A DNA stretch of 64,000 nucleotides from Rugalucina vietnamica. Its lineage: Eukaryota; Mollusca; Bivalvia; Lucinida; Lucinidae. Below the pieces are notes generated by a model. It was not told where the DNA came from, did no database searches, and saw nothing but the letters and a program-made list of their open reading frames with translations. The DNA lies in NCBI GenBank assembly GCA_964017185.1, contig OZ024878.1, positions 19,347,851 to 19,411,850 on the forward strand, given 5' to 3'. Position numbers and translations under genes: made by a program. The stretch's first letter is position 1; each line of letters opens with the position of its first letter. Positions 1 through 64,000 of this stretch are shown here, piece after piece.

Positions 1-949
1 TGCAAAATCAAATAGTGGTCCTAAATCACTACTTTCGTGCGGTGCTACATAACCATCATTCCAGTAATAAGTAGGAAGGGTCAAGAATCCCTTACAGTAG
101 TTTTTTAAAAAAAAGAAAATTACCATATTAACAACAGTATTTTGGCATAGTATTATCATAAGAATAGAACTATCATAAATAATACAAAATTCAGGGTTAT
201 AGCAATACATGGTAAACTATCTCTATCCACATCTTCCCGTCTCTTCTGTTCAGTTGTATTTATGCTATTACTGTAAGGAATAGTTTCTTGGATCATTTTA
301 CCATTAAGTTATTTTTGGGTTAAATAGGTTGATGCTTGAAGTGGAATAGTTGAATGGACTGCAATTCTGTACTCTGAAGCTTCAAGTGTATTATAATATC
401 AACCAAATTGCAGTATACTCTCCCTGCCAAAATTCTAAATTAAAATACAGTAATGGCAGTATGTCGTTGAATAAACTGTATAATTGAATCGCAAAAGGAT
501 TTTATCTATTATGTTTGTATTGCATATAACCAAATATTATGTTATCTATAGGAAATTTATTTACTCTTAATGAAGATAACTTATAGCAATGCAGCTAGTA
601 TATCTCCTTGTTTAAAGCCCTATATTTGAGAATAATATAGACCCAGTATTATGTTATCGATGATCGGCAGGATATTTATTATTAATGAAGATAACTTATA
701 ATAATGCAGATAGTATATCTCCTTGTTTAACCCCCCCCCATTTGACAGTTTCCAATAGATTTGTGACATGTCGAATTGATATACATACGTGTGATATCCA
801 TCTGTGAAGCCGATATCAATTGATATCCACCTGTGAAGGTGATATCAATGACTTAACAGGACTTACGAACGCACGCACATGGCACGATATCCACCTGTGA
901 AGGCGATATCGGTGTCAGACCGCGAGATATTGTGACTTTACATGCTAAC

Positions 950-998
<49 letters not shown>

Positions 999-1528
999 TA
1001 TATATATATAAGGTTTATATATATATATATATATATAAGGTTAAAGACTAAAATAAGGTTAACTAACTGGAAATGGAGTTATGCAACTTATATGGGGTGC
1101 AATTCAATATGGGTTAAATTAAATATGAATTAGCAGGTGGATGTCAGGATTTCTCGGTTCCAGTCAATTTATCAGGTGTATACGATTCATTATTTTTTGG
1201 ATCGTTATAGCCCTACAACTGACATAGCACCTGTTTGCAATTAAAGGCATGCAGTTGTTGTAGCTTTGTTGTGGCTTATATATACACGCCGGACCACCTT
1301 CTGATATTGTCACTTCTTCTAGATATACAATCACAGACCATGCGTTACAGCCCGTGAAGGAATGTACCACATCATAACTATTGCTTTGGAAGGGTCAGTA
1401 ATACTTTGAAATATGGATTAACCCAGTTTTACGGGGCACCTAACATCATCCTGCCTCGGATGAGGCAATGGGTGTATATCTTATAATGAATCTGATAGTT
1501 CGTCTCTCACTAATGAGAAAGACCATCA
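1..1528. other. Gene-free AT-rich stretch with local duplications
   Basis: No coding exon was recognised. Two diverged direct copies of an approximately 85-base segment (about 537-622 and 650-735, sharing AATGAAGATAACTTATA and AGTATATCTCCTTGTTTAA) form a local duplication. From about 772 to 926 the word GATATCCACCTGTGAAGG recurs three times, with intervening GATATC palindromes. Function unknown. Confidence 0.6.
951..1038. repeat. Poly-T run followed by (TA)n microsatellite
   Basis: About 45 consecutive T are followed by alternating TA with AAGG interruptions. This is low-complexity sequence; the short ORF across it is an artefact. Confidence 0.95.
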
Positions 1529-2017
1529 TTATTTCTTGAATAGTGCTGATGTGTGTTGGTGAGTTCTTTGATGGCTGACTAGGCCAATTCTGGCTCTAAA
1601 CTGTCGGTTGCAAGTAGAGCAAGTCAATGTCATAGAGTCTGCTGGTGGCACATTTGTTTTGGCTTTGCGCTCTCTTCGCTTTCTTTCAGCTTCACAGATT
1701 CTCTTCTTTTCATAGAGAGCTGCTCCTTTGTTGATGAGACCTCGCCACTTTGATCGCTCCTGTGCAGTCTGTTCCCAGGACCCCATTGGTATTTCGAAAT
1801 CCTTCAGAGAGGCTTTGAGGGTGTCTTTGTAGCGTTTCTTCTGGCCACCTTGAGAGCGCTTTCCCTCCTGTAGTTCTCCATAGAAAACTTTCTTTGGAAG
1901 TCGAGCATCAGGCATTCTTATAACATGGCCAGTCCATCTTAGCTGTGCTAGCTTTAAGACTGTATGCATGCTTTGCATCCCTGCTTTCCTCAGGACCTCT
2001 GTGTCTGGACACAGAAT
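1529..2017 (-). mobile_element. LINE C-terminal fragment with terminal C2H2 zinc finger
   Basis: The minus-strand translation reads CPDTEVLRKAG, then LKLAQLRWTGHVIRMPD, GGQKKRYKDTLKASL and WRGLINKGAALYEKKR, and ends with a C2H2 finger (CSTCNRQF...GLVSHQRTH). This arrangement is typical of the last ~160 residues of one group of metazoan non-LTR retrotransposon polyproteins, downstream of the reverse transcriptase. The frame runs open into unrelated sequence upstream of about 2017, and no reverse transcriptase motifs are seen there. It is a 5'-truncated copy, not a host gene. The clade was not determined. Confidence 0.8.
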
Positions 2018-2289
2018 ATAATGAATAAACTTGTACACAATGCTTAGTTCCCAAATTTTGCATAATCTATAAATAAATGCAGATAACCAGAGACAGAAGT
2101 GGTGGAAAAAGGTGTAGAAGACAGCTGCCAGGCGGACCTGCAGGCGATGGAGAAACACCAGAAGCTTCGACGACATGCTGGCGGACTTTATTTCCATCCA
2201 TGGAGGGGTGCAAACTGAGGTCTTCCTTAACATACTTTAAGAAGAGTCACTCCGGTACAGAGTCTCTTGACAAAGATAAATATTTGATC

Positions 2290-2540
2290 TCGGCACTCGG
2301 GCATCTCATAATTCACAGCACACAAGATACATGGCACATAGTAATGCTCTGAAGAATTATTTCTTTCCAATGACTTTCCCCCTGTGGAATACTCTACATT
2401 CGTCAGTGGTCACATAGATCTATGCCCATTGAAGAATTTAAGGCTCCTATTTAATTCACTGATCCAGAGGTATAATGTTTAAGTATGTCTCTTTTTCAGC
2501 TTCTTGTAAATAGTTTTATGGTCCATCCCGAATAGTTTCC
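2290..2540 (+). mobile_element. LINE 3'-end fragment (C-terminus and 3' UTR)
   Basis: The translation around 2310-2390 gives HSNALKNYFFPMTFPLWNTL followed by a stop. This matches the FFPRTIIHWNALPL-type C-terminus of the intact LINE at 46658-49903. The downstream sequence is shared with the fragment at 45003-45305, so both are 5'-truncated copies of one family. Confidence 0.7.
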
Positions 2541-2715
2541 CCTATTTCGATATAGGCAGTGGCTAGGGATACGGTACCGTATCTGTAGCCTATATATCGG
2601 AAATGGCTAAAGATACGGTATAGATTAAAAATCGATAATATAATATTTTCAGGCAGAGACATGTACAGATTCATCTTTATCTCAGTTTCAGGTGAGTTTT
2701 AAGCTGAATCATTAC
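2541..2715. repeat. Palindromic MITE-like repeat, inverted copy of 10720-10842
   Basis: The motifs GGCTAGGGATACGGTACCGT, GGCTAAAGATACGGTATAG and CAGGTGAGTTTTAAGCTGAAT reappear in reverse complement at about 10720-10842. In both places the repeat borders a LINE tail at the word TTCGATATA. It is probably a small non-autonomous transposon. Confidence 0.55.
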
Positions 2716-2959
2716 AAGTATCCTAAATGGCTAAAGGTATGAAAGACTAGAGATACAGACTTAAGAAAACAATGTTAATGTATAAAGTTGAGAGATTTCA
2801 ATTTTATTTCTAACCCCGTGGAAAGAAATTTTCAATTGTTATATTTTAGTGTGTGTTTGTGCAATATCACCATTATCTACAGTTAATTGACCGACATCAA
2901 ATGATATAAAGCCCTATGGGCGGTTTGCCTTTATTACGTCAGGGTGAACATTTGCCACC

Positions 2960-3050
2960 AACATGACAGGCATATGTACCAGCCGGGTTTCGAACCCGCA
3001 ACCTCTTGATTGCTAAGCGAATACGCTATCCATTATCGCAGTATGAAAGT
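2960..3050 (-). mobile_element. tRNA-derived SINE head
   Basis: Read on the minus strand, the segment has a B-box/T-arm (GCGGGTTCGAAACCCGGC) preceded by a D-arm-like region (TGGATAGCGTATTCGCTTAG). No 7-bp acceptor stem could be paired, so this is a SINE head or tRNA pseudogene and not a working tRNA gene. Confidence 0.55.
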
Positions 3051-3519
3051 TTCTAACGATACTTGAAGATAATATTAGCCTCGATTAGTTGCTTAACCAT
3101 CAATACGATGTCCGCGCCTCAATGTGCGAACAACAAACACGGCATTAATGAAGTGTTGATTTAGTTTGTCCTACCGCTAAACCCCTATATTAAGACATTG
3201 GCACTGTTTAATTTGCCAATTATTATTCGGCGAATGCTTTTAACTTTTGTTATGGTTAAGTAAGTTATTGCAAAATAAAACAATTAAGTTATTACTCAAT
3301 TCAATCGCCGTACAGTTTTAAAACATGCATATAAATCTTGATTCATACCGTCAGAATGGCTCGAATACTTCACATCGGGCAAAAATTTCATATAAGTTGA
3401 ACGAAAGACAAAAATACTATGAGATTACATTCAGGTGTATTCACGGCGGCAAGAACTTCAAGTCTCGATTTTAAACATGCTTAAAGAATTTCTAGAAGCT
3501 CGGCGTATCCCGGGCGTGT

Positions 3520-3925
3520 GTCTTATAAGTTTCGAATAAGTTCCATGCGCGTTACAGGCGCGTTGAATACGCTTCGAACGCGTTCGGCGCACGTTTGAGG
3601 CACGCCAGTGTATGCTACATGCGCGTTCCGATTTTGAGAGATACTGCTTCAGTAGCGTGCCCCAAGCGCGTGTGAGACGCGTGTTGAACGTTTGCTGCGC
3701 GCCTGTAGCGCGTGCATAGCGTGTTTGGGACGTAACACAAATATACTCCAAAACTTTGAATTTTTTTATACGTCCGACACACGCCTCAGTCACACGCTAC
3801 TGTGTGACTGCTAAAGCGAGTGAAAGGAACAAATCAATTTTTATATGTCCAAAATCTTCAGCGTGTTCAGATTTTTCATACGCCCGGCGTGCGTTTGGGT
3901 TATACGCTACAGTGTGACTGCTGTT
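3520..3925. repeat. CpG-rich repeat patch
   Basis: An otherwise AT-rich stretch becomes very rich in CpG, with words such as GCGCGTT, GACGCGTG and TGCGCGCC repeated many times. The end holds two diverged direct copies (3771-3812 and 3881-3922) of a unit containing ACGCTACWGTGTGACTGCT. No convincing protein family is encoded. It is probably a repetitive element with subterminal repeats. Confidence 0.5.
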
Positions 3926-4921
3926 TAAGACTTGCGCTTTCTTAGTTAGAATTTGCAGTTGAAAAAAACTGTCTATCAAAGAACTCTTTCCGTGATTTAT
4001 GATATAATTTTACGCTTGGTTTACACGTGTATCCAAATGGCATACTTGCAACCAAGTGTCTGTGTCTCTCATCCAGTAATCCATTCAAAGCACGTGTAAT
4101 CAACACTGAATAACTTTTGGCCCGAGCAATTAACAACAATTAACGCTACTACTGTTAAAGGAATAGGCCCAAAAACTATTATGAGTGCGTTTTATGAAAG
4201 CCTTCATGTAGCTGAACAGTTTGCAAGAAATTTCATGAAAATCAACCAAGGTATAAGAAAATTATAGCAGTTTGAAAATTTTGATGGCCCAAATCCAGAA
4301 CGAGGCTGTGAGGGTATGATGTCACTCCCTCACAATCATGAAATTATAAATATCTGCCATTTCCATGTATATTTAAGTATGAAAGTTGTTGTTCTTGATG
4401 ATTCATTGACTAGTTAGAGATTCACCACGAGGACCGAAGAACTTACTAAATGTTATGAACCACTTAGGCCCGTAACTTTACTGAAAATTTTGCCTTAACG
4501 TAAAACAAACTCCTTCAGAAGAGATTTTTAGATTTTCAAGATATATAATGTCCGTATAGTTACAGGCAAAAAGTCCTCAAAAATTTTCGCGGGCAAAGTG
4601 CATTTTTTCGGGGGCTCAATTTAGCCATATTTAAAAGTGAAAAAAAATGTTCTTTTAGTGAGAAATTTTCATAGCAGCATTTTTAAGGACATTTCTTCGG
4701 TAAATATTTTAGTTTCCAACGCAGTGTAATCAAGTTAACACACTTAGCTAGATAGCGGTGCAAACAAATGAATACTTTTATTTTTTCGGGGGCAAAACCG
4801 CGAAAAAATTCAAAATATGTAGAAAAACACGTTAAATATGAAAAGAAAAAACCTTTTTCCTTTTTTCCTCATTTGAATTTTACTTATATACAAACTTTAT
4901 AGATTGAAATGTTTGCGATAT

Positions 4922-4963
<42 letters not shown>

Positions 4964-7900
4964 GGGGTCAAAGCACGACTAAACCCCGGTATCAACAGCC
5001 GGTACCCAGCGCAAATCTGTATTTTATTCAACATTCTGAGCCACATTTTAAAAAGACATTTCTGTGCTTTTTGTGTTAACTTTCAACACAGTGTCTTCGG
5101 GCAAACAAACTTGGATATAAACAGGCATTAAAGAATTAATGTTTTTATTATTTTTTTTTTCGGGGGCAAAACTCACCAAAAGGGGGGGGGGGGGGCAGCA
5201 GGCACACAACGTTGATTCAACATTGACATCCGGTTAATAAAAGGTTGATATGTTGATCAACCTTGCTCAACCGAATGTCAACCTTTATTGACAACGGTGA
5301 AACAACATTAACTTGATAATATTTTATCAAGGTTGATAAATATATCACATATATCTGACGGTTGAAGAAACGTTCTAGATAGCTTTCTAAGCGATGTTGG
5401 GTAAACAATGAAACATCTACATTTTATCATCACTTTACAAAATTTCCAAATTGGACGAGATCGAGGGAAAGTCATTAAATTATAATTTGTCGGAGAATAC
5501 AAGTAACACGCAGCGAAGACTAAGTAAGTCCGTGAAGACTAATCTCATATCCATCCGGGTCTTTACTGGTTATACAGGTGACATTTCGAAAATGTCGTTA
5601 ACTAAAAAAAAGCGAAAGTTAATATCTTCTTTTCTATAGTTTATTGCATTCAATTGATGCTGCACTTTCATCACAAACACCATGCGTGTAACTTATTTTC
5701 AGGCTTGCATTGGAATGAACCAATCGATAAGGTCAACGCACGAAATGATGTTTCTCGGACTTTTTTCTGACTCTATAGCGTACATTTAAGTGATATGCTA
5801 GCGTAGACTGTCGATCAAGAAAAGGACTATGCTAAAGTTATGTACCGTTCGCCGAGCATTTCTCTTGAATAATTGTGCAGGCTTTCTTCGCTGTTTGCAA
5901 CAAAGTGTTTTACCGTGGCATGATTACTCATTAATTTCTAAAGAGTTCTGTTTTTTCTCTGAAACATGATATCTTTGATACACATCAGAATAACACTCCT
6001 ATATATATTACCGTACTTTATGTTTTGCAAAAGCTGATCTGTATTTCTGATTGAAAACATACTATACCAGTACATTTAGGCCCTAATGACCCTAGACGTA
6101 AAAGTAATTCCTTGAGAAAAGTTATGGGCAGTTTTAGTATCAGTTAGGTATCCTGCTTTATAGAAAAAAAAAGTCCTCAGTAAAATTCCAGGGGTAAAGG
6201 GTATTTTTGGAGTGAAATACAAAAAAACATGAGATTAGGTTCTTACTACATGGTTTCCGGTACATAATTGCCAGAGGGAATATGGACCCCCACCCATCGG
6301 GGCCTAAAGAAATACTAATGGACTGCTAATGCCTCCAGGCAAAGCTAATACGCTTCTGACTGGCCATCTGATAACTGGTTAACCGCTCATGTCGAAAGGT
6401 GGATTCAAGTCAAGTCAAGTCAGTTTACCTACAAGCATTTGTAGCTTACTTTGGAAATTCTGTTTGAGCTCTTTTGGATTTTACGACATCCTAATTTTGC
6501 TAAAAGTCTCGTATAATGAAGGTAGCATCCCGATATGACATTAGCTTCTGGCTGGGACATAAAATCAATTCAAACAAACAAACATGATATATGTAAGCTG
6601 GAAACCTGCAAGTAGAATACATGGGCGAATCCGGAGGGGGAGGGGGCGACAGGGGGTCCGGACCCCCCTGGAATTGCCAGATTATTAGTTTTTGCCATGT
6701 TGAAATTTTCCGTCAGACCCCTTCTGCATGGGAATTTGGACCCCACCGCCCCACCCCCCTGAGAAAATTTTCTGGATCCGCGCATGGGATGCTGGGGCAA
6801 ATAAGTTTTATGATACTTAATTGCAACTAGAATGCACATTCATAATAAGAAAAAGAAGAATGAATTGATAAAGAAACTTTATTCCACTTCAAGAAAGGAA
6901 GGCTTTTCATGACAATGAATGATTAAATCCTAGTGATATTATAATAGTACTGTCTAACTATTAACACTATTAACTTTCAGCACTGAAGTACATGTCTGTT
7001 AGGGTATTTCAATACATCGAAAAAGAGGGTACAGGGAAACATGTTGATTTTCATAGTGCAGGACTTAGACTTGGGAAAATGATTAGAACAAACATAGAGA
7101 ATTGGTATGAATTTACATTCTTAGACGATAAATGCAAGCAAAAACGTAATAGACAGTCTTAGATTCGCACAAATACATGTATACGCAACAGCAATATTTA
7201 CGCAGTCGATACCCGAGGTACGCCAATACGCAGAAGAACGACATGCATGTCGAGGATACGCAGTTAAGCGTTTTAGTGTTAGGTCTCATATACGCCATAC
7301 ATACGCCGCAGCGGCGCTTTAATGTAGGCTTGAAGCTTATTAACTTGAACAATTGGAATGGGACTTGAACAACTGGAATGGGACTATTACCTTCGTTGGG
7401 ATCATGAGACCTACCTATCACCCCAGACGAAATATCTCATGGAGACAAAGATACACAAATGAGCACTGACTAAAACAAGATTAACATAGACACACAGAGT
7501 GAAAGTGAAAATGCAACGAGCACCAAACATGTGCAATGCCGTGTCTTTAACAGCCATTTTAGCGTTCCAACTTATCATATCTGGATTCAGAAGGCTGTTT
7601 TTACAATGACTGCCTTGCAAAGACACTTAAATTCTTTTTAAATATATGAATTCTAATGACTTGTGCTTTAAACATTATGGAAAAGGGTACTCATATGTAC
7701 ATAAAACGGTAGACATGAGCACGTTGCCATAGCCGCCCACGGTTTACGTGCAATCTTCTGAAAAGCTTTAAATCTTCTGGAAACCTTGGTTGAGTCAAAG
7801 CAGCACATCAAATATATCTCAACAAAAGGGAATATAATGCAAAGGAACACACGGATGCAACGAACAGGATGCAACGGAACTCACACTTTGCTGTACTGTA

Positions 7901-8689
7901 GGTTGCTTCTGATACTTTGCTATACAAGGATTCGGCGCCTTTAAACCCATTGTTATCACTGTAACCCGTTCCTAGATGAATTTAAACATTCAGTTTCTTT
8001 TTAGTCATGTCTTTCCTTTATTCTTTTACGGGGGAAGGGAGCATGTCTGTATAGCCACATACTCTCGGACTAGTTGCTGCCCATATTAGATGTATTACTT
8101 AGCTGCTCTATTTTCTTTCTTCCTTTTTAGTTGTCTATAAGCTATTCACGAGACCAGTCGTAGTTGTATTTTATGCCAACATTACCGTATTGTGTCAGAG
8201 GTGTGTGTTTATATCCAATAAACCAGTTTGACTTGACATTTTATAATCATATCACAGCCCGGCTCTAACTGTCCCTAAATTGTTTCTTGTGTGAATAAGT
8301 CTCTACAAGATAGGACTAAGCATTTCCTCCAATCTTCAAAGCGTAGTATAACGAGCTCCAGTTTCAGTTACATGCGTGTATTTATCAAAAAAATTATAAG
8401 AACACATGCATTAGAAGCAAAATATGCTGGAAATGTTTACTTTGGTAACATTTTTTGTCGAATAAGATCTCAATATCATTTCCGTTGTGGGATGAAGAGC
8501 CTCGAGACAACTTCGGGAAGATTATTGGGGATTTGTTGTTACTAGGTCGTTAGTAGTCAGCCGAGGTGTGGTTGTAAGGCTACGTAGAAATATATTTATG
8601 ACCAATTCTTCTGGGAAAAAGGTGCTCTAACGTGACTTAAAGATCAATTTAATCAAATTCATTGACTAGTTAGTGATTTACCCCGAGGA
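3926..8689. other. Gene-free region, mostly unclassified
   Basis: No exon was recognised on either strand. Visible items are a poly-A run at 4926-4960, a poly-G run at about 5181-5194, an AACCTTGAT-rich stretch at 5215-5345 with self-complementary words, G/C-homopolymer-rich sequence at 6630-6760, and a 22-base tandem duplication (TTGAACAAYTGGAATGGGAC) at about 7340-7384. The short ORFs look random. Confidence 0.5.
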
Positions 8690-9070
8690 CCGAAAAACTA
8701 AACAACTAACTAAATAATGTAAACCACTGTAGAAGTTGAGGGTGAGGCAAGGGCCCTGTAAAATCGATTTAAGCCCCCTCAGCCCCCCGTCCCCACCCAG
8801 TAACTTTATCATTACTGATCGTTTCAAGGCGATACTTTTGTTGTGGTCAAATTTGTTTAATGTTTTGGAGTCGAGTTTTTGTGCTGCTTGAACCTTATGT
8901 ACGTTAGTTGAGTGGCCGCATACTGGGAAATAGTTCCTCAAGCGGCTTACGATATGTTTTCTAAGTATAAGTAAATTATTTTCAATTTAGTTTTTTCCCG
9001 CCTGTTTTTGGAATGAGAAATTCCTCCTGATTGCGCCTTTTCCTGATCATTGCCTTCTTGTACCTTTTTG
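8690..9070 (+). repeat. Dispersed repeat, copy 1
   Basis: It shares a series of words with 10365-10720: AGCTGAGGGTGAGG-like start, CCTGTAAAA, CAGTAACTTT, GATCGTTYCAAGGCGATACTT, and the end TGATTGCGCCTTTTCCTGA. The two are diverged copies in the same orientation, possibly 3' untranslated parts of a LINE. Family unknown. Confidence 0.6.
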
Positions 9071-9475
9071 ATATTGCTTGACTAGAATGTTAAGACCAGA
9101 TGCATTGGGATTATTAAGCTGGCAGTAGAAGTTTTCATGAGGTACCGTACATGTCTGAGCTGGTTATAAATACTCAGAAACAGCGACTCGTAAAATTCGG
9201 ATTTTTTCCAATATTACGCGTATGTACTTCCATATTGGTGTTTTTCAATAACAACATTTTGCAAATTATTTTTTCTCGGTAATTTTTTCAATGCATGTTC
9301 TTTTATATAACTTATATCACTTAGTTGTCAAAAACATTTTAAATGTCGAAAAATAGAAAAAATAAATTATAAAAATTACGTCACATCCCATTCTCGCGAG
9401 ATCTGACGATATCTCATCTAGATCTCTCGCATTTGACGCTTTGAATTATGGGATATTCACCATTTTTGCATTATC

Positions 9476-9600
9476 GGCTGGTTACCTGCTGACAAAAATC
9501 AATATTGGAAAAACAGGTAACCAGAAACCCCCCTCAGGGGGGTTCTGGTTACCTGTATTTCCAATATTGATTTTTTAAAGCTGGGAACCAGCGGATAATG
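9476..9600. repeat. Long near-perfect palindrome (hairpin MITE)
   Basis: The arms ATCAATATTGGAAAAACAGG TAACCAGAA and its reverse complement flank a CCCCCCTCAGGGGGG centre. The outer ends TTATC..CTGGTTACC and GGGAACCAGCGGATAA also pair. A related palindrome lies at 45986-46140 and a half-copy at about 10987-11012. This is a self-complementary MITE. Confidence 0.75.
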
Positions 9601-10364
9601 CAAAAAAGGTGAATAGCCAAAATCGGCTAATCCCGTTCAGTTCTCGCGAGAATCAATTAATAGATTTCTTGAATTTGCTGGACTAGAATGTATTTCTTTC
9701 ATTCGAGCTGTGCATAGGTAAAACACAGGATGTAACCAAAAGACAAAAATAAAATGTATGTAAAATTATATTAATATGATCTACATATAAAATGGATTCC
9801 AAAATGGATTCCATGGCGGACATTCCCAGCATGCAACGAGCCAAAGGCGACAGGTCAGTGTTATAGCGCTACCTGTCGGCGACAATGCGTCACATCCATG
9901 ACGTCACTGTTCGCAGTATACATATATCCAGGTCTCGTTTTCCAGCAAGAAACGCAAAAAAGCTGGCGACATGGTTGTTTAGCAATACGTACAGACAAAA
10001 TGAATAAAACATGCTATAACTTACAGCTTTATGATGTTATTCCAGTTTTATTTTCTTTGTTTTGGTACCTTTTATGAGCGTTGACATGGAGCGTGCTCCG
10101 ATAGCACGTGACCTTGTTTATAGCAACGTATCGTACGCGACGCTAGGTGTCGCTGAAGGTGCTCATATATGGTGAAACATTCGCGTCTTTACGAAATGCA
10201 CCTCAAAACGCAATTTTTGGACCCTTATTACACGAAAATGCCTGCGTATTTTTCTGAGGACTTTCTGTTGGAGATAGGGGCAGTAATAAATTCTTTGATG
10301 AAAGCGAAATCGCTTCTGAAGGAATTTGTTTTACCTCTATCGGCATAATACTTATACTAACTGC

Positions 10365-10720
10365 AGAAGCTGAGGGTGAGGTTAGGATCCTGTAAAACCG
10401 GTTTAAGCCCGCCAGTAACTTTGTGTTACTGATCGTTCCAAGGCGATACTTCTGTGATGATTCTTTTTGTTTTATGTCTTGGTGTTTAATTTTTTTTGTG
10501 CTGTTGGCGCCTTATGTATGTTTTCATATTTTTAATTAAGTTAAGGTAACTGAGTGGCCACCTATTTGGAAAATAGCTGCTCATTCGGCTTACGATATGT
10601 TTCATGGTATAAGTGCCTGATTGTTAGTTTGGTTTTTTCCCACCTCGGTTTTTGGAGTGGGAATCTCTTTCTGATTGCGCCTTTTCCTGAGCTTTGCCTA
10701 CTTGTACCTTTTTGCAATGA
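10365..10720 (+). repeat. Dispersed repeat, copy 2
   Basis: Diverged direct copy of 8690-9070 (see that entry). It runs into the inverted MITE at 10720 and then a LINE tail. Confidence 0.6.
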
Positions 10721-10905
10721 TTCAACTTAAAACTCACCTGAAAATATTCTATTATCGATTTTAATCTATACCGTATCTTTAGCCATTTCCGATATATAGG
10801 CTAAAGATACGGTACCGTATCCCTAGCCACTGCCTTCGATATATTCAAAATTTAGCCACCCACCCCACACCTGAGATGATGATCAGAAAATGATCGACTC
10901 TGAAG
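10721..10905 (+). mobile_element. MITE followed by LINE 3' tail
   Basis: 10721-10842 is the inverted counterpart of 2541-2715. The continuation TTCGATATATTCAAAATTTAGCCACCC...GATCAGAAAATGATCGACTC is a LINE 3' tail, also seen at about 45230-45300. Confidence 0.55.
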
Positions 10906-11187
10906 AAAGAAAAAAAGAACCAAATCCCACCCTCCCTTCTGAAAAAAAATATCAAGAAATTCAGTCATTCAGGCTTTCTGTTTCTCTGTATTTCCAATAT
11001 TGATTTTACTAGCGGATGTGAGCAAAAAAATGTTGAGTTCGTTCAGCGGTGCGCCGAAATCGTAATGGGCCGAAATGACCATTTACGGAATTAGACGGAA
11101 ATACACGAAGTACACGAATGCATAAATCCGGAAGTATTACACACCTGGACACGCTTGATTTAATTCTATGACTCTTACCTGTAGAAA

Positions 11188-14100
11188 ATGGCGAAAACGC
11201 TTTGTATTTCTGTTTTTATCGGTGTATTTGTAATTGTTTCTAGCTTAGATGATCCAGAAAAATGTCAGTGTGATAATCCTGCCCACTGTAACCCAATAGA
11301 CAACTGGGACAATGCTGACAGAGAGGTATTTATTTAATTGCCAATTAACAAGTACTACCTTTCACAAAAAATGTTCCCTGGTTACAGGTAAGAACCAGAA
11401 ATAAAATACCTCATTGTATTAAAACTGCCCTTAGTACATAAGTCAGCATAATAGCACATGTTGACAACTGTTCACCAGTTTTATTAGCTCACCTGAGCCG
11501 AATTAAGGCTCACAAGGTGAGCTTATAGTAAAATTAGTATAGTAGTCGAGCCGGCGTCCGTCCGTGCGTGCGTCCACATTTTCAAACTTGAATATCTCTA
11601 AGACAACAAGGCCAATTGTGACCAAATTTTATCTAAAGCATCATTGAGGAGGGGGAAAGGTTGCATTAGGTTTTGGGCCAGGTCGGATCAGAACTCTGGT
11701 TTCCATGGCAACGGATAGCTCCCATAGACTTACAATGGGAAAAAACATATAAAAATCTTCTTCTCTGAAACCACAAGGCCAAGAGCTTTCATATTTTGTG
11801 TGAAGCAATGTCCTCTTCATAAATCCTGCCATACATGCCCCTGGGGTCCATACGGGCCCCGCCCCGGGGGCGTCATAGTGAAAATATAAAAAAATCTTCT
11901 TCTCTGAAACCACAAGGCCCAGAGCTTTCATATTTTGTATGTAGCAATTAGTGTTTCCCCTAGCCACTTTTACTATGGCGCCGCGCCATGCCCTTTTTCC
12001 CAGCGCCATGCCTTTTTCTGAATCTACATTCTGTGCCCTACATTTTGGTAAAAAGTTTGTCAAAATCGGACTAAAAATAAGGAAGTTACAAGACTTTTTG
12101 CTTGGTCTGCAGAAACAAATTTGGCATAAATTTATGATCATGACTTCCACAGTTATTGATTCAATGCCTTGTTTATTGTCACTTAATTACAGTGGCAAAT
12201 GTTGATAATTACTCAATGACAATTACCATTACCCAATTTGACACCAGAATCAGAAAAGGTGTGAAAATTGAATGTCCCACCTGGTAATATAAGTGTGCCA
12301 TTTAATTAGTTTCAATTATCAATAGTTTACTTTTCAAAACAAATCATGAGTGAGGTTATCTCTTATGGTTAATTCAGTATTAAAGAAATGTGAGGCAAAG
12401 GGAAAGAAACTTTCTAGGTTGTCTCTGGTAAAAGTGAATCCTGAAATATGGAAATTGAAGAAACAATTTAAGCTGAAAAGCAAATTTGAAATAAAGAATA
12501 TACAATAAATGTTAAATTTAATGACTGTGCATAAGTGTGCCCTCCTAGTACATGTGTATGCCATGGGCCACTTAAAGGTGCCCTTTTGGTGCCGTCGCGC
12601 GCTGAAAAGGCCATTTTGACGTGTTGCCGCGCGTTTAAAAGTGCCCTTTTTTAGCAACCTTACCATGCCCTTTTTTGGGACTGGGGGAAACACTAGCAAT
12701 GTTTAGTGGTCCTCTATTTAAATCCTGCCAATCATGCCCCTGGGGTCAAAAATGGCCCTTCCCGGTGGTCATTAGCTCCCTTAGACTTACAATGGGAAAA
12801 ACATAAAAAATCTTCTTCTCCAAAACCACAAGGCCCAGAGCTTTCATATTTTGTCAGTAGCAATGTATAGTGGCCTGCCAACCGTGCCCCTGGGGTCCAT
12901 ACGGGCCCCACCCTGGGGGCTTCATGGGAAAAACATAAAAAATCTTCTTCTCCGAAACCACAAGACCCAAAGCTTTCATGTTTTGTGTGTAGCAATGTAT
13001 AGTGGTCCTCTTTATAAATTCTGCCAACCGTGCCCCTGGGGTCAAAATGGCTCGCCCCGGGGGTCATTAGCTCCCATAGACTTACAATGGGAAAAACAGA
13101 GAAAATGTTCTCCGAAACCACAAGGCCCAGAGCTTTCATATTTTGTGTGTAGCAATGTATAGTGGTCCTCTTTATAAATCCTGCCAACCGTGCCCCTGGG
13201 GTCCATACGGGCTCCGCCCCGGGGGGGTCATGGGTAAAACATAAAAAATCTTCTGCTCCGAAACGACAAGGCACAGAGCTTTCATGTTTTGTGTGTAGCA
13301 ATGTATAGTGGTCCTCTTTATAAATCCTGTCAACCGTGCCCCTGGGGTCCATACAGGCCACGCCCCGGGGGCATCATGGGAGAAACATAAAAAATCTTCA
13401 AAACCACAAGGCCCAGAGCTTTCATATTTTGTTTGTAGCAATATATAGTGTTCCTCTTTGTAAATCCTGCCAACCGTGCCCCTGGGGTCCATACGGGCCC
13501 CTCCGAAACCATATGGCCCAGAGCTTTCATATGTTGTGTGGACCAATGTATAATACTCTCCTTTATAAGTGCTGCCAACGGTACCCCTGGGGTCCATACA
13601 GGCCACGCCCCAGGCATGTCATTATCTACCATAGACTTATAATGGAAATATATGAAAAAATCTTCTCTGCAACAGCACGACACAAAGCTAGTATACATTG
13701 TATTTGATATACAACATTGTCATGTGGAGCTCTACGTAAATCCTGCCAATCTTGCCCCTGGGGTCAAATATGGCCCCACCCCGGGGGTCATTATAGGACC
13801 CTGACCTTGTTAGATGATTTTTTCAAGTGAACCAAAATGGCAGAAAAGAGGATACACAATCCAGACATGAGCTCTTCTGCTGATGTAAGTAGGGTTTCAA
13901 GGTCACATAACCAAGATGGCCACCATACCCATATATGGTAAAAACCCAAATTACTTTGTCCAGTGACTGTACTTGTTGACTCTCAGGTGAGCGATCATTG
14001 CCCTTGGGCTACTATTTTAACCTCAAGAATTGTTTAGTGGCACATGTCAACTGTTGTGAAGTATTTTAGGAGAAAGAGACCATGTCCCGAGCCAGGATCG

Positions 14101-16833
14101 AACCCGGATCTCCGGCGTGACAAGCGACCACTCTCCATGTAGCTAAAGAGCTTGCCCAACAGCAAGGCTGTTGGAAGTGTCCTTATTCACAATATTCCTC
14201 CCCACTTTATCTTTGAGGGCTTGGCAGTGGAGAAGTGAAATTAATAACTTGAGAGCAGTATTCTCAGCAGGGAACACAGAGTAATGCTGCTAACATTACT
14301 CCTGCATCTGCACGCTCCCTGAATTCCACAAAGACCATACACCCGTATGCCACACACTGCGCCCTTTCTGTGCAATTTACCTCGTCGCTAATGAAGTATT
14401 TTAGGAGAAAGAGACCATGTCCCGAGCTGGGATCGAACCCGGATCTCCGGGCTGACAAGCGACCACTCTAACCATGTCGCTAAAGAGCTAGCCCGACAGC
14501 AAGGCTGTTGGAAGCTCGGGGGGAACTACCTATATATGGCGATAAAAATAATAAGTTAAAGAGGCAAATTTAGATATCCAAATAATAAAAAATATCACAG
14601 CATAATCATGTCTCACACTCCCGGACCAAAGTAGTGTAGCAAAGCGTCACGTAAAGCTTCTTCACCTACACTCACCGTCTCTGGAAGTGACCAAGCCTGG
14701 TGCCACCAGCAGAACGGTGCCCAAGTGTATGTGTTTAAAGCAGCAGTCTTGATAATATGTATTTTTTTTACATGCGCATCCTGGTAACTTGATCCTATCA
14801 AAATACTGTTACAGTATTCCTACTGCCATATTTTTCCAGGTAATCATTGCCACAGAGGGTCCTGAGAAAGACTTTTACGAGAAATGGATGTGGGAGTCAA
14901 TCACCACCGTCCTGCAGACCCACGATGGCATCACTAACAAAAATGAACTCATGTGCTACACACACTTAAAGGGAGGAAAATATGGTTTCTTTATTGATAT
15001 GCCAGTGACATACGATGTGAAGGACCCTAAACTGGAGACATTTGTGAATGAAACATTTCCTAAGACTATAAGAATGCACAATGCTGATATTGTTGCATTA
15101 GATCTTCTGAAACTTCTTGGAGATTGTAACAATACGGAAAACCATATCAATCCTATAGTACAGGTGGTAACACAGGTTATCACCCAGACTAGGTCAAAGT
15201 TTCCAAAACTGAAGGTAATTACACGATCCGCGACGCGAGAGAACTGGGCTTCAGGGTTTCCAACCAGGTCTGACACAAACCGGCCTGTGCAGTCACAGAA
15301 AGAGGCTAGAGAAGAAGTCTTAGAGTGGTTGTACTATTCATGTAGCGAAAACAAAGACTGGTCTTCGCCTTTGTTTTCGCATTGGCAAGTCTGATTTTCT
15401 CTTGACTCCTCTTCTTTTTTTTAAATCAAACTTTTTCTGCTGAATTTGTTTTTAGCTCGCCTGCACGAAGTGCATAGAGCTATTGTAGTCACCTTGGTCG
15501 TGCGCGTTTACGTGTGCGTCCGCGTCACACTTTCGGTTAAAGTTTTTTAAAAGTCTATATCTCTTGACCATGTTGATGGATCAAGTTGATACTTTGCATG
15601 TTGCTAGATATTGGTCTGAAGTATTACGCAGTACCATCATGACCCACCCTGGGTGACCTTGAGGTCAAGGTCACGGACTTAGAAATTTTGTGTTTTAAGT
15701 TTTTGGTTAAAGTTTTTGTAAGTCTATATCTCTTGACCATATTGATGGATTGAGTTGATTTATTTGCATGTTGCTAGATATTGGTCTGAAGTTTTGCGCA
15801 GTACCATTATGACCCACCCTGGGTGACCTTGAGGTCAAGGTCACAGACTTAGAAATTTTGTGTTTAAGTTTTTGGTTAAAGTTTTTGTAAGTCTATATCT
15901 CTTGACCATATTGATGGATTGAGTTGATACTTTGCATGTTGCTAGATATTGGTCTGAAGTTTTATGCAGTACCATCATGACCTACTCTCGGTGACCTTGA
16001 GGTCAAGGTCACAGACTTAGAAATTTTGTGTTTAAGTTTTTGATTTAAGTTTTTGTAAGTCTATATCTCTGGACCATGTTGATTGATCGAGTTGATACTT
16101 TGCATTTTGGTAGATATTGGTCTGAAGTTTTATGCAGTACCATCATGACCTACCCTGGGTGACCTTGAGGTCAAGGTCACAGACTTAGAAATTTTGTGTT
16201 AAATTTTATGGTTAAAGTCTAAATCTCTTGAACATGTTGATGGATAAAGTTGATACTTGCATGTTGATAGATATTGGTCTCAGGTTTTATACTGTACATC
16301 ACAACTCACCTGGATGACTTTGAGGTCAGGGTCACGGACTTGGAAGTTTTGTGTTTAAGTTTTGGTTAATGTTTTTATAAGTCTATATCTCTTGAACATG
16401 TAGATTGATCAAGTTGATACTTTGCATTGGTCTGAAGTTTTATGTTGTACCATCATGACCCACCTGAGTGACCTTGAGGTCAAGGTCATGGGTCATAGAT
16501 TTTAACAGATGTAGTGGCAAAGCACAAGTCAGGCGAGCTACGCTGTCCTGCGACAGCTCTTATTGTGATATTTATTACATGCATTTTTGCTCAAAATATT
16601 GATTGTGGATACCTTTTAGAACTGCCTCAGCTAACAAGTCCCCTCAATCTACATGTTAAGTAATAAGTATTACATGTAGTATCAAAAACAAGAAAAAAAT
16701 TGTAATATTGGGATGTACAGGGCTATACATTGCACCGACATGTTATCCAGTTGAAATCCTAGCAGTAAGTTGTTTAAATATTAATGTTCTTTAAAAATAA
16801 CTATAAAATTTTATTCTTTTGATTTTATTCTTT

Positions 16834-16876
<43 letters not shown>

Positions 16877-19800
16877 TGCAAATACATGTACATGTGCTTG
16901 TATTTTAAAATGTCATAATTCACAATTTTTTCCTATTCACTTTAGTTTTTGTGTGTGATGCCATGGAAACCACCATGTTACGAGTACAACTGCGGGGTAA
17001 CCCCAGCACTACAGCCTCACTGTGATGGTATCATTATAAACCCAGAGAGTTTCTCTACGTACTGTAGTAACTCATGCAGAGCGAGAGCTACCATGCCATT
17101 CACCAAACTTTTCTATGGTAAGAGGAAAAAATCTTATTTTCAACCTATTGCATATTATTGCATAAATACCTGTGTCACACAATATTAACAGCCGTTTATT
17201 AGTGAAGAGAAAGCCATGCATTAATATTGCAATTCAGGCGTGCACATGCTGTTAATACATGGCTTTTACTAATGCTTGTTACCGATATGCCCAGAACGAG
17301 CATAAAAAACCGAAAGCTTTTACGCGTATGAAATGGTGATGAGGCTTTAAAATATAGTGCACCATTATTTCTTTCGTTTCTGCAGAATTTATGCAATAAT
17401 AGCGATCAAAAATGATTTTGTCATACACAAACATTCGCTAGGTCCCTCGGGCAGTGTTGAAAACTGAGGGCATAGCCATGATAGCCCTCAGTTTTCAACA
17501 CTCCCTTATGTTAATGAATGGAAAATCATGTTTGATCCCTATATTGAAAAGACACGACTGTCATAAAAATTATGTCCCTTGGCACCAGAAAATTGAGTTG
17601 TATTAAAGCTGTGTGCTTGAATGCAGAAAGAAGAGGGTGGCAGCCAGGTTGTTCTATTCATGAGGAGAACAAGTGTGCTTGACATTACAAAATAAAACCA
17701 ACCAGTAAGGCAGCCCCCGTGGCTGAGTGGTTAAGAGCACTGATATTTCATTACCCCGCTTAACTATTTGATCATCTAGCTCACTGCTGTGTCGCATGTG
17801 AGCTCGAGTCCTACACTGGGCACATGTGAGACAAGCCAAGTTCTGCTTGCGGGTGTGCTATGTGATTTTTCTTGGGGTTCTCCCTTTTTTGCCCCACCTA
17901 CTGATTGGCCCATCTCATGTGAGCTGAAATAATCTTAAAAGGGATGTTAAACTGAATAAGACAAAAAGTATGGCAGTAGTCTGAATTATAAAACCATTTA
18001 ACTGATATGATTTTGAAAAATTTAAAAAACTATGATTTTTAATTCATTCAACTTTTATTTGAAAATATACATATGAGTCGCTGCATGGGAAAACCAACAC
18101 TCTGCATAGGCGAAAACAAAGGCGCAGATCAGCTTCGCAGTAACTGCGAAGCTGATCTGCGCCTTTGTTTTTTGCTACACAGATAGCACAATTCCTCTTC
18201 TTTCTAAATCCAAAATTTCCAGCCTCTATCCATCTTCTGTTACTGTACAGCCCTGTTTGTGTCTGACCTGGTCAGAAACCCAAATTGTTGGTTTTGTCAC
18301 GCACATGCTCATATGTCATATAAAGCCATTTTATCCTGTTCTAGGCTTGGATGACTATGAGGCCACTGGTGTAGACCTTGATCAGATTATCATTGGTATA
18401 CCATGGTTTGGGTACAACTACACGTGTGAAACATTCTCCAACAACTCTAACTCAGCGGTATATATAAGTCAAACATGAGAAAAACTAGGGAGGCACAGCT
18501 GATCAATGCCTTTGTTTTCGCTTCACAGATTGTACAATTACTCTTCTTCTTAAATCCAAAATTTCAAGCTTCTTGCCAGCCTTTGCGGCTTTACAGACTG
18601 GTATGTGTCAGACCCCGAATCCCGGTTTTCTAGCGTCACGACTCAGTTAACTACCAACTATCAGAAAATGGTTAACTCAGTACAACAAGTCTTTAGATAT
18701 GGATAGATAGAACTACATGTATTCTGTTATATGTAAAACTGGCTAACGACCTGCTCATAGTCTTCTCTGTGTATGCCTGGGGCCAGTTGTTCAAAACTTC
18801 GTTAGCTTAACTTCATCGTTAAGACCTTAGCTTGTTAAGTAAATGCAGACTACATAAGCAAATGCACTGTTACTTTTTGTTGATAAAATGTGAGAATCCT
18901 TTGCAATGCAAAGGATTCTCACATTTTTTCAACAAAAAATAACTGTATTTGTAATATTGCCATTTGAAATTTTAACGAATCGTTAACTAACGACATCGTT
19001 AACTTTGAACAACTGGCCCCTGATTGGTAACTGGCAATTAAGTTAAACAACAATCAGGTTGTTGTTACACAACACCCTAAATTGGTTCCTGTGCATAAGC
19101 TTAACAGTTTACCTGACCTACCTTATGGGTTTACAATATGGCTGTAGTTAACATGTGGCATGACATTTCTCCTAACATAATGAAGATGGTCATGTAATGA
19201 ATGTCCCCTTATACCCAACTTTTGTATAGTAAAACTGGGGTAAACATGGGTATACATGTTCTCTTATTTTTGATCTAAAATAGATTGTTGGTACACCTCA
19301 GCGAGGCTAAAAATATCAAATTCTTTCAAATAAAATTTTCAAAGCTGAAAAAAATCTCTTTGGTCAAGTTTTCGTGATGACGTGTTTTAGGCTGATAATC
19401 TATGCTCACTGAAGACGAAGATGGTGAACAAAACAACTGCCGGTGTCACAAAAGAGGTCCAAGTCTGTGACGTTGAAGGTTCCCGACAGAAAGTTAAATT
19501 GGGTGATTTTTACGACAACAACCCAGATCTAATGATGGACACGAGGATCTACAGCCGCTCACAACAGGCTCCCTCCATGACAGGGAAGGTAGGATATGAA
19601 AAGGCACATAATTGGTACAAAAATAGGTACAAACACATTTGTGCCTATTTTGTACCTTATTTCAGTATGGGATGAAACATGTTCAAAAATTTGTGCCTAT
19701 TTTGTACCTTATTTCGGTGTTAAAAAGATACTCACATGTAAAATGGGTATGTATGTGCGCCCTGTGTTAAAAAAGAAGTGGGAGGGGGGCCTTGAGGTTA

Positions 19801-22800
19801 TAAAACTTTTTAGCTCGCCTGTATGAAAGTACAGGAAGAGCTATTGTAATCACTTCGGTGTCTGTGTCGGTGTCGGCGTTCTCGTTTCTCAAATGTTAAA
19901 GTTTTTGGTTAAAGTTTTTATAAGTCTATATCTCTTGAAGATGTTGATTGATCCAGTTGATACTTTGCATAGTGGTAGATATTGGTCTGAAGTTTTATTC
20001 CGTACCATGACCCACCCTGGGTGACCTTGAGGTCAAGGTCACAGACTTAGAAATTTTGTGTTAAAGTTTTCGGTTAAAGTTTTTATAAGTCTATATGTCT
20101 TGAACATATTGGTGGATCAAGTTGATACTTTGCATGTTGGTAGATATTGGTCTGAAGTTTACGCAGGACCATCATAACCAACCCTGAGTGCCCTTGAGGT
20201 CAAGGTCATGCACATAGAAATTTTGTGTTAAGTTTTTGGTCAGTGTTTGCATAACTTTATATCTCTTGAACATGTTGATGGATCAAGTTGATACTTTGCA
20301 TGTTGGTAGATATTGGTCTGAAGTTTTATGCAGTACCATCATGACCCACCCTTGGTGACCTTGAGGTCAAGATCACAGACTTGAAAATTGTGTTATAAAT
20401 TATGTCTATATGTCAAGTCTATATGTCTTGAATATGTAGATGTATCAAGTTGATACTTTGCATGTTTGTAGATGTTGGTCTGAAGTTTTATGCTGTACCA
20501 TCACGACCCACCTGAGTGACCTTAAGGTCAAGGTCATGGGTCATAGATTTTGATAGATTTAGTGGCAAAGCACAAGTCAGGCGAGCTACGCTCTTATTAT
20601 ATGCTCAGCTCATCTGAGACAAAAATTTATCCTGCTCATAAATGTTAAAATGCCAACATTTAGGAGCAGGATAAATTACAGGCTTTGGTGATCTGAACCT
20701 TAAATTTCAATTTATTTTGGCTATTTCAGTATTTGTGAGCAATTTAAATTTTACACTCAGCTGAGTTGATCATGAAAATTTTAATAACCTTGATTATTGA
20801 TAAATTTCATACATTGTAGGATGCCAACAACAAAACCCATATGATTTGGTATGAGGACTATGCCAGTTTATCGGCCAAATATTCTGTAGTCTATCACCAC
20901 GGTGTCAAAGGTAAGAGAAATCACATAGCAGATACAATCCTTTGGAAGCAGTGAAAATGTTTAAAGGGAGGTAGTATGGGCCATATTGCGCATTTTCAGG
21001 TACTGAACCCTCATCGGTGAGCCTTTATAAACAGGCCTGCAATGGAACCTTATGCCTGGCTCATTTCTTTAATAAAGCTTTTGATCATGAAGGCAATTTC
21101 TTTTGCAATTCCTCCTTTTTCCCTGATTCAAGAATTGTTAGCTCACCTGAGCCGAATGCTCACAAGGAGAGCTTAAAGGATGGCCATGCTCCGGCGTCCA
21201 TCCGTCCGTCGTCCGTTGTCCGTCATCCACAATTTCAAAGATCTTCTCCTCTCAAACCGCTGGGCCAATCAAAGCCAAACTTCATGTGGAGCATCCTTGT
21301 GAAGGGGGAACGAAAGTTTACATAAATTGTCCAGGTCAAGATGGCCGCCATGGCTATGAATAGCAAAAACGTTTAAAAAGCTTCTTCTCCAGAACCAGTG
21401 GGCCGATTTCCACGAAACTTGGTATGTAGCATCGGGGACGCAGGCCTATCATAGTTTATATAAATCATGACCCTAGGATGACCTTGTCCTATTTTACGGC
21501 AAGGTCAACTTAGGTCGCCAATGCATTTGAATGGGAAAAAATGGTAAAATGCTATTTAATGGGTAAAACTTACTGGGAATAGGTAAATGGACAGAAGATT
21601 AATGTTAATGGAAAATTTTAGCCCCTGGTGGGGTTGTCTGCCCCTGCCCCGGGGCTATATACATGTATATGACCATAATATTCAAACATCTTCTTCTCTG
21701 AAACCGCTATGCCAATCAAAGCCAAACTTCATGTGGAGCATCCTTGGGAAGGGGGAATGAAAGTTTATATAAATGATCAAGGTCACATGACCAAGATGGC
21801 CGCCATGGCTATAAATAGCAAAAATGTTTAAAAATCTTCTTCTTCAGAACCAGAAGGCCTATGATTTTGAAACTTGGTGTGAAGCATCTGGGAATGGAGC
21901 TTTACAAAGTTTATATAAATCATCACCCTGGGATGACCTTGAGCTATTTTACGACAAGGTCAACTTAGGTCTCTTATGCATTGGAATGGGAAAAAATAGG
22001 AAAATGTAATTAAATGGCAGAAAACTTGCTAGAAATGAGCAAATGGACAGAAGAGTTATGCTTTTGAAAATATTTTAGGCCCAGGGTTTGTCTGCCCCTG
22101 CCCCGGAGCTATATACATGTAGATGACCATAATATTTTAACAGCTTTTTCTCAGAAACTGCTTAGCCAATCAAAGCCAAACCTTATGTGGAGCATCCTCA
22201 GGAAGAGGAAATAAAAGTTTATATAAATGGTCAAGGTCACATGACCAAGATGGCCACCATGGCTATAAATAGCAAACATTTTTAAAAAGAACCAGAAGGC
22301 CTATGATTTTGAAACTTGGCATGAAGCATTAAGGAACGGAGGTCTACAAAATTTGTATAAATCATGACACTGGGATGACCTTGACCTATTTCACGGCAAG
22401 GTCATCTTAGATCGCCCATGCATTTGAATGGAGAAAATTGTTAAAATGTCATTTGAAGGACAAAACTTGCAGTTAATTGGCAAATGGACTGAGTTATTCT
22501 GATCCTGCCCTAGGGTTATATACATGCATTGTACCATTCAAGTCTAACAAGTTTATTGGTACATGTATATATCTCAGGTCTCAGGTGAGCGTTTACAGGA
22601 CCATTGGTCCTCTGGTTTTAATTGTTGATGGAAATGTGCACTAAATACTGGTATTCTGCCTCTGGTAGACTTGCTCAGAAACTGAAGGACTGCCTTGCTT
22701 TTGGTAGACGTTATGTACTTCTTTATATGAGTCGCCTCATAGGAAAAACCAACAATCTGCATAGGCGAAAACAAAGACGCAGATCAGCTTCGCGGTAACC

Positions 22801-24813
22801 GCGAAGCTGATCAGCGCCTTTGTTTTCACTACTCGGATAGGACAATTCCTCTTCTACTTAAATCCGAAATTTCAAGTGTCTAGCTCTTTTCTGTGCTTGT
22901 ACAGGCCGGTTTGTGTCTGACCTGTTCGGTAAACCACATTGTTGGTTTTCCCACGAGGCGGCTCATATAATAGAGGCTGTCAGTATAGTTGCATGCCCAT
23001 GAACTTTGTCACTTGGTTACTAAATACTGTAAATCCAGAAATTTTTGTTTGACCCTATTTTGCATATTATCTATTTCAAATTTACAAGCGAGTTTTTTAA
23101 TTTGCGAGGGGGCACTTGTGTGTTCTTAAAGCCTTATTTAAGCATTTTATTTGTGAGAACTTTGAATTAGCAAGTCATTGAATTTGCAAAAAATAGCGAA
23201 AATTAAGTTCTTGCGAACATTTCCGAACTTACAGTACTATACTTTTGCAAGGACTTTTAAAAAAAACACATGATTACAAAACAGCAGTCATGATTGGTTG
23301 TATATGACATGCATGTATATTACAGGCTGTATAGTGTACACGGCTGATGATTTGTCCCACAGCACGGTGAAGACCGGTAACCAGTTTAATAACGAGATGT
23401 TTGCCTGGTTACTACATACTATACTGGCTACCAGCACACATGAATACAAACCACAAACCAGAAATGTGGCAGGTAGGTGGAAATTGAGCCTGTGCATGAG
23501 AAAACCAACAATGTGGGTTTATGACCAGGTCCGACACAAACCAGACTGTTCAGTCTTATAATAAAGATAGAAGCTTGAAACTTTGGGTATAAGTAGAAGA
23601 GGAATTGTACTATCCGTGTAGTGAAAACAAAGACGCTGATCAGCTTCGCAGTAACGGCAAAGCTGATCTGCGCCTTTGTTTTCGCCTATACAGATTGTTG
23701 GTTTTCCCATGCGGCGGCTCAATATAAAAATTTATATGGGCCGCGAATCGAGAAAACTGGTCTTTGGGGTTTCCAACCAGGTCTGACACAAATCGGCCTG
23801 TATAGTCACAGAAAATTGGTAGAAGCTTGAAATTTTCTATATGAATAAAAGAAGAATAGTACTTCTGTGCAGCGAAAATAAAGGCGCTGATCAGCTGTGC
23901 AGTCACTGCACAACTGATCTGCGTCTTTGTTTTCGCATAGGCAAGAACAGATTTTCTCATTATGCGACTCATATGAAACAAGTTATTATTTGGTTAATTT
24001 TAGATATTAGATTGTTATAAAATACCCTTTAAAAATTTTGTGATTTAAACAAATGTGCATCATGCTCTCAATAAAAGATACCTACAGGCTGGTTTGTATC
24101 AGACCTGATTGGAAACCCAAAGACCGTTTTTCTCGCATCACAGCTCATATGTACTTACATTTACAATAAACTTGAAAGTAAATCAAAATCATCAATGTAA
24201 AACTTGTACAAAGAAATTTTTACAAAGATAAATCCTTTATAAAACTATAAATCAAATTAAAAAGGTGAAGACAATGATCAGACGTCTGCACCTGTATATC
24301 TGTGTTGTATGGAATTCAATTTAAATTATCATCTTGAGACTCTCATGCCTAATTTGTGTTTGCAGTAAAGGGGCTAGACAGTGGTTACAAATGACCCGTG
24401 CATCATTGTCAATTCGAAAATGTTTAAGTTAGTGAGAACTTAATTTTTGCTAATATTCGCGAATTTGTCGCCTCGCAAAAATAAAGTTCTCGCTTATCAA
24501 GAATTATCATTAGCTTTATAGACTCGCTCACGAATTCAAGAACTTGCTAATAATTCGTAAATCAAAAATTGGCGAAATAAAAGTAACACGAAAATTTCCG
24601 AACTTACAGTATTGTAGCATTTCATTAACTTTACCAGTGTTTATAGGGCTGGTGGCCGGCGTTGGAATCGGAATGTTTGTGTTTGGAGTACTGCTGGGAG
24701 CCATCATAGCGTGTATACGATTCAGACAAAAAGACAAGCTCCTTCCACCGTTCAGGAGAGACTATCACAAGAGTCAGGAAGACGAATACCATGACGATGA
24801 CCCTGGTTTATAG
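11188..24813 (+). CDS. CTBS-like: Membrane-anchored di-N-acetylchitobiase-like GH18 protein, catalytic motif degenerate
   Basis: Eight exons join in phase: 11188-11325, 14840-15214, 16946-17117, 18345-18457, 19391-19588, 20820-20910, 23326-23472 and 24638-24813, all with GT/AG borders, giving 469 residues. Residues 1-20 are a signal peptide (MAKTLCISVFIGVFVIVSS). The next part, CQCDNPAHCNP, matches the Cys-rich start of lysosomal chitobiase, and ITTVLQT, ELMCYTHLKG, IIIGIPWFGYNYTCETFS and MIWYEDYASLSAKY align with CTBS blocks. CTBS normally removes reducing-end GlcNAc from chitobiose cores in lysosomes through a DGINIDIE motif. Here the aligned residues 129-136 read DIVALDLL, so the catalytic Glu is a Leu. 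The SYDEQ region is also changed (NPESF). Residues about 412-436 form one transmembrane helix (FIGLVAGVGIGMFVFGVLLG) and are followed by a basic then acidic cytoplasmic tail ending DDDPGL. Several N-glycosylation sequons are present (NETF, NNTE, NYTC, NKTT, NKTH). It is probably a type I membrane pseudo-enzyme or lectin-like protein. Family assignment is strong; function is inferred. Confidence 0.9.
11486..14012 (+). mobile_element. Family A Helitron-like repeat, copy A1, with internal tandem units
   Basis: It starts AGCTCACCTGAGCC...GGCTCACAAGGTGAGCT, a 5' hairpin, and ends near CTCAGGTGAGCGATCATTGC. Inside, from about 11750 to 13800, a 140-180 base unit is repeated about eight times (core CAAGGCCCAGAGCTTTCAT and TGCCAACCGTGCCCCTGGGG). 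The many overlapping minus-strand ORFs across it are repeat translations, not genes. It lies in intron 1 of the CTBS-like gene and is interrupted by the hAT-like element at 11949-12693. Assignment to Helitron/Helentron type is tentative. Confidence 0.7.
11949..12693. mobile_element. Non-autonomous hAT-like element nested in A1
   Basis: The left end TAGTGTTTCCCC and right end GGGGGAAACACTA are inverted repeats of hAT type. GCAAT is present on both sides (GTAGCAAT left, CTAGCAATG right), and the flanking repeat unit resumes after the element. GCCCTTTT words recur near both ends. No transposase is encoded in about 745 bases. The exact target duplication (5 to 8 bases) is ambiguous. Confidence 0.75.
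14063..14200 (-). mobile_element. tRNA-derived SINE, copy 1
   Basis: The minus strand reads AGCTCTTTAGCTACATGG...GGTCGCTTGTCACG...GATCCGGGTTCGATCCTGGC, a D-arm, an anticodon-arm and a B-box region. The plus-strand flank GAAGTATTTTAGGAGAAAGA is shared with the second copy at 14390, so the two are direct repeats in intron 1 of the CTBS-like gene. Confidence 0.65.
14390..14515 (-). mobile_element. tRNA-derived SINE, copy 2
   Basis: Close direct copy of 14063-14200. The tRNA-like part (AGCTCTTTAGCGACATGGTT...CTTGTCAGCCCGGAGATCCG) is better preserved and most resembles a tRNA with a GTC-type anticodon loop. Flanking words are not tRNA-like. Confidence 0.65.
15222..15405. mobile_element. Hairpin MITE family C, truncated copy
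   Basis: It contains the family C landmarks GAGAACTGGGCTTCAGGGTT, GTCTGACACAAACCGGCCTG and TTCGCATTGGCAAGTC. The central hairpin is shortened to a TTTTC/GAAAA pair around GACTGGTCTTCGCC. It begins 8 bases after the exon 2 donor of the CTBS-like gene. Confidence 0.7.
15454..16562 (+). mobile_element. Family B Helitron-like repeat, copy B1
   Basis: It starts AGCTCGCCTGCACGAAGTGC and ends AGGCGAGCTACGCTGTCCTG CGACAGCTCTT, where GCTGTC/GACAGC forms a terminal hairpin. Between them lie about five and a half tandem units of roughly 165-172 bases, each with GTCTATATCTCTTGA, TTGATACTTTGCATGTTG and TGACCTTGAGGTCAAGGTCA. The architecture resembles the oyster Pearl-type or Helentron non-autonomous elements, an assignment made by analogy. 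It is in intron 2 of the CTBS-like gene. Confidence 0.7.
16838..16871. repeat. Poly-T run
   Basis: Homopolymer of about 34 T in intron 2 of the CTBS-like gene, about 75 bases before the exon 3 acceptor. Confidence 0.95.
17402..17545. repeat. Palindromic MITE
   Basis: The outer arms ATAGCGATCAAAAATGATTTT and AAAATCATGTTTGATCCCTAT pair, as do GAGGGCATAGCCATGATAGCC-type inner arms around AGTGTTGAAAACTGAGG and CCTCAGTTTTCAACACT. It is a compact fold-back element in intron 3 of the CTBS-like gene. Confidence 0.7.
17713..17970 (+). mobile_element. tRNA-derived SINE
   Basis: The head GTGGCTGAGTGGTTAAGAGC is an A-box and GAGCTCGAGTCC a B-box-like site, with serine- or leucine-tRNA-like spacing. The body (TTCTTGGGGTTCTCCC) and the tail AATCTTAAAAGGGATGTTAAAC follow. 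The insertion at the variable region excludes a functional tRNA. Confidence 0.7.
18071..18312. mobile_element. Hairpin MITE family C
   Basis: The terminal inverted repeats ATGAGTCGCTGCATGGGAAA ACCAAC and GTTGGTTTTGTCACGCAC ATGCTCAT enclose the central perfect hairpin GCAGATCAGCTTCGCAGTAA CTGCGAAGCTGATCTGC with AACAAAGGCG/CGCCTTTGTT extensions. It ends about 30 bases before CTBS-like exon 4. Confidence 0.9.
18477..18650. mobile_element. Hairpin MITE family C, truncated copy
   Basis: It retains GAGAAAAACT, CAGCTGATCAATGCCTTTGT TTTCGC, CAATTACTCTTCTTCTTAAA TCC and the end GGTTTTCTAGCGTCACGACTC. The left arm of the central hairpin is missing. It begins about 20 bases after CTBS-like exon 4. Confidence 0.7.
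18777..19022. mobile_element. MITE with GGGGCCAGTTGTTC terminal inverted repeats
   Basis: The ends GGGGCCAGTTGTTCAAAAC and GAACAACTGGCCCC pair, then GTTAGCTTAAC and GTTAACTAACG words. In the centre TGAGAATCCTTTGCA and TGCAAAGGATTCTCA form a perfect hairpin. Non-coding. It lies in intron 4 of the CTBS-like gene. Confidence 0.8.
19812..20600 (+). mobile_element. Family B Helitron-like repeat, copy B2
   Basis: It starts AGCTCGCCTGTATGAAAG and ends AGTCAGGCGAGCTACGCTC. It has about four tandem units like those in B1. The terminal hairpin is reduced compared with B1, and a fold-back MITE (20601) abuts it directly. Confidence 0.7.
20601..20777. mobile_element. Fold-back MITE of the CTCAGCTCATCTGAG type
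   Basis: The arms ATGCTCAGCTCATCTGAGAC and CTCAGCTGAGTTGATCAT pair, with inner arms TTTATCCTGCTC/GAGCAGGATAAA around TAAATGTTAAAATGCC. Full copies lie at about 35048-35261 and 38688-38903. It ends about 42 bases before CTBS-like exon 6. Confidence 0.75.
21140..22614 (+). mobile_element. Family A Helitron-like repeat, copy A2
   Basis: It starts AGCTCACCTGAGCCGAATGC and ends CAGGTGAGCGTTTACAGGAC CATTGGTCCTCTGG before a T run. AGGACCATTGGTCCT is a 3' hairpin followed by CTCTGG, which fits a Helitron CTRR-type end. About three internal units of roughly 430-450 bases carry TCAAAGATCTTCTTCT-like starts, GACCAAGATGGCCGCC and GATGACCTTGACCTATTT. It is in intron 6 of the CTBS-like gene. Confidence 0.75.
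23030..23240. mobile_element. MITE ending GAACTTACAGTA, copy 1
   Basis: It begins TACTGTAAATCCAGAAATTTT and ends AATTTCCGAACTTACAGTAC-like, an inverted pair, with GCGAG/CTCGC and AAGTTCTTGCGAAC inside. A related copy lies at 24410-24615. It is non-coding, in intron 6 of the CTBS-like gene. Confidence 0.65.
24410..24615. mobile_element. MITE ending GAACTTACAGTA, copy 2
   Basis: Related to 23030-23240 (AGAACTTAATTTTTGC, CGCCTCGCAAAAATAAAGTT, TTTCCGAACTTACAGTATT). It ends about 25 bases before the acceptor of CTBS-like exon 8, so it may supply part of the polypyrimidine/branch region. Confidence 0.65.
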
Positions 24814-25106
24814 GAAATGGAAATAATAGGAGCTATGTTGCAAACTTGAAAGTAAACCTGTCTTCAAGGTGTCCTAGGGGAGCATGGGGGCTTAGTGGAA
24901 AACCTCAAGGTGTCCTGGGAGAGCATGGTAGCTTAGTTGTTAGTGTACCATACTCAACATACTATAGTGCAGTTTAGCTGAATTTGGTCTAAAAACCAGG
25001 ACAATAGGTTTTCTTGCAACACTGCTCAGTCAGTTTCGAAGAAATACTTTGTTTTGTAACAAGGAAGTTATAACACAAACCAGGAAGAAAATTACATATC
25101 AAATAT
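24814..25106 (+). other. Probable 3' UTR of the CTBS-like gene
   Basis: The sequence after the stop is not visibly repetitive apart from two copies of CTCAAGGTGTCCTRGGAGAG-like text (24863-24885, 24903-24925). No AATAAA was seen before the MITE cluster resumes at 25107, so the transcript end is unknown. Confidence 0.4.
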
Positions 25107-26479
25107 ATGAGCCACATCATGAGAAAACAGGATTATTGCTTATGCAAAAGGTGTAGATCAGCTTCACAAGCTTGGTAGTAACTGCGTTGCTGATCAGTGC
25201 CTTTTTCTCACCACACGGATAGTGCATTTTCTCTTCTTCCTAAATCCAAAATTTTCAGCCTCTAGCAATCTTCTGTGCTTATACAGCTGGATTTGTGTCA
25301 GACCTGTTCGGAAACCACATAATTTGTTTTCTCATGACACGGCTCAAATAATGACTCAAACCAGGTATGAGCTGCGTCATGTGAAAACGGGTTATTGCCT
25401 ATGCAAAAATTGCCTATGCGAAAACAAAGTCGCAGATCAGCTTTGCAGTAACTGCACAGCTGATCATTGCCTTTGTTTTCTCTATACCAATAGTAAAATT
25501 TCTCTTCTTAAATCCGATATTTCAAGCTTCAAACCATCTTCTGTGACTGCAGGGGCCTGGTTGGGAATCCGGAAGACCGGTTTTCTCGTGTCGCGACACG
25601 TATCATATATGCCATCCAGTCTTGTCTTTCCTGTATTGTAGTACAAATGAGCCTGTGCGTGAGAAAACCAACAATTTGGGTTTCAACCAGGTACGACACA
25701 AACCGGCCTGCACAGTAACAGAAAAGAGCTAGAAGCTTGAAATTTCGGATTTAAGTAGAAGAGGAATTGTACTATCCGAGTAGCGAAAACAAAGGCGCTG
25801 ATCAGCTTCGCGGTTACCGCGAAGCTGATCTGCGCCTTTGTTTTCGCCTATGCAGATTGTTTGTTTTCCCATGCACAGGCTCAGATATGTTAATTTAGGC
25901 TTTATCTCTATATGAAATGAGCCACTGCATAAGAAAACCAACAAAATGCTTGGGCAAAAACAAAGGCACAGATCAGCTTCGCGGTAACCGCGAAGCTGAT
26001 CAGCGCCTTTGTTTTCGCTAAACAGATAGTACAATCCTTCTTCTTGTTAAATCCGAAATTTCAAGTCTCTAGGCTGCTTCTGTGACTGTACAGGCCGGTT
26101 TGTGTCGGACCTGCTTGGAAACCCAAACTGTTGGTTTTGTCATGCAACAGCTCAAATAATAAATGAGCCGCCTCGTGGGAAAACCAACAATGTGGTTTTT
26201 GAACCGGTCCGACAAACACCGAGCTGTACAAGCACAGAAAAGAGCTAGAAGCTTGAAATTGTGGAGTTGGAAAGTAGAGGAATTGTAGTATCTGAGTAGC
26301 GAAAACAAAGACGCTGATCAGCTTCGCGGTTACCGCGAAGCTGATCTGCGCCTTTGTTTTCGCCTATGCAGATTGTTGGTTTTCCCATGGGGCAGCTCAA
26401 ATCTAGCGACAGTAGATCAATCAGTATCATGTCCAATTTGAAATGGAGCAGACCTGTGATTGATCTCAACATCCATTAG

Positions 26480-26770
26480 AAAACTTGCCCATGCAATATA
26501 CAGATATTTTTTAAGCTTTAAAAATTTAAAATGTTGAGCTGAAATTTTTTTGGATATTTTTCATATTTTTGCTCAAAACCTAGATTGTGGGTACACGTTA
26601 GAACCGCCTCAGCGAGGCGTAGAACTGCCTGAACCAGGCAGTTCTAACGAGTACCCACAATCTATGTTTTGGATCAAAAATAAAATATGTATACCCCTGC
26701 TTACCCCAGTTTTGCTATATAAAAGTGGGGTTTGAGGGGGTACACATTTCACGGACATGTTTTCCTGATG
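26480..26770. mobile_element. MITE family D (CCCACAATCTATGTTTTG type)
   Basis: The arms ATTGCCCATGCAATATACAG... and ...CGGACATGTTTTCCTGATG flank a hairpin: TCAAAACCTAGATTGTGGGT ACACGTTAGAACCGCCTC against GGCAGTTCTAACGAGTACCC ACAATCTATGTTTTG, followed by TACCCCTGCTTACCCCAGTT TTGCTATATAAAAGTGGGGT. Similar copies occur at 34205, 37975, 40425, 40680, 44595 and 56570. Fragments lie at about 16575 and 19200. Confidence 0.8.
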
Positions 26771-28278
26771 TAGCACGTTTCTTTTATGAACATTCGGTCG
26801 TGAGAACATTTCAAGGACTATTCCTTCCCTTCTGCCGAATCAAGACAATTTGTCAGTTAGTGGTGAAAGAAATGTGCACTAGGTACTGGTAACCTGCCTC
26901 AGGCAGGCTGGCCCTAGAACGATGTGGTTAGGATAACTGATTGTCCTACTGTGACCTTAGCTGTTGACTGTCAAAGTAAAGCACTTAATCACAAAATTTG
27001 TGGGTGAGAAATTTGAGCCTGTGCATTAGAAATCCAACAATTTGGGCGTATAACCAGGTCCGACACAAACCAGGCTGTACAGTCACAGAATAAAGCTAGA
27101 CGCTTGAAACTTTGGATATAAGTAGAAAAGGAATGGTACTATCCGAGTGGCGAAAACAAAGGCGCTGATCAGCTGTGCAGTTACTGCACAGCTGATCTGC
27201 CCCTTTGTTTTTGCCTATGCAAATTGTTGGTTTTCTCATGTGAAGGCTCAAATAATATTTTTGTGTAAAATAACTATAACTATAAAAGTCAGTTATAGTT
27301 AGATTTATCTTCGAAAATGAACAATTTGTAGGATAGAGTGCATCAAAATGGTGCATATTCTTAAGTGCATTAGAATGGTGCATAATGGTGTAGTATTGAT
27401 AAACTTGCCACAAATGAGCTGCCTCATGAGAAAACCAACTATCTGCATATGCGAAAACAAAAGGCGCAGATCAGCTTCGCAGTAACTGCGAAGCTGATCA
27501 GCACCTTTGTTTTTGCTACATGGATGGTACAATTCCTCTACTTTCTAAAATCAAAATTTCCAGTCTCTAGCCATCTTCTGTGCTTGTACACCTCAGTTTG
27601 TGTCGGAACTGTTCAAAAACCATGTTGGTTTTCTCAAAACGTGACTCAAATGTTTCCTATTTTAGTCACACATGACGCTGGCACATGTTTTAGCCTAGAA
27701 TAAACTGACATTGGGATGGCTTGATTCAATTACTCCAGCTATTTATAGAATCTCATGACATATGAGCCGCCTCGTGGGAAAACCAACATTGTGGTTTCCG
27801 AACAGGTCCAACACAAACCAGCCTGTACTAGCACAGGAAAGAGCTAGAGGCTTGAAATTTCGGATTTAAGTAGAAGAGGAATTGTACTATCCGAATAGCG
27901 AAAACAAAGGCGCTGATCAGCTTCGCAGTTACTGCGAAGCTGATCTGCGTCTTTGTCTTCGCATATGCAGATTGTTGGTTTTTCGTACGAGGCGGCTCAT
28001 ATTTTGACACAAGAGTTGGTGAAAGCTGTGCCTGTGCGTGATGAACACAATTTATTTTGTTAAAAATCCCTATGACAGGTTTTGTAAACTGTTCTTGAAA
28101 AATAGTTCAGACTTTGATATATTTCGTCCAATTGATTGTCATATTTACTGTCCTTTTATTTGTGTTGTGTTTTATACCACAATTTGAGTGTTTATATTCT
28201 GATTAACGTTGCTTAATTTCTGTTGTGTTTATTTAGTTATCCAAAATTTGAGTGCTTAAATTCTAGTTGTGGTGCTTT

Positions 28279-28279
28279 T

Positions 28280-28336
<57 letters not shown>
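28279..28336. repeat. (CA)n microsatellite
   Basis: About 28 uninterrupted CA dinucleotides, likely polymorphic in length. Confidence 0.97.
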
Positions 28337-28339
<3 letters not shown>

Positions 28340-28923
28340 CATAATGCTGAACTCCTGGAGAAGAAGTTGCTGAGTTTTAATTCCTATTCCTATTCTGCAA
28401 ATCTGCAATATGTTGTGTCTTGAAACAAACCTTAGTTCTGGAATGTGTCTAGAAAGTGGTGGCTTCACCCTATATTGTACAACAAGGCTTAAAAATTGTT
28501 AACTAGGGTGTGAACTTGAAAGCAACAGCACTAACAATACACAAATACATTACATGAGCTGTGACGCGAGAAAACCAGTCTTCAGGTTTTCGACCAGGTC
28601 TGACACAAACCAGCCTGTACAGTTACAAAAGCAGACTGGAACCTTGAAATTTTGGATTTAAAAGAGGAGGAATTGCACTTCTGTGCAGCGAAAACAAAGG
28701 CGCTGATCAGCTTCGCAGTTACTGCGAAGCAGATCTGCGCCTTTCTTTTCGCATATGCAAAACTCTGGTTTTCTCATGACACAGCTCACATTATAAAAGC
28801 ATGCATTGTTCACCCCACCAGATATTGCATGAAAAAATTGCATTGAGGAACCCACCAATACATACATACACTTAATGATGGTCATTCATTTTGTAAAAAG
28901 TCATTTTGAAGTTGTTGTTTTTC

Positions 28924-29954
28924 AGCTCACCTGAGCCGTAAGGCTCACAAGGTGAGCTTATAGGATGGCCATCATCCGGCGTCCGTCCATCGTCTGTCCG
29001 TACACAATTTCAAAGATCTCCTCTGAAACCGCTTGGCCAATCAAAGCCAAATTTTATATGAAGCATCTATAGGAAGGGGGAACCAATCCAGGTCACATGA
29101 CCAAGATGGCCACCATGCCCATATATGGTAAAAACCCTTCTAAAATCTTCTTCTCCGGAACTGGTGGACTGATTTCAAAGAAACTTGGCATGAAGCATTG
29201 ATGGCTAAAGTACTACAATGTATATATAAATCATGACCCTGTGATGACCTTGACCTATTTTACGGCAAGGTCAACATAAGTCGCCAATGCATTTGAATGC
29301 GGAAAACATTTAAAATGTCATTTAAAGTTAATGTCTTGCAGGAAATGGTTAGTAGGACTGAATATTAATGATTCTGAAAAAAGTTGGACCTAAGGGCTTA
29401 TATGGCCCCACCCCGGGGCAATATACATGTATATTACCATAATATTCAAACATCTTCTTCTCTGAAACCGCTTGCCCAATTAAAGTCAAATTTTATGTGA
29501 AGCATCCATAGGATGGGGGAACCAATGTGTATATTAATAATATAGGTCACATGACCAAGATGGCCGCCATGCCCATTTATGGTAAAAACCCTTCAAAAAT
29601 CTTCTCTGAAACCAATAAACTGATTTCAAGGATACTTGGCATGAAGCATCGATGGCTAAAGTACTCCAATGTATATATAAATCATGACCCTGCGATGACC
29701 TTGACAAAGTTTATGGCAAGGTCAACATGGGTTGCCTATGCATTTGAATGGGGAAAACTGTTAAATGTCATTTGAAGGGAAAAGCCAGCAGGAAATTGGC
29801 AAATGGACAGAATATTGATTATTCTGAAAAAAGAAAATGGCCCAATGGCTTCATCTGCCCCTGCACTGGGGTTAAATTTCATAATTATCAAACATGTTTA
29901 TTGGTATATGCAGCAGATGTCTGGTGAGCGTTTACAGGACCATTGGTCCTCTGG
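28924..29954 (+). mobile_element. Family A Helitron-like repeat, copy A3
   Basis: It starts AGCTCACCTGAGCCGTAAGG, ends GTGAGCGTTTACAGGACCAT TGGTCCTCTGG before a T run, and holds two tandem units of about 450 bases. Both ends are present, so the copy looks complete at about 1.03 kb. It is non-coding. Confidence 0.75.
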
Positions 29955-31434
29955 TTTTTTCTTTTCATCTTTTCATGAGTGGATGATTTTTGTTATTGAT
30001 TGTTTTGTTAGTGGAAAAGTTCAGTGTATGAATGATTGTTTATATTGTTACAGTTTGATGATAATACAAGCCACAACGCGAGAAAACCGGTCTTCAGGGT
30101 TTCAGACAAGACCTGATACAAACCGACATGTACAGTCACAGAAGAAAGCTAGAATCTTGAAATTTTGTATATAAATAGAGTAAGACTTGTACTATCCATG
30201 AAGCGAAAATAAAGGCACTGTTACTGCAAAGCTGATCTGTGCCTTTGTTTTCCCATAGGCAAAAAAACCTGTTTTCTCATGACGTGGCTCGTATATTCAT
30301 TAATTTTGTTTTTTTTTTTTGTTTTTTTTGTTTTTTTTGGCTAGCAATTTTCAGCTTTACATAATTTCTGACTGGTATTGGAAATCCACAAATAAAAACT
30401 AAAAAACATAGCTGACTGCTTGGGAAAACACCAAAGAGTCGTCCCTAGAGGGCATGGTATTTTCTGGACCAAAAGTCAAAGACCGCACTACTCCCCGGGA
30501 CTCTGGGTTGGGCATTGTATGATTGTAACAAAACATTACAAATGACAAGCACATAAACTTGATTATGTGGTTGAAACATGCCATTTGAGCCCGCGTTGTA
30601 AGAAAACCGGGTTTTTGCTTTGGCGAAAACAAAGGCGAAGCTGATCAGCCCCTTTGTTTTCGCTACATGGATAGTACAATTCCTCTACTTTGTAAGTCCA
30701 AACTTTCCAGCCTGTAGCCATCTTCTGTGACTGCACAGGCCGGCTTGTGTCTGACCTGGTCGGAAACCCCGAAGACCGGTTTTCTCGCGTTGCAGCTCAT
30801 TTAACAATACACAGAAATCCCATTAATAATGCTAAATGGTAGCAGGTTGAGTGAAGACTCATGATTTGACTGATATGTGTTTTGTTGGGGGGGGGAGTTG
30901 ATTTACATTCCACATTCCAAGTTTTGATACATTTAAAGAGTATAAATGCGTAAAATTATATATTTTTCTTCAGGTACATAATGGCTAGCAGCTGTTCAAG
31001 CCTTTTTAACATATCTTTATTATGTCAACATATCATTTGAAATGCGTCATGAGAAAACCGGATTTTTGCCTATGCTAAAACAAAGGCGCAGATCAGCTGT
31101 GCAATTACTGCACAGTTGATCAGTGCCTTTGTTTTCACTAAATAGATCATACAAATTCCTCCTGTATGTATATCCAAAATTTCGAGATTCTGACTTTCTT
31201 CTTTGGGTGTATAGGCTGGTTTGTGTTGGACCTGGTCATAAATACAGAAGACTGGTTTTCTCGCGTTGTGGCTCCTTAAAGCTGCATTCTAACAAAACCA
31301 TAAAAGTGGATAAAGATTTTCATGGTTAGGCACATATATACCTGTGATTCTTACAGTGCAGATTGAAGCAACGTCACACCATCTGACAAAATGAAGAGTG
31401 ATGATTGGAAGCCGGATCATTTAGTCAATAACAT

Positions 31435-31621
31435 ACAGGTGAACCTCATTATAACGCTATCTTTTGGGTCCATGGAAACAATGTTTCAAGTGAACCATGT
31501 TATAATGAGGTTATTTACAATAGACATACAGCAAAATAATCATTTTTGGGAGCCATGACATGACTGTGTTATATTGAAAACTGCATCATAATGAGGCACA
31601 ATATAATGAGGTTGAACTGTA
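31435..31621. mobile_element. Palindromic MITE family E, copy 1
   Basis: The arms ACAGGTGAACCTCATTATAA CGCTATCTTTTGGGTCCATG and their reverse complement from ATAATGAGGTTGAACTGT flank a centre with ATTTACAATAGACATACAGC AAAATAATC. The whole element is nearly self-complementary. Other copies: 32210, 38982, 57384. Confidence 0.85.
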
Positions 31622-32209
31622 TATCAAGTTAATTGTCTCGCTGTAATCACCACACTGGATTTTTTCATGTGTCGTGTGATGTTGCATTAGTCTGCACTGT
31701 AAGAAATTTGGTTGCATCGTGGTGCTATCTGACGATTGATTTTGTGAGACTGCAACTCATAAATTTATGTACAATATATAGTATAGAATTTTTTTCAGAG
31801 TGTATTATTATATTTTATAAACCTGGTTGTGAAACACTATTTTCATAAACATTCCAGTACCCAATGAGCCGCAGCATCAGAAAACCAACAATCTTCATAT
31901 GCGAAACCAAAGTAACTGCACAGCTGAGCAGCGCCTTTATTTTTGCTTCACAGATAGTACAATTCCTCTTCTACTTAAATCCGAAATTCCAAGCTTCTAG
32001 TCTGCTTCTGTAAACGTACAGCCTGGTTTGTGTCAGACCTGGTCGGAAACCCAAATTGTTGGTTTTCTCATGCAAAGGTTTGAATATATCTAATGAATTC
32101 TAACATGTTGTTTATAATGTGAAGATCATAACAATGAATGTTATTACTCGCTTATTCAGAAATTAAATATGTCAATATAATTTTGTGAAATCATTTAAAC
32201 TGTACATGT

Positions 32210-32399
32210 ACAGTTCAACCTCATTATAACGCGCTTCATTATAATGCGGTTTTCAATATAACACGGCCATGTCATGGCTCCCAAGTTGATTATTTTGCTA
32301 TATGTCAATAGTAAATAACCTCATTATAACATGGTTCACTTATAACACGGTCTGTTTCTATGGACCCCAAAGATAGCGTTATAATGAGGTTGACCTGTA
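32210..32399. mobile_element. Palindromic MITE family E, copy 2
   Basis: Opposite orientation to copy 1: it starts ACAGTTCAACCTCATTATAA and ends ATAATGAGGTTGACCTGTAA. Confidence 0.85.
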
Positions 32400-33295
32400 A
32401 TTTAAAAGATCCTATTTGTATGCCTTTACTGTTGTAGACAGGAGTTGAAATGGACATTGATGTCATTTTTATGTAGCTTTACATGTTGGTTTTGTCTATA
32501 CGTAATGTGGAAGGTTTTTACAGATTAAGCAAATCTCAGCGGGTACAAACTGGTTTTAGAGTGACCAAGCATCTTTTATACTTCTTTGATTTCCTGCTTA
32601 CCACCAATTGGCAATGTTATGTCATGTCATGCTTATGTAATGTGCATGGCAAAGTCTTTATTTGAAAATACTTGGACAGCTTTTGTTTGTAAAAATTCTA
32701 ACCTTTGCCTAATCTCTTGTTATGGTTGGTCAGCAACACCTGAAACTGGTTTCTCTGTGCGACCCATCTGGAATTGAGCCGTCATGAGAAAAACAGATTT
32801 TTGCCTATGCAAAAACAAAGGCGCAGATCAGCTGTGCAGTTACACCTTTGTTTTCACTACACAGATAGTACCATCCCTCTCCTTCTTAAATCCAAAATTA
32901 AGATAGTACTATTCCTCCCTCTCCTTCTTAAATCCAAAATTTCAAGCTTCTAGCCTGCGTCTGTGACAGTACTGGCCAGTTTGTGTCGGACCTGGTTGAA
33001 AACCTAATTTGTTGGTTTTTTCGTGTGAAAGCTCATGTTGGTTGCTGACCAGTTTTATGTCATTATTTTTGTAGATTGCTACTCATTGATAAAAATTTCA
33101 TTTCTTGTGTGGTAGTAATGTTAGTGTGATCTAGATTATAGCTTAAATATAAGATATTTCCAGTCTAGAATCAGACAAGCCTGGAAATAATAGTGACAAT
33201 ACCCCGTGACAATGTGACCTTTGATTTGTTATTGCTGTAACCCAGTTATAGTTTGTATGAATAATGTGTTTAGCAGGTCTGAAAAAGTCTACTTT

Positions 33296-33506
33296 GGCCT
33301 AAAAAATGTTTATTTCCGGTTACCCGACCGTGTCCAATTTTTTACCCCCCTTAATTTTTTTGCAGATTGGGGGATTTCCAAAGGATTTTACGTAAAACAG
33401 TTTTTCCTAACATTTCCATGAAAAAAGATCAAATTAGAAAAGTTTTCCTACCTATCGATCCTATTTTTTTAAATTTCATGTAACCTGAAACACATTTTTT
33501 AGGCCT
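33296..33506. mobile_element. MITE with GGCCTAAAAAATGT terminal repeats
   Basis: The left end GGCCTAAAAAATGTTTATTT CCGGTTAC pairs with the right end GTAACCTGAAACACATTTTT TAGGCC. The interior is AT-rich and non-coding. Confidence 0.7.
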
Positions 33507-33699
33507 TAGTTGTAATGCTTTTGTCCTAGACGCTTCATTCATTGCTTCATTTTGTTGTGTCTTTCATCTTATAATGTTGTATTTGATTATTTATCAATTG
33601 ATTTATTATAAAAGTAATCATGAAATTAAAATGAGTTTTTATAGACTCCGTGTCTTGTTATATCACCTTTCTGGTGTCTCCTTTTTTCAGACGAGTTAT

Positions 33700-33960
33700 T
33701 AGATATAGCCATTATGCACCAGTCATTTTACCACTGCTCCCCCACCTACGGGGAAGGACGGGGATAATGACTTTGCTCTTTGCCCCGCCCTTCGCAATAG
33801 AAAATCTCCCCAGGGTAAGGATCCTACTGTCTAAACCCCGTCATTTTCAAGTGACACTGTGGTGACACTCGAAAAGTAACTGCCTCACACTTTAGCCCGG
33901 CTATCCCCCAGCCTTCCCCGAAGGTGGGGGTGGGGGTGGGGGGGTCAGTGGTAGTCTGTG
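33700..33960. repeat. C/G-rich dispersed repeat
   Basis: It shares GCACCAGTCATTT, CCACCTAC, AGAAAATCTCCCCAGGGTAA GGATCCTA and GTGACACTGTGG-type words with 55690-56110. It is an inverted-arm structure with CCCCCACCTACGGGGAAGG opposite CCTTCCCCGAAGGTGGGGG. Unclassified repeat. Confidence 0.55.
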
Positions 33961-34204
33961 TACATGGATTCCCTTTAACAATGCCTGGATAATTTTGTTT
34001 GTTAGTTTTGATTCTAAGTGTCCCAGTCAACAATTTTTCAGGCATGTGGGAACAAAACATTTCCAGGTTAATATCAGAAATAAAGGGAGAAAACTACAAC
34101 AGAATGGATCCCAGGACCTTAAAGACAGAACAACCCCTCCGCCATTGTGCTCCCCTTTGGCTTGTTTTAACTGAGTAGTGGGGGATTATCCGGAAAACAT
34201 TTCT

Positions 34205-34440
34205 GTTTAATATATTCCCCCTTATACCACTTTAATATAGCAAACTTGGGGTATACCCATTTTTCTTTTTTTTTTGTTCAAAACATAGATTGTGGGTACA
34301 TGCACTCATTAGAACCACCTTGCTTGGTGATTCTAACGTGTGCCCACAATCTTTGTTTTGAGCAAAAATAAGAAAATACAAAAAAATATTTCTACTGAAA
34401 ATTTTCAATTTTTATAACATGGGGAACATCTGTACATTAC
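34205..34440. mobile_element. MITE family D
   Basis: ACCACTTTAATATAGCAAAC and the hairpin CATAGATTGTGGGTACATGC / GTGTGCCCACAATCTTTG mark a diverged family D copy. Confidence 0.65.
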
Positions 34441-34700
34441 ATGTGCGTATTTTCTTAATGTTTAGTGGCAGAGCTTTGGGCTTTAAAGAGGATTTGAGTT
34501 GGAAACATACTGCTGTCATGGTTGTGTTTGAGAAAGACACTTTACATTGACATTGAAGTACACTAGTAGAGGTGACTCCATCCTCACATGGCAGAAAATC
34601 TATTGGCAATGACCCAAAGAAACAAATACTTCAATAAAGTTTGGCAGTGAAATAAATAAGTCAAGATGCAAGTCTGAATCACAATTTTTGCAGAATTCAT

Positions 34701-34706
34701 TTTATT
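34701..34706 (-). terminator. Candidate polyadenylation signal of HSPBP1
   Basis: TTTATT on the plus strand is AATAAA on the minus strand, 738 bases after the HSPBP1 stop. The 34707-35443 interval would then be the 3' UTR, containing a fold-back MITE. Position-only evidence. Confidence 0.4.
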
Positions 34707-35047
34707 GCACAATAAGCACTTGCTGTTCTCAAAACTAGTTCTACAATACTGAGTTGCACAATGATTTATTCTGTTGACTCTTATTACTCGAAATACTGAA
34801 GTCTCAATTGCAGGGTTAAAGCTTCTTCTAAAAAAACATTCAAAGTTTCTCAGGAGTTTTTGTTAAGACTTTTTTTTTAATAATATAAAATATCTTTCTC
34901 ATAATATAAAACCTTGAATACAACTGACATAGCTGGACATATTTAACAGTCAAATTATAATCGAAAATTACAATAGCACTTCACATAGAAACCTGCACAA
35001 TAGTGCTTTTATATAACATAGTGGCACTTGTAAACCAGGTCCCACGG

Positions 35048-35261
35048 TTATAAAACTTCTTTCATGCTCAGCTCAACTGAGACTAAAATTTATCCAGCTC
35101 ATAAATGTTAACATGCCAAAAATTAACATTCATGAGCAGCCAATAATCATTGGCATTTTAACATTTATGAGCAGGATCTACAGGCTTTGGTGATCTAAAC
35201 CAGAAATCAATTTATTTTAGCTATTTCAGATGAGCTGAGCATCAAAAAAGCTTTATGACCT
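35048..35261. mobile_element. Fold-back MITE of the CTCAGCTCATCTGAG type
   Basis: Outer arms TTATAAAACTTCTTTCATGC TCAGCTCAACTGAG and CAGATGAGCTGAGCATCAAA AAAGCTTTATGA, with inner TTAACATTCATGAGCAG arms. It sits in the presumed 3' UTR of HSPBP1, where a transcript would form a strong hairpin. Confidence 0.75.
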
Positions 35262-35443
35262 CGGGACCAGGGGTGGAGAGTTCGATCTTTGACCTCCCTA
35301 GTATTTCAGATGAGACTTTATAGGCAGCCGCCGGGTGGCGAGAGGTCCTGTCACAATATTACCAGAAATGAAACACAAATACCACTGACTATGAAAATCT
35401 CTTGTGAATGTGAATGTCTATATCACTTCAGACGGTAGAGCTG

Positions 35444-38400
35444 TCATCTGACTACATCTTGTCCATCAGAACTGATCAGTATCTCCAGAAGCTTGGTCGT
35501 ATACTCTAGTTCTTCCTGAAAGTACAGTAAAACTTCATTAATGTAAATGACAAATGGATTTTCCCATCATTATCATTTGGGTCAGTCTACTTTCATTTTT
35601 GGGGGCATCAGGAGTGATTTTTAAATTTTATTCATTTTTCAATGATAATTCTCAAAGCAAACAGAATAGCCCCAGATGGGATGACGCATTCTCTGGGGCT
35701 ATGCTGTTTGCCTATGTCCCACAAAAAGAATGCCAGGCTTATATGAGAATGTAAATGACTAATATATGAAGCGCCTCGTGGGAAAACCAACAATGTGGTT
35801 TCCGAACAGGTCCAAAACAAACCGGCCTGTACAAGCACAGAAAAGAGCTAGAAGCTTAAAATTTCGGATTTAAGCAGAAGAGGAATTGTACTATCCGAGT
35901 AGCGAAAACAAAGGCGCTGATCAGCTTCCCAGTTACCATGAAGCTGATCTGCGTCTTTGTTTTCACCTATGCAGATAGTTGGTTTTCCCATGAGGCAGCT
36001 CATATGTCTCATACGATCATGAATGTCTATAGCACTACACATGACAGACCTGTCATCTATATGGAGGTTCTTGTGAAGAAATGAAAAAAAATAGCTCAAC
36101 ATATCTTAAAATGCGCAAAATATGGATGCTGTGTGGATTTGGTTCAATGTGTTTTCTAAAATTGATCAAGCCTCATTGACAGGTGCCTACCCCAGATTTC
36201 TTGATAGGGGTGGTTTAAATTTTCCAAGTTCTCTTTTTAATTTCACCTATTTTTTCTAAAATTTTCATACAAAAAGGTGAACCAAATGTCCCTTAGGCGG
36301 GTCAAGTGAACTTCCACTAAATCTGCCACAGCCTTAAGACTGGACATCAGACCTACCCTATATGCATCTTTCCCTTTCAGCTCTTGTTGTCTTCCTTTCA
36401 ATAGCTCTATTGTTCTCAGTTCTGGACGTAGACATTCGGAGACACTGCGAGGATGCTCACTGACGATGGCAAGCAGGGCTGACATTAAATGTTCATGGAA
36501 GCCAGAATGTTCCTCACACAGATGGCCGACAAGTTGATCTATCATCCCTATATCACACAGAATATCTGGAAATAAAATGATAAATTGTTAAAATAACAGT
36601 TAAATACATATTTCCCTGTCTATTGAGGGACATTAGATAAGGGACAGGGTACTAAAAAACTTTCAGAATACAGGTAGGGGCCAAAACAGGAAAAATCAAT
36701 ATTGATTGCAGAGGGAAGTGGAACTACAGGTATTATCTTTTCTGGGCCTCTTCATTACCACCTGCAGAGCCGTGATAATCACCTTATTATGACCTAAGGA
36801 TCATATTGCACCATTAGGGGTCATTAACCGAATAAACAGTGGTACCAGAGCTAAGCCTTGAGTGGGATCTATGGTTTCTTCATTTCAAAGCAATGCCGAT
36901 ATAATTTTTCTTGCTGACATAACGGAATTTTCAAGCTCCTAGCAACTGTTTGTATATTAATTTTAAGTCTTTTTTGTTAAACATGGGCAAACTGTATAGC
37001 ACAGGATGTGAGGCTGCAGAACGCAGTCCCACCTGGGGCTATTCTGTTAGCTTTAAGAGAATTTCGTCCAAAAATGAATACATGTGTAGGTATTTAAAAT
37101 AGCTCCTGACATTCCTATAAATGAAGCTGGACTCACCCAAAGGATGATCACTTTTAAAAACAATAGGATCCATAATCAGCATAGCTAAGCATGAAAACAA
37201 GGACTTTTATCAATAAAGAATGTTTTTTTTTAACAAAACAATATCAGCTGCGTCATCACTGATACACATTTTTGCTATACATAGTACCATCTATTTCCTT
37301 CCTTCATGCTCAAATGATAATCACTCTTTCTTGCACACCAGATAGAGAAATCCTACATTTTACCCCATGTGAGAAATTCTTATCTCACCCTTGTTATCTC
37401 ACCCCGGTCGCACCCTGCGTTCAGATGTTCTTTTTTTAACACTGGTTGTATAGGACGTCACGTAATTTTGTCGCTAAGCGCACACGTCACAATGACGTCA
37501 AAACGTTTTAAATCAAAATGGCGGATTTTATCATTTTTCTAGGTAAATAGTATAAAAATCAATCTTCGCTGCATTAAGGTGAGCAAGAAAAAGAATCCAT
37601 CATTCGTGTCAGGTATGGATAGACAAATCTGTCCCTTGCGTCACAATTTGGCATCACTCGGCAAGCCTCGTGATGCCAAAATGTGACCCTCGGGACAGAT
37701 TTGTCTATCCATACCTGACACTCATGTTAGATTCTTATATTCCTATCAGTACTAACCTTTATATTGTGGTTTATCAACAACAAAAGAACTCAAGAGAAAA
37801 GCCGCCTTTATTTTCAGTTTCTCAATGTTTGTTTGCATTGCCCTCATAAGAACAGAGAACCCATCATTTTCTGTGAATAATTTCTGTGCTGCTTCATTGT
37901 CTCTTGTTAAACCTGAAATTAGAGAAATATGAAGTAATATTAAGAATTCAAATACATCACAAAAACATGTCCATGTAATGTACATGTATATACCCCCTTT
38001 CCATGTAACGTATATACCCCCTTAAACCCCACTTTTATATAGTAAAACTGGGGTATATAGGGGTATATATTGTTTCTTATTTTTTATCCAAAACATAGAT
38101 TATGTGCCCACAATCAATGTTTTTTGAGCAAAAATAAGAAAAATATAAAAAAAAATTCTAGTGAAAATTTTCTTTTTCTGGAGTATTTACTTTCTGGAGA
38201 TAGACGTCAAGTTAAGCAATTCTGCTTCTTAGGAGCCGACTTTCAAGTGGTGGGGGAAAGCCAGGGCAGTTCTTGGCGTTCGATTGAGAAATACCCTGTG
38301 AAAACACCGCATCAGGAAGGTGACAGTCAAACCATTGATATATATTGATGCAGGAACCATTTGTGAATGATAGTTTTTTCAATAATCAATATTTTTTACT

Positions 38401-41400
38401 GGGATTCAAACCTGCACAGCAGGCTAGTCAGAAGCCAACAACAATACTGACTGAGCTATCCAGGCACTCCTGAGCTTAGCTATTAAATATATTCAAATTT
38501 ACACAGTTAAATATACATGTATTTTGCACAGATGGGCATATATTGTCAAACTAAATGACTGGAGGATACATTGGTTGGAACTCGTATGGAACATCCTTTT
38601 ACAAGTAACCTTGACTGAATGTTCTGAGCAAATTCTCACAAGCCATCTTTCTTGGCTGAAAAGCCTGGTTTGTGTGAGAGGTTATAAAAACTTTTTTTCG
38701 TGCTCATCTCAGCTGAGACTAAAATTTGTCCTGCTCATAAATGTTAAAATGTCAACAATGGTTGGTATTTTAACATTTATGAACTAGATAAATTACTTGC
38801 TTTTGTGAATTAAACCTAAAATGTCCACTGAATTTCAACGATTTCATTGATTATGAGCTGATAAAATTTCATGCTCAGCTGAGTTGAGCACAAAAAAGTT
38901 TTATATCAGATGACTGTATAATTTTTTTAATTCTTTTTTTATTCTTGTTTTCTTTTTTATTTTTCTTCAAATTTTCTAGTTTACAGGCCAACCTCATTAT
39001 AAAACTATCTTTGGTTTCTATAGAAACAGACTGTGTTATAAGTGAAACCATGTTATAATGTGGTTATTTACATTAGACATACAGAAAATAATCAAATTGA
39101 GAGCCATGACATGGCCATGTTATTATGAAAACCACACTATAGTGAGGTGCGTTATAATGAGGTTGAACTGTACTTACATGAGGCAGCATATAAAGCTTTA
39201 ATTTTCACAGCAGCCTCTTCATCATTGTCCAGTATCTTCAGCATTTCTGGGAAGAATCCGGACTCGATCACAGCAGCCTGGCAGTAGGGATTGTTCTGGA
39301 CTAGGGTTGCTACAAGTTCCAGAACCAGAGATCGAACTTCTGGTGATCTCTCATAATGTGTGCACGAATGGAAAATCTCAAACCCACCAATTTTGTGGAA
39401 ATCTGAAATAAGGATTGAAACATAGGTAAACAATGTTAACATACTACACTTAATAGGTAGAACCTCGCCATTTCATCAGTTTAAACCCCCTTATTCTTGG
39501 TCAGGAGTTAGGTATTAACTATTTATACTGTAATGCCTGACCATGATTAACCTAAACTTTAGACAGAGAGGTCTGGGCATAATTTTGTAACAAAACAAAC
39601 TGCTCCTTAAATACAGTGAAAGACTTGTCAGAGATAGAAAAGGCACACAAATTGCTTTTGTGTACATGAATTTCTTATTACATGTATATGAACATAAATC
39701 ATATAATTTTATATGAACACTCGGTGGCAGCACATTTGCGCACATTTTTGAAAGAATGTGGTTCATTTGCGCACACAATTTTCCCAGGTAAATGTTTTCA
39801 TTTGCGCACACAATTTCCCCAGGTAAATGTTACATTTGCGCACATCAAATTTTCTCCGGTAAATGGTATGTTTGCGCTGATGGGTCTGTAAAGACAAGCC
39901 AAATGGAACATTTTAAAACAAATCCTTTTAAATAAACAGGGTACAGGGGTAACAATGATTATACTTTATTTGTCGTACCTTGATTTAATAAAATACCAGC
40001 AGCTGGCCAAGGAAGAGGCGTAAAAACATGTGCACAAATGTAACAGTAAAACTGTGCGCAAATGATATACATTTCTGTGCGCAAATGAAAACTGTGCGCA
40101 AACGAATTTTTTGAAAAATGTGCGCAAATGTAATAGCACTGAACACTCAACTGAAAATCTTTCTCAAAGCGCTTTATTTACTATGTGACCTCAATAAAGG
40201 TTCTGGCTACTATACCTATAGCAAAGTCAATTTGTTCTGTCCATTCAATAAGTTCCTCCAAGGCAGCTACAACTGCGTCATCATCATCATCATCTGTATT
40301 ATCACTATCTTTGATCTGTTTTATACATTCTCTCATTCTGGCTACCGGATCTGTTGTCATGTCAGTCAAAGCAGCCTCAAGCCATTCTTTTCTCTGAAAA
40401 CAGAATGAGTTTCATTACATTACGAAAAATTGTCCATGCAATATACAGAGATTTTTTTCATCTAAGAAAAAATTGAAAATTTCATTGGAAAATTTTGGAT
40501 TTTTTTTAACATTTTAGTTCAAAACATAGATTGTGGGAACCGCCTCACCAAGGCGGTTCTAAAGAGTACCCACAATGTATGTTTTGGATCAAAAATAAGG
40601 TATACCCCTGTAAACCCCAGTTTTTCTATATAAACGTGGGGTACAAGGGGATATGCATTACACAGACATGTTTTCGTGATGATCAGGAAAACATGTCCCT
40701 GAAATGTATACCCACTTAAACCCCACTATTATGTAGTAAAACTGGGGTTTACAGGGGTTTACATTTTTCTTATTTTTGTTCCAAAACATAGATTGTGGGT
40801 ACTCCTTTCCCTGAGGTGGTTCTAAACCGCACCCACAATCAATGTTTTGAGCAAAAAATAAAAAAAATCAAAATTTTTCAAATGATTTTTTTTTAGCTCA
40901 CCTGAGCCGAAGGCTCACAAGGTGAGCTTATAGGATGGCCATGATCCGGCGTCCGGCGTCCCTCCGTCCGTCGTCCACAATTTCAAAGATCTTCTTCTCT
41001 GAAACCGCTTGGCCGATCTAGTTGACATTTTATGTGGAGCCTCCTTGGGTAGTGGCATTTCAAGTTTGATCGCGAAATCCAGGTCACATGATCAAGATGG
41101 CCGCCACGCCCATATATGGTAAAAACCCTTCAAAAATCTTCTTCTCCAGAACCGGTGGGCCGATTTCCACGAAACTTGGTATGTAGCATCGGGGACTTCA
41201 GCCCATCATAGTTTGATAAAATGATGACCCTTGGATGACCTTGACCTATTTTACGGCAAGGTCAAATTTGGAAAAATAGGCTTTTACATGGGAAAAAGTG
41301 AAAACTATGGATTTTTTGAAAACTATTGCAGCCTGAGGCCTGAAAAGTGGTAGATGCAAACAACTAATGGAGTAGATGAAGGTATGTGGTTAATTTAGGT

Positions 41401-44400
41401 CAAGGTCATCTCTTGACCTTGGCCAGTCTGTCGTCCATACACACTTTTTAAAGATCTTCTTCTCTGAAAGTGCTTGGCCAATCAAAGTGAAATTTTATGT
41501 GGAGCATCCATGGGTAGGGGAGACGAAAGTTTGATTGCGAAATCCAGGTCACATGACCAAGATGGCCGCCACGCCCATATATGGTAAAAACCACTCAAAA
41601 ATCTTCTTCTCCAGAACCGGCTGGCCGATTTTCATGAAACTTGGTATGTAGCATTTGGGACTCCAGCCCATCATAGTTTGATCAAATGATGACCATAGGA
41701 TGACCTTGACCTATTTTACGGCAATGTCAATTTTGGAAACATAGGCTTTTTCATGGGAAAAAGTGAAAACTATGTATTTTTTGAAAACTATTGCAGCCTG
41801 AGGCCTGAAAAGTGGTAGATGCAAGCAACCAATGGAGTAGATGAAGGTATGTGATTAATTTAGGTAAAGGTCATCTCTTGACCTTGGCCTGTCTGTCGTC
41901 CATACACACTTTTCAAAGATCTTCTTCTCTGAAACTGCTTGGCCAATCAAAGTGAAATTTTATGTGGAGCATCCCTGGGTAGGGGAGACGAAAGTTTGAT
42001 CGCGAAATCCAGGTCACATGACCAAGATGGCCGCCACGCCCATATATGGTAAAAACCACTCAAAAATCTTCTTCTCCAGAACCGGCAGGCCGATTTTCAT
42101 GAAACTTGGTATGTAGCATTTGGGACTCCAGCCCATCATAGTTTGATCAAATGATGACCCTAGGATGACCTTGACCTATTTTACAGCAATTTCAATTGGC
42201 TTTTACATGGGAAAAGTGGAAACTATGGATTTTTTGAAAACTGTTGCAGCCTGAGACCTGCAAACAACTAATGGAGTAGATGAAGGTATGTGATTAATTT
42301 AGGTCAATGTCATCTCTTGACCTTGGCCAGTCTGTCGTCCATACCTACTTTTCAAAAATCTTCTTCTCTGAAACTGCTTGGCCAATCAAAGTGAAATTTT
42401 ATGTGGAGCGTCCATAGGTAGGGGGAACGAAAGTGTGATCGCGAAATTCGGGTCACATGACCAAGATGGCCGCCATGCCCAACTATGGTAAAAACCACTC
42501 AAAAATCTTCTTCTCCAGAACCGGCTGGCCGATTTACGCAAAACTTGGTATGTAGCATTTAGGACTCCAGCCCATCATAGTTTGTTGAAATGATGACCCT
42601 AGGATGACCTTGACCTATTTTACGGCAAGGTCAATTTTGGAAACATAGGCTTCGCCGCTTTTACATGGGAAAAGGCGAAAAACAATGGATATTTTGGAAA
42701 CTGTTGCAGCCTGAGACCTGAAAGATGCTAGACGCAGACAACTAATGGAGTCAATGAAGGTAAGTAATTAATGAAGGCCAAGGTCATTTGTTGACCTTGA
42801 CCCAAGGTCATTTAAAATTAAAATTATGGTTTTCTCAGAAATCACTGGGTTTGGAAACTATTGCAGCCTGAGACCTGAAACTTTGCAGATGCAGACAACT
42901 TGTGAAGTCAATAAAGGTGTGTGAGTATTCAAGGTCAAGGTCATTTCATGATGACTTAATACTCCAAGATCAGGCTTCAGGTGAGCGTTCTCAGGACCAA
43001 TGGTCCTCTGGTTTTTTATTTTTTACAGTTGAAAAAATATCTGTATATTGCAAGGGCATGTTATCATAATGTTTCTTCTCCAAATTTACAGGACATATCT
43101 GTTGCTCACTAACTGTGAGCATGATATCAGCATGATCAGACAAGTAATTAAGTTTATTTTTAGATGGCATAACAGAAAAATAAGTAGCCCAAAGGGCTAC
43201 AATCGCTCACCTGAGAACCAACATCCACAGTCTAAGGTTGAATCTGGCTCAAAATTGAACTCATCCAAATTATTATGTTCGACTTTGTTACTACATAGAC
43301 TGAAGAAGATCAGATCAAAAATGAAGCTGCTAGAGTTTTTCAAATACTAAAGAGCAGCTAACTCCACAGTCAGAGATCGAAATTCTAACTCATCCGAGAT
43401 ATTATATTTTGTCCTTGTAACTATACTTAACGACACTTCCAATGCTACCAATACAGTTTTTGCTATAATTTCAAAACTGCTCAAGATATTGAAATGAAAA
43501 TTACAGGGACGATAGATTCATGAGACGTGTACTGAAGGCAAAATTAAGCCAGCTGACTCTTATAAAGAAACGCCCCGGGCGTTTGGACATACCACACGTC
43601 ATTTTCAAAAGTCACAAAATCATGTATAGCGAACAAAGATCGTTATAACAGTTCCTCCATATTTCCTTCTAGTCTTGTTATCTCTTTTTGCCACAGCACA
43701 TGGAGGGAAGAACATTTCTCAGAAAAACAAATCATATGCACGGACTTACTGGTGTATGCGTCTGATGCACGACGGAGACGTCTCTTACAGCACCCAAGAC
43801 TGTTAACCTTAGAACTGCAAGCTGGAGTTAATTTTAGCCATCCAAATCATCGACCTAAAATAAATCTACCATATTTAACCCTTATCTGGAATGTTCTCAG
43901 CTGTGTAGTTAGGAGACGGTACCCTGCTAATGATATACAGTTAGAACAATTTATTTGTAAGGGATGGATGGAAGTGTATAGCGCATCGTACTTGTATGCG
44001 GTACGTGGCTTCGATGTTTAGAGTAAATGACAGCCTAACTAGGTAATTAAAATCTGATGAATATTTGCTGTGATAGTTTAGTTTCAACTGTTTTGTTTAT
44101 TGTTTTATTTTTTCTTCTTTTTTCATGAATAAAACATAAAAAAAAAGTACACGTACAGTATGGCAATATATAATAGGTTTATTTCTGAAATAATGTTTTG
44201 TTTAATCCCTCAAGTTTTGCGACTTTTGAAAATGAGATGTGGTTTGTCTTAACACTCGGGATGATTCTTAATAAAGATCCGCTTGCATGAATTTACCTTC
44301 AGTACCCGCCCCACGATTTTTCTATCGTCACTGCAATTTTCATTTCAAAATCTTGAGTGGTTTCGAAATTATTGCAAAAACTCTATCGGTAGTGTTGGAA

Positions 44401-45769
44401 GTGTCGTTAAGTATACAAAGAATGAAGAAGATTGAATCAAAAATGAAGCAGTTAGAGTTGCCACAACTCTAAACAAAGATTTTACAAATGCTAAAGGGTA
44501 GCTAGCTACGCAATAAGTGGTATTATCTATCTTCATCACATCATAGTTGTCTGTAATAACAATGAAGAGGATCTAAATAAAAATGAAGTACATCACGAAA
44601 ACATGTCCATGTAATGAATACCCCCTTGAACCCCACTTTTATATAGAAAAATTGGGGTTTGCAGGGGTGTACCTATTTTTCTTATTTTTGCTCCAAAACA
44701 TAGATTGTGGGTACTCGTTAGAACCGCCTCTGCAATCAATGTTTTGAGCAAAATTATCAAAAATGTCATTTTTTTTCCAATGAAATTTTCAATTTTTGCT
44801 TCTGAAAAAATTATCTATATATTGCATGGGCAATTTTTCATAATGACTGGAGTTGTCAAAACATTTTCCCCATTATAACCCTATGGGAGCTATCTGTTCT
44901 GCTTCAAAACCTATTGCAGGCAGTCCCCCACCTAAATGATGCTTCATGTAAAATTTGATTGCAATTGTCTGATTAGTTGCGTAAATATTTGTATTAAAAA
45001 ATGTGAACGAACCAACACACACTTATAGTGATGCTCTGAAGAATTATTTTTTCCCTATACTATCCTTTTATGGAATAGTCTTCCCTCTTCAGTAGTCTCA
45101 TCAAAGACTGCTGAAGAATTCAAGGCTCTTATTTACATCAGGGGTTCAGAGGTATATGTTTTAGTACGTCTCTGTTTAACTTCTTGTAAATAGTTTTAAT
45201 GGCCCATCCCAAATGTTCTCCCCGCCTTGCTTAATTAAAAATTTAGCACCCACCACACACCCGAGATTATGATCAGAAATTGATCAACTCAGTATATGGA
45301 GATAGATATCTTGGGTCCCGTCCTATAGTCCCGTCCTATAAGCTCTCCTTTTGAGCCTTAAGCATATCAAGCTCTACTGCTCTTTAAGTCAATTAATAGC
45401 ATGCAAACTAGTTACAATATTAAAAGTGGGGGGTAATAGCATGCAAACTAGTTACAATATTAAAAGTGGGGGGTGTCATTAAATTCTTGGGCTAAGTTAC
45501 TAGGAATCATGAATACACAGATACAAATATACATGTAGCACTGTAGTACGAGACTGGTGGAGAATCCAAGTCAAGATCATATTAAAATACAAACCATTAA
45601 AAACATTTACTCACCTCTGCAGACATATTTTGAAAGGACTGGGCCTCATTGTGTGTTTGGCCCTCCGTATTATTTCAGCACAGATCTTCAACAAATCTTT
45701 CATGTCCCTGGGCATTCTACCCTCACCTCCTCCTGCTCCACCGCTATTACTCTGCTGATTACCACTCAT
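35444..45769 (-). CDS. HSPBP1: Hsp70-binding protein 1 (Fes1/HspBP1-type nucleotide-exchange factor)
   Basis: Six coding exons on the minus strand: 45769-45615, 40393-40216, 39402-39178, 37912-37757, 36565-36357 and 35515-35444. They encode about 331 residues, against roughly 360 in human. HSPBP1 is a cytosolic armadillo-repeat protein that binds the Hsp70 ATPase lobe, promotes ADP release and inhibits CHIP-linked degradation. The matches are clear: RKEWLEAAL (human RRQWLQEAM), NDGFSVLMRAMQTNIEKLKI KAAFLL, GMIDQLVGHLCEEHSGFHEH and the C-terminus EELEYTTKLLEILISS. A poly-Asp patch (DSDNTDDDDDD) in exon 2 lies between the N-terminal helix and the first armadillo repeat. Exons 2-6 join perfectly. 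Exon 1 starts MSGNQQSNSGGAGGGEGRMP RDMKDLLKICAE, but its last part (QSFQNMSAE, like human EPMSEE) is in another frame. One A appears to be missing in the AAA at about 45671-45673. As written, only the alternative acceptor two bases downstream in exon 2 keeps the frame. Confidence 0.92.
35767..36003. mobile_element. Hairpin MITE family C
   Basis: Full copy with ends ATGAAGCGCCTCGTGGGAAA ACC and GGTTTTCCCATGAGGCAGCT CAT, in intron 5 of HSPBP1. The central hairpin is diverged (CAGCTTCCCAGTTACCATGA AGCTG). Confidence 0.88.
37570..37740. mobile_element. Palindromic MITE
   Basis: GTGTCAGGTATGGATAGACA AATCTGTCCC and GGGACAGATTTGTCTATCCA TACCTGACAC are perfect arms. The inner part TTGGCATCACTCGGCAAGCC TCGTGATGCCAA also pairs. 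It lies about 15 bases downstream (minus strand) of the HSPBP1 exon 4 donor. Confidence 0.85.
37975..38175. mobile_element. MITE family D
   Basis: ACCCCCTTAAACCCCACTTT TATATAGTAAAACTGGGGTA and CAAAACATAGATTATGTGCC CACAATCAATGTTTT identify a short family D copy in intron 3 of HSPBP1. Confidence 0.75.
38398..38472 (-). mobile_element. tRNA-derived SINE head or tRNA pseudogene
   Basis: The minus strand reads GGATAGCTCAGTCAGTATTG (A-box) and GCAGGTTTGAATCCCAG (B-box) about 50 bases apart. The 5' and 3' ends do not pair as an acceptor stem, so a functional tRNA is unlikely. Confidence 0.6.
38688..38903. mobile_element. Fold-back MITE of the CTCAGCTCATCTGAG type
   Basis: Outer arms TATAAAAACTTTTTTTCGTG CTCATCTCAGCTGAGAC and CTCAGCTGAGTTGAGCACAA AAAAGTTTTATA, with an inner AATGTTAAAATG/CATTTTAACATT hairpin. 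Intron 3 of HSPBP1. Confidence 0.78.
38982..39173. mobile_element. Palindromic MITE family E abutting an HSPBP1 splice donor
   Basis: It starts TACAGGCCAACCTCATTATA and ends ATAATGAGGTTGAACTGTAC. The exon 3 donor of HSPBP1 (minus strand GTAAGTACAGTTCAACC) is at 39177-39176, so the element begins within the donor region, 4-6 bases after the exon. Confidence 0.85.
39717..40145. mobile_element. Fold-back element with repeated TTTGCGCACA subterminal motifs
   Basis: The left arm has ACACTCGGTGGCAGCACATT TGCGCACATTTTT and further TTTGCGCACA copies at about 39766, 39811, 39835 and 39870. The right arm has the reverse complement TGTGCGCAAA at about 40051, 40077, 40092 and 40121, ending GTAATAGCACTGAACACT. 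It ends about 70 bases before HSPBP1 exon 2 (in intron 2). Probably a non-autonomous DNA transposon whose repeated motifs bind its transposase. Confidence 0.75.
40425..40885. mobile_element. Two adjacent MITE family D copies
   Basis: The first (about 40425-40675) has TAGATTGTGGGAACCGCCTC ACCAAGGCGGTTC; the second (about 40676-40885) starts ATGATCAGGAAAACATGTCC and has GATTGTGGGTACTCC / GCACCCACAATCAATGTTTT. They meet at a GTTTTCGTGATGATCAGGAAA AC junction and form a head-to-tail or inverted pair. Intron 1 of HSPBP1. Confidence 0.75.
40895..43011 (+). mobile_element. Family A Helitron-like repeat, copy A4
   Basis: It starts AGCTCACCTGAGCCGAAGGC TCACAAGGTGAGCTTATAGG and ends TCAGGTGAGCGTTCTCAGGA CCAATGGTCCTCTGG before a T run. 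Four tandem units of about 430-440 bases each carry TCCAGGTCACATGACCAAGA TGGCCGCCACGCC and TAGGATGACCTTGACCTATT TTAC. The longest complete-looking copy (about 2.1 kb), within HSPBP1 intron 1. Confidence 0.8.
43430..44415. mobile_element. Large fold-back element with ~190-base inverted arms
   Basis: 43436-43620 (AACGACACTTCCAATGCTAC ... TCATTTTCAAAAGTCACAAA) matches the reverse complement of 44221-44412 (AACGACACTTCCAACACTAC ... TCATTTTCAAAAGTCGCAAA). A loop of about 600 bases lies between. Direct repeats of GAAGAAGATYRRATCAAAAATGAAG-like text flank it at 43302 and 44421, with a third near 44562. The 89-codon plus-strand ORF in the loop (43752-44021) has no recognised domain. Confidence 0.65.
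44595..44850. mobile_element. MITE family D
   Basis: ACCCCACTTTTATATAGAAA AATTGGGGTTTGCAGGGG and ACATAGATTGTGGGTACTCG TTAGAACCGCCTC. The hairpin centre is partly deleted before CAATCAATGTTTTGAGC. Confidence 0.75.
45003..45305 (+). mobile_element. LINE 3'-end fragment
   Basis: The translation SDALKNYFFPILSFYGIVFP and the following untranslated tail (CTTCTTGTAAATAGTTTTAA TGGCCCATCCC ... CACCCACCACACACCCGAGA TTATGATCAGAAATTGATCA ACTC) match 2290-2540 and 10842-10905. 5'-truncated, in intron 1 of HSPBP1. Confidence 0.7.
45395..45474. repeat. Perfect 40-base tandem duplication
   Basis: AATAGCATGCAAACTAGTTA CAATATTAAAAGTGGGGGGT occurs twice with no spacer (45395-45434 and 45435-45474) and no difference, so it is recent or an assembly effect. 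Intron 1 of HSPBP1. Confidence 0.95.
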
Positions 45770-45985
45770 TTTTGATCAATGCAAGTTAAAGTGTTATTTT
45801 GTTTTCAAACTTTGATTCTTGTGTATAAATGATCGCTGTACAAGTTAAAATATTTAGATGATTCTAGAAAATTCACGTTTTTGTTTTGTTTACGGTCGTC
45901 TCGTTTTGTTATGGATAAAACGTAAGCCGGTATACGCGAGTACAGAAATGCTTGAAGACATCTCGATCCAAAATAATTTTCGTAA

Positions 45986-46140
45986 TTATCTACTGGTTCC
46001 CAGCTTACACATAATCAATATTGGAAATACAGGTAACCGAACCCCCCTCTGAGAAAAAAAATCAATGATCCAAGGTGGGGGGCGTTTGGTTACCTGTATT
46101 TTTCAATATTGATTTCAGTAAGTTGGGAACCAGTAGATTT
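45986..46140. repeat. Long palindromic MITE related to 9476-9600
   Basis: CTACTGGTTCCCAGCTTACA ... ATCAATATTGGAAATACAGG TAACC pairs with GGTTACCTGTATTTTTCAAT ATTGATTTCAGTAAGTTGGG AACCAGTAG. It lies about 215 bases upstream of the HSPBP1 start, in its putative promoter region. Confidence 0.8.
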
Positions 46141-46657
46141 TGAGGTGAGATGGGAACATCAGAATTTTCACGAGTGCGCATAAAATGTTTATGTTTTCAA
46201 CTCATGAGATGAAATATATTTGGTATTCATCGAAAAAAAAGCAAATTTTCTTTTTATTTTATACAATTCATGGGCATTTTCCAATTCACAAGGCAGGCGG
46301 TGAAAATGCAAAAACCAAAACTTTTTGAAAACACAAATAATTTTGGTACCCCATTGTTCCTTACGTTCTAACTAAGAAAATGAATACCCACACTTCATGT
46401 TTTCGTTCATAAATAACGGAGTTATAGATGTTTGAATTTCTGAAGTGAGACACATTTAATGACGTCTATGATGTTTACACACAATCTCAATGTGTAAGAT
46501 GATCCACAGCAGAGAAATAAGGGTAAGCCCCTCTTCACCTAATCTCCATGTGCACATGAAAAGCACACATCCAAGCCACTTACTGACAAAGAGAAATTTA
46601 TCAAATTTCTTCTGTGCCTCCCTGATACTTTTTGCCTCGGCACTGGTGTGTTTAAGT
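46141..46657. other. Sequence between HSPBP1 upstream palindrome and the LINE ORF
   Basis: AT-rich and without a recognisable gene. The last part (from about 46480) is probably LINE 5' UTR, because the LINE frame stays open from 46490. No ORF1-like protein and no clear 5' boundary of the LINE were found. Confidence 0.45.
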
Positions 46658-49600
46658 ATGAATTCAGATTCATCTGCCCCAGAAAATGCTGAGTCCCTAT
46701 ACCCATGTGGCAAATGCCAATCACCTGTTACATATGACCACAAGGGATTACAATGTGACACTTGTAGTCAGTGGTTCCATGCACCCTGTCAGAGAGTTGG
46801 TGATCTGCAGTATGACTACCTGGCTGAATCAAGCTGTTCCTGGCATTGCACTAGATGCAATTCACACAACTACTCTTCCAGCAGAACACAAGACCTTAGC
46901 ACCTTCGACACAGGTAACACTTATAGCATACTTGACCAATCAGCAAATTTCACACCCTGTGAAACCTCTACCCCAGCCAAACCAAAGCAGCCTCCAAAGC
47001 AGACCAAAAACAAGCTGACCAATACCCCACTCAAAATCGCTGACATAAACTTCCGCTCAATTAAAGGAAAGAAATCTCAATTTTATTCATTTTTGGATTC
47101 CCACAACCCTGACATAGTTGTGGGCACAGAGACATGGCTCACATCTGACATTTATGATAGTGAACTGTTCCCTCCTGACCTCGGATACACCATTTACAGA
47201 CGTGACCGGACAGGCCCTAAGGGCGGAGGGGTGATTATCATGATTAAATCGTCCTTCCAGTCACATCCCAAACCTGAGTATAACACAGATGCCGAAATCC
47301 TCTGGGTCCAATTGAATCTTATTGGATCCAAATCAGTTCTTATTGGCGCTTACTACAAACCCCACGAATTAGATCAAGCTAGCTTCTTAGAACTGGATAA
47401 ATCCCTCAACCTTGTTAAAAAGTCCAACTCCCAAATATGGCTCCTGGGAGATTTCAACTTGCCAAAAATAGACTGGCAACTTCAAACGCCAACCCTTGAC
47501 TGTGAATACCAGACCTTCTACTCAGACTGCTTACAAACCTTCAGTAACTGCCTGCTAGAGCAAATGGTGACCTCTCCAACGAGAGGTCAAAACATCCTGG
47601 ATCTTTTCTTCACCACAAACCCGACCTTAGTACTCAGTGTTTCTATCCAGCCTGGTCTTTCAGACCATGACATTGTTCTGGCAGAAATAAAGAGTCGTCC
47701 TGAACTTATAAAGCAGGTCCCCCGCGACATCCCCCTGTACAAGAAAGCTGACTGGGACCAGCTTAAGCAATCAATGAGAGACTTATTTCTGGAACTCCAA
47801 TCAATCCCTGCTACCACAGACAGTCAAGTTCTGTGGGATAAGTTTGCTGGCAGACTCCAGCAGGAGATTGACAAGCACATCCCTATAAGGAAAGCAGGTA
47901 CTAGAGACGGATTTCCCTGGATTACTCAGGAAATCCGCAGGCTTATGAGAAAAAGAGATAAACTCTACAGGCGTTGGTCAAGATCAGGCAGACCTGATGA
48001 CCAGAAGAAATTCTTAGACCAAAAGCACTTAGTTCGCAGAATAACCGACAGGGCCTACAAAAAGTACCTGAAAGACATCCTAGGTATTAATAATGAGGCG
48101 GATGACCTTGATGCCCCACCCAAGGTCAAAACCAAGAAATTGTATTCCCTCCTGAAACATTCAAAACAGGATTCTAGTGGAATTGCATCACTGAAGGCCA
48201 ACAATAAAACTTATACTGAAGACCCGGATAAGGCCAATGCCCTAAATGCCCAATTTAACTCAGTCTTTAGCCCCAAAAGCCCGATAAGCCTTAAGCAAAT
48301 TGCTCAGAGGACACTACAGGACTTACATGATTCTGGCACAAAGCAACCCTTCAGACCCAGCCCACACCCCAAAATGCCTGATATCCACATTTCTGTGCAA
48401 GGCATAGAGAAACTGCTCAAATCTCTAAACCCCCACAAGGCCGCAGGCCCAGACAAACTTAAGCCAATTGTCTTACAGACCCTCCATAAGGAACTTGCTC
48501 CAATACTGCAAGTGATTTATCAAAGATCCCTTAACACAGGAAAGCTCCCTTCCATTTGGAAAGAGGCAAATGTATCCCCTATCTTCAAAAAAGGGGATAA
48601 AACCGACCCATCCAACTACCGTCCTATCTCCCTGACCTGTGTCCTCTGCAAGGTGCTTGAGCATGTCGTGGCTTCTGGAATCTCTAAACACTTCACTGAC
48701 CAACACATATTATTTGAACTGCAGCATGGGTTCCGAGAAAAGAGGTCCTGCGAGACACAATTGATAATGCTGGTCGATGAACTCGCCAAAAATATGCAAG
48801 CTAAAAAACAGACCGACCTCATCCTCCTTGACTTTAGTAAGGCTTTCGACAAAGTAGCTCATGAAAAATTACTTCTCAAACTTCACTTTTATGGTATAAG
48901 GGGGAATACTCTAAATTGGATAAAAGATTTTCTTGACAATAGATCACAATCAGTTATCCTAAATGGTTCCAATTCAGATAACATCCCAGTATCCTCAGGT
49001 GTCCCGCAGGGCTCAGTTCTCGGACCCATTCTGTTTTTAGCCTACATCAACGACCTCCCGGATCAGGTTAGATCAAGAGTCCGTCTATTCGCTGACGACA
49101 CAGCCATGTACCTTGCACTTGATAAGCAAGATGACTCAGAGATCCTACAAAAAGACCTTGAAAGCCTTGAGAAATGGGAAAAACTCTGGGATATGAGTTT
49201 CAACCCTTCAAAATGTCAGGTCATTCATGTGACCCGACGCCAAACACCACACGAAACTAAATATTATCTTCATGGCTGTGTACTTGAAAGTGTATCCTCC
49301 GCTAAATATCTTGGGGTCACTCTATCAGAAGACCTCAGCTGGTCAAATCATATCAACACTATTACTAAAAAGGCAAATCAGACTCTCGGCTTCATCAAAC
49401 GTAATATCCGGGTCCATAACAAGGACCTGAAGTCCACAGCATATAAAACCCTCGTCCGCCCACAGCTAGAATATGCCTCTACTGTGTGGTCCCCTCACAC
49501 CGACCAAGACATCAAGAAACTTGAAGATGTGCAAAGACGGGCCGCTAGATGGGTAATGAGAGATTACCAACAAACATCTAGTGTGACCGCGATGCTACAG

Positions 49601-50088
49601 GATCTCAACTGGCGCACCCTCGACCAACGACGCATAGATAGTCGATTGGTCCTCCTATACAAGGTCACATACGACCTTGTAGCCATCCCTGCTCAAGACT
49701 TCCTGATCCGGAACACCCGACAATCATCCAGAAATCACCCCATGGCATACAGGCAGATCCTAGCTCTAAGAGACTACTACAAGTTCACATTTTTCCCCCG
49801 GACAATTATACACTGGAATGCCCTACCACTGCATATCCCCGTACTACCCACTCTGGCTCAGTTTAGCACAGCTGTCTGCCAGATAAACCACAAAAGTCCT
49901 TGAACACCAGCATCTGTTTTTATCTTTTAACTATACTAACACTCTTGATCGCACTGTACAAAGTCTTGTCACCCACTTTTCATTGCTTTTATTTCAACTA
50001 AACCCCTTCAGCTCTTGGTATACCGGAACACCATCTGAAGTCCTCCTCGGAGGTTAAGATGTAAAGGAAGATAGATAGATAGATAGTA
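46490..50088 (+). mobile_element. Full-length or nearly full-length LINE
   Basis: The element comprises the ORF at 46658-49903, a short 3' UTR and a terminal (GATA)n tract at about 50070-50088 (AAGATAGATAGATAGATAG), typical of LINEs that end in a short tandem repeat. The 5' end is not resolved. Other copies of related LINEs in the window are 5'-truncated. Confidence 0.7.
46658..49903 (+). CDS. Intact-looking LINE polyprotein: PHD finger, AP endonuclease, reverse transcriptase
   Basis: An uninterrupted 1081-codon frame from ATG 46658, preferred over 46490 because the protein domain begins right after it (MNSDSSAPENAESLYPCGKC). It has a PHD-type C4HC3 finger (CGKC, CDTC, HAPC, CTRC), then an exo-endo-phos endonuclease with ADINFRSI, TETWL (about residue 157), YRRDR, GDFNLPKIDW (about 264) and SDHDIV (about 335). 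The reverse transcriptase follows: NYRPISLTCVLCKVLEHV, LDFSKAFDKVAHEKLL, GVPQGSVLGPILFLAYINDL (about 781) and the catalytic FADD (about 811). The C-terminus is YYKFTFFPRTIIHWNALPL. All key residues are present. It copies its own RNA into target DNA. The group is CR1/L2/Jockey-like; exact clade not determined. Lack of stops suggests recent insertion. Confidence 0.92.
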   Translation: MNSDSSAPENAESLYPCGKCQSPVTYDHKGLQCDTCSQWFHAPCQRVGDLQYDYLAESSCSWHCTRCNSHNYSSSRTQDLSTFDTGNTYSILDQSANFTPCETSTPAKPKQPPKQTKNKLTNTPLKIADINFRSIKGKKSQFYSFLDSHNPDIVVGTETWLTSDIYDSELFPPDLGYTIYRRDRTGPKGGGVIIMIKSSFQSHPKPEYNTDAEILWVQLNLIGSKSVLIGAYYKPHELDQASFLELDKSLNLVKKSNSQIWLLGDFNLPKIDWQLQTPTLDCEYQTFYSDCLQTFSNCLLEQMVTSPTRGQNILDLFFTTNPTLVLSVSIQPGLSDHDIVLAEIKSRPELIKQVPRDIPLYKKADWDQLKQSMRDLFLELQSIPATTDSQVLWDKFAGRLQQEIDKHIPIRKAGTRDGFPWITQEIRRLMRKRDKLYRRWSRSGRPDDQKKFLDQKHLVRRITDRAYKKYLKDILGINNEADDLDAPPKVKTKKLYSLLKHSKQDSSGIASLKANNKTYTEDPDKANALNAQFNSVFSPKSPISLKQIAQRTLQDLHDSGTKQPFRPSPHPKMPDIHISVQGIEKLLKSLNPHKAAGPDKLKPIVLQTLHKELAPILQVIYQRSLNTGKLPSIWKEANVSPIFKKGDKTDPSNYRPISLTCVLCKVLEHVVASGISKHFTDQHILFELQHGFREKRSCETQLIMLVDELAKNMQAKKQTDLILLDFSKAFDKVAHEKLLLKLHFYGIRGNTLNWIKDFLDNRSQSVILNGSNSDNIPVSSGVPQGSVLGPILFLAYINDLPDQVRSRVRLFADDTAMYLALDKQDDSEILQKDLESLEKWEKLWDMSFNPSKCQVIHVTRRQTPHETKYYLHGCVLESVSSAKYLGVTLSEDLSWSNHINTITKKANQTLGFIKRNIRVHNKDLKSTAYKTLVRPQLEYASTVWSPHTDQDIKKLEDVQRRAARWVMRDYQQTSSVTAMLQDLNWRTLDQRRIDSRLVLLYKVTYDLVAIPAQDFLIRNTRQSSRNHPMAYRQILALRDYYKFTFFPRTIIHWNALPLHIPVLPTLAQFSTAVCQINHKSP

Positions 50089-50299
50089 AATGGAAACGTC
50101 AGAAGTAAACCAAAATCTACAGTGAAGATAGCAGTCACTAGTGACTTTTGATATCAGTGAGATTTGATATCAGTGAAATTTCATATCAATGAAAATACCA
50201 ATTTTATTAAGTTTTGATATACACTGGTTTTCACTGGAAAGTATAAAATAAAGTGAGAATAGATCCCTGGAATCTCTGCCAACTTCTGATAATGCCAGG

Positions 50300-50316
50300 A
50301 TATGTTTTTTTTTGTT

Positions 50317-50356
<40 letters not shown>

Positions 50357-50415
50357 TTTTTGTTTTTGTTTTTTTTTTGTTTTTTTGATTTTGTTTTTTT
50401 TTTTTTTTTTTTTTC
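50300..50415. repeat. Poly-T rich tract
   Basis: Two long T runs separated by TTTTTG words. The minus-strand Lys-rich ORF across it is an artefact. Confidence 0.95.
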
Positions 50416-51129
50416 AGAGAGGATAAGTCCCTAGCTCGCACAAGAGAAGTGAAGTTAAGACACAAATTTAACCACGTTAACTTCAGCAGAGATGATTAAA
50501 AAGTAAGCGATGATAAATGCATTCCAATCCCAGACAGTCGGTGTTGGGTGGGTGGTGGTGGGGTAGGAGGCATGTTATGCGTATTTGTACTTGCTGTGGG
50601 CATCTGAATTGCCAAGAGTGTGGACACCGACTGTGTGTCCAAGTTCGCATCTTGTGAGAGCCAGGCTCTGACTTTCAGACCTTTGTAAAGCAGTATAAGT
50701 GTATTATCCTTCATTCACATTTTAGTTTTTTAAGGAGACCAGTCAATCTTTCTTTTTCATTAATTCTTGGATTAATTTGTTTGATGGATTGGAATCTCCA
50801 ATACATTTAATTTTGTCTATAATTTTTGCTTACTCTTTGTCCAGTCAAAATCAAGGTAATATGCTCAGAAAAAAATCAATATTAGTAGTCTAAGTGAAAA
50901 TGAGTAGAAATTAGCCGTAAATATATTCAAATTTTGAAATCATGTTTGAAATACGAAATGAAATTCTATTAATAAGTTTTCTCTGAAAACTAGCTCAGAA
51001 TGTGCACAATTTAATTTGCTTCCCAGCAGTATAAATGTTATTGACACAATATTTAAACTTTACGAGAAGTATTATGCACAAAAATTGTACTGTTTGGATG
51101 GTATTTTTTCACTTTTAGTATATTTCATA
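50416..51129. other. No recognisable feature
   Basis: AT-rich sequence with a G/T-rich patch at 50535-50570 (GGTGTTGGGTGGGTGGTGGT). No exon, tRNA-like or palindromic element was seen. Confidence 0.4.
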
Positions 51130-52130
51130 TCACTATTAAGAGGGTTAAAATGGGGATGCCCAATAGGAGCTGCATATTCGAGCTGAGGGCGAACCAATGT
51201 TTGGTATGCAGCTTCTTCGTATGCTAAGGTATAATCGCCAAATTGCGCCGAAGAAATCCCAATGTCTTAGTTGCTTTAGAAGAGATTTTCCAAACGTGTT
51301 GACCCCATTCCAAGTTGTCTGTAATAGTATTTTTAAGGTGTTTGGCGGACTGAACCTGTTCCAGTGTTTGTTGATGCAGTGAGTAATCAAAGTGCATTTG
51401 ATTGCTAGGGAGCCGGGTCACCCTCATTGAATGACATTGGCAACATTAAATTCCATTTGCCAATCGGTCTCCCATTGTGATCATCATTCAGGTGTTCCTG
51501 TAGAATCTGGCTATCTGTGAGGGATTTAATATTTCTATACAGAATACAATCGTCGGCAAAGAGGTGAACGAATGTCTTGATAGTGTCCGAAAGTTCATTT
51601 ATGAAAATCAAGAAAAGGACCGGTCCCGATACCGATCCTTGAGGGACACCAGATAGTACATGGACTGGATCTGAGGATTGGCCATCTAACACCACTTTTT
51701 GAAAGCGCTCAAAGAGTCATGAAGCGATCCACTTGTGAGTAGATCCTCTAATCCCATAGTAGTGCAGTTTGTAGAGGCACCATGTCAAATGCCTTTGCGA
51801 AATCCATGATGATCACATATGTTTGTCTGCGGCGCCGGTTCACAGCTCGGTCCAGGTAACTGAACAAGCTTGATTTCGCAAAACCTCTGACTACGGAAGC
51901 CGTGCTGGCAGTCAACAAGAATATTTTCAAGGGAAATATGCTTATTAATGTTGCTGGTTATTATATATTCAAGGGTCTTGCAACAGATGCAAGTCAGCGA
52001 CACCGGTATATAATTTGCAGGGTCATATTTTTCACATTTTTAAATACAGGGGCCACATTTGCCTGTCACCAATCATCTGGTACATTTCTCTGAGCAAGCG
52101 ACTAACTGTAGATATAGGCCAGAATGGGAG
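51130..52130 (-). pseudogene. Broken LINE reverse transcriptase fragment
   Basis: The minus strand carries reverse transcriptase blocks in order but in different frames: VAPVFKNVKN, SLTCICCKTLEYIITSNINK, CQHGFRSQRFCEIKLVQL, IMDFAKAFDMVP, VLSGVPQGSVSGPVLFLIFI, LFADDCILYRNI, GFLRRNLAI and AYQTLVRPQLEYAAPIGHPH. Several frameshifts and the absence of both the endonuclease and the C-terminal end make it a dead copy. It differs in sequence from the LINE at 46658, so it is another family or an old relative. Confidence 0.88.
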
Positions 52131-53010
52131 CAATTTCAGAACTACATTCTTTTAACACCCAAGTACTCATGACCATGTGCCTTGTGAACCCTAAGCCCAT
52201 TTAACAGTTTGAGGACACTTTTTGGGTCAACTGTGATTTTCACCCATGACTTACGTCCGGTAGTGGAACACCGCGGCTTAGAGTTTGGATTTCGGGCGGG
52301 GACCGAAGTGGCCCGGAATATTTTTCACCTTGTTAATCGAGCACGTTGCCAGTCGGCACCAAAAGCGAAACTCAGAATAGAATCAGAATAGTTTACTGGT
52401 GAAACGTCAAACTGACAATACTACACAATCTACGCTGTAGTGGAAAAGCCTTCCTTTCCTTCTTATTGTTTCGTATTGCGTATGTTTGAAAGTAAAATTC
52501 AGTTTTGAATGTTAAAAATGAAGTAAATTATCAAAATCGTAGTATGCTTAAGTCGCCGCTTCTTGTTAAATCTTTTCATTCATGTTCGTACCCATGAAAT
52601 TCGGCTTGAAACGATTCGGCCCAATTTTACAATCGATTTTATAAGGTAAAGGGGAATATTAAGAAGCCGCGTAGTTAATAGGTTTTATACATGTTGCGCA
52701 GTGTAAATGAGTTTTGGGGGGACAGTGGGGACATAGTACTTGAAAGTCTCTAGCTGTGGGTAGTTGCGGAACCTCACTCCACTATGTTCCATTGCGGACC
52801 TTGATGGTCCTATTTGATCAAAACATTTCCGATTGAATAAAACAGGATTACACATGGTTTACATGTGGTCAGTGCATCCGAACTCGGCCTTGTTGACGTC
52901 ATGGTGCGCGCTTTGTCACATGAGCATGGGGAGCTTCTTTGCGTAAAAAAGTGAGAGCAAATGAGCTAGCTGAATGCAGACCTTGATGGTTTGATGTAAA
53001 TCTCGGCTGA
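52131..53010. other. Unclassified intergenic sequence
   Basis: No gene was recognised. The 61-codon ORF at 52209-52391 (VVEHRGLEFGFRAGTEVARN) has no known domain. Confidence 0.35.
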
Positions 53011-53147
53011 GGCTATCCGCACGACGGTCGTGCCGATAAGCGGCGTTATCCGCATGATGGTCGTGCCGATAAGCGGCGTTATCGGCCCGACCGTCGTGCG
53101 GATAGCCAATGCTACAGGTATTGGCTATTGGCACGACGGGAGTATAA
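53011..53147. repeat. GC-rich array of CGCACGACGGTCGTGC palindromes, array 1
   Basis: Four palindromic cores (CGCACGACGGTCGTGC, CGCATGATGGTCGTGC, CCGACCGTCGTGCGG, GGCACGACGGG half) are separated by CGATAAGCGGCGTTATC, itself an inverted pair with GATAACGCCGCTTATCG. The outer GGCTATCCGCACGAC and GTCGTGCGGATAGCC pair, so it forms nested hairpins. The short ORFs reading HDGRADNAAYRHDRRAD are translations of it. Confidence 0.8.
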
Positions 53148-53673
53148 GATTTTCTTACAAGCTTACGAATGCATTAAACTATTAATTTGTCATTAAATAA
53201 ATAAATTATGGTTTTAGCTATATAGAAATACATTCGAAATTAACATTTTTGTTAATTATGACTAAGAAAACTAGTTTGATTTGATTTATCCAGCTGATGC
53301 AAACTGAATCACAGCAGACGGAGAAAAAATATAATCATTGCAATTATTTAATTGTGTAACTAAAATGTTTCCACACTTCATTGTTAAAATCAAAGGCTGT
53401 TTATTCTTTTGGATTACCTAACCACAATTTTTTAAATATTTAGGTTACGATAATTGACATAATTTCTTTCTCATTTACGCATACGCATGACTGATTTTTA
53501 CAGGTAAATTCACAGGTAAGCCAATTTCAGCAAAATTACAATTTTGTTAATTAAAAAGTAAAAAATTCCTGCATGTGTAATATTCTGTTTCAGTTTTGAA
53601 GCCAGTGTAATATATTTATCAACTTAAAATGTATCCATTTCTAGACATTTTTAACATTTGGATATCGATTTCC

Positions 53674-53757
53674 CTGTCGTGCGGATAACGCCGCTTATCC
53701 GCACGACGGTCGTGCCGATAAGCGGTGTTATCGGCACGACCGTCGTGCGGATAGCCA
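53674..53757. repeat. GC-rich palindrome array 2
   Basis: Same modules as array 1: GTCGTGCGGATAACGCCGCT TATCCGCACGACGGTCGTGC CGATAAGCGGTGTTATCGGC ACGACCGTCGTGCGGATAGCC. About 530 bases of AT-rich sequence lie between the arrays. Confidence 0.8.
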
Positions 53758-54169
53758 GTGTCGTAAATCTCACAGAAATTTTCACAGTGAATTTCGGGTT
53801 TCAAAATTTGATGTGTAAAGTAAAACTATTTTTGACCGGTTAGTACACACTTGGCACTGAGGCTGTATGACACATTCAGAATGCTTTTGCTTAAACATGC
53901 ATGGAGATTGTAAATAACAGCTGAAGGTCTGAGTCTATAGCTGTGGGGTGCAGATTTCATTCTGGCCGGTAGGAAGCATCTAACCGAGGAATAAAATATG
54001 CAGTATGAAAGTGTATGGAAGGGAGTTTGAGCATGAATGTATATAGGAAGGTCAGTGGGGACATGGTAGTCTCTAACTGTGGGGTGCAGATTTTATTCTG
54101 GCTGGTGGGCAGTCAGGGACCGGACATAACCTAAACAGGTTATAAAAATAATAACTGAATCAAGTTATA

Positions 54170-55560
54170 AAAGCATTTAAAATTATCTCCTTTTCTTGGT
54201 TGTGAGAAATTCTGCATTCAATCAAGGGCTGTAACTCCATCAAAATTTTGTGAAAAATGGCAGCGCTAACAAATCCAAGAGAAACTTGATCTTGGCAATG
54301 TTGATGTGCAGGGTTAGACACTAACTTTTGAGATTAAGGAGTCCATCAGACTACTAACTTCAGATATCAAGGAGTCCAAACACAAAAGTTAGAAGTCCAA
54401 ACTTGAATCACGAGAAAACGTTATTTATCTTATTTTCACAATTCGTCATGATTTAACAATATACAGACAAGCCATGTGCAAAACCCATTTTTTTTTTTAA
54501 TTATCAGATTTAGCCCAAATGTTAACAGGGTGCCAGTCTTTGGTTTGAAGTCTTTACTAATCTGACTTCGAATGCACAAAGAACAAGAAAGCAAAAAGAT
54601 CAATCAATCAACATGATCAATAAATAAATAAATATTTAAAAAAAAACTTCAATGGAATATAAGAATATTTGATTTTTTTTCTGTTGATAACTTTAGGGTA
54701 AGTAGTATACTTTTCTAAATAGAACCAGTAGTACTTTCATTGGAAAGTTATCATTTCTATAAAATGTTTAACAGTTTTTCATTTATATCAAGTGTGAAAT
54801 CCAATTTTTGGTTTTCTCTTAAAGCCAATACATTTCCGTCTTTCTAAATGCAGTAAACTGTTTGGTAGAAAAATATACAAACAAATCTTGGGGTGATTTA
54901 AAAGCTATATTAACTAAATTAATGACGTTTAGAATCTGCAGAAAATGACAAGACAAGAAATTTGGTGTCATACTTTACCCCAGATTCAATGAGTCCATTG
55001 GACTGCCTACAAGTAAAAGCAAGGAGTCCGGCATAATGATTTGGGAGTCCCGGACTCCCTGATGTGCATAGAAAATTTGGTCTGATTCTGTCAATTGATT
55101 CTCAAGATATTGAGCGGAAATGAAATTCTGGCCTCAATCAAGGGCCGTAACTGTCAAAATTTTGAGAAAAATGACAGGTAGCAATTCCAAGCTAGATCTT
55201 GTCCATGTTGATGTGCATACAAAATTTGGCCTGATTCTGACGTCAATAAAGGGCCATAACTCTGTCAGAATTTTGCATAAGAGGTTGGGTAACAATCTCA
55301 AAAGCTAGATCTTGTTAATGTTGATGTGTATACAAAATTTAATCTGATTCAGTCAAGTTGTTTTCTAGATATTGAGCGGAAATGAAATTCTGATGTAGAT
55401 CAAGTGCCATAACTCCGTCAAAATTTAAAAAAAAAATAATGGGTAACAATCCCAAGCTAGGTCTTGTCAATATTGATGAGCATAAAATTTGGTAAGATTC
55501 AGTTACTTCATTCTCTGACAATATATTGAGCGGTAACCAAATGTTTACAGAATGACGGAA
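54170..55560 (+). repeat. Tandem repeat block (unit ~125-140 bases), split by an insertion
   Basis: Units with the landmarks CAAGGGCCRTAACTCYGTCA AAATTTT, GCTAGATCTTGTCAATGTTG ATGTGCATACAAAATTTGGT and AGATATTGAGCGGAAATGAA ATTCTG occur at about 54200-54310 and then 55060-55540 (about four units). This style of repeat resembles families A and B (tandem units, no ORF). Family unknown. Confidence 0.75.
54311..55059. mobile_element. 749-base insertion with 9-base target duplication
   Basis: TGATGTGCA stands on both sides (54302-54310 and 55060-55068), and the interrupted repeat unit continues exactly after it. The insert starts GGGTTAGACACTAACTTTTG and ends GATTTGGGAGTCCCGGACTC CC. It has AGGAGTCC motifs near both ends (54336, 54378 and 54981-55055), but long terminal inverted repeats are not evident. 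Non-coding; probably a non-autonomous DNA transposon. Confidence 0.75.
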
Positions 55561-55689
55561 TCACAGAACCACATAAGGACAGGGTGAATCCAGTATAGGC
55601 TAGCCCCACTTTTCCAAGGCGGGGATCAAATCAAACCATCAAGGTCTGCAACAGAACATCGTCAAGTGAGGTTTCGCAACTAGTTGAGT

Positions 55690-56110
55690 AATGCACCAGT
55701 CATTTGTAATCACTGCCCTCTCCCCCCCCCCCCCTGCTGTCCACCCCCAACCCACCTACAGGTTAAAGCAGGGATTATATTTCAGATGCCTTCAGCTAGC
55801 AAAGAAACATAGAAAAATACATGTACTTTCATTTGACAGAGGGACTGGAATGACCTTTCTGATTCTCTGATCTCTTCTGCTGAAATGTCTGATGACTGTG
55901 TGACCAAGTTTTTGAGAGCCAGGGCTAATTTCCCTCCTTGCAAGCCCCTCTCCCCCTCCCCTGGTGAAGTATTGTCAATTTGGCATGTCACCTGTAAACC
56001 ATACAGATTCAGATGACTTTTCAGCTTTTGGTGCCCTGCTATAATCCCCACCTCCAGAAAATCTCACGTGGGTAAGGATCCTAATGTCAGAATCAACCAG
56101 TCATTTCCCC
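55690..56110. repeat. C-rich dispersed repeat related to 33700-33960
   Basis: Shares GCACCAGTCATTTGT, AGAAAATCTCACGTGGGTAA GGATCCTAATGTC and CCAGTCATTTCCCCTGCACT GTG with the copy at 33700. It includes a 14-C run at about 55718-55734. Confidence 0.55.
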
Positions 56111-56328
56111 TGCACTGTGTGGGATGTCGGTTTTGGACAAAAAATAATGACCCCACACTTGTCGTGCTGCTGAGCAATATACAGTGTTCTTTCATTTGAA
56201 ACCTTTTATTTTGATATCTTTGATATTTTTACTCAAAATATTGATTGTGTAGTATACAAGTTAGAACCGCCTCACCTTTAAAAATTGTCTTTTGTTTTTA
56301 GGTCTGTTAAACATTATTGCTGATCAAG

Positions 56329-59300
56329 ATGTCAATAGATCATCGATGGTCCATACAGCTGGTTTGTCCGGATGAGACCCATGGTGCTATAGATCTACCC
56401 CACAAAACTCCAGTCACGGTGGGCAGAATACAGGAAATGAGGATAATAGATCCGCGATGTTCCAGAAAACAAGGTTTGTACTAATTGAACTAAACTTTGA
56501 GATAGTTCCAGACTAATGCTTTTATTCCCGTCTATTCTGGTAGTTCATTCTGGTACATGTACTTGTTCATCCTTTTTCATTATAAAAAATTGCCCATGCA
56601 ATAAACAGAGATTTTTTTAGCTTTAAAAATTTAAAATTTTCAGCTGAAAAATTTTGATATTTTTGCTCAAAATATAGATTGTGGGTACACGTTAGAACCG
56701 CCTTGCCAAGGTGGTTCTAATGAGTACCCACAGTCTATGTTTTGGAGCAAAAATAAGAAAAATATGTATGCCCCCGCATACACCAGTTTTGCAATATAAA
56801 AGTGGGGTTCAAAGGGGTATACATTACACGGACACATTTTCCTGTTTCCAATTTTTTTGACTTTGGTGATGGTATAAATTTGTTGTTGTCTCCTCAAGTA
56901 TTTCATTGTGTTGTCATATGAGCAGCCCCGTGAGAAAACCGGTCTTCTGGGTTTCTGACCAGGTCCGACACAAACCAGCTTGTACAGTCACAGAAAAAGG
57001 CTAGAAGCTTGAAATTTCAGATGTAAGAAGAAGAGAAATTGTACTATCCGAGTAGCGAAAACAAAGGCTCTGATCAGCTGTGCAGTTACTGCACAGCTGA
57101 TCTGCGTCTTTGTTTTCGCGTAGGCAGTAATCTGGTTTTCTCATGACGTGGCTCATATAATGGTCCCAGGTATGTCACGGGAGTGTGGAGGCCTTATGGT
57201 AGAGTATCACATTCCAACTCAAGAGGTCTTGGGTTGGAACCTCACAGCTACAGATTCTGTGTGACCTTGAACAAGACACATTTACAGCCCAATGTACTAG
57301 TTTAATACACAGGGTAGTAAACTTATAGTCCATCCCAACATGACTGAAAAATCATTGACTGGGACAATAAACCAGAAAGCAAATACAGTATAACCTCATT
57401 ATCTTTGGGGTCTATAGAAACCGACCATGTTATAAGTGAAACAGTGTTATAATGAGGTTAATTACTAATACTATACTATTAAACAATTTGGGAGCCATGA
57501 CAAGGTCGTGTTCTATTGAAAACCGCATTACAGTGAGGTGCATTATAATGGGGTTGAAGTGTAATGTATACTATTTTCCGGGCTTTTGGAAGACAGCAAG
57601 GTGGGCTGTTACAGTTTTATTTATTGTCATTTGCAGTGGAGCTGGTTGCAAACTGCCATACTGGCGAAGTTACAGTGAAACAGTTAGGTGCCAATAACTG
57701 TGCCCTGGATGGTATAGAACTAATACAGAACAAAGAATACAAGATGAAACCATCTTCAACTCTCTTCGTTCTTACTGGACTTTACCCACAGAGACTTAAA
57801 ATAGTTGACAAACGGAAGACCGGGGAGACTGGTAATAACGATCTAAAGGAGTCACATGAATTTCAAAATGGTGACATTGATTCAACAAAAGGTGACATGA
57901 AGGAGAAAAAAGATAGAAACAATAGTTCAGAGTCTGATGAAAAGAAACATTCTGATAAGTCAAAGTCTAAAGAAAAAGAGGCAAAGAAGTGGAAAGGTGG
58001 TGACTCAAACAAAAAGCATAGTAGTGGCTCAGACAAGAAACATAGCAGTAAAAGTGTGACAGAAAACAATAAAAGTGAAAGTAAAACAGGGACCAAACGA
58101 TCAAGTTCTTCGGGTGACGAAGTTGTGTTTAAGAAACCAAAGTTATCAAACTCAGATGATAAGGGAAAGAGAGATAACCCAGATAAGTCTAAGGGAGATA
58201 AGAAGAGTGTTAAATTCTGTGATAATGTGGATAAAGCAACCAGTAATTCAATGGATGACGATGATGATGACCATTTAAATGATGTGGCTTCAAAGTTGAA
58301 AGCAATGAAAGAATGTGCTAAGAAAGCAAAGTCACCTGAGAAAGTAAAATCTCCTGAGAAAGTAAACAGTGAGAAAATAAAAACTGCTGCGGAAGACGGT
58401 AATTCTGAATCTGTTGCTAGTGGGAGTCCAGTGACAAAGAGCTATTGGGAAAATGTTGAATCACTGTATGTGTTCAGGAGTAAAGGCCTGATTGGGAAAA
58501 ACAAGGTAAATTACATTTATGACAAAGAATTTTCTGCATCTATCCATATGAAAAAAAAAGAAGAAAAGAGAAGGAAAGAAAAGAAATGAAATATATTGAT
58601 ATGCTCTTTAGAAATGTTATTTTCTTCAACTAAATACATGTCCTTTATTGCCTTACTGTGAATAAAAACTTATAAACTTCATCATTCGATTCTACAACTC
58701 CTTTTTGCAGATTGCTGCCTTTGATGTTGATGGTACAATAATCACCACAGAGTCTGGGAAGGTATTCCCCACCCACCCTGGCGACTGGAGGTAAAGATTG
58801 ACTAAACATTGTCATCAGGGAATAGCCTACAGGGTGACTAGGGAGAAATAGTCTCCCCAAATGAACAAACCTCCCTATTTTAAGCTGAGGGAGAAGTGAA
58901 AATGTATAGAATATATAGGCAAACCTAAAATTCAAGTAAAAACTTCTCCCAAATATTCCTTGGTACAGACAAAACTTCTCCCTATATTTCTTGGCTAGTT
59001 TGAACCCTGGTCATGATAGCCAACTATAGCTCTGTTGTGATTTACCATGCTACCAGGATTTTCAACTGGTTCAAGTACAAAGCGAGCTATGCAGCCGAAA
59101 CAGCTGAATTTTGGATTTAGAAAGAAAATAACTCTTAGTAACTGCTTTCTATGATCATGAAACAAAGACCTGGTAAGCACGGTGATTACATAAAAGCTGA
59201 TTTTCACAAATTGGCATGCTTTGTTAGGCAGGTCTTTATATAAATGACTGTTTGCTATATTTTGAATTTTACTGTAGCCAACTTCTAAGGAACTAATAAT

Positions 59301-61279
59301 ACTAGCTTTGTAGAATGCAGTTTCATCCTTTAATGAATTGCACTTGAGCAAACAGAGCAATTTACCTTTATTTATAGGTTGTTGTTTCACACTGAAATCA
59401 AGAAGAAGCTGAGCAAACTACATAGTGAAGGATTCAAGATTGTATTTATTTCTAATCAGGTATGGTGAATAAAGATCTGTAAAACTTTTGAAAATTCCAT
59501 TTATTTTCAACAAAGTCTTATTTTAGGGACCAAAAATAGTTTTTCTTCACATTTTGCGACAATGGCAAGGGGTAGGGCTTACCCTGGCCCTCAAACTTAA
59601 ATATATGAGCCGCTGCATAAGAAAACCAGCAAAATGCATAGGTGAAAAAACAAAGACGCAAACTACATAGTGAAGGATTCAAGATTGTATTTATCTCTAA
59701 TCAGGTATGATGAATAGATCTGTAAAACTTTTGAAAATTCCATTTATTTTCAACAAAGTCTTATTTTAGGGACCAAAAATAGTTTTTCTTCACATTTTGC
59801 GACAATGGCAAGGGGTAGGGCTTACCTTGGCCCTCAAACTTAAATATATGAGCCGCTGCATAAGAAAACCAGCAAAATGCATAGGTGAAAAAACAAAGAC
59901 GCAGATCAGTAACTTTGTTTTGGACATGGATAGAACAATTCCTCTTCTTCTTAAATCTGAAATTTCAAACCTCTAGCCTGCTTCTGTGGCAGTACAACCT
60001 TGATTGTGTTGGACCTGGTCAGAAACCCAAATTGTTGGTTTTCTCACACACAGGCTCATACGAGGGGCGTTCGGAAAGTTTGAAAAATTGTTTGATCATT
60101 CAATTAATATTCATAGTAATACAAAAAGAAACATACCTAATTTAACATCAACATGTCCTCTATAAATGCTGTGAAAACCATGATGATTCACAAAGACATA
60201 ATAAAAATATGTTCATTACAAAAAGGTGAGGTATGGGTACCCGGAGCACGCCAACGTCAAAATGACGTTGCGAAAACGTCAAATTTTATTTTAATCCAGT
60301 TGGCGATGATTACACTTTCTCAGCATAAACACCAACCATATCTACGCATTTAATGTGTCTGTCCATTCTTTTGTTATAAGTTTTCGTAACCAGTATCAGT
60401 ATGTGGTGATACAGCTCCCTGAGTCTATTTTGCTAATATTCTCCGCTGAATCATCCAATTTTTCGCAATTCTGAATGGAACACAATTCCACTGCCTGATG
60501 GTTGCTTCTAAAATCGCCGCCAGTTTCTTTTATTCCACTCTTAAAATATGCGAACCATTTGTACATAAATGTTGAACTATTGTTCATAGTTTTCCAGTTT
60601 ATTTTACCATCTAATTTAACTTTAAAAGTGTTTCTGTGTGTGTTTTATGAAGAAAATACAGAAGTTCATAATCTTTTGCAACGCAATGACACAGTTCGAA
60701 GTCATGGTTCCCCCATACAACCCTCGTAATAAAGGACCATAACTTCTTTGTGGAACATCCAATTGACTTTAAATTTTCAGGAAACAATGCTATGTAGTTG
60801 AAATATTACAAGACGATTCCGTGCTTTTCTAGCAATGAGCAAACAGTCAGAAATTAAGTTGATTTCTTTAAGACTTTGTTTAAAAATTTAAAGTGATATT
60901 TTTCGGACTGCTCCGGGTACTGATGATGATGTTGCCACGACAACCTGTATTTTCGGTTTCTATGGTCACTTTTCTTTCTTTTTCCTATCAACAGTTTAGC
61001 ATAAGTGGAAGTTTACGCACAACAACTTTCCGGTACAATGGATGAAAATTATGAGAGATATGGCACAATTACACGAACTTTCCGAACAACCTACGTATAT
61101 TATAATATTAACAATAACAGAAAAATGTCAAAATATGGTAGAGTGTCAATGAAAAGATAGCAACGTCAACTTTTCTCTCATTCTTCCTGTAGATGGGTGT
61201 ATCAAGAGGCAAGGCCAAGGTTGATGAACTACAGACAAAGTTCCAAAACATCACGGCACAGTTCGACATGCCTATTCAG
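56329..61279 (+). CDS. PNKP: Polynucleotide kinase 3'-phosphatase, N-terminal part (3' part outside window)
   Basis: Five coding exons join in phase: 56329-56473, 57637-58505, 58711-58790, 59378-59459 and 61193-61279, giving 421 residues; later exons are not in the window. PNKP restores 3'-OH and 5'-phosphate at DNA breaks and is recruited by phosphorylated XRCC1 or XRCC4 through its FHA domain. Residues 1-108 are the FHA domain (VGRIQ with Arg33, CSRKQVEL with Ser45-Arg46, [24 protein letters not shown]). Residues about 109-320 are a Lys/Ser/Asp-rich disordered linker, far longer than the ~35 residues in human, with an NLS-like KKPKL and a KSVKF motif. The HAD phosphatase begins at residue 339: [20 protein letters not shown] (human GFDLDGTLITTRSGKVFPT), [20 protein letters not shown]. 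The nucleophile DVDGT is intact. The ATG follows an acceptor-like TTTGTTTTTAG at 56291-56301, so a non-coding 5' exon is likely. The kinase domain was not seen. Confidence 0.92.
56570..56850. mobile_element. MITE family D
   Basis: ATAAAAAATTGCCCATGCAA TAAACAG at the left, hairpin ATAGATTGTGGGTACACGTT AGAACCGCC / GGTGGTTCTAATGAGTACCC ACAGTCTAT in the middle, GGGGTATACATTACACGGAC A at the right. Intron 1 of PNKP. Confidence 0.8.
56921..57152. mobile_element. Hairpin MITE family C
   Basis: Full copy: ATGAGCAGCCCCGTGAGAAA ACC ... GGTTTTCTCATGACGTGGCT CAT, with central GATCAGCTGTGCAGTTACTG CACAGCTGATC. Intron 1 of PNKP. Confidence 0.9.
57170..57383 (+). mobile_element. tRNA-derived SINE (V/Deu-like body)
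   Basis: GAGGCCTTATGGTAGAGTAT (A-box-like) and GGTTGGAACCTCAC (B-box-like), then TGTGTGACCTTGAACAAGAC ACATTTACAGCCCAATG, a conserved core of the type found in V- and Deu-SINEs. Ends near CAATAAACCAGAAAGC. Intron 1 of PNKP. Confidence 0.7.
57384..57563. mobile_element. Palindromic MITE family E, copy 4
   Basis: TACAGTATAACCTCATTATC ... CATTATAATGGGGTTGAAGT GTAA. It lies about 75 bases before PNKP exon 2. Confidence 0.82.
59413..59902 (+). repeat. 245-base tandem duplication covering the 3' half of a PNKP exon
   Basis: 59413-59657 and 59658-59902 are nearly identical with a 245-base offset. The duplicated unit starts in exon 4 at GCAAACTACATAGTGAAGG, includes the exon end, the donor (AATCAGGTATG) and intron sequence, and ends inside a family C MITE at CAAAGACGC. 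The differences are few (TTTATTTCT/TTTATCTCT, GGTATGGTG/GGTATGATG, CCCTGG/CCTTGG). The second copy lacks an acceptor, so it should not be spliced as an exon by itself. Confidence 0.9.
59848..60058. mobile_element. Hairpin MITE family C, second copy after duplication
   Basis: ATGAGCCGCTGCATAAGAAA ACCAGC ... GTTGGTTTTCTCACACACAG GCTCAT. The central hairpin is deleted to GCAGATCAGTAACTTTG. The truncated first copy of its left end is at 59607-59657. Confidence 0.8.
60061..61095 (-). mobile_element. mariner-type element, degenerate, with TA target site
   Basis: The ends CGAGGGGCGTTCGGAAAGTT and AACTTTCCGAACAACCTACG are inverted repeats (16 of 20 positions) of mariner type, flanked by TA on each side (60059-60060, 61096-61097). 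On the minus strand, short pieces resemble mariner transposase: [14 protein letters not shown] followed by [11 protein letters not shown] (about 60440-60580), and [18 protein letters not shown] (about 60320-60375). The catalytic core is missing, so it is an internally deleted, dead copy. Intron 4 of PNKP. Confidence 0.8.
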
Positions 61280-61325
61280 GTACAGTAAAATTATCTTGAT
61301 ACTCCTATTAAAAAAGCTGCTTTTT

Positions 61326-63735
61326 AGCTCACCTGAGCCATTAGGCTCACAAGGTGAGCTTATATGATGGCTATGGTCCGGCGTCCGTACGTCGTCCGTC
61401 CGTCCGCTGTCGTTGTCCACCATTTTCAAAGATCTTCTTCTCTGAAACCGCTTGGCCAAATTTTATATGAAGCATCTATAGGAAGGGGGAACCAATATGT
61501 ATATAAATAATCCAGGTCACATGACCAAGATGGCCGCCATGCCCACATATGGTAAAAACCTTTAAAAATCTTCTTCTCCAGAACCCAAAAGCCTAAGCTC
61601 TTGAAACTTGGCATGTAGCATTAGTGACTCAAGGTCCACAATGTGTAAATACATAATGACCTTAGGATGACCTTGACCTATTTTACAGCAAGGTCAGCAT
61701 AGGTCGCCTATGCATTTGAATGGGGAAAACTGTTAAAATGTCATTTAAAGGGAAAATCTTGCAGGAAATGGGCAGTAGGACCAAATATTAATTATTCTGC
61801 AAAAACCACTTGGCCAATCAAAGCCAAATTTTATGTGAAGCATCTATAGGATGGGATAACCAATGTATATATAAATAATCCAGGTCACATGACCAAGATG
61901 GCCGCCATGCTCATATATGGTAAAAACCCTTCAAAAATCTTTTTCTCTGGAACCGGTGGACCAATTTCAAAGAAACTTGGCATGAAGCATCGATGGCCAA
62001 AGTACTACAATGTATTTATAAATCATGGCCCTGTGGTGACCTTGACCTATTTTACGACAAGGTCAACATATCAGTTGTCAGTTGTAAAATGTCTATTTTA
62101 CGACAAGGTCAACATAGGTCGGCTTAGATCAGCTGGCTAGCCTTCACTCCGCTCCACTTCGGTACCTTGTTCCACTTTCGCTGGACGGCTTAGCTTAGGT
62201 TGCCTTTAAACTATGGTCGAACACATTATGGATTTTGTAAGCAAACTTTAGTTGCTTTATTTGGCGATGCTTGTAAAAGAAATGTATATGTATATGCACC
62301 AGAGGTATTTATCTACAGCTGACACTAATCATGCATTCTGAAACTACACGGAAACAGAAAATATCGACTTTATTTATTTCTACTTTCAGTTTGATGTGTT
62401 CTATTTATAGACATGTGTGTAGTGTTTTCTTTTTGAAATATGACATATATAAACAACCCCAAGCATTCGTTGCATTGGAATGGTCGGTTCTCAAGCCATA
62501 TATGTTGTAATAATTGTTCAATTCTTGAAGACGAATTCCATTTTGTAATAGAATGCCCACTGTACATTGATTTGAGAAAAAAATATATTTCAAAATACTT
62601 CTGGATGAGACCAAATATGTTTAAATTCCTTGAATTGCTAAATTCTTCAAGTGCACGTTGCATTCGTAAATTAGGCTGCTATGTTTTTCACGCTTTTAAT
62701 CTACGAACAAGTATTTTATATAGGAACAGAAACTAATGTTACCTTTTTATATTACCTTTATCTAACGAACCTATAACTGTAATACATGTGACTTGTTATC
62801 TAGGTGAAGAAAGTGCATAAAGCGTTAACATTCTTTTTTGTTACCAAACATAACTGCCAAAACTAATGTATTCTTGTTGTAGGCATTGATGAAATGTTGT
62901 GCATGGTGATATGCTGGATGTAAATACATGTGTTGTATGAATATTTAATTGTATTGTATATAGTATGTATGTTCAGTAAAGATGTGTTTGTTGATGTTCT
63001 GATATGATGTTAAACAGTTTATATCTACGTAAAATATGTAAATCTACATTCTGGGTGTCAAAACGGTCTGTTTCAAATAACATGCATAAGTTGTTTGCTA
63101 CATTATTGAAGTGCATGATCAGTTGACATCATGTTATCATACCTAAGTTATATATACATTTAACTCGAGCTAAGTTAAAACACCTTCTCCAAGAAATAAG
63201 AAATAAGTGAGCGTTGGTGTAAAATCGTCTCAAAATTGTTCATAATGGCTATTGCTTATGTCGTACGTCTCACGTGGATAATAATACTCATTGCAAATTA
63301 TATTTTCCATGTATTTTGCACGACTTTTTGTATTCAACGGTATATCACTTTGTATTTTTGCTATGTGTTGCACTGTTCATATATGCCATCATACATGTTT
63401 TGTATTATGTCCTCATGGGCTTGTTAGCCTACTGGAATCGAAATAAACTATGTTCTATGTTCTATGTTGAAAGAGACCTAACTTAACACAGTATTTCCTT
63501 TCTTTGCTGTTCTTGTTGATTTTTTACTTTCAACTAACTGTTCAATGTAAGCCGTTCCCGTCGGTGTGGAGTATAACGAAACACCGATGGGAATATCCCG
63601 TCTAAGGTCGGCTATGCCTTTGAATGGGTAAAACTGTTAAAATGTAAGTTGCAGGAAATTGGCAAATGGACAGGATATTGATTATTATGGGAAAAAATGG
63701 CCCCAGGGCTTCATAAGCCCCTTTACTGGGGCTAT
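61326..63735 (+). mobile_element. Family A Helitron-like repeat, copy A5, interrupted
   Basis: Starts AGCTCACCTGAGCCATTAGG CTCACAAGGTGAGCTTATA. Runs to 62124, is interrupted by the insertion at 62125-63604, and resumes at 63605 (AGGTCGGCTATGCCTTTGAA TGGG) to about 63735. The 3' hairpin end is missing. A short direct duplication (TATTTTACGACAAGGTCAAC AT) is present at about 62048 and 62094. Intron 5 of PNKP, starting about 46 bases after exon 5. Confidence 0.75.
62125..63604 (+). mobile_element. LINE 3' fragment inserted in A5 with 9-base target duplication
   Basis: AGGTCGGCT stands at 62116-62124 and 63605-63613. Inside, 62440-62736 translates to NGRFSSHICCNNCSILEDEF HFVIECPLYIDLRKKYI, the Cys/His motif typical of the C-terminal end of many LINE polyproteins. 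A 3' untranslated part follows, and GAAATAAACTATGTTCTATG TTCTATGTTG (63439-63470) is a short tandem tail typical of CR1-type LINEs. About 130 bases after the tail, including a CCCGTCGGTGT/ACACCGATGGG hairpin, are not explained by a LINE alone, so the insertion may be composite. Confidence 0.7.
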
Positions 63736-64000
63736 TTAACATGATATTCAAACATGTACAGTCAGAATTCTTTATAATGGTGAACGCTATAACGGAATAT
63801 TCGACTTCCGACAAAAATTTCGTGGGGACGGATTTTTCCCTATTAAAATTACTACGTTATAACGGAAAACACGCTTACCGACACCGACAGCAATTATTGG
63901 GAACAAATATGACTTTTGTACACATTTTTCTGCCTTTACAACGTCACAGATGTGTTTATTGAATTTTGCGACATACCGCAAACCGGCAAAGTGATTGACA
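63736..64000. other. Right edge: possible palindromic MITE, incomplete
   Basis: TACAGTCAGAATTCTTTATA ATGGTGAACGCTATAACGGA AT and ACGTTATAACGGAAAACACG CTTACCGACACCGACAGC resemble the ATAATG/GTTATAAC-rich arms of family E but differ in sequence. The element is cut by the window end. No exon of PNKP was found here. Confidence 0.4.

What the first reader, a model, noticed from the sequence alone, without database searches (positions are those of the whole stretch)
11188..24813. Chitobiase-family protein with a dead catalytic motif and a new C-terminal membrane anchor
The eight exons give a continuous CTBS-like protein, but the position of the GH18 catalytic motif (DGINIDIE in chitobiase) reads DIVALDLL at residues 129-136, so the proton-donor Glu is a Leu. 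The last exon adds a single transmembrane helix and a charged tail ending DDDPGL, absent from the soluble lysosomal enzyme. Cysteines and aromatic substrate-groove blocks such as IPWFGYNYTC are kept. This points to a membrane-held pseudo-enzyme or glycan-binding receptor, a plausible chitin/GlcNAc-sensing surface protein in a filter feeder.
Basis: partly seen in the sequence, partly recalled or inferred. Interest (0 to 1): 0.72.

Follow-up and report, generated by a model that had tools for sequence, protein, structure and literature searches.

The report
Membrane-anchored dead chitobiase-like protein
An animal-type gene encodes a relative of a sugar-cutting lysosomal enzyme that appears to have lost its cutting site and gained a membrane anchor, so it probably works as a membrane protein rather than an enzyme.

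Summary
Eight GT-AG exons (+ strand, 11188-24813) join without a stop into 469 residues, with a hydrophobic signal-like start and one C-terminal hydrophobic helix. In 27 alignment settings the proton-donor Glu faced Leu136 (13), Asn143 (11), Phe97 (2) or Lys107 (1), never an acid. 'Dead enzyme' is supported; 'substrate groove kept' only partly; chitin/GlcNAc sensing is untested. I favour a type I membrane pseudoenzyme. Membrane-anchored GH18 chitinases and Glu-less GH18 lectins are known; eight paper searches (two of them seen only at the top of long lists) showed no such chitobiase. No animal relative, transcript, structure or own-genome search was obtained.

The parts
11188..11325 (+). exon 1: start codon, signal-like segment (about residues 1-20) and N-terminal CQCDNPAHCNPI
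   Evidence: three Cys align with recalled CTBS
14840..15214 (+). exon 2: residues 47-171, with NELMCYTHLKGG and the altered beta4 segment DIVALDLL
16946..17117 (+). exon 3: residues 172-228, with the altered beta6 segment CDGIIINPES
18345..18457 (+). exon 4: kept beta7 block IIIGIPWFGYNYTC
19391..19588 (+). exon 5: insertion region and start of the QQAPSMTGK block
20820..20910 (+). exon 6: kept THMIWYEDYASLSAK block
23326..23472 (+). exon 7: altered beta8 (Trp to Tyr367) and end of the GH18-like region
24638..24813 (+). exon 8: hydrophobic helix (about residues 412-438), basic segment, charged tail, stop codon

Best explanation
A real gene, probably under constraint, for a type I membrane pseudoenzyme of the chitobiase-type GH18 family. 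The signal peptide sends a GH18-like ectodomain (about 390 residues, six N-glycosylation sequons) into the secretory path; the C-terminal helix holds it in the plasma membrane or an endosomal/lysosomal membrane, with a charged tail of about 30 residues in the cytosol. The ectodomain no longer cuts chitobiose, because the proton donor and the beta6 and beta8 residues of the catalytic sugar site are gone; it most likely acts by protein contacts or by altered glycan binding. Shown: gene structure, open frame, homology, residue losses, hydrophobic helix. Inferred: topology, inactivity, constraint, location, function.
For: Eight consistent exons and open frame. GH18 homology: Pfam 23.3 bits, E 5.8e-5; a profile of 87 sequences (80 genome loci, 6 plasmid proteins, recalled CTBS) scores 44.9 bits on residues 233-368; 23% identity over 378 residues to recalled CTBS, E 3e-26 in a one-sequence search. 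Ten Cys align with recalled CTBS. 27 alignments (3 sequence sets x 3 modes x 3 gap penalties, not independent, recalled CTBS in each): donor Glu opposite L136 13, N143 11, F97 2, K107 1; Met207 opposite N203, Tyr209 opposite E205, Asp210 opposite S206, Trp354 opposite Y367, each 27 of 27. In the 86 bacterial relatives, counted on one of the 27 alignments: Met 86, Tyr 86, Trp 84 (2 Tyr), Glu 86. Of 1133 pyrimidine-preceded AGs on both strands, only two, both in exon 8, open in phase into a 40-120 residue frame with a strong helix followed by at least four basic residues.
Against: No transcript, so the exon 7-8 junction is predicted. The Pfam score is below the curated 29.6. Profile matches cover the C-terminal half; hhalign put residues 136-157 on the helix before the motif and left the motif opposite a gap, so the donor position is not fixed. 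The Glu count of 86 of 86 is partly built in, because one of the two search patterns required that Glu. The exon-8 criteria were set after seeing exon 8. Selection could not be tested.
Confidence: 0.68

Rival explanations
1. Membrane-held chitolectin: a glycan receptor that binds chito-oligosaccharides or GlcNAc-containing glycans in the old substrate cleft, as Glu-less GH18 lectins do, and signals or clears particles.
For: Glu loss with the fold retained is the known route to chitolectins (PMC1945033, passages). Beta7 Pro248, Phe250 and Tyr252 and the His339/Trp342 block align in 27 of 27. A membrane-anchored oyster GH18 exists (PMC4457423, passages).
Against: Beta6 Met-x-Tyr-Asp and beta8 Trp are lost too; from recall, lectins such as CHI3L1 keep them. 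No binding data.
Confidence: 0.2
2. Decaying duplicate of CTBS under relaxed constraint, intact through youth or chance, without a settled function.
For: High divergence and several active-site losses; no relatives obtained to show conservation.
Against: Open frame over 469 codons in eight exons with all splice signals; Cys and core blocks kept; a coherent helix exon.
Confidence: 0.1
3. Soluble CTBS-like protein whose exon 8 is mis-joined; the true transcript ends in intron 7.
For: The homology ends in exon 7; reading on through the donor gives a stop about 29 codons later.
Against: Exon 8 has an acceptor in the right phase and a helix plus basic segment not matched by any other of 1133 candidate acceptors.
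Confidence: 0.07
4. Still an enzyme with a rearranged active site, for example using Glu205, which stands in place of the beta6 Tyr.
For: Glu205 stands there in 27 of 27 alignments.
Against: The substrate-assisted GH18 mechanism (recalled) needs the beta4 Glu, and its beta8 partner is changed too.
Confidence: 0.04

Closest known systems
Di-N-acetylchitobiase (CTBS, GH18, lysosomal)
   Same: Signal-like start, N-terminal CxC...C, ELMCYxHxKG, GxPWxGYxYTC, QxAP...KD...HxxWY blocks; alignment over 378 residues at 23% identity (CTBS recalled)
   Different: No donor Glu, no beta6 Met-x-Tyr-Asp, no beta8 Trp; added C-terminal helix and charged tail
Bacterial YaaH/SleL-type GH18
   Same: Best PDB sequence rows 4wiw, 4s3k, 3cz8, 4s3j (E 0.0049 to 0.16, weak); shared C-terminal half
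   Different: Active-site residues kept in the 86 aligned; membrane anchors were not tested in them
Chitolectins (CHI3L1 group; CHID1/stabilin-1 interacting group)
   Same: GH18 proteins that lack the catalytic Glu (PMC1945033 passages)
   Different: Other GH18 groups in that paper; no chain so named was hit at E 10 in the PDB sequence search
Oyster Ca-Chit (C. angulata) and the C. gigas chitinase with a transmembrane domain
   Same: GH18 protein held by one C-terminal transmembrane domain (PMC4457423 passages)
   Different: 3288-base ORF (abstract start) with two putative catalytically active domains and a Thr-rich region; described as related to molluscan chitinase 3, not chitobiase

Membership tests
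GH18 (Pfam PF00704) | profile match above the curated cutoff | tested here: not met
   23.3 bits against 29.6, E 5.8e-5, residues 229-370; homologous but divergent
GH18 (Pfam PF00704) | DxxDxDxE with proton-donor Glu | tested here: not met
   0 of 27 alignments place an acid opposite the Glu
GH18 active enzymes | beta6 Met-x-Tyr-Asp and beta8 Trp | tested here: not met
   N203, E205, S206, Y367 in 27 of 27
Chitobiase (CTBS) group | closest to chitobiase among GH18 groups | tested here: inconclusive
   378-residue match to recalled CTBS; no chitinase, CHI3L1 or SI-CLP chain hit in the PDB at E 10 (that such chains are held is recalled); no tree with animal GH18 groups was possible
Chitobiase (CTBS) group | soluble lysosomal enzyme | tested here: not met
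   C-terminal hydrophobic helix and lost active site; solubility and location not tested
Chitolectins | catalytic Glu lost | tested here: met
Chitolectins | GH18 fold kept | tested here: inconclusive
   sequence homology only; the one fold job did not finish
Chitolectins | binds chito-oligosaccharide | not testable with these tools
   needs a binding assay
Membrane-anchored GH18 | single C-terminal transmembrane helix after the GH18 domain | tested here: met
   hydropathy and exon test; a prediction from DNA, no transcript

The most novel reading that the evidence does not exclude
A new class of animal membrane receptor or scaffold: a chitobiase turned into a type I transmembrane pseudoenzyme, with a rebuilt pocket (Glu205 and Ser206 on beta6, Tyr367 on beta8) that recognises a different ligand and passes a signal or sorting cue through its charged tail with two tyrosines.
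Probability: 0.2. Interest if true: 0.65.

Novelty: new variant of a known kind. Interest (0 to 1): 0.4.

Why it matters
PMC1945033 (passages) places Glu-less animal GH18 proteins among chitolectins; I saw no transmembrane or Glu-less chitobiase in the lists of eight paper searches (shown in full; one search showed 15 of 92 and one search showed 12 of 1,572). If conserved, this would show a lysosomal degradative enzyme turned into a membrane-bound non-enzyme, and would warn against reading 'di-N-acetylchitobiase' labels in invertebrate transcriptomes as enzyme activity.

Tried and rejected
A second GH18 gene or an intact catalytic motif in the window: tblastn of the protein found only its own exons below E 0.03, and the six-frame motif scan printed nothing. 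Relatives of the window protein in viral contigs (1 and 25 pattern matches, none confirmed) and genome contigs (17 pattern matches, none confirmed). NCBIfam: no match at E 1. Plasmid tblastn gave 13 weak records: 7 annotated as GH18, 3 without annotation under the match, 3 Rhizobium records in other genes taken as chance; 7 of the 13 were fetched. Tetanus light-chain rows in the PDB search (three rows, E 0.18 to 0.21) cover residues 213-272 only and are taken as chance. Pfam TMEM260-like and Ecl1 rows (E 0.022 and 0.062) are below their cutoffs and taken as chance.

The same genome search on the window's own genome was made 13 times and never answered, so a second, active CTBS remains open. 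ARAGORN found no tRNA.

Full report
Observation. Reading the + strand and joining eight exons gives 469 residues, with GT-AG at all seven introns and consistent phases. The other two forward frames of the joined exons carry 29 and 39 stops and the three reverse frames 16, 17 and 34; 0 of 5000 base shuffles stay open. DIVALDLL is at 129-136 as claimed. The protein begins with a hydrophobic signal-like segment and has one long hydrophobic helix near the C-terminus (best 19-residue mean 2.64 at 420); the last 32 residues hold 7 basic and 8 acidic ones and end DDDPGL. No dedicated signal or membrane predictor was available.

Is exon 8 more than chance? Of 1133 AGs preceded by a pyrimidine-rich stretch on both strands (542 +, 591 -), three open in the required phase into a 40-120 residue frame with a strong helix near its start: two nested AGs of exon 8 itself and one at 36339. 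With at least four basic residues after the helix only the two exon-8 AGs remain. The criteria were set after seeing exon 8.

What it is. Pfam gives GH18 at E 5.8e-5, 23.3 bits, below the curated 29.6. The PDB sequence search gives seven rows up to E 10: four GH18-type (GH18, YaaH, ydhD, cortical-lytic enzyme; E 0.0049 to 0.16) and three tetanus light-chain rows taken as chance; no row is named chitinase, CHI3L1 or SI-CLP. That such chains are in the PDB is recalled. A profile of these 80, six plasmid-borne relatives and CTBS scores the window protein 46.8 bits, of which the best stretch, residues 233-368, gives 44.9.

Catalytic residues. I aligned the window protein with recalled CTBS alone, with CTBS and six bacterial relatives, and with CTBS and 86, in three MAFFT modes and three gap penalties: 27 alignments, not independent of each other. 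Opposite the donor Glu stood Leu136 in 13, Asn143 in 11, Phe97 in 2, Lys107 in 1. Against any fixed placement: the profile-profile alignment put residues 136-157 on the helix before the motif and left the motif opposite a gap, and that began at residue 155. None of these puts an acid at the donor. The Asp two residues before the Glu faces Asp134 (13), Asp141 (11), Asp105 (1) or Gly95 (2).

Independently of that placement, beta6 Met-x-Tyr-Asp is Asn203-x-Glu205-Ser206 and the beta8 Trp is Tyr367 in 27 of 27. Among the 86 bacterial relatives, counted on one alignment, Met and Tyr are kept in 86, Trp in 84 (Tyr in 2), and the beta6 Asp is Asp in 70, Glu in 11, Ala in 2, Ser in 2, Gln in 1. Glu in 86 of 86 is partly a product of the search pattern. 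The roles of these residues in GH18 are recalled knowledge. Gly246, Pro248, Phe250, Tyr252, His339 and Trp342 face their CTBS counterparts in 27 of 27; Phe250 stands for a Tyr that 85 of 86 relatives keep.

Interpretation. That argues against enzyme activity and also against a simple chitolectin, since recalled chitolectins keep the beta6 and beta8 residues. The kept blocks lie in the second half of the domain and may be structural. The most likely working mode is a membrane-held pseudoenzyme that binds a protein partner or a different ligand (0.68, allowing altered glycan binding); a classical chito-oligosaccharide receptor gets 0.2. Chitin sensing in a filter feeder is not excluded but nothing here shows it, and nothing here tested that the species is a bivalve.

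Known context. Glu-less GH18 chitolectins and the chitobiase, chitinase and CHID1 groups are described in PMC1945033 (12 of 26 passages and one section seen). Membrane-anchored oyster GH18 chitinases are described in PMC4457423 (passages). Chitobiases are labelled in other animal data, without residue checks in the passages seen: flatworm larva cells (PMC10396302), a bivalve GH18 tree (PMC6359903), limpet radula (PMC9263180), an annelid with two forms called extracellular (PMC11083476). Eight paper searches listed no paper whose title or abstract start names a transmembrane or Glu-less chitobiase; one search showed 15 of 92 and one search showed 12 of 1,572, and most subscription papers are outside that library. 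So I rate it a new variant of a known kind.

Limits. 

Noticed in passing
18110-57119, 31 sites, 20 of them in 22765-28752: A 25-base motif AGCTGATCTGCGCCTTTGTTTTCGC occurs 31 times with up to 3 mismatches (0.00 expected); 24 of the 31 form 12 facing pairs 40 bases apart, as arms of a palindromic repeat, probably a mobile element.
   Followed up: partly
15531-16488 and 19894-20536: Tandem arrays of periods 168 and 165 bases in introns 2 and 5 that look related by eye; further arrays of period 146 at 13087-13499 and 455 at 21227-22437.
   Followed up: no
46472-49900 +: An open frame of 1143 residues with reverse transcriptase (E 8.6e-40) and endonuclease domains and a sub-cutoff PHD-like finger: a non-LTR-type retrotransposon.
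   Followed up: partly
57558-58586 +: Frame with an FHA domain (Pfam FHA_2, E 2.2e-6) followed by a Lys/Ser-rich stretch, perhaps an exon of a DNA-repair type FHA protein (the repair reading is recalled).
   Followed up: no
36246-36587 -: 114-residue frame that looks by eye like an Hsp70 nucleotide exchange factor exon (HSPBP1/SIL1 type, recalled); Pfam gave no match at E 0.01.
   Followed up: partly
16946-17117: Glu205 stands in place of the beta6 Tyr that all 86 aligned relatives keep, an acid in the old sugar pocket; its role is open.
   Followed up: partly
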